A DNA stretch of 25,727 nt, taken from the IMG/VR virus record IMGVR_UViG_3300032291_003527, positions 1-25,727 of that record. The stretch is one strand, 5' to 3'. This document shows, piece by piece, positions 1-25,727 of the stretch. A program made the translations under genes and the position numbers. The notes under the pieces were generated by a model, which saw only the letters and a program-made list of their open reading frames with translations, searched no databases and was not told where the DNA came from. Source of the DNA: a virus. Every line of letters starts with the position of its first letter. Positions within the stretch are counted from its first letter, which is position 1.

Positions 1-761
1 AAACCAGAAATACCAACATTATAAATCTCAGCACCAAATGACGCTAAGCTACCATCATTATAACCTTGTAACTCGATTACGTTGGTACCAGCACTAAGGT
101 TTAATTCAAATACTCTCCAATAAGTAAAAGCACCAGTAAAAGCACTTAGGTTGTCATAATAAAATAAGTCAGAATTTACACTAAATTTAACTCTATTATC
201 ACCAGCAATACCAACTGAATATAAACCTGTCGTATCTATGTTAACACATTTAGAAAAACCAATCCATTGATTTTCTGTGTTACCAGTTGATAAGGCCCAA
301 ACACCACATTTATTTAGTCTACCTTTTAAAGCACTACTATTTGAAAACCATAAATCACCAGTGTTTACCGTATAATCTGACGTTATGGTTACACCACTCG
401 CATCAATAATATAACCAGGCGTTGTACCTGTTAACATATATGGTATTGCGCCTGTTAAGCTAGAACTATAAAAATTAGTTCCAAGATTACCATATGTTAC
501 TGAAGTATTACCAGTATGTGCCGTATATATCGTACCATATGATGTTGCCGATACCGTATCAACAAATTGACATATTCCAGTTTCTAGTAATGTATAACCA
601 CCAGTACAACCACAATTGCAATCTATCTTTGATGCACCGCTTAGGGTAAACACTGGTGCTTGAAATACACATAAATCAGAGCTCATATTGACATTTAAAA
701 TGTCTTTATTTCTAACTCCGTTATGTTCATTTTGAATATATATTGGTTGTTGGTATCTCAT
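1..761 (-). CDS. Partial virion (tail/adhesin-like) protein, N-terminal 253 residues
   Basis: The frame is open from an ATG at 761 to the left edge without a stop, so the C-terminus lies outside the window. The start overlaps the stop of the gene before it (TAATG), typical of this operon. Residues 48-64 form a small cysteine cluster (C48, C50, C52, C64) around GGYTLLETGIC, a pattern that recurs in the next large gene upstream. Residues about 145-250 resemble a jelly-roll or PA14/lectin-like domain, with a TGLYSVGIAGDNRVKFSV strand pattern, a WRVFELNLSAGTNVIEL stretch and SFGAEIYN near the end. This is a visual fold impression, not a proven family match. Its place at the distal end of the tail cluster would fit a tail fibre or receptor-binding part. 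Coding status is near certain; function is inferred. Confidence 0.75.
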   Translation of the reverse strand, partial: MRYQQPIYIQNEHNGVRNKDILNVNMSSDLCVFQAPVFTLSGASKIDCNCGCTGGYTLLETGICQFVDTVSATSYGTIYTAHTGNTSVTYGNLGTNFYSSSLTGAIPYMLTGTTPGYIIDASGVTITSDYTVNTGDLWFSNSSALKGRLNKCGVWALSTGNTENQWIGFSKCVNIDTTGLYSVGIAGDNRVKFSVNSDLFYYDNLSAFTGAFTYWRVFELNLSAGTNVIELQGYNDGSLASFGAEIYNVGISG

Positions 762-1003
762 TAATAATCTATGTTTAAGTTGTTTATTGGTAGGTCTAAT
801 TCGTTTCTTAATCCGTAAATTAAAGGGTCGCTTAATTTATACGTTTCTTCAACTTGTGTTAAGTTCTGTAGATACGCAATAAGCGAACTAAAATTTATGT
901 AATCTTCTTGTTGTATTTCACCACTAATAGACTTAATATAGTCGATATTATCGGTAAAATTATCATAAATATTCCCTTCTATGTTTTTAATTAATTGTGG
1001 CAT
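761..1003 (-). CDS. Small hypothetical protein (80 aa) in the tail cluster
   Basis: An 80-codon frame fills the space between two large structural genes. It starts 26 bases after the 797-residue gene and its stop overlaps the next start. The protein is acidic and polar, with no cysteine, signal peptide or membrane segment; the middle (YINFSSLIAYLQNL) looks helical. I do not recognise the family. The neighbours suggest a small tail or fibre accessory protein or a chaperone, but nothing in the sequence proves it. The leader contains an AT-rich element with TATAAATA nine bases before the ATG, described separately. Confidence 0.7.
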   Translation of the reverse strand: MPQLIKNIEGNIYDNFTDNIDYIKSISGEIQQEDYINFSSLIAYLQNLTQVEETYKLSDPLIYGLRNELDLPINNLNIDY

Positions 1004-1011
1004 TTCTGTTT

Positions 1012-1025
1012 TTATTTATAAATAT
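1012..1025 (-). promoter_or_regulatory. AT-rich motif with T4-late-promoter-like TATAAATA
   Basis: On the minus strand the motif reads ATATTTATAAATAA and ends eight bases before the ATG of the 80-residue gene. It contains TATAAATA, the consensus core of T4 late promoters. The same 14 bases occur before the 797-residue gene, and a one-base variant precedes the gp25 gene. If it worked as in T4, the transcript would start only a few bases before the ATG, so the leader would be almost absent. It could equally be an A/T-rich initiation context. Confidence 0.35.
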
Positions 1026-1029
1026 CTTA

Positions 1030-3423
1030 TTAAACAACAGTGTTAGAATTTATTATGTTAACTGTACCAACAAATTCGGAACCATGATTCATTTGTGTTA
1101 TGTAGATTACATCACAATCAGTTCTGTTTCCATTCAACCTTAAATTGGTTGTTGGGTTTTCAGTCTTAACCAAGTTAGTTATTCTTACACTTACATTTTC
1201 AGAAAAATGGTTAGAACCATCAATAGGTCCAGGCAACGTCTCACCTTCTAACGTATCGTAACAAAAGAATGATGAATATGACCTATACTTGAACTTTTGT
1301 TGGTCAAAGATTGTGTTTGAATAAATCTTAACACTACCCCAAATAGTAGTTGCAGGTATAACTTGTTCAATAATATCTACCCAATAATTGCCTAATAAAT
1401 TAGAGAACTGTTCCATTGATAGATAATTAAATGCAGAACTATTTGTACCACAATATAAGTTACTGTTTAAATATCTATCATACAACGCCTTAAGTGTTGG
1501 GTATGATGATATTGTTTGACGATTCTTGACATCAATTAACTCGGATGTGATGTATTTTTGGAATTCTTCAATGGTTGTAACACCAGACAATGCTTGTGTC
1601 ATTAAGTTATTAAAGTTCAAGCCATCATCACCGCAGCATTGTGTAGTACATTGATTACATGTTGTTGAACCAGTTAGTATACAATTATTATCTGAAACAT
1701 AGTACCAAACATCAGTTTCTATCGCAGAAGCTAAACTAATATCTAAATCAATCTCTTTTGTGTTTAAGATTAATCTTTCATCAATTGAATTATAATTAGT
1801 TTGACGAATTTTTCCAGTCTTATTAGCCTTGGATATTGTAAAGTTTCTATTTTCTGGTGTATCATTATTAACCCAAGATTTTTTATTGTCAATTATTCTT
1901 TCAAAATTAAATCCTGGATTTTGTGTTACAAATACATTTGTTTTATCTACCTTATCACATTTTTTTTCTAAATTAATATTGTCTAATAAGATTGATACTT
2001 CACCACAAGGATTCATAACCTTTATGCTGAATCTTATTTTGTTATCCATTATTTGATTTATAATGGTTTGGTCTGAGATACTTGTAGTATGACGTAACCA
2101 ATTTGATGTGAATGCCGAATTAGAAATAGTACTTGTAAAGTTATTTGTTGTACCGCTTAATCCAGATTCTAAATATAAAGCATCAACTACATTTTGAAGT
2201 ATCGTAGAACAAGTATAATCATTATTAACGCTAACACCACTTAAGTTAAGTATCAATGGTGTGCAATTATCACCGCCACAAACATAAAAACCAGAATCCA
2301 CGTTGTTTATCAAGTAATCATATAGCATACCATCACCTATTAAAGGAAATAAAGTATCATCAGTATAAACAGTTTGTACTGTATTATCTTGGTTTATTAC
2401 TTCCAATGATAATGATAAGCTAATGGTTTCAAAAAAGTTTATTGGGTCGCTGCAAGGTATAACCTGTGTGGTACCCTCTAGTGTTATTAATTGTTCACTT
2501 AACTCATTTAATTTATTTTGACAAATAGCTTGTTGATTTAATAAATCATTTCGCTGTTCAATCAATGTTGTCTTGGTACCAAATGGTGTTGTACAAGGCA
2601 CTATTAAAGGATTGTTTGGGTCTTGTAAATTTAAATCATATAAAAATTGTACATCTTGACACGTATATGATGTGGGAACACCATTTAAAAAATCTATATA
2701 ATTGTCTTGACCAATGATATTGAGCCAAGCCGTTAAGCCATTTGGTTCTAATATACAAAATGTTTTACCAACAATACTTTGTGTTACTGATGACCTAGAA
2801 GCTGTTGTTTTTGTATCTAGTTCATCATTACTAAAAGCTGTTTTAGAAAAAACATCTGTAACTAAGCTATTGGTATTTGCCACTCTTTGAATTAAGTTTG
2901 GTTGTGACTCGCAAATGATTGAATAATTCGTATTTGTAATTTGAATATTTAAATTAGTAATATTTTTATCTATGCTTTCACAAAGAGCTGTTTGTTGTTC
3001 TATTTGAGTTAATACATCATATTTTAAATCTTGATTTACGACAATATTTGGCCTATAAAGCATATCCAAAAGTGTTTCACACTTTACCTTTATCAAGAAA
3101 TCAAAATCTATATTTAAACTACATGTTTCGTTATTGTCAACAGAAAATATAGCACCATCGTTACCATTAGGGTTTAAAACTAAATTAAATACAGTATTAT
3201 CGGTACAAGTATAACCAGTACCCCATAAGCACGTTTGTGTCTCAATATTAAATGAATAACCTAAATTAGTACAACATTCTTGACTTAATGAAACAGGTGA
3301 TAAAACACCTCGATTATTAGGCATAAAAAGAGATACACTACCATCTTGGTTTTCAACAATTTGACCACCAGCAAGTAAAATGCTATTATTAGTACATGTA
3401 AAATTTTGTTGTTGTAAAATCAT
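1030..3423 (-). CDS. Large cysteine-rich virion protein (797 aa), probable tail/fibre component
   Basis: The family is not recognised. Features seen: an N-terminal cysteine module with a CC pair at 50-51 followed by GYSFNIETQTCLW, ending near C65 and C73. More cysteines are scattered through residues 101-410. A probable coiled coil lies at about 284-318 (LIEQRNDLLNQQAICQNKLN), with a second helical stretch near 136-165. A second cysteine knot-like cluster, C581, C589, C592, C596 and C597, sits before a helical region at 604-690. The C-terminal 100 residues look beta-rich. There is no signal peptide and no membrane segment. Length, coil and position in the tail cluster suggest a trimeric or elongated tail or baseplate-attached protein. 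The paired cysteines could bind metal or form disulphides outside the cell. Coding is certain, role inferred. Confidence 0.8.
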   Translation of the reverse strand: MILQQQNFTCTNNSILLAGGQIVENQDGSVSLFMPNNRGVLSPVSLSQECCTNLGYSFNIETQTCLWGTGYTCTDNTVFNLVLNPNGNDGAIFSVDNNETCSLNIDFDFLIKVKCETLLDMLYRPNIVVNQDLKYDVLTQIEQQTALCESIDKNITNLNIQITNTNYSIICESQPNLIQRVANTNSLVTDVFSKTAFSNDELDTKTTASRSSVTQSIVGKTFCILEPNGLTAWLNIIGQDNYIDFLNGVPTSYTCQDVQFLYDLNLQDPNNPLIVPCTTPFGTKTTLIEQRNDLLNQQAICQNKLNELSEQLITLEGTTQVIPCSDPINFFETISLSLSLEVINQDNTVQTVYTDDTLFPLIGDGMLYDYLINNVDSGFYVCGGDNCTPLILNLSGVSVNNDYTCSTILQNVVDALYLESGLSGTTNNFTSTISNSAFTSNWLRHTTSISDQTIINQIMDNKIRFSIKVMNPCGEVSILLDNINLEKKCDKVDKTNVFVTQNPGFNFERIIDNKKSWVNNDTPENRNFTISKANKTGKIRQTNYNSIDERLILNTKEIDLDISLASAIETDVWYYVSDNNCILTGSTTCNQCTTQCCGDDGLNFNNLMTQALSGVTTIEEFQKYITSELIDVKNRQTISSYPTLKALYDRYLNSNLYCGTNSSAFNYLSMEQFSNLLGNYWVDIIEQVIPATTIWGSVKIYSNTIFDQQKFKYRSYSSFFCYDTLEGETLPGPIDGSNHFSENVSVRITNLVKTENPTTNLRLNGNRTDCDVIYITQMNHGSEFVGTVNIINSNTVV

Positions 3424-3436
3424 TATTTATAAATAT
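3423..3436 (-). promoter_or_regulatory. Second copy of the ATATTTATAAATAA motif at a gene start
   Basis: The minus strand carries ATATTTATAAATAATG, so the 14-base motif runs directly into the ATG of the 797-residue gene. It is identical to the copy at 1012-1025. Because TATAAATA touches the start codon, a T4-type promoter here would initiate inside the gene. This copy therefore favours a role in translation start, or chance in AT-rich DNA, over a promoter for this gene. Confidence 0.25.
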
Positions 3437-3447
3437 TCATTTAATTT

Positions 3448-6105
3448 TTATTTGTAACAAGATTCTTTACCAGAAACCCTATTTTGATAGAATTCTTTTA
3501 TCGATGAACTAGAACTTTGTAAATCAGTTTCACCTAATTGTGTTAATTGACAAGCATAGCCTATTTCTCCAGTAAATGAATCAACTATGTTAGGTACCGC
3601 AATAGTATAATTACTAATACAATTACAACCATCTGGTGTTACCATAACATTAGTATTGTTTGGCTTGATGAAGTTAAGAAATTTTTGTTGTTGACCATTA
3701 ATTGTTTGTGTGATTGGAGTTGTGTCAACATCCCAACCACAAGCTATTGTACATCCACATCTATTGGTACCATCACAACAAACATAACCAGAATTTACAA
3801 CCGTAAAGCCATTTGGTCTAAATTGTATATCTTCAAAATAACTTGGTACACCACCTATGCTTGAACAACATTGTTTTGTTGTGTAATTGCTTTGTATTAG
3901 TATTGGATTTGATGATGCATCTGAATATACTGTTCCATCTTGATTATATTGATATCTTGAAAACACATATAAACCATCTGTTGTATCATCGTATGGTACA
4001 TCAGCTAAATCACTACCGCAAATACTAGTATCTGGTGTTTGGATATCCTTTTGTTTTATTGTTAAGTTTAAAATATTATCTGATGATGTTACTTCACATC
4101 CGCAATTATTATAAACCAAAGTTTTATTAGGGTCAATATCAACGTATTGTTCAAAAACAATACATTTACTTATATCAACACCATCATCGTTTAATACATC
4201 CACCGTATTAATTGTAGTAGCTGTTGTAACCCAATCATCAAACTTACCTAACGCATAATTTGTATATAGATTATCATAGGTTGTTGTTATTGTTTGAGAT
4301 GTTATTGTTACCGCTGAAAAGTTAGGTATTAAATTTGTGAATTGGTTTATATATTTGTAACCACCGTCATATGGGCCAACGTGTGGGTTGTTACCAGTTA
4401 ATATATCAATTGTTGAACCAGAGCCACCAGTTTGTCTATACCAAAGACCGTAGTTTTGGAAATACATGTTTTGTGTATCTGCCAATGGGTTTGGATAACC
4501 ATCTGAATCAATTGGATAATTTGTTATATCAGTATCCAAGCCATTTAATTCTAAAACTTCTTGAAATAATGCGACATCGATTGGTTTATCGGCTTTATAA
4601 ATATACTCATTAAAATTAACCAATCCTAATGGTGCACCAATAAACTTAAGTAAAAATTCTATTGATTTTCTAGTACCTTTAGATTTCCATAACCATGGAG
4701 AATTTAGGATTAATCTTCTCCATAATTCAACATCAGCTTCTACAGGTGTAAGACCTACTGATTGACCAGAATAAGTAGATGGTTTGTTTGAAACATAATT
4801 TGCTAATAGATTGTTTTCTAATACCGATGATACCAACTCCCAACCTAGAACTCTTGCTAGATTTTTTAAATATATGTCTGGTGTGTTATCTTGCTTATTA
4901 TATGTAACGACATTAGCAAAAGCAATCCCTGAAATAAAATTGTTTATTTCATCAAAAGCACGACCATAAATCTGAAGCGTTTTGTTTACTTTTTGACCAG
5001 TTGTATCTTTATCCAAGTCAGAAAGAAAAACAGGTGTTGTATCAAATGAAGTTATTGATTCTGAAACCAAGAATCTATTCATCAGATTACTATTAGATAA
5101 GTCATTCTTGTTTGCTATATCTAATAATTTGGTAGCATAATCAACGTAATTAGTTGTACTGAAATCTATGTTATATCCATCAGAAACTGGCCACGTAACC
5201 GTATCAGTTACATAAACAATAAGACCACTATCCGACTTAATCGGATATTTAAAAGCTGCTGTATATATTGGAGTTATATCTCTACTTAATAAGTAATATT
5301 CTAAGTCTGGAAGACTATTGAAGAACACATCCGTTAGTATTTTTTCTGGCTTAATATGATAACTAATCTTACCATTTGTACCAAAGCTAGAAAATGGGTT
5401 ACCCTGCACAACTAAATAAATATAATCATTTATATTTGTTGTCGCAGCTGTAAAATCTAAAACAGGATATTCAATATTATTGTAATATATCACATATGAT
5501 TGGTAGTTTATAGTTAAGTTTCTTAAATCATTTGTTGAATTGAATGTATCGATTATTGAACCATTTTCTAAATAATTTATTTCAAAATTATTTATAATAA
5601 AATTAGTATCAACCTTAAATGAAGATACATCATTTAAAGAATCATAAGTATAATCATCAAATGTGTATCCGTTTAGTAATTGTCCCGTTGATGATTGAGC
5701 CACTGGAGACAAGTATAACGATGCTGGCCATTTCATGATGATATCCTCAAGAGAAACCCTAACATATTCTGTTAAAGAACCAAATAAAGCATAATAATTT
5801 AAATTGGTTTTGTCTAAATTGAGTAATACGGTAGCATTATCAGCTAATAATTGTTGGTTTAATGATTCAGAAACATTTAAATCAGATAATGTAAGAAACT
5901 CCGAAAACTTAGGGCTAATATAAGTCTTATTAAGCTTAGGGTCTAAGTTAGTTGTAATAGAAAAGTTACCCATAGTAAATAATGGGGTACCACCATTACT
6001 AGCTAATTGTAAACCAACCAAATCTGGACTGAAGTTTCTATATTCAATTCCATCAGTATATTTTATAGCTTGAGAATAACCTAAAACTTTAATTCTTCCA
6101 CTCAT
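3448..6105 (-). CDS. Tail-protein-I-like baseplate protein with cysteine-rich C-terminus (885 aa)
   Basis: The central part, about residues 378-490, looks like the tail protein I family of contractile phages. It has an IYGRAFDEINNFI helix, then LARVLGWEL, then an LWRRLILNSPWLWKSKGTRK stretch followed by SIEFLLKFIG. The family hallmark is an arginine-rich helix and a KGT turn before a final helix and glycine. The N-terminal 370 residues are beta-rich and unassigned. The C-terminal region (648-883) is full of cysteines: C668/C670, CC746-747, CC776-777, C783/C785/C789 and C827/C829. Tail protein I normally joins the baseplate to tail fibres, which fits the position between baseplate and fibre-like genes. 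At 885 residues it is far longer than the usual tail protein I, so this would be a fusion. The family match is by eye and moderately sure. Confidence 0.75.
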   Translation of the reverse strand: MSGRIKVLGYSQAIKYTDGIEYRNFSPDLVGLQLASNGGTPLFTMGNFSITTNLDPKLNKTYISPKFSEFLTLSDLNVSESLNQQLLADNATVLLNLDKTNLNYYALFGSLTEYVRVSLEDIIMKWPASLYLSPVAQSSTGQLLNGYTFDDYTYDSLNDVSSFKVDTNFIINNFEINYLENGSIIDTFNSTNDLRNLTINYQSYVIYYNNIEYPVLDFTAATTNINDYIYLVVQGNPFSSFGTNGKISYHIKPEKILTDVFFNSLPDLEYYLLSRDITPIYTAAFKYPIKSDSGLIVYVTDTVTWPVSDGYNIDFSTTNYVDYATKLLDIANKNDLSNSNLMNRFLVSESITSFDTTPVFLSDLDKDTTGQKVNKTLQIYGRAFDEINNFISGIAFANVVTYNKQDNTPDIYLKNLARVLGWELVSSVLENNLLANYVSNKPSTYSGQSVGLTPVEADVELWRRLILNSPWLWKSKGTRKSIEFLLKFIGAPLGLVNFNEYIYKADKPIDVALFQEVLELNGLDTDITNYPIDSDGYPNPLADTQNMYFQNYGLWYRQTGGSGSTIDILTGNNPHVGPYDGGYKYINQFTNLIPNFSAVTITSQTITTTYDNLYTNYALGKFDDWVTTATTINTVDVLNDDGVDISKCIVFEQYVDIDPNKTLVYNNCGCEVTSSDNILNLTIKQKDIQTPDTSICGSDLADVPYDDTTDGLYVFSRYQYNQDGTVYSDASSNPILIQSNYTTKQCCSSIGGVPSYFEDIQFRPNGFTVVNSGYVCCDGTNRCGCTIACGWDVDTTPITQTINGQQQKFLNFIKPNNTNVMVTPDGCNCISNYTIAVPNIVDSFTGEIGYACQLTQLGETDLQSSSSSIKEFYQNRVSGKESCYK

Positions 6106-6113
6106 TTTATATT

Positions 6114-7037
6114 TTAGATTGTTGTTACGTTAGTAAATGATTTATTAAAATCAATGCTAGTTCTTTCTTCTCTAACTTCAAATAAAGGCTTACCAGTAAA
6201 CCTATCTTTAATTTCGTATAAGTTGTATTGCTTGTATATGTCGTTATTAAAGTTATAGATAGTATAAATACCATCTTCAAGTGATTTACTTTGATTACCA
6301 AATAAACCGTATGCAAGTGTTTCAATATCATAATCAACCATTTCAACCTCAAGCATTATTGGGTTAAAAAACGTATTGGTTATTATTACTTGTTGGTTTG
6401 GTTGGCCAATAAAAGGCAACGCATTCGGCTTAACATTTGAAGCCGATGAAGGTGATAAGGTACAAAACGTAAGTGTTGAGTTATCATTGAATCTATAACG
6501 AATTGCTTTTTGGTTAGAATTTGTTAAGTTTTGATTTACTGGCTCAGCTCTATTGTTTGATGTGATTACCCTGAAAAAATTATTTATCTTAACATCAGCT
6601 ACCGATTGATTAGGGTTTAAGTATTCAATTCTGTAACCAACCAATCCATTGTTTTCAAACTTTGTTAAAAAATTTTGAGGAACTGCTGATAAATCGAATA
6701 AAACACCAATTGTATCTGGGTATGCTGATAAAACACCAACATCGACTATCTTTGTTCTTATTTCTACTGGCTTTATTATGATACTATAAAAACCCTTGGC
6801 ACCAAAATTAGCGACAGGTAATTTTAACGTATACATACCACCAAATACTTCAAATCCTGTGATGTTTGATTGTGTTTTATTAGGGTTATCTATCTTAAAT
6901 AAGACTTCACTAGGGTTTAATTTAATTAAACTTGTATTGCCAATACTATCTCTTGATGGAGAGTAGTGATAAAAAATTTCTACATCATCGGGTGATATAT
7001 CCGCTGGTCTTACTACACCATATGTTCCTTGACTCAT
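6114..7037 (-). CDS. Hypothetical tail/baseplate protein (307 aa)
   Basis: The start lies five bases after a possible 23-codon mini-gene and the stop eight bases before the next ATG. The protein is beta-rich and neutral, with a single cysteine, no signal peptide and no membrane helix. The N-terminus (YGVVRPADISPDDVEIFYHY) and C-terminus (LYEIKDRFTGKPLFEVREER) look like small structured modules. I do not recognise the family. Its location in an uninterrupted run of baseplate genes suggests a baseplate or tail structural subunit. Confidence 0.75.
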   Translation of the reverse strand: MSQGTYGVVRPADISPDDVEIFYHYSPSRDSIGNTSLIKLNPSEVLFKIDNPNKTQSNITGFEVFGGMYTLKLPVANFGAKGFYSIIIKPVEIRTKIVDVGVLSAYPDTIGVLFDLSAVPQNFLTKFENNGLVGYRIEYLNPNQSVADVKINNFFRVITSNNRAEPVNQNLTNSNQKAIRYRFNDNSTLTFCTLSPSSASNVKPNALPFIGQPNQQVIITNTFFNPIMLEVEMVDYDIETLAYGLFGNQSKSLEDGIYTIYNFNNDIYKQYNLYEIKDRFTGKPLFEVREERTSIDFNKSFTNVTTI

Positions 7038-7042
7038 AATAT

Positions 7043-7114
7043 TTATTTTTTAATAATATTGTTATTTCTTTTATCAACAATTAGTATTTCAACGTTTGTA
7101 AATTCTTTTCTCAT
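7043..7114 (-). CDS. Possible 23-residue mini-protein in an intergenic gap
   Basis: The only sizeable gap in the tail cluster (7038-7132) holds a short frame with an ATG at 7114 and a TAA at 7043-7045, five bases before the next gene. It would encode MRKEFTNVEILIVDKRNNN plus IIKK, a basic peptide with a central hydrophobic stretch. The ATG has an A/T-rich leader like those of its neighbours, and the spacing fits the operon. At this length chance is a serious alternative, and I recognise no family. Confidence 0.3.
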   Translation of the reverse strand: MRKEFTNVEILIVDKRNNNIIKK

Positions 7115-7132
7115 ATTATACTTTTTGTTTTT

Positions 7133-8008
7133 TTATTGTTTTGTTATGTTATACATCCCATTACCATATCTTGTTAATTGACCTAAGTTTTTAATTTCTG
7201 ACAATCTTAAATGCATTTCTAATACAGATGTAACACCTCTGTCTATAAATACATCATTTTTAACTTCTGGTGGAGAAATTATTCCAAATAAATATTCTTC
7301 TTTTGTTAGTGCCGATAATGATACATTAGTTTCATTTCTACCCTGACCTTTAAAGTTTAATCTTGTTACTGGTATAGTATATCTAACACCATCTATAATA
7401 AAGGTATTTGTTATACCAGTATAATCTTTATATGCAATACCACCAGATTGAGAATCAGTACCTATTTTTATATCATTTATAGCATCAAAAGCATATACAT
7501 TAGGTTCCCCAACTGAAACAACCATACTTACACCACTAATACTTTCGTTTTTGTAGTTAAGATAGTCTTCTTTTATCATCTCAAACCCAGGTATATACTT
7601 TTTTAAGTTGTTATATGACTTAAGTTCTTCAATTTTACTATTAGTCTCACCAGTTATTACTAAATTACCGTAATTATAATAGTCAGATGCTTGTTTGTCA
7701 ATGAATCTTATAGTTAATTTATCAGTTTCAGTGTCACCAGTTATATTAAAAGCTGTCGCACCAGTCATAAATGGAAATTTAAGTCCTATACTGGTCAATT
7801 TATTAGTTAAAATTGTATAATCAATATTAGAACTAGATGATGTGTTACCAGAAATATAAGAAATATCTGTAAAGATACCCATATCATCAATATTTTGTGA
7901 TAAAAACACCTTTAAAAAGAATGTGGTAGCAGTTAATTGACCCCAATTAGAGCTATCAGTTCTATCAATACTATCTTCTAGTAATATTTTATATTTAATT
8001 GTCTCCAT
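7133..8008 (-). CDS. Hypothetical tail/baseplate protein (291 aa)
   Basis: The start overlaps the stop of the gene before it (TAATG), which implies coupled translation. There is no cysteine, signal peptide or membrane segment. The N-terminus METIKYKILLEDSIDRTDSS leads into beta-rich sequence with several Gly/Ser/Thr loops. The end, VFIDRGVTSVLEMHLRLSEI followed by NLGQLTRYGNGMYNI, is the most helical part. It could contact another baseplate subunit. The family is not recognised; a structural role is inferred from context only. Confidence 0.75.
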   Translation of the reverse strand: METIKYKILLEDSIDRTDSSNWGQLTATTFFLKVFLSQNIDDMGIFTDISYISGNTSSSSNIDYTILTNKLTSIGLKFPFMTGATAFNITGDTETDKLTIRFIDKQASDYYNYGNLVITGETNSKIEELKSYNNLKKYIPGFEMIKEDYLNYKNESISGVSMVVSVGEPNVYAFDAINDIKIGTDSQSGGIAYKDYTGITNTFIIDGVRYTIPVTRLNFKGQGRNETNVSLSALTKEEYLFGIISPPEVKNDVFIDRGVTSVLEMHLRLSEIKNLGQLTRYGNGMYNITKQ

Positions 8009-8847
8009 TATATTGCTCTTATTTCATATAAATTAACCAAAACCTTATTTGTTGCTTGAAAAACATTATTAAATTGTCCGCTATTTGATAGATTACCATG
8101 ATATCTACTATCTATGGTATAGAAATAACCATTATTTTTTTTAATTAACTTAAATTTAGTATATAATTCATGCACTAAACTATCTATAGGTAACGCTGCG
8201 TTCTTTACCATTAGATTAGTGCTCTTACCAGTCTTAGCGTTTTTAAAGCTTGCTCTCATATAAAGAAATTTGTATTGATTTACTGGTTGCTCATCTTTAT
8301 AATCATATAGATAAAAACCCTCAGTGAATCTATTTTGGTTAAATAATTCAGTTGTTAATACAAAATTTAATGGTATTTGATTAGCTGGTTTTGTTTGACC
8401 GATAGAACTATTAGAATTAGATGAAATTAAATCACTTTGATTTATTTCAGAAAATAAAGTTATATTTGATACTAAATTTTGTGTTAATGGGTTATCTGTA
8501 TCGTAAAAATCTAAGCTTAAAAACGTTTGTTTAAATGTTTCTTTTCTAAATTTAATATCATCATCTGTAAAACCAATAGAACCATAAGTTGTTGAACCGT
8601 TCAAGTCTAAAGAATAAATAATTTCATAAACAGGTTTATTATTTGATGTTATTGGTGAAAATCTAACTTTTTCATAGTCAACTATTGTATTAATTGCTTT
8701 CTCTGTTTCAACATCTACAAATACACGATTAACCAATTCAGATTGGTCAACCATTTGATATTCCATACTAATTGGAATGTTTATGGTTGTGGCTGTTGTA
8801 CCACTAGCCATATTTGATATATTTACCTTAATACTATTAACAAACAT
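8008..8847 (-). CDS. Hypothetical tail/baseplate protein (279 aa)
   Basis: The gene overlaps the end of the 583-residue gene by 11 bases and the start of the next gene by one base, so all three are tightly coupled. A later ATG (residue 13) would remove the overlap, but residues 1-12 (MFVNSIKVNISN) look like a normal first beta strand, so I keep the long form. The protein is beta-rich with no cysteine and no membrane helix. A stretch at about 190-225 is basic and ends in a helix (LPIDSLVHELYTKFKLIKKN). I do not recognise it; a structural role is inferred from the neighbours. Confidence 0.75.
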   Translation of the reverse strand: MFVNSIKVNISNMASGTTATTINIPISMEYQMVDQSELVNRVFVDVETEKAINTIVDYEKVRFSPITSNNKPVYEIIYSLDLNGSTTYGSIGFTDDDIKFRKETFKQTFLSLDFYDTDNPLTQNLVSNITLFSEINQSDLISSNSNSSIGQTKPANQIPLNFVLTTELFNQNRFTEGFYLYDYKDEQPVNQYKFLYMRASFKNAKTGKSTNLMVKNAALPIDSLVHELYTKFKLIKKNNGYFYTIDSRYHGNLSNSGQFNNVFQATNKVLVNLYEIRAI

Positions 8848-10588
8848 CTTCGCTACTATTAAATAAAAAGTTATCGGTCACTCTAACACCTAATGGGTCT
8901 GCTGGAAAATCATAATAATATAAATTCCAAATATTAAAAGGGTCTTGTCTCCTTACATTAAAACAATAATTATTGTAAAGATAATGACATCCGTTTAAAA
9001 ATGGATAATCTAATGCTTTGTCGTTAGATTGATTAGCACCAATTTCTAATAAATCTCTCCATAAATATCTATCACCACCTAAATTAACAGCATAATCTGG
9101 TATACCTACAGTGTATTGGTCACCTTGTTCAATATAATCGGAGAATTCTCTTATTTTAATCAAATGATGTGCTTTATAAAAATAACCCTCTTGTCTTGGA
9201 CCTAAATTTGTTGTTTTCTGTTCAGTATTCGAAACATAAAATGTAATCGAAGGAGAAGTCTCTCTATTAATAGTATTAAATCTATGCGATACTTCAGCTA
9301 GTGTTGTTTCTTTAACTTGTCTTTCATTATACTCTACTAAATCACCATAAAATAAATCATCATTTATGTTGACATCTTGTGTTAATGGATTGTGCGGAAT
9401 AAATGGTGTACCGTTAGCAACACCATTATGTATCTTATTAATAGCTGGTATATCTAATAAATAAGGTATTGAACCGCTTTTATTTAATTCAGGAATAAAA
9501 GGGGTTTCAATACCAGCTGAAACATTAGTAAATAAATTATTACTATCTGTTTTTATTATTGATAAATAAATCTGTGTTAGTGGTCTATTTAGATTATCTT
9601 TCAAATCGCTAATATCAATATCTTCGTTAAAAACAAATTGTGTTATTACATCATTAAAAACATTTTGACTGAAAGATAACTTATACGATTCGTAATCATC
9701 ATTTTCAATCATTTCATAGTTTCTTGTTTTTATTTTTTTAAATAACCTAAAGTAATACTCGGATTCAATCCCATCAACCACTTTTTTTATTCTTGATAAA
9801 CCAGAAATTAAACCTGTTGGTGGTAAATCAACAACAAAATAATACTCCTTTAAAGAACCATCATCTAAGCCTGTCCTAACAACAACATGTTCACCATCAT
9901 ATCCAGTGGTTCCAGTTATCTTAACCGTATCACCTATTATTAAGTTATGGTAACATGCCATAGAAAAAGCAACCATTGTTCTTGTCGCCACAACAGCTGG
10001 TTTCGCTTCAACTATTAACAATCCATTATTCACCATATTGTGTGTCTTATCTGATGAATGAGGATAAGTTATTGTTAAGTTCCAGTTTTTAACTTTTTTT
10101 AGAGTAGAATCATTATATGCTTTTGTGTCTAATTCAAAAGAAAATCTTGTTCTTTTAGGTTCCATATCGTAAAATTTATTTAAACCAGTTTGAGTTAATT
10201 CTGGTGTATAATATCCAAACCATCCATCATTTTCTTTTAAATAAACATTTATATTTTTTGGGTATATTCTATCGTCAAATCTATAATCTAATGTGTTAGG
10301 ATTATAATAATTAAAACCTTTCCAAGTGTATAAATCTAAGATGTTAGAATCATCTAAATTAAATAATGGATTTGACACACTTGAATTTATTGACCCAGTT
10401 ATTCTATAATAAGGGCTTTTTTGTCTTTCATTATTAAAAACATCACCAACGTTTACTATCTTAATGATTTCATCTGGTGGTAATAATTTTTCTTTACCAT
10501 CAATGTTTATTTTTAATAAAGTATCTGTATTAACATTAAGCTTAGATGTCTCTGAATTAAGTATTTTTTGTAGTCTATTTGTACTCAT
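8837..10588 (-). CDS. Hypothetical large tail/baseplate protein (583 aa)
   Basis: It starts one base after the stop of the 1000-residue gene and overlaps the next gene by 11 bases. The N-terminus (LQKILNSETSKLNVNTDTLL) looks helical; most of the rest is beta-rich. Around residues 205-255 there is a barrel-like segment (HNLIIGDTVKITGTTGYDGE, then EYYFVVDLPPTG). The C-terminal 100 residues are aromatic-rich and probably folded tightly (GDRYLWRDLLEIG, PFLNGCHYLYNNYCFNVRRQ), and the chain ends in cysteine. I see no enzyme motif and no membrane segment. The family is unknown to me; a structural role in the tail or baseplate is inferred from position and size. Confidence 0.75.
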   Translation of the reverse strand: MSTNRLQKILNSETSKLNVNTDTLLKINIDGKEKLLPPDEIIKIVNVGDVFNNERQKSPYYRITGSINSSVSNPLFNLDDSNILDLYTWKGFNYYNPNTLDYRFDDRIYPKNINVYLKENDGWFGYYTPELTQTGLNKFYDMEPKRTRFSFELDTKAYNDSTLKKVKNWNLTITYPHSSDKTHNMVNNGLLIVEAKPAVVATRTMVAFSMACYHNLIIGDTVKITGTTGYDGEHVVVRTGLDDGSLKEYYFVVDLPPTGLISGLSRIKKVVDGIESEYYFRLFKKIKTRNYEMIENDDYESYKLSFSQNVFNDVITQFVFNEDIDISDLKDNLNRPLTQIYLSIIKTDSNNLFTNVSAGIETPFIPELNKSGSIPYLLDIPAINKIHNGVANGTPFIPHNPLTQDVNINDDLFYGDLVEYNERQVKETTLAEVSHRFNTINRETSPSITFYVSNTEQKTTNLGPRQEGYFYKAHHLIKIREFSDYIEQGDQYTVGIPDYAVNLGGDRYLWRDLLEIGANQSNDKALDYPFLNGCHYLYNNYCFNVRRQDPFNIWNLYYYDFPADPLGVRVTDNFLFNSSEDVC

Positions 10589-10589
10589 G

Positions 10590-13500
10590 TTAAACGTTTA
10601 TAAATTTTGTAGTTTTGTTACCAACCAAATCTTCACAAATTATTATATATATACCAATATTTAAACCAGTTATTGTCACTTCATAAGGTGAAGAGGTCAC
10701 ATATCCTTCTAAATAATAATTATTTGGACCATATACCTTATAACTATATTTTGGAAAACCATTAGTAAACTTAAAAGTTATAGAATAATTGTTAAAACCA
10801 TTTGATATCGATGAAGTTTCTACTATTAAATCATTTTTTATTTTTGGATTACAAACACTGAAAAACCTTTCATTCATTTTATCCAATGATGTTTTACCAG
10901 GCAATAAACCAAAATACATAAAAAATGAGTGTTTTGGTTGAGAATAACTAGTTGAATTAGCATACCCTCTAAAGTTTATATAATCTTCACCATTATCATT
11001 ATTTCCTGTTGATGCAAAATCATAATTACCTATATTTTTTAAATTAAAACTACTGCTTATATTTTGATAACCTAAGCTTGTATCCGCATTTAATGATAAG
11101 AAAATACTTCTAACATCTTTATTTATATCACTTATTTCATTTTCACCAATCACACAATCAGCTGGTTTTGTAATAGCACCTGTAATAGGGTCTTCAATTG
11201 CTTCATCAATATCAACACCCATTTCACAAATATGTCTTATATTTAAACATTGAGCTTCGTTCATGTGTACACCTAAACAATTAATAGAAAAAAACACACC
11301 GTTACCACCAGCTGGATTAACCATACCACAACTAGAAAGAGTTGACCCGTTATCCAAATATTCACCAACTTCTGATGGTATTTTATAAGATGTTGGTGTT
11401 AAGTATTGTTGAATCTTTGGAACACCTTGCCAATCTTTATTAAAAATTGAACCTAAACAAATTATATCTGTTGCATACAACTTAAATCTTATATCATGTG
11501 TTGTTGCCGCATAATAAAATTCATCATCGTATTTTTTTATTAAACCTTCTTTAATTTTATTACTTTCATTTGTGGATAATTGAGCATTGCCAAATAATAC
11601 ATTATCATTAAAACATGTGTCTAATAATACGCTTTCATAACAACTATTATCTGGGTTTCCATTTTCATTCCCATCAACACCAGAATAATTTGAATATGTT
11701 GTAAAATCTTGACAATCATATTCGCAAAACTTTTCTCTACCCTTACGTTTTTTCTTATATTTTAAAAGAAAACCATAAAGTGTACCATTTACCCAATCAT
11801 TATAAAAATCAAATTGGAAAATATTAAGAGACTTAGCCATTTCTAATGCCATACAATCGTCTAAACCAACTGTTAAACAATCAGGTCTATTATCACAAGT
11901 AAAATTTGCTGGTGTGGTACCACTCATTGATGCATCATAAGCACTACCACTATCAATTATGTTATCAGAGCTACAGCCTGGAGCATAATAACCACCATCA
12001 TCAGAAGGACATCTAACAGTTAAACAAGGTATTAATTCTAGTTTTTCTAAGGTTGGTGTTGTAATGGTTACTAAATTACTTATACCATTAAGTATTGTAT
12101 TTAAAACGTCAATAATAAGATTAACCAATTTGACTATTACGTTTATTAATGGTATGATAGTACTATTCATAAAATAAATCAAAAACGCAATAATCTTTAT
12201 TATAGTACAAATAATAAAGAATATAGGATTGGTAACTGTGTTTGTTCTATTGTATGGGAATGGTGTTTTATCACCAGCACAATTATCAACATTTTTCATA
12301 CCAATCATATTTCTATTTTTAGGGTCAGAATCTTTTTGGTATCTGGCTATAAAATTAGAAACTGTATAAATCTTATTCCAATATAAATCCTTGAAACTTG
12401 TTTGTTTGGTTTTTTCACCAAAATCATAGTCAATCTCAGATGTTGAATTTGGATTATTAGGAACTAAGTATTTGGCTCTGGTTCTAAGTCTGCCTTCACC
12501 TCCGTTATCGTACATACCTATCTTAAACCTAACACTAGCTCTTGTAGGTATACCTACATTTGGGTCATCCGATGGAATTAAATTGCCTGCTTCATCCGTA
12601 ACCACATAGTCTAGATTCATAGGTACTTGATAGGCCCATGTTCCATCCTCATCAATCAATTGACCACCATCAACATCAAATTCTTCAATTGTATCATCAA
12701 CTGTTTTTCTAATCATATTAATGGTACCAACACCTGCAACTTGTTCACACATCTCACCAAGCTTAATTCTTGGTCTACAATTTTTATTTATGCTATGTTT
12801 TTCTTGGTCACCGTATATGCTACCCATAAAAATAGCAGCTGGTGTTAGTGTGTAGTTTAAATCAAAATCTACTCTTGATATACCAATCTGACAAGTATCC
12901 ATGTCACCCCAAAAAGGTTGTACATTAACACCAGCGTTAACTGTTTTTACTTGTGGTAGCTTATCCAGATTTGTACCACCCTTAAACTTTGTTGGTGAAT
13001 CAAATAGCTTAAGTGGTGCACCTTGTCTTATTAAATCATATGGTCTTTGTGATATAATACCAATATCTGAGATATCAACATCAACATGTACGGTATAAGT
13101 ACCAAGTGGTACACCAAACATCATAAAGTCACCAGCATTATTTGTTGTAGTTGTAAATTTATAATATTTACAATACAAATCTAGCATTTCAGAATTATCT
13201 AAAACTTTTCTTTTACTTGGAAAAGAACCTATTGGTGTGTAGCATTCATTATCGCTTTCGTTCGAATCTGGTAATAGGTTATATCTAACCCCGTCAGAAT
13301 TTTTATCAGTTACCGTTTCATATGGATAAAGACCCTTTATTGAAGGATTGCTATTATCAATATCATCAATAGGTATAAAGATACTTACCTTGGCATTTGG
13401 AACCCCGAAGCCACTATTTACGATAACTCTACCAACAACAACACCATAATCAGCACAGAAATTTCTATATACTTCTTCTTGTGTTAATTTTAATGAAAGT

Positions 13501-13592
13501 ATTTCTACAAAATCAAAATCTTGTTCTAAGTTAACCTTTAAATATTTATCACCACCGTTTGGTGTGGTCCTTATTCTTATACTTTTTGACAT
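10590..13592 (-). CDS. 1000-residue multidomain tail protein with internal membrane-like segment
   Basis: Domains seen, in order: residues about 50-172 resemble a carboxypeptidase-regulatory-like beta sandwich, with VVGRVIVNSGFGVPNAKVSI, then NNAGDFMMFGVPLGTYTVHV. Residues 230-410 are beta-rich and unassigned. Residues 456-510 are strongly hydrophobic and long enough for two membrane passes (NPIFFIICTIIKIIAFLIYF at the start, then a second apolar helix after a proline at 481). A cysteine-rich region follows at about 523-790, with a basic patch KYKKKRKGREK at 611-621. Residues about 930-1000 resemble a SprB-type repeat (GFPKYSYKVYG, ITGLNIGIYIIICEDLVGNK). It lies just downstream of the gp25/gp6 wedge genes and a small membrane protein. 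A tail or baseplate part that touches or enters a membrane is my inference; the coding call is sure. Confidence 0.8.
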   Translation of the reverse strand: MSKSIRIRTTPNGGDKYLKVNLEQDFDFVEILSLKLTQEEVYRNFCADYGVVVGRVIVNSGFGVPNAKVSIFIPIDDIDNSNPSIKGLYPYETVTDKNSDGVRYNLLPDSNESDNECYTPIGSFPSKRKVLDNSEMLDLYCKYYKFTTTTNNAGDFMMFGVPLGTYTVHVDVDISDIGIISQRPYDLIRQGAPLKLFDSPTKFKGGTNLDKLPQVKTVNAGVNVQPFWGDMDTCQIGISRVDFDLNYTLTPAAIFMGSIYGDQEKHSINKNCRPRIKLGEMCEQVAGVGTINMIRKTVDDTIEEFDVDGGQLIDEDGTWAYQVPMNLDYVVTDEAGNLIPSDDPNVGIPTRASVRFKIGMYDNGGEGRLRTRAKYLVPNNPNSTSEIDYDFGEKTKQTSFKDLYWNKIYTVSNFIARYQKDSDPKNRNMIGMKNVDNCAGDKTPFPYNRTNTVTNPIFFIICTIIKIIAFLIYFMNSTIIPLINVIVKLVNLIIDVLNTILNGISNLVTITTPTLEKLELIPCLTVRCPSDDGGYYAPGCSSDNIIDSGSAYDASMSGTTPANFTCDNRPDCLTVGLDDCMALEMAKSLNIFQFDFYNDWVNGTLYGFLLKYKKKRKGREKFCEYDCQDFTTYSNYSGVDGNENGNPDNSCYESVLLDTCFNDNVLFGNAQLSTNESNKIKEGLIKKYDDEFYYAATTHDIRFKLYATDIICLGSIFNKDWQGVPKIQQYLTPTSYKIPSEVGEYLDNGSTLSSCGMVNPAGGNGVFFSINCLGVHMNEAQCLNIRHICEMGVDIDEAIEDPITGAITKPADCVIGENEISDINKDVRSIFLSLNADTSLGYQNISSSFNLKNIGNYDFASTGNNDNGEDYINFRGYANSTSYSQPKHSFFMYFGLLPGKTSLDKMNERFFSVCNPKIKNDLIVETSSISNGFNNYSITFKFTNGFPKYSYKVYGPNNYYLEGYVTSSPYEVTITGLNIGIYIIICEDLVGNKTTKFINV

Positions 13593-13597
13593 TTATC

Positions 13598-13930
13598 TTA
13601 ATTGCTTTTTTTTGTTATGTCTTCAACATCCATCATGACCAATTCATCGTCTTCATTAAAGTCATCATCATCATCGTCATCATCTTTAATCATAAATTTT
13701 TCACCGATAGCCATTAATAATGGTTTTATATCTATGTTTTTATTCATGACTACCATCTTAAACATAATCCAAATTATATAAAGATTCAATATTGGTAATA
13801 AAACTAGCATAAGTATAAACGCTAGTGTTTTTAATGTATATTTTATTATTTTTCTACGTACTGAAACTTCTTCTGTTTTATTATCTAGCAGCGTATCCAT
13901 ACTGCCACCATTCTTACAATTACAACTCAT
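13598..13930 (-). CDS. Small membrane protein with poly-aspartate tail (110 aa)
   Basis: It lies between the gp6-like gene (one base away) and the 1000-residue gene (five bases away). The N-terminus carries a CNC pair (C3, C5), then basic residues RRK at 25-27. One long apolar stretch, about 32-62, crosses a membrane once or as a tight hairpin around P46. Residues 83-90 are eight aspartates in a row, encoded by GAT/GAC triplets at 13661-13684, followed by more acidic residues. I do not recognise a family. Candidate roles are a membrane partner of the tail (the adjacent 1000-residue protein also has an apolar segment) or a holin-like protein. The position inside a baseplate operon favours the first. 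Both are guesses. Confidence 0.7.
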   Translation of the reverse strand: MSCNCKNGGSMDTLLDNKTEEVSVRRKIIKYTLKTLAFILMLVLLPILNLYIIWIMFKMVVMNKNIDIKPLLMAIGEKFMIKDDDDDDDDFNEDDELVMMDVEDITKKSN

Positions 13931-13931
13931 A

Positions 13932-15752
13932 TTATTTAACTCTAACTTTTATATCTATTGATGGGTACTTACACTCAAACATACTTACTGGGTCACCAAA
14001 TAATGTATAATCTTGTGAAATATCTATTTGTCTTGTTATATCGTCTATGTAAGGTTGTTGTATTTCATTTACACTGTATTTTCCTTCACCAACCTTATTG
14101 TATACTCTTAAGTCAATTACGTTTAATACACCACCAACATTGTTTATTGTTTCAATCAAAGGAGATAAGTATATGTTATCACCCATCTCGTATTTATTTA
14201 TATCAATAAAGTTTTGAGTATTTGTAATAACCTCACTTATAATTTGTGAATTTGGTAATTTTTTATCAACAAATAAATCAATTTCAAATGCAATATTAAT
14301 TATCTTACCATCTGTTATCTCAACATAGTCATTTAACATTCTATAATCAGCTAAATACGTTGAAATATTATCTTTTAGTGTACTTGTCGATGAATTGGTT
14401 AATTTTGATTCAGCATCTAACCCTAAGATATACGCCTTAACTTTATTTTGCTCCTCAAATACACCACATCTAAATGGAACACCATACGTACCAGGCATTA
14501 ATGCAATTCTTGATTGGTAATCCTTGATTGTAACTGCTCTGTTTTGTGATGAAAAATTATATCTAACTAAGTTTCTAATTTCGTTGATGCTAGGTACATC
14601 CTTACCACCTAATGCTGGGAATAAGTTATTAACCTTTAATGATGATTTAACAGCGTTATTAATTGTTTGGTTTGAACCGTTAACAAGCATATTTACGATA
14701 CCCACAGTAGTTAATACGTTAGGACCAACGTTGGTGTCAGAACCGCCACCCACTCTATACTTAATAAACATAGTAGTATTAGCTGTAGGTGTTTCACCAA
14801 GTGACATGTTATTAACAAAGTCACCGATTTGATTAACAAGGGCTTGGTTTGAATCAAAATCAGATAAACTACTAGTATCTTGGCTACCACCACCAAATAT
14901 TATCTTAGTAAAACCAAGATTGGTATATTCTGTTATGAATTTTTTTGTTGTTGTAATCCATTTTCCTGGTCTTATACTTGCGTTGTCACTAACCTTTGAG
15001 TTATCTTCAATAAAGACTTCGCTTTCAGCTAATGCACTCATTTGAAACCATTTTTTAGATAGGTCTAAAAATTGTGTTGGTGATGGTTCTTTTACATAAT
15101 CTGTACCTTCTAATGAAATAATGGAATCAATCGATAAAACATTATTATCTGGTAAAACAACTTCTAAAAATGGTCTAACATCGGTTGGGTTGATTATTCT
15201 TTTAAAAACCTTTGTGAAGCCGTTTAAAACAATTTCTCTTTTGGTTAACGTATAGTTAACTAAATTACCATTAGTATCGAAATTTGGTATCACCAATCTA
15301 TTAGGGATTCCACCTACCGTAAATGGACTTGTGAAATCAATATCTGCTGTTGTTTCAAAAACCTTACCAGCACCTGTTACTTGTGCACCAGCTAGGATTA
15401 AAGGTGCGTAAGAAATATCAAATGTATCACCATTTGGTGGGACAATAACTGAAAAATCAACAATTGTTATACTTGGCTTTTTTCCTGGTATATTTAAACC
15501 AAAGGTTCTTGCCATCGCTAATACAGAACTTCTTTCTTGTGCATAGTCAATTTGTGTCTCTTGAAACATCTTATCAGTGTTAAAAGATAACATATCACCA
15601 ACAGCCGCATTTAATTCTAATAACATCATACCAACCGATGCGTCATTAAAGTCATTAAAGATGTCTGGATAATATTGTCTAACCATGTTTATTAACTCAG
15701 CTCTTATATCAGCAAAGTTTCTTGATGAATAATTTATACCTGTATTTGCCAT
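13932..15752 (-). CDS. 6: Baseplate wedge protein, gp6 / baseplate-J-like (606 aa)
   Basis: The N-terminal 100 residues match the gp6/baseplate-J pattern. They include NFADIRAELINMVRQYYPDI, then NDASVGMMLLELNAAVGDML and a Q-E-R-S-S-V motif leading to ARTFGLNIPGKKPS. T4 gp6 is 660 residues, so 606 is a normal size. In T4 this protein forms a dimeric scaffold of the baseplate wedge and helps drive the change from the hexagonal to the star-shaped plate on infection. Residues 380-480 carry the late-domain pattern LVRYNFSSQNRAVTIKDYQS then MPGTYGVPFRCGVFEEQ, seen in wedge proteins. It follows the gp25-like gene by a single base, the same pairing found across contractile tails (gp25/W with gp6/J). 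Confidence is high. Confidence 0.92.
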   Translation of the reverse strand: MANTGINYSSRNFADIRAELINMVRQYYPDIFNDFNDASVGMMLLELNAAVGDMLSFNTDKMFQETQIDYAQERSSVLAMARTFGLNIPGKKPSITIVDFSVIVPPNGDTFDISYAPLILAGAQVTGAGKVFETTADIDFTSPFTVGGIPNRLVIPNFDTNGNLVNYTLTKREIVLNGFTKVFKRIINPTDVRPFLEVVLPDNNVLSIDSIISLEGTDYVKEPSPTQFLDLSKKWFQMSALAESEVFIEDNSKVSDNASIRPGKWITTTKKFITEYTNLGFTKIIFGGGSQDTSSLSDFDSNQALVNQIGDFVNNMSLGETPTANTTMFIKYRVGGGSDTNVGPNVLTTVGIVNMLVNGSNQTINNAVKSSLKVNNLFPALGGKDVPSINEIRNLVRYNFSSQNRAVTIKDYQSRIALMPGTYGVPFRCGVFEEQNKVKAYILGLDAESKLTNSSTSTLKDNISTYLADYRMLNDYVEITDGKIINIAFEIDLFVDKKLPNSQIISEVITNTQNFIDINKYEMGDNIYLSPLIETINNVGGVLNVIDLRVYNKVGEGKYSVNEIQQPYIDDITRQIDISQDYTLFGDPVSMFECKYPSIDIKVRVK

Positions 15753-15753
15753 A

Positions 15754-16137
15754 TTAAATGTTAATTATTACGAAGTCTGTTGTTGTGAAGACATCATCAG
15801 TTATTGTGTAATCAATTCTAACGACAGCTGCATATTCGCTATCTTCAGATGGGTCCACACTTATATTATTTATTTGTAGTTTTGGTAAGTACTTTTTAAC
15901 AACGGTTGTTATTTCCTCTTTTATTTGAACAAGAGTTATGTTGTCATTTGGTTCGAAGATAAATTGTAATAGATTAGTACCAAAATCTGGGTTATACAAT
16001 CTTTGTCCCTTTCTAGTTAAGATTAAGTGCATCAAATCGCTTTTGATGGCCGAATTATCATCAGAATTTAAATCTAGAAAAAAACCCTCATTACTATCTT
16101 TGAACGGATAGTGTATGTTTATGTATTTAGATGCCAT
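15754..16137 (-). CDS. 25: Baseplate wedge protein, gp25-like (127 aa)
   Basis: The size (127 residues; T4 gp25 is 132) and layout fit the GPW/gp25 family. The N-terminus holds the INIHYPFKDSNEGFF strand pair. The core has DLMHLILTRKGQRLYNPDFG with TNLLQFIFEP, which carries the family hallmark of an LLTRxGxR turn followed by PDFG and a FEP motif. The C-terminal half gives VKKYLPKLQINNISVDPSED, the usual partner helix and strand. In T4 and type VI secretion, gp25/TssE sits at the baseplate hub-wedge contact and helps start sheath assembly. It is the first gene of the tail block, 86 bases downstream of nrdA across a terminator, so a promoter for the late genes should lie in that gap. Confidence 0.93.
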   Translation of the reverse strand: MASKYINIHYPFKDSNEGFFLDLNSDDNSAIKSDLMHLILTRKGQRLYNPDFGTNLLQFIFEPNDNITLVQIKEEITTVVKKYLPKLQINNISVDPSEDSEYAAVVRIDYTITDDVFTTTDFVIINI

Positions 16138-16144
16138 TATATTT

Positions 16145-16158
16145 TTATTGATAAATAT
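16145..16158 (-). promoter_or_regulatory. Candidate late promoter element before the gp25-like gene
   Basis: The minus strand reads ATATTTATCAATAA, one base different from the motif found before two other tail genes, and ends seven bases before the ATG. Its core TATCAATA differs at one position from the T4 late core TATAAATA. It lies just after the nrdA terminator, where a new transcript for the tail block would be expected to begin. An overlapping TATATTTA is a 7-of-8 match to the Bacteroidota -10 element TAnnTTTG, but no TTG lies at the right distance upstream. Confidence 0.4.
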
Positions 16159-16193
16159 AATACTAATCTATTTTTTTAAGTAAATACCTAAAT

Positions 16194-16222
16194 AAAAAAA
16201 GGTCTCAATTGAGACCCTTTTT
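16194..16222 (-). terminator. Palindromic rho-independent terminator, likely bidirectional
   Basis: A perfect 16-base palindrome GGTCTCAATTGAGACC (16201-16216) is flanked by seven A on one side and CTTTTT on the other, so it can form a GC-containing hairpin followed by U in either direction. It begins two bases after the TAA of nrdA. It separates the replication block from the tail block. Confidence 0.88.
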
Positions 16223-16223
16223 G

Positions 16224-18377
16224 TTAACTTGAACAACCAAAACATTCAAATTGGCTATCCTTTGGCTTTTTAATCACGTTTACTTGGCTGGAAGCTAGCT
16301 TTGCATTTGCATCTAACTTTGATTTTGTCCTGGTGTAATAAACCCCAGTTTTTAAACCACCCTTCCAAGCATACATTAAAGCACTGGCTATCTTAGCATA
16401 CTTAGCATCAGAATGATATACGTTTAACGATTGTGATTGGTCAACGTACTTGTTTCTGATAATGGCTAAATCAAGTAGCACTCTTTGCGGTATTTCCCAA
16501 ACATCTTTATATCTATATCTTATATCCTCAGGTATTTCAACTATATTTTGGATACTTCCCTTGTTTCTTAATACCTTATCAACCATTTCAGAATTCCATA
16601 GTTCATTTTCAATTAACTCGTTAACCAAGTATTTGTTTACAACTAAGAATTCACCTTGACCTACTCTTCTACTAAATAAATTAGCTGTTGCTGGTTCAAA
16701 TGATTCAAATACGCTTAATAAGATTGCCGATGAAGCTGTTGGCATCAAGCCTAATAAAAGACTATTGTACATAGGAATTGGTTGACCCTCAGGCAATGGT
16801 GACCATCCCTCAATATAAGTTTCACCTTTTGAATAAGGACTACCTGCCCAACTAGGGTAATTAACTTTGTTTTCTACCGCTAGTCTCATTGATTCCTCAA
16901 CAGCTGCTTTGTACATTGTTTCAAAGATATCCTTGTTCCATTGCTTAGCTTCTTCGCTTTCGAAAGATATCTTTTTTTTAGCAAAGAAATCAGCTAATCC
17001 AGCAACACCTATTGCTAGGGCTCTTTGATGAAGACCAGCATTTTCACTCCATTCATCAGACCATTTGTTTTTATCAATCACCTTATTTAAGCTCTTAACT
17101 AAAATCTTAGTTGTCTTAGTAATTGATTCTAGTGTTGAATGCTCTGCTAAATTAACCGAAGCTAGGGTACATTGCGGTGTATAAGTTGGCTTAGATGCTT
17201 GCATAACTTCAATACATAAGTTAGATTGTTTAATCAAGCCTATGTTTTTTTGCATGTTACGCTTATTAGCGTTGTCCTTGAACATAACGTATGGTCTACC
17301 ACTTTCAACTTGTGATTTGATAACCATATCAAAGATATCCTTAGGGTCAACCTTCTTACCTAACCCTAAATCAACAGCTTTTTGATACTCAATGTTAAAT
17401 TCTTCACCGAATAAATTATATAGTGGTCTTAACCCAGCTTTCTTAATGTCATTTGGGCAAAACAAATACCAGTCTTCACCTTTTTCTAATTTCTCCATGA
17501 ATAAGTCATTTACAACAACCGAAGTAAATAAATCACGAGTTCTCATTTGTTCATCACCAATCGGTAGAGTTAACTCTAAGAAATCAAAGATATCTCTATG
17601 CCATAATGATAAGTACAATGCGCAACTACCAGAACGTGAACCCTGCTTGTAAAAACGCATCTTAGATTGAACCATATCCGCTAATCTAATAACACCACCA
17701 GCATTACCTTGGAATGATTCTACTAAGCTATCCTTGCTTCTTAATGGGTCGATTAATAAACCGATACCAGAACCTTCTTTTGATGCAGATGAAATCTTAG
17801 TAAGCGTATTTTCAATACCTTCAAAAGAATCCTCCTCTAAATGAGTTAAGTTACAGCTAATCATACCACCTCTTTTATCGATACCAGCATTTGTATATGT
17901 TGGTGTGGCAAAGTTACCTCTTTTATTAGTTAGCTCTTCTAATAATTCGTTTTTATTTACTTCATCTTCACCAAACAAATAATTTGCAACTCTTAGATAC
18001 ATGCATGAAGGTAATTCTACAGGTGTTTTGAACTCGTCTTTCATTGAATATTTTGTCAAGAAAGTAGTTGCAGCAAAAAAGTCATAAGTCATATCTACTA
18101 GCTGTAATTCTTTGCCAATCAATTTAGATTGACGGCTCAATAGAATTCTACCACCTAACAATGAATAATCTGGGTGTTGAATAATCTTATCAGCAGCTTT
18201 AAAAGCTATGATTTCATCAATCTCAGTGGTTGTAATGTTATCACTTATTAGCGGAACTACTTCTTGGAATAATGAATCTGAATCCACCTTTAATCCATTA
18301 GCTTGCGTTTTAATCCTACTTAGGATTTTGTTAGGCATAAAAGCCTGCGTTGTTTTATCTCTTTTTAAAATTCTCAT
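16224..18377 (-). CDS. nrdA: Class Ia ribonucleoside-diphosphate reductase, large subunit (717 aa)
   Basis: It reduces ribonucleoside diphosphates to deoxy forms with the NrdB subunit. Residues 1-90 form an ATP-cone (MRILKRDKTTQAFMPNKILS onward), the activity switch bound by ATP/dATP. The active-site residues are all visible: C175 in SCNL and C403 in QCTLAS as the reducing pair, N386/C388/E390 in SNLCIEV as the radical centre, Y680-Y681 in GVYYTRTK for radical transfer, and MPTASS near 546. The chain ends in ECFGCSS, whose C712/C715 pair would pass electrons from thioredoxin or glutaredoxin. The two-residue spacing resembles eukaryotic tails more than the E. coli one. At 717 residues it is somewhat short. 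It follows nrdB by six bases and ends at a strong terminator. No reductant gene is in the window. Confidence 0.96.
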   Translation of the reverse strand: MRILKRDKTTQAFMPNKILSRIKTQANGLKVDSDSLFQEVVPLISDNITTTEIDEIIAFKAADKIIQHPDYSLLGGRILLSRQSKLIGKELQLVDMTYDFFAATTFLTKYSMKDEFKTPVELPSCMYLRVANYLFGEDEVNKNELLEELTNKRGNFATPTYTNAGIDKRGGMISCNLTHLEEDSFEGIENTLTKISSASKEGSGIGLLIDPLRSKDSLVESFQGNAGGVIRLADMVQSKMRFYKQGSRSGSCALYLSLWHRDIFDFLELTLPIGDEQMRTRDLFTSVVVNDLFMEKLEKGEDWYLFCPNDIKKAGLRPLYNLFGEEFNIEYQKAVDLGLGKKVDPKDIFDMVIKSQVESGRPYVMFKDNANKRNMQKNIGLIKQSNLCIEVMQASKPTYTPQCTLASVNLAEHSTLESITKTTKILVKSLNKVIDKNKWSDEWSENAGLHQRALAIGVAGLADFFAKKKISFESEEAKQWNKDIFETMYKAAVEESMRLAVENKVNYPSWAGSPYSKGETYIEGWSPLPEGQPIPMYNSLLLGLMPTASSAILLSVFESFEPATANLFSRRVGQGEFLVVNKYLVNELIENELWNSEMVDKVLRNKGSIQNIVEIPEDIRYRYKDVWEIPQRVLLDLAIIRNKYVDQSQSLNVYHSDAKYAKIASALMYAWKGGLKTGVYYTRTKSKLDANAKLASSQVNVIKKPKDSQFECFGCSS

Positions 18378-18383
18378 ATCTTA

Positions 18384-19337
18384 TTAAAATTCTTCATCAA
18401 AAACTCCATCCATAGTCTTAGGGATATCAATTCTAGTGTATTCACCTTCTCTCTTTTCAAAAAAGTTATTCTTAGATGATAAACCTATTCTTGACATGTA
18501 TTCCAATGGATTGCTTATATTAAACTCTACCTCACAACCGAAATCATTCAATACAATATCAGTAACATATTGAACATATTTAACCATGTCATCCTTTGTT
18601 AAGCCTTGTAAACCATCTGGCATACTTTCTTCAACAAAAACCTTCTCAACTTCATAACAACTTAGAATTATTTTTCTAATTTCTTCATTGCTCAATTTGT
18701 ATTCGTCCTTTAAGTAGTTATTGTACAAATTTAAAGCAAATTCATAATGGAAGGTTTCATCTCTTAGGATTAACTCATTCATAGCCGCCAAGCCAGGCAT
18801 TTTATTTCTGCTTCTAAACCAGAATACACCTGAAAACACGCTAGAAAAGGCTATACCCTCAACACAAGCAAATGCTATTAATCTGTGTGCAAATGAAGGG
18901 TGCGAAATCCATTTTTCACTCCATTCAGCCTTTTTATTAACGGCCTTGTTGGTTTCCATTGAATTGAATAATTCGTCTTTTTCAAATAAATTCTTTACGA
19001 AAGTGTCTATTAGTAAAGAATAACCATTAGCGTGAACTTGTTCGATAAATGTTTGGTGCCCGTAAAAATACTGAGCTTCTAAGATTTCAACCTCATTTAA
19101 AAAATTGGTTGCTAAATTATCGATAACCAAGCCATCAGAAATAGCAAAAAATGCTAGGATATTCTTTAGGTATAGTTTTTCGTTATCTTTAAGTTCATCG
19201 AACTTATCTTTGCTTAAGTCTGTTTCTTCAGCTACCCAAGTCTGAGACTCAGCTTTCTTATACATTTGCCACAAATCATTATGAATGATTGGGAAAATTG
19301 AGTATCTTTTTTTTAGTGTTTTATCTTTTAAGTACAT
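18384..19337 (-). CDS. nrdB: Class Ia ribonucleotide reductase, small (diiron-tyrosyl) subunit (317 aa)
   Basis: This subunit makes and holds the tyrosyl radical used by NrdA. All metal ligands are present: D40 (AEETDLSKD), E99 and H102 (IEQVHANGY), E160 (CVEGIAF), and E194 and H197 (RDETFHYEF). The radical tyrosine is Y106. The motifs FFAISDGLVIDNL and EAQYFYGHQ follow the eukaryote-like branch. The chain ends in DGVFDEEF, a short acidic-aromatic tail of the kind that docks into NrdA. I chose the ATG at 19337 (MYLKDKTLKKRYSIFP). It sits four bases after the helicase stop, whereas an ATG at 19382 would overlap the helicase by 41 bases and add 15 unusual residues. Confidence 0.95.
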   Translation of the reverse strand: MYLKDKTLKKRYSIFPIIHNDLWQMYKKAESQTWVAEETDLSKDKFDELKDNEKLYLKNILAFFAISDGLVIDNLATNFLNEVEILEAQYFYGHQTFIEQVHANGYSLLIDTFVKNLFEKDELFNSMETNKAVNKKAEWSEKWISHPSFAHRLIAFACVEGIAFSSVFSGVFWFRSRNKMPGLAAMNELILRDETFHYEFALNLYNNYLKDEYKLSNEEIRKIILSCYEVEKVFVEESMPDGLQGLTKDDMVKYVQYVTDIVLNDFGCEVEFNISNPLEYMSRIGLSSKNNFFEKREGEYTRIDIPKTMDGVFDEEF

Positions 19338-19341
19338 AATA

Positions 19342-21840
19342 TTAAATATCTCCTGTTTCTCTTTTCTGCTTACCAGCATCAAATAATGTTGTTATATATT
19401 GTTGTTGTTCAACCAATTTTTCTTCTTTGTGGTGAACGAGTGATTTGTATTCCTTACTGACAGTCATATCTATCTGCATCGTAGCATTATTAAACGTAAT
19501 ATCTTCAAATATAATACCATCTGAACCAAATCTTGACTTAAGAATAGCCATGGTTGCGGTGCCAGCATTTTTTTGGTCTATGGTTCTAGCGATTGAAACA
19601 ATAAAGTGGCCGATTTGACCCTTCTTAATAGAACCACCCATTTGGTCAGATTCAACAACGCTGGCCTTGATTGAACTTCTATTGCCTTGTACTGCTGTCC
19701 AACCTGCTATGTCTAATTCAGCTAACATAGCTTCAAATTGTCGCATTACGCTACCTTCACCAGCATTAACATCTTCATAGTGCTTAGATGGTACAACACA
19801 ATCAATATAGTCTAATAAAACGATATCTGGTCTAAAACCCTCTGAAATCTTCTTTCTGACGTATTGTCTAATCATTGGCATGGTTGTACCATCACTAGAA
19901 AACTTTTTAAGCTTTAAAACACCCCTATTGGTTTTTTTATCCTTTTTGCTTTCACACAAATTAATTAATTCCTCTTTATGCTCGGATAAAGAATTTAATT
20001 CAATACCAGTCCAACAAGATAGGTGCTTTCTTTGAATGACCTTTGGATTATCCTCAAAAAATATCTGTAAAACGTTGTAACCATCGTTAACTGCTGTGTT
20101 AGCAATCTTGGTAATCATTGTTGTGTTATGTGTAACAATAAAATCATCAGTAACAAATAAATGTTCATCATTATCAACCATTATACACGTAGCTTCTTCA
20201 TCATGTGAGTATTCTATTGATTTTATAAATTTATTATTTTCATATTTAAGTCTATTAACTACTCTATCATTTTTTCTACTTAATTTGAAAGGAATTATTT
20301 TATTTTTTTCTGGGAAAGATATTGTTAATTTGTAAGCTTTTTTACCAGTTTTTTTAATACCTTTATAAGTATATGTTGGAAATTTACTAGATAATTTACA
20401 AAAACCACCTAATGATAAAACTAACCATCTAACATTTTCAATTAATTCTTTTGATGTGCTGACATATTCAATACCACCATTTTTTCTAACATTACCATCA
20501 GTATCTAATAAACCCCTAAGAAGTTCAAGCCTATTCTCTATCGAATTATAAAGATATTGACTTGGAATAAATTTAGTATCAGATTTTTTATCATATAAAC
20601 CCAAAGATTTTAATTTATCAGTAATCCCATAAATACAAACATCAAATAAACACTCTTGAACTAAAATATTACTTTTATCAATATCTCTACACTTTTCTTT
20701 AATTGAAATATTTACAGAATTAGTTCGACTAACTTCATCAGCTATTTCAATATCTTTAGTTGTAAATCTAGATGATTTCATATAACCATCACCTAACATA
20801 ACACCCAAAACATATGGATTTATTGGTAATTCTCTTTCATTAAATTCAACTGGTTCTACCATTGGTATCTTAAAATTTAACGATTTTTTACTTCCAAAAG
20901 TTAGTTTGTTAATTAAATCTGATGTTTTAATAACTTTAAATGAATTATCTGGTTCTAATTTAATTCTTTTCCCATCTTTCCACGATGAACGATTTCGTTG
21001 GTTTATACTATTAACTGACCACAAATGTTCTTCATCACAAAAAGTAAAAGTACCATCATTAAAACTAATCTTAAAAATTGGTCTATTACCTTGTGGGTAA
21101 ACACCAATAACATTAGTTTCTTTACCGTTTCTACCAAATACTTTATCATTAACTTTTATATCACCCATTAATTTGTAACCTTCTGGTGTGTAAATTATAT
21201 TTGAATTAGGTAAAGCTTTTCCAACACCAAATGGTGCTAAAATGATTGCCAGTTCACCCTTAGATAAACCACCGTTCATCTTTTCATCAAGACCACCGAT
21301 TCCAGTTCTAATAGGTTTTCTAAAGTCATCTATTAGAACTTCATTTATGTTATCAAATACATCCATACCATCATCGTTAACATCACCATGTTCTAATGCT
21401 TTCCTAAGAATCGTTTCGGATTGGTCATAGTTTTCTATATCACCTTTGTCGATTATGTTTTGGATTTGTTTAATTGATTTTTTTAGTTCTTGATGCTTGC
21501 AAAATTTCATTGCAATATCCTGAACCTTTAAAGAGTCATATAAATCTACCTCTTTAATCTTGCTTAAGGTCTTAATTACGTATTTTTGTTGAATCTCATC
21601 CTTAACATCTTCTAATAACCTAAATTCTATACTGCCAATATCTGGAACAATATCATCTTTAAGCTTAGCTTCCTTAAGGGTCGCAACCATAACACGTAAG
21701 TAAGGGTCCTCAAAATAGTTTGGGTCCAAGATATCAATAATAGAGTTAGCAAACTTCCTATCAGTAAGGACTTGTGCTAATAATCTATTCTGATAATCAA
21801 TACCCAAATAAGATAAATCGTTTTTATTTATTTTAATCAT
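19342..21840 (-). CDS. dnaB: Replicative DNA helicase, DnaB/gp41-like, with intein in the P-loop (832 aa precursor)
   Basis: The mature helicase would be residues 1-208 joined to 573-832, 468 residues in total, close to T4 gp41 (475). The N-terminal part (1-150) is the helical DnaB-N-like domain. The ATPase core starts with IRTGIGGLDEKMNGGLSKGE, the usual lead into the P-loop. Rejoined, the P-loop reads APFGVGK-TTMI, a full Walker A motif; the intein sits exactly between the lysine and the threonine. Walker B is PDIVLLDYIDCV at 671-682. Later, SDQMGGSIKKGQIGHFIVSI and ILKSRFGSDG match the hexamer-helicase C-domain motifs. It unwinds the fork ahead of the phage polymerase. It lies between the 166-residue protein and nrdB with gaps of 14 and 4 bases. 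Without splicing the ATPase site would be broken. Confidence 0.95.
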   Translation of the reverse strand: MIKINKNDLSYLGIDYQNRLLAQVLTDRKFANSIIDILDPNYFEDPYLRVMVATLKEAKLKDDIVPDIGSIEFRLLEDVKDEIQQKYVIKTLSKIKEVDLYDSLKVQDIAMKFCKHQELKKSIKQIQNIIDKGDIENYDQSETILRKALEHGDVNDDGMDVFDNINEVLIDDFRKPIRTGIGGLDEKMNGGLSKGELAIILAPFGVGKALPNSNIIYTPEGYKLMGDIKVNDKVFGRNGKETNVIGVYPQGNRPIFKISFNDGTFTFCDEEHLWSVNSINQRNRSSWKDGKRIKLEPDNSFKVIKTSDLINKLTFGSKKSLNFKIPMVEPVEFNERELPINPYVLGVMLGDGYMKSSRFTTKDIEIADEVSRTNSVNISIKEKCRDIDKSNILVQECLFDVCIYGITDKLKSLGLYDKKSDTKFIPSQYLYNSIENRLELLRGLLDTDGNVRKNGGIEYVSTSKELIENVRWLVLSLGGFCKLSSKFPTYTYKGIKKTGKKAYKLTISFPEKNKIIPFKLSRKNDRVVNRLKYENNKFIKSIEYSHDEEATCIMVDNDEHLFVTDDFIVTHNTTMITKIANTAVNDGYNVLQIFFEDNPKVIQRKHLSCWTGIELNSLSEHKEELINLCESKKDKKTNRGVLKLKKFSSDGTTMPMIRQYVRKKISEGFRPDIVLLDYIDCVVPSKHYEDVNAGEGSVMRQFEAMLAELDIAGWTAVQGNRSSIKASVVESDQMGGSIKKGQIGHFIVSIARTIDQKNAGTATMAILKSRFGSDGIIFEDITFNNATMQIDMTVSKEYKSLVHHKEEKLVEQQQYITTLFDAGKQKRETGDI
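20125..21216 (-). mobile_element. Class 3 intein with LAGLIDADG homing endonuclease, in the helicase gene
   Basis: The insert runs from Ala209 to Asn572 of the precursor (364 residues), followed by Thr573 of the helicase. Block A (ALPNSNIIYTPEG, GDIKVNDKVFG) starts with alanine, so the usual first-residue nucleophile is absent. The class 3 triad is present: W274 two residues after H272 in CDEEHLW (block B), C552 in ATCIMVD (block F), and T570 in VTHN (block G). This class uses the block F cysteine as first nucleophile and Ser/Thr as the +1 residue; here it is Thr. The endonuclease motifs are VLGVMLGDG (D351) and LRGLLDTDG (D448), both with the catalytic aspartate. The intein looks more AT-rich than its host gene: 12 and 13 G/C of 60 in two sampled lines (20281, 20641) against 19 and 25 of 60 in two extein lines (19801, 19561). 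This fits separate ancestry. Confidence 0.93.
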
Positions 21841-21854
21841 CTATTTTAAATATC

Positions 21855-22355
21855 TTAAACAGTTGCCTTGTTATAATTTTCTTGACTTAAATAATACCTA
21901 ATTTCAGACATTATGGAAGGAATTATTTCTTTGATATCTACTGCATATCTTACCTTTGGTGGGAAAAAATTACCACTAAAGATAGACTTAGCGATGGTCT
22001 TTTTGTTAACCCTAACCTCGAATTGGAAGTCATCTGACTTATCGTTAGGTATTCTAACTTCTTGAGGTTGAGTATCAGAATATGGATTGTAGTTATTCCA
22101 TAAGTAATCCACGGTTTTATCCTTAAGGAACTTTGGTAGGATGCCCATCTCACCAAACTGGCCATTATTAATTCCGCAAATAGAATCAATCATTTCTTTA
22201 ATCTCTAAAGAATTTGTTGACTCTTCATTATAATCTCTTATGTTGAAGAAACGTTGGCAAATGATTTTATTGTTGATATATAGAATGAATTCATAAGGTA
22301 ATTCATCAAATTTTTTAGTTTCTGTCTTAGAAACAACTTCAGTGTTTGTGCTCAT
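21855..22355 (-). CDS. Unrecognised replication-cluster protein with internal duplication (166 aa)
   Basis: It sits between the 5' nuclease and the helicase, 12 and 14 bases from them, so it is probably co-transcribed with the replisome genes. The first 20 residues are polar. Residues 21-59 and 110-148 align without a gap over 39 positions with 11 identities. Both begin with a beta hairpin around N-x-K-x-I (YINNKII and RVNKKTI), have a phenylalanine at unit position 17, and end in IKE-x-I-x-S-I. The linker (60-109) has aromatic DYLWNNYNPY. I do not recognise the family. T4 keeps small replication helpers such as gp59, gp33 and DsbA near gene 32 and rnh, so a loader or accessory role is possible, but no similarity to those is visible to me. 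Confidence 0.8.
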   Translation of the reverse strand: MSTNTEVVSKTETKKFDELPYEFILYINNKIICQRFFNIRDYNEESTNSLEIKEMIDSICGINNGQFGEMGILPKFLKDKTVDYLWNNYNPYSDTQPQEVRIPNDKSDDFQFEVRVNKKTIAKSIFSGNFFPPKVRYAVDIKEIIPSIMSEIRYYLSQENYNKATV

Positions 22356-22367
22356 AATTAATTTTTA

Positions 22368-23408
22368 TTATTCTCTTGTTATTAGTTTTTTAAATGGAAT
22401 CAGATAATCTGGGTATCTATTCTCACCTATTATTTTGTCTAGACCATCTCTTTCCATCATCTTAAGAACATTCTTTAAATCTCTATTGGTATCGTTTAAT
22501 GAACCATTCATTAATTCATTTAACTCATCAATAGCATCTTCAGTGATAAGCGGTTTTTTTAAATTGATTAGAATTTCGTTTATTTCATAAATCTTTTCTT
22601 TTTGAACACCAATGGTTGTTCGGTTAATAATATTGTCTAGCACCTTAATAGGCTTCTTTTTAGAACTTATACGTTCTGCTTGTTTTAACTTCGCTAAATC
22701 TATTAGTTCGTTGATAGTTACTTCCCTTTCTTTTAACTCTGGAAATAAGGTAACCAATTTTTTTTCACCAACCCCTTGAATACCTTTGATTGAATCGGAA
22801 ACATCACCGTTGATGATTTTAACCAATAAGGAGTTTGATTGATTAAAGCAAAAATACGAAGAAAAATTCGATGCGTCAACATAAACCTTCAAATCTAGAA
22901 AATAAATTCTTATGTCATTGGAAATTAACTGACAAAAATCTCTATCAGTAGAAACAATCGTTATGTTTTCGTTTTCTTTTTTATTAAGACAATAGTATGC
23001 TATGAAATCGTCAGATTCAACAACTTCATGCTTAAGTTGTCTTATGTACATTTCGTTTAAGTATTCCCAAATTACAATCCTTTGTTGTAATTCAGATTCG
23101 TCAACAGGGTGGGTACCATTTATGAAGTCTTTACCTCTATCACTTTTGTATGGTTCATACACTTCATATCTTAATTTACCGCTAAGATTACCATCCCAAA
23201 ATACATATACCTTGTGGTATAAGTCTTCGGTTAGAATCTTTCGTAGTATTGTTAAGAAGGAATATAAACCACCAACGTGTTGACCGTGGTGGTTATATTG
23301 ATTCTTGGCCCCGAAAAAACCATGCTTAAACAAGGCATTTCCGTCAACCAAAAGAGTATTTTGTTTTTTCTCTATAATTTCACCATTACGTGGTGGTCTC
23401 TTATTCAC
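22368..23408 (-). CDS. rnh: 5'-3' exonuclease / flap nuclease, T4 RNase H-like (346 aa)
   Basis: A FEN-family metal nuclease, which in T4 removes RNA primers and flaps from lagging strands. The acidic residues that hold two metal ions are visible: D22 (LLVDGNALFKHG), D72 (VFWDGN), E131/D133/D134 (VVESDDFIAYY), D155/D157 (VSTDRDF), and D202/D205 (NGDVSDSIKGI). The last motif continues into QGVGEKK, the helix-three-turn-helix that grips DNA. The C-terminal 100 residues are helical and charged. The start is GTG at 23408: an overlapping ATG (23410) is followed at once by TGA, and an in-frame TAA lies a few codons upstream. It follows uvsX by 25 bases. Whether it also acts as a dedicated exonuclease in recombination cannot be told. 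Confidence 0.93.
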   Translation of the reverse strand: MNKRPPRNGEIIEKKQNTLLVDGNALFKHGFFGAKNQYNHHGQHVGGLYSFLTILRKILTEDLYHKVYVFWDGNLSGKLRYEVYEPYKSDRGKDFINGTHPVDESELQQRIVIWEYLNEMYIRQLKHEVVESDDFIAYYCLNKKENENITIVSTDRDFCQLISNDIRIYFLDLKVYVDASNFSSYFCFNQSNSLLVKIINGDVSDSIKGIQGVGEKKLVTLFPELKEREVTINELIDLAKLKQAERISSKKKPIKVLDNIINRTTIGVQKEKIYEINEILINLKKPLITEDAIDELNELMNGSLNDTNRDLKNVLKMMERDGLDKIIGENRYPDYLIPFKKLITRE

Positions 23409-23433
23409 ATTTAATAATTAAATGGTTAATAAA

Positions 23434-24561
23434 TTAATCTTTTTCGTATGCGTTTTCATCTAAATCATCAATATCAACATCGAATGATTCGAAATCAGTA
23501 TTCAATTTAGCATTAATGAAATCTTTCTTTTCTTTAACATAGTTATTCTTATCCGCTGGATTTAAGAAACCATGAGGTGTAGAGCAAATGCTACCCATTA
23601 ATTCGATACCATTTACGTGGTTCTTTACACATTCAATATCTGTTAAGACACCAAATTGATAGCTTCTACCACCATTAACAGCACTTAATTTCTTAGCACT
23701 AGATGTTGATTTACCACCCATATGGAAAATCATACGTACACCATATTTAAAACCCTCACCACCATTATGCATAATTGTTGGTTGACCTACAGCGTTTGGT
23801 CTTAACCAAATTTTTTGTACCGTCACAAATGTATTAATGTATTTTGAAGATTCTCTTCTTGATGCTGGAATTCTGTAGTTAAGAATTGATTCGAATTCTC
23901 TCTTTAAAGCACCAGCTGTCCATTGATTGTTATTGGTGTTTGAAACAGCACCTTGGTAGCAACCAATTGAACCGATTGAATCCCAAAGGAATGTGATGTT
24001 GTATGGGAATTCACCTTTAGCTTGTTTATCTAAGATTTCATTCATCAAACGAGCGATGTCTTCAACAACTGGAACAAATCTTTGCGGTTCAGTTTTCATC
24101 TTAGAATCTTTATAATCGTAATTTTGGTATAATGACAATAAATCTTGTCCACCAAAGTACATAAAGTCTGGTCCATCATAATCAATAACCTCACCAGTTT
24201 CTTCATCATAAATTTCATCAAAATTAAAACCAACTAATTTAGCATGTTCCCAATTAAATGAACCCTCAGTGTCAATAATGATACAATAATCACCTAATTT
24301 TTGAGCACCAGCAAGTGTTTCGTAAATACCAGTTGATTTACCAACGTCAGAAAAACCTCTAAATTGTGTTGTGTAACCTCTTGGTACGCCTGGTACGCCA
24401 ACTGCATCATGGAACGCTTTTTTAAATGGAATCCAAGCCAATTCTTTCTCTTTAACGATTTGAGAACCAAGACCCATATTTTTCTTAAACTCTTTATTGT
24501 CAAACGGTTTTTTACCGATAGGAGAACTTTCTCCGTCTTTTTTAGTTGGTTTTTTACTCAT
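23434..24561 (-). CDS. uvsX: RecA-like recombinase, UvsX family (375 aa)
   Basis: It forms filaments on single-stranded DNA and pairs it with duplex, driving recombination-dependent replication and repair. Walker A is GFSDVGKST at 69-77. Walker B is NITFLWDSIGSIG at 188-200, with the acidic residue D194. DTEGSFNWEHA at 97-107 follows the RecA-fold pattern of a catalytic acidic residue after the second strand. The end is strongly acidic (DVDIDDLDENAYEKD), as in RecA and UvsX, where it tunes access to DNA. Length is close to T4 UvsX (391). The gene follows the ssb terminator directly, so its expression probably depends on readthrough; I find no convincing promoter between them. The first 30 residues are lysine-rich and polar. 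Confidence 0.94.
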   Translation of the reverse strand: MSKKPTKKDGESSPIGKKPFDNKEFKKNMGLGSQIVKEKELAWIPFKKAFHDAVGVPGVPRGYTTQFRGFSDVGKSTGIYETLAGAQKLGDYCIIIDTEGSFNWEHAKLVGFNFDEIYDEETGEVIDYDGPDFMYFGGQDLLSLYQNYDYKDSKMKTEPQRFVPVVEDIARLMNEILDKQAKGEFPYNITFLWDSIGSIGCYQGAVSNTNNNQWTAGALKREFESILNYRIPASRRESSKYINTFVTVQKIWLRPNAVGQPTIMHNGGEGFKYGVRMIFHMGGKSTSSAKKLSAVNGGRSYQFGVLTDIECVKNHVNGIELMGSICSTPHGFLNPADKNNYVKEKKDFINAKLNTDFESFDVDIDDLDENAYEKD

Positions 24562-24575
24562 AATTTAAATTTTTT

Positions 24576-24604
24576 AGTAAAAAAAAAGGCGATTCCTCAC
24601 CTTT
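24576..24604 (-). terminator. Hairpin terminator or attenuator between ssb and uvsX
   Basis: On the minus strand AAAGGTGA and TCGCCTTT pair over eight bases (one G-T pair) across a GGAA loop of the GNRA type, and at least eight T follow. It lies 29 bases after the ssb stop and only 15 bases before the uvsX start. Partial readthrough would give much ssb and less of the downstream genes, in line with the large amounts of gp32 that T4 makes. Confidence 0.82.
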
Positions 24605-24632
24605 CTTTTTATTTTGAATAAAACACTAAACC

Positions 24633-25523
24633 TTAAAACGGTAAATCATCTGATTCGTCTTGAACTACAGGTTCTGATTGTGTTGTAGAAGCAACAATGT
24701 TGTTCTTAACAGTTTCAACACCAATAGTCAATTCACTTTCCATTGTCTTGTTAGCATCAGCCTTAGCAATAGAAGCTTTGTCAACATAACAATTAGCTTC
24801 TTTATCCCAAACTGGAATACCACCCTTAACAATTATTTCTAAATAGTTGTAGTTCTTAACAGCGTAAACCTTATCCCATGTTGTCGTGTTAGCTAACCAT
24901 TCAGCCTTTTTTGTTTCATCTTCAGATAACGGAGTAGCATCTAAAGAAGCAACAGCTGAAACAATAGGTATATTGTTTTGATTTCTGTTAATTGTTAACA
25001 CTAAATCACGACCTGTTTCTGGGTGTGTAACATCTTTTTTAATAGCGTTCAATACACCGATGATTTTATCATAGATTCCCTCTTTACGGTAATCATGTGC
25101 GAATCTCCAAAACTTAACACCATCTTGTTCGTTATCTCTATCGATAACCTTAACGATGTACATCAATCTAGCGTTGTAGTTCTTAGCTAATTCTTTGTCT
25201 GTTTCTTTACCTGTAGAATACAACAATTCACGTGTTTCACAGAAAGGACATGGCTCATTCTTTTCATGCTTTAAACATGGAAATGTCTTAGTTTCACCAT
25301 CAACCTTAATCTTGTGACCATAGAACTGAACAAAAGGTGAAGAACCATCAGCAGTAGGTAGTATTCTAATTGTCTTAGTCGCTGTTTTAATCTCATCTTT
25401 AATGTAAGTTGTGAAATAGTTCTTCAAGTCATAAACATTAGAAGTCTTGCTTTCACCCTTAGGTTTGTTGTTTGTTTCGTACTGTGCTAACATAGCACTT
25501 AATGCATCTTTTTCGTTACTCAT
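24633..25523 (-). CDS. 32: Single-stranded DNA-binding protein, T4 gp32-like (296 aa)
   Basis: It coats single-stranded DNA and organises the fork. The zinc site matches gp32: H70, C83, C92 and C95 with spacing H-x12-C-x8-C-x2-C (in T4 gp32 it is H-x12-C-x9-C-x2-C). Aromatic-rich OB-fold segments follow (KFWRFAHDYRKEG, WDKVYAVKNYNYLEI). The C-terminal tail is polar and ends in ESDDLPF, which looks like the acidic tip of bacterial SSB, a docking site for partner proteins. I placed the start at ATG 25523 (MSNEKDALSAML). An in-frame ATG at 25604 would add 27 basic residues and lies on the promoter's -35 element. It is the first gene of the replication block. Confidence 0.94.
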   Translation of the reverse strand: MSNEKDALSAMLAQYETNNKPKGESKTSNVYDLKNYFTTYIKDEIKTATKTIRILPTADGSSPFVQFYGHKIKVDGETKTFPCLKHEKNEPCPFCETRELLYSTGKETDKELAKNYNARLMYIVKVIDRDNEQDGVKFWRFAHDYRKEGIYDKIIGVLNAIKKDVTHPETGRDLVLTINRNQNNIPIVSAVASLDATPLSEDETKKAEWLANTTTWDKVYAVKNYNYLEIIVKGGIPVWDKEANCYVDKASIAKADANKTMESELTIGVETVKNNIVASTTQSEPVVQDESDDLPF

Positions 25524-25574
25524 TTTGTTTTTTTTTAATTTATATTGTTTGTTATTTTTCCTATTTTGTTTATA

Positions 25575-25604
25575 CAAATATACTAAAATTTTAGAAAAAG
25601 TCAA
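25575..25604 (-). promoter_or_regulatory. Bacteroidota-type promoter before ssb (proximal)
   Basis: On the minus strand TTG (25604-25602) is followed after 19 bases by TATATTTG (25582-25575), a full match to the TAnnTTTG -10 element used by the primary sigma factor of Bacteroidota. The start of ssb lies about 50 bases downstream. A host-type promoter means the block can be transcribed as soon as the DNA enters the cell. Confidence 0.8.
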
Positions 25605-25645
25605 GTCATTTTTATCAGAAAAACGCTTATTTATCTAACACAATA

Positions 25646-25676
25646 CAAACATACTACTGTTTTAAATATAATACAA
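25646..25676 (-). promoter_or_regulatory. Second Bacteroidota-type promoter before ssb (distal)
   Basis: TTG at 25676-25674 and TATGTTTG at 25653-25646 on the minus strand are 20 bases apart, again matching TAnnTTTG. It lies about 70 bases upstream of the proximal promoter and just after the terminator of the preceding gene. The spacing is one base longer than in the proximal copy, so it may be weaker. Confidence 0.55.
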
Positions 25677-25697
25677 GTAAACGAATAAAATAAAATA

Positions 25698-25723
25698 AAA
25701 AACCCTCGAATTTCGAGGGTTTT
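25698..25723 (-). terminator. Terminator of a gene beyond the right edge
   Basis: ACCCTCGAA and TTCGAGGGT form a perfect nine-base inverted repeat around a single T (25702-25720), extended by A-T pairs on both sides. On the minus strand the stem is followed by a T-rich run. It would stop a leftward transcript from outside the window and insulate the two ssb promoters. The rest of the noncoding stretch 25524-25697 holds only those promoters and an A/T-rich leader. Confidence 0.85.
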
Positions 25724-25727
25724 AAGG

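Follow-up and report, generated by a model that had tools for sequence, protein, structure and literature searches.

A putative class 3 intein with a LAGLIDADG endonuclease domain in the Walker A motif of a gp41/DnaB-type phage helicase, and comparative evidence for its mobility

The DNA analyzed in this study, referred to as the window, comprises 25,727 nucleotides of the virus record IMGVR_UViG_3300032291_003527 (IMG/VR). Within the window, a replicative helicase gene interrupted in frame by a putative intein was observed between an upstream replication module and two genes encoding ribonucleotide reductase. The features of this region are as follows:

16224-18377, minus strand: ribonucleotide reductase large subunit, uninterrupted (PF02867, E=2.4e-147)
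18384-19382, minus strand: ribonucleotide reductase small subunit, the downstream neighbour, whose listed open reading frame overlaps the 3' end of the helicase gene by 41 bases (PF00268, E=1.4e-79)
19342-21840, minus strand: precursor open reading frame of 832 aa, encoding a gp41/DnaB-type replicative helicase interrupted in frame by the intein (PHROG and PDB matches)
19342-20124, minus strand: C-extein, residues 573-832, beginning with TTMITK (second half of Walker A, Thr at +1), stop codon included
20125-21216, minus strand: predicted class 3 intein of 364 aa with a LAGLIDADG endonuclease domain (residues, profile alignment, Pfam, structure model)
20125-20133, minus strand: block G, Thr362-His363-Asn364 (G5-G7; profile alignment)
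20185-20187, minus strand: Cys344 in block F (F4), predicted to act as the initiating nucleophile, invariant, opposite Cys124 of MchDnaB1 and Cys118 of MsmDnaBi1
20494-20523, minus strand: LAGLIDADG motif 2, LLRGLLDTDG, with Asp240, within the Pfam LAGLIDADG_3 match
20785-20814, minus strand: LAGLIDADG motif 1, YVLGVMLGDG, with Asp143
21019-21027, minus strand: block B HLW, His64 (B10) to Trp66 (B12), with W66 opposite W67 of MchDnaB1 and MsmDnaBi1
21214-21216, minus strand: Ala1, the first intein residue, which offers no nucleophile at position 1 (replaced by Ser in the homologues L009, L010, L013, L019 and L080)
21217-21840, minus strand: N-extein, residues 1-208, ending in APFGVGK (first half of Walker A; zero-gap joins in 77 intein-free homologues)
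22368-25604, minus strand: upstream replication module with a 5'-3' exonuclease (22368-23408), a RecA/UvsX-like protein (23434-24561) and a gp32 single-stranded DNA-binding protein (24633-25604)

The 832-aa open reading frame matched the DnaB-like replicative helicase family phrog_19 (E=6.6e-41), and the C-extein was best matched in the PDB by 8due and 8dtp (E about 7e-4), two entries for DnaB-like replicative helicases that correspond to T4 gp41. Based on these matches, the host protein is classified as a replicative helicase of the T4 gp41/DnaB type. The insert splits Walker A between Lys208 and Thr573 of the precursor, exactly as claimed in the preliminary description of this DNA. Since the two exteins join without any gap at APFGVGK|TTM in 77 related helicases that are empty at this site, the insert boundaries are empirical and go beyond a reading of motifs. 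Excision of the 364-aa insert is predicted to yield a product of 468 aa with Walker A restored as GVGKTT, and the coordinates, residue numbers and product length given previously are all correct. No further interruptions were seen among the helicase relatives, whose exteins align through.

The intein matched Pfam LAGLIDADG_3 (PF14528) above the cut-off. Both LAGLIDADG aspartates, D143 and D240, are present in the window intein, as had been described, and also in its close copies. Two aspartates alone are insufficient to predict an active enzyme; it is the retention of the motifs together with the pattern of spread that suggests endonuclease activity. In a homologue inserted at the same site (L012, positions 3001-4071), the second aspartate is replaced by tyrosine (LLQGLMDTYG), and all splicing residues are kept. 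The endonuclease of this homologue is probably dead, and loss of the aspartate while the splicing residues persist is as the homing cycle predicts.

In order to evaluate mobility, intein and extein divergence were compared. Three other gp41-type helicases (L002, L005 and L006) carry the intein of the window at 88-94% nucleotide identity, whereas their exteins are only 67-71% identical to those of the window. Relative to the window, synonymous divergence amounts to dS values of 0.23-0.63 for these inteins, whereas values for the exteins range from 1.27 to saturation. Identity at 4-fold sites is 0.62-0.80 for the inteins and 0.48-0.53 for the exteins, the latter being near the chance value of 0.42. 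Moreover, identity rises and falls in steps at both intein junctions. Within one lineage (L006 vs L008), dS reaches 0.28 in the N-extein and 0.01 in the intein. Among close copies, the intein shows dN/dS values of 0.07-0.15, indicating purifying selection.

The 80 nearest helicase relatives were gathered without regard to intein presence; five are occupied and 75 are empty at the same site. Occupied and empty helicases interleave in the extein tree, where the four helicases with close inteins are separated by empty alleles. Forcing these four together lowered the log-likelihood by 290 and was rejected (p-AU 4e-42) in a topology test based on a quick tree. In the intein tree, the inteins of the window, L002, L005 and L006 form a clade with 100% support. 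Furthermore, the near-sisters L005 (occupied) and L027 (empty) have exteins that are 94% identical at the amino acid level. All 12 gp41-site inteins likewise form one clade with 100% support, and the deep pairs L012/L013 and L074/L080 agree on the extein and intein trees. The consequence expected from homing is thus visible as near-identical inteins in helicases diverged to synonymous saturation, combined with a patchy distribution of occupied and empty alleles. These comparisons support recent movement of the intact element between related phages, in agreement with the earlier suggestion of an active homing element, the activity of its endonuclease being predicted. Most simply, this pattern is read as a single old arrival of the intein at the gp41 site, after which it spread by homing between related phages. 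The comparative evidence for mobility is what is new here.

A splicing-competent intein with an inactive endonuclease, whose present copies were spread by ordinary phage recombination, is considered unlikely. No co-conversion tract was seen, and within 60 bp of the site occupied alleles are no closer to the window than empty ones, which is in line with such passive spread, as is the loss of the second LAGLIDADG aspartate (D to Y) in the relative L012. The absence of this trace may mean that transfer left little mark on the flanks or that the flanks have since diverged. However, the window intein and its close copies have kept both aspartates, and the transferred segment goes no further than the intein, an outcome that would not be favoured by ordinary recombination. 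The discordance between intein and extein might also be ascribed to assembly chimeras or to stronger purifying selection on the intein, and all close relatives compared are indeed metagenomic contigs. Yet the same pairings of extein and intein recur in independent contigs (L002/L003/L004, L005/L011 and L006/L007), and selection at the protein level alone cannot lower synonymous or 4-fold divergence, so that this account is given very little credence. Homing-mediated transfer between related phages therefore remains the preferred reading. The gp41-site alleles represent a natural data set for phage intein homing, since they offer occupied and empty versions of one essential gene, the near-sisters L005 and L027, and homologues with Ala1 or Ser1.

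Regarding the splicing class, residues of the precursor were converted to intein numbering (A209 = residue 1, W274 = W66, C552 = C344, T570 = T362, N572 = N364, with Thr573 at +1). When a profile built from 18 homologous inteins was aligned with sequences from the PDB, W66, C344 and T362 fell opposite the WCT triplet of MchDnaB1 (6rix) and MsmDnaBi1 (6bs8), two class 3 inteins of known structure. The preliminary description had placed Ala1, W274, C552, T570 and the +1 Thr at exactly these positions and had set such a profile alignment beforehand as a refuting test; W66 and C344 fell in register at B12 and F4, and the assignment was not refuted. The 18 aligned inteins, down to 37% identity, all share residues H64, W66, C344, T362, H363 and N364, and the WCT triplet was found in 36 of 37 inteins examined from phages of many hosts. 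Since the residues are conserved to this extent, the signature is not attributable to chance. The only exception is the class 1-like intein of Salmonella phage St162.

Position 1 is Ala in the window intein and Ser in five same-site homologues (L009, L010, L013, L019 and L080), which keep the full WCT triplet where their sequence is complete. Such swapping of Ala and Ser, with C344 invariant, fits a position 1 that does not act as the nucleophile. The combination of Ser1 and WCT was reportedly termed a 'mixed' kind of class 3 intein by Tori and Perler in 2011. From its sequence, the insert is accordingly classified as a class 3 intein. Alternatively, it might be class 2-like (or formerly class 1), with Thr+1 attacking the N-terminal junction directly and Cys344 being dispensable, as Ala at position 1 also occurs in class 2 and some homologues carry Ser1. 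This is highly improbable in view of the full WCT, which aligns residue by residue with class 3 inteins of known structure, the invariance of C344 among homologues, the placement of the window intein among WCT-bearing relatives, and the 'mixed' kind mentioned above, into which Ser1 with WCT would fall.

The AlphaFold (AF2) model of the intein reached a mean pLDDT of 92.7 and a pTM of 0.90. It superposes over its whole length on PI-SceI (333 residues, Z 27.5). The modelled splicing domain aligned to 6bs8 with Z 20.2 and an rmsd of 1.5 Å over 123 residues and to 6rix with Z 19.9, rmsd values versus class 3 inteins being 1.5-1.9 Å. As modelled, the window intein thus has a Hint fold like that of solved class 3 inteins.

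In class 3 inteins, splicing starts at Cys F4, and transesterification to residue +1 is followed by cyclisation of Asn and an acyl shift (PMC5222942; PMC7664689). This pathway is proposed for the window intein because its residues and its fold, read together with the published biochemistry, point to it. Cys344 would attack the Lys208-Ala1 peptide bond, giving a block F branched thioester, and the N-extein would then be transferred to Thr573 (+1). Cyclisation of Asn364 and an O-N acyl shift would release the 468-aa helicase with an intact Walker A. The precursor, in which Walker A is split, is expected to be without ATPase activity; absence of this activity was shown for the precursor of the P-loop intein of Pyrococcus RadA, as cited in PMC6195587. 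At the DNA level, the LAGLIDADG domain would cleave the corresponding site in helicase alleles that lack the intein, and in co-infected cells a phage carrying the intein would serve as template for repair of the break. A degenerate, non-splicing intein in a phage that is a dead genome or uses another helicase has a precedent in Arthrobacter Arth_1007 (PMC3196547), but can practically be dismissed given that all catalytic residues are present, the frame is open, close copies show the low dN/dS reported above and the helicase lies within an intact replication operon. Taken as a whole, residues, model and comparisons argue with high confidence for a full-length class 3 intein in Walker A of a gp41/DnaB-type helicase that moves as a homing element, splicing and cleavage being predicted.

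Every aligned gp41-site intein has kept Cys60 (window positions 21037-21039), which adjoins the block B DxxH; of the other inteins, many, though not all, have it too. A redox toggle of the Cys48-Cys118 type known from DnaBi1 was ruled out, the equivalent of Cys48 being Ile47 in the window intein. Conditional splicing, for example redox-sensitive splicing with Cys60 pairing with Cys344, might delay phage replication until conditions suit and would make the intein more than a parasite; this is regarded as quite improbable.

Relatives of the window intein were detected in 772 records of the phage collection. These records span many phyla and comprise phages of Mycobacterium, Salmonella, Vibrio, Klebsiella, Pseudomonas, Enterococcus and further hosts, Bacteroides and crAss-like phages, and a Methanosarcina virus. 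The nearest are same-site inteins of related gp41-type phage helicases (94-45% identical), followed beyond the gp41 site by inteins of phages of Proteus, Salmonella, Vibrio, Methanosarcina and Bacteroides and of crAss-like phages. The same-site inteins on IMG/VR contigs (L002-L013, L019, L043, L054, L074 and L080) share the extein, the K|T site, WCT and LAGLIDADG with the window intein, are 45-94% identical and belong to the one fully supported (100%) clade; they differ in having Ala or Ser at position 1 and, in L012, in lacking the second catalytic Asp. MsmDnaBi1 and MchDnaB1 (6bs8, 6rix) are likewise class 3 inteins in replicative helicases, with splicing domains at 1.5-1.9 Å from the model, and DnaBi1 also sits in the P-loop (PMC6195587). 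However, both are mini-inteins without endonuclease, and DnaBi1 has Ser at +1 and its redox partner Cys48 where the window intein has Ile. The inteins of Bacteroides phage BS-TP3 (L113) and of the TerL of crAss-like cr111_1 (L108) resemble the window intein in the WCT triplet, the two LAGLIDADG aspartates and their occurrence in Bacteroidota phages, but reside in other exteins and are about 35-38% identical. Class 3 inteins in Bacteroidota phages are therefore already in public records. TerL inteins of delta crAss-like phages have been published, their class being unstated in the accessible part of the paper (PMC7886860). In a partial literature search, no papers describing a gp41-site intein in Bacteroidota phages were found.

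Mycobacteriophage TerL1-a inteins likewise separate the invariant Walker A residues Lys and Thr, but interrupt a terminase, and identity to the window intein is only 24-33% for the sampled mycobacteriophage inteins. PI-SceI (yeast VMA intein, 1ef0/1lws) shares the Hint splicing domain and the LAGLIDADG endonuclease over the whole length, but is class 1 (Cys1), interrupts another host protein, has a longer chain and is 18% identical. The Lys|Thr insertion in the P-loop was termed 'classic', and class 3 inteins were common in the mycobacteriophage set analyzed (PMC5050341). A collection from public proteins published in 2020 contained 1701 class 3 inteins, 82.5% of them with LAGLIDADG motifs (PMC7891396), and a phage origin has been proposed for the class (PMC3196547). 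Knowledge of class 3 inteins is thus unchanged by the window intein, as their large number, their association with phages and their frequent occurrence in P-loops had been established before. The intein of Salmonella phage St162 (L124, 2001-3023), which interrupts a helicase at a P-loop of sequence GSGK, has neither Trp(B12) nor Cys(F4) and is class 1-like; P-loop sites in phages are thus used by both intein classes.

The preliminary description also implied a special link with actinobacterial phages. An actinobacterial affinity is unsupported by the intein tree, in which the nearest relatives are gp41-site inteins; grouping of the gp41 clade with the intein of mycobacteriophage Colt is not formally rejected (p-AU 0.06). 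Hence, that part of the earlier interpretation was not supported, whereas class 3 assignment, K|T insertion, mobility and a probable Bacteroidota phage were. In evolutionary terms, the window intein is better viewed as homing within a T4-like phage lineage, against the background of an old phage-wide family, than as a link between Actinobacteria and Bacteroidota.

The gene order ssb-recA-exonuclease-helicase-nrdB-nrdA equals that in Flavobacterium phage immuto, and among the phage records searched, the window recombinase has detectable relatives only in four immuto records. No Shine-Dalgarno sequences were seen at the start codons of the window, and start codons without such sequences are typical of Bacteroidota. 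The window represents a T4-like phage that probably infects Bacteroidota, the host phylum proposed earlier, this placement being based on synteny and missing Shine-Dalgarno sites and not on an isolate. Megablast of the window against phage isolates gave no match. Large open reading frames of the tail/baseplate region (up to 1000 aa) occupy window positions 1030-13592 without PHROG matches, and for the 1000-aa frame no protein-level relative was found in the phage collection. Finally, two contigs, one labelled as a Prochlorococcus single-cell genome and one as a Spirochaetes MAG (L105 and L106), encode gp41-type helicases whose C-exteins are 60-62% identical to that of the window; they probably represent phage DNA in those assemblies and hint at a wide host range of the phage clade.
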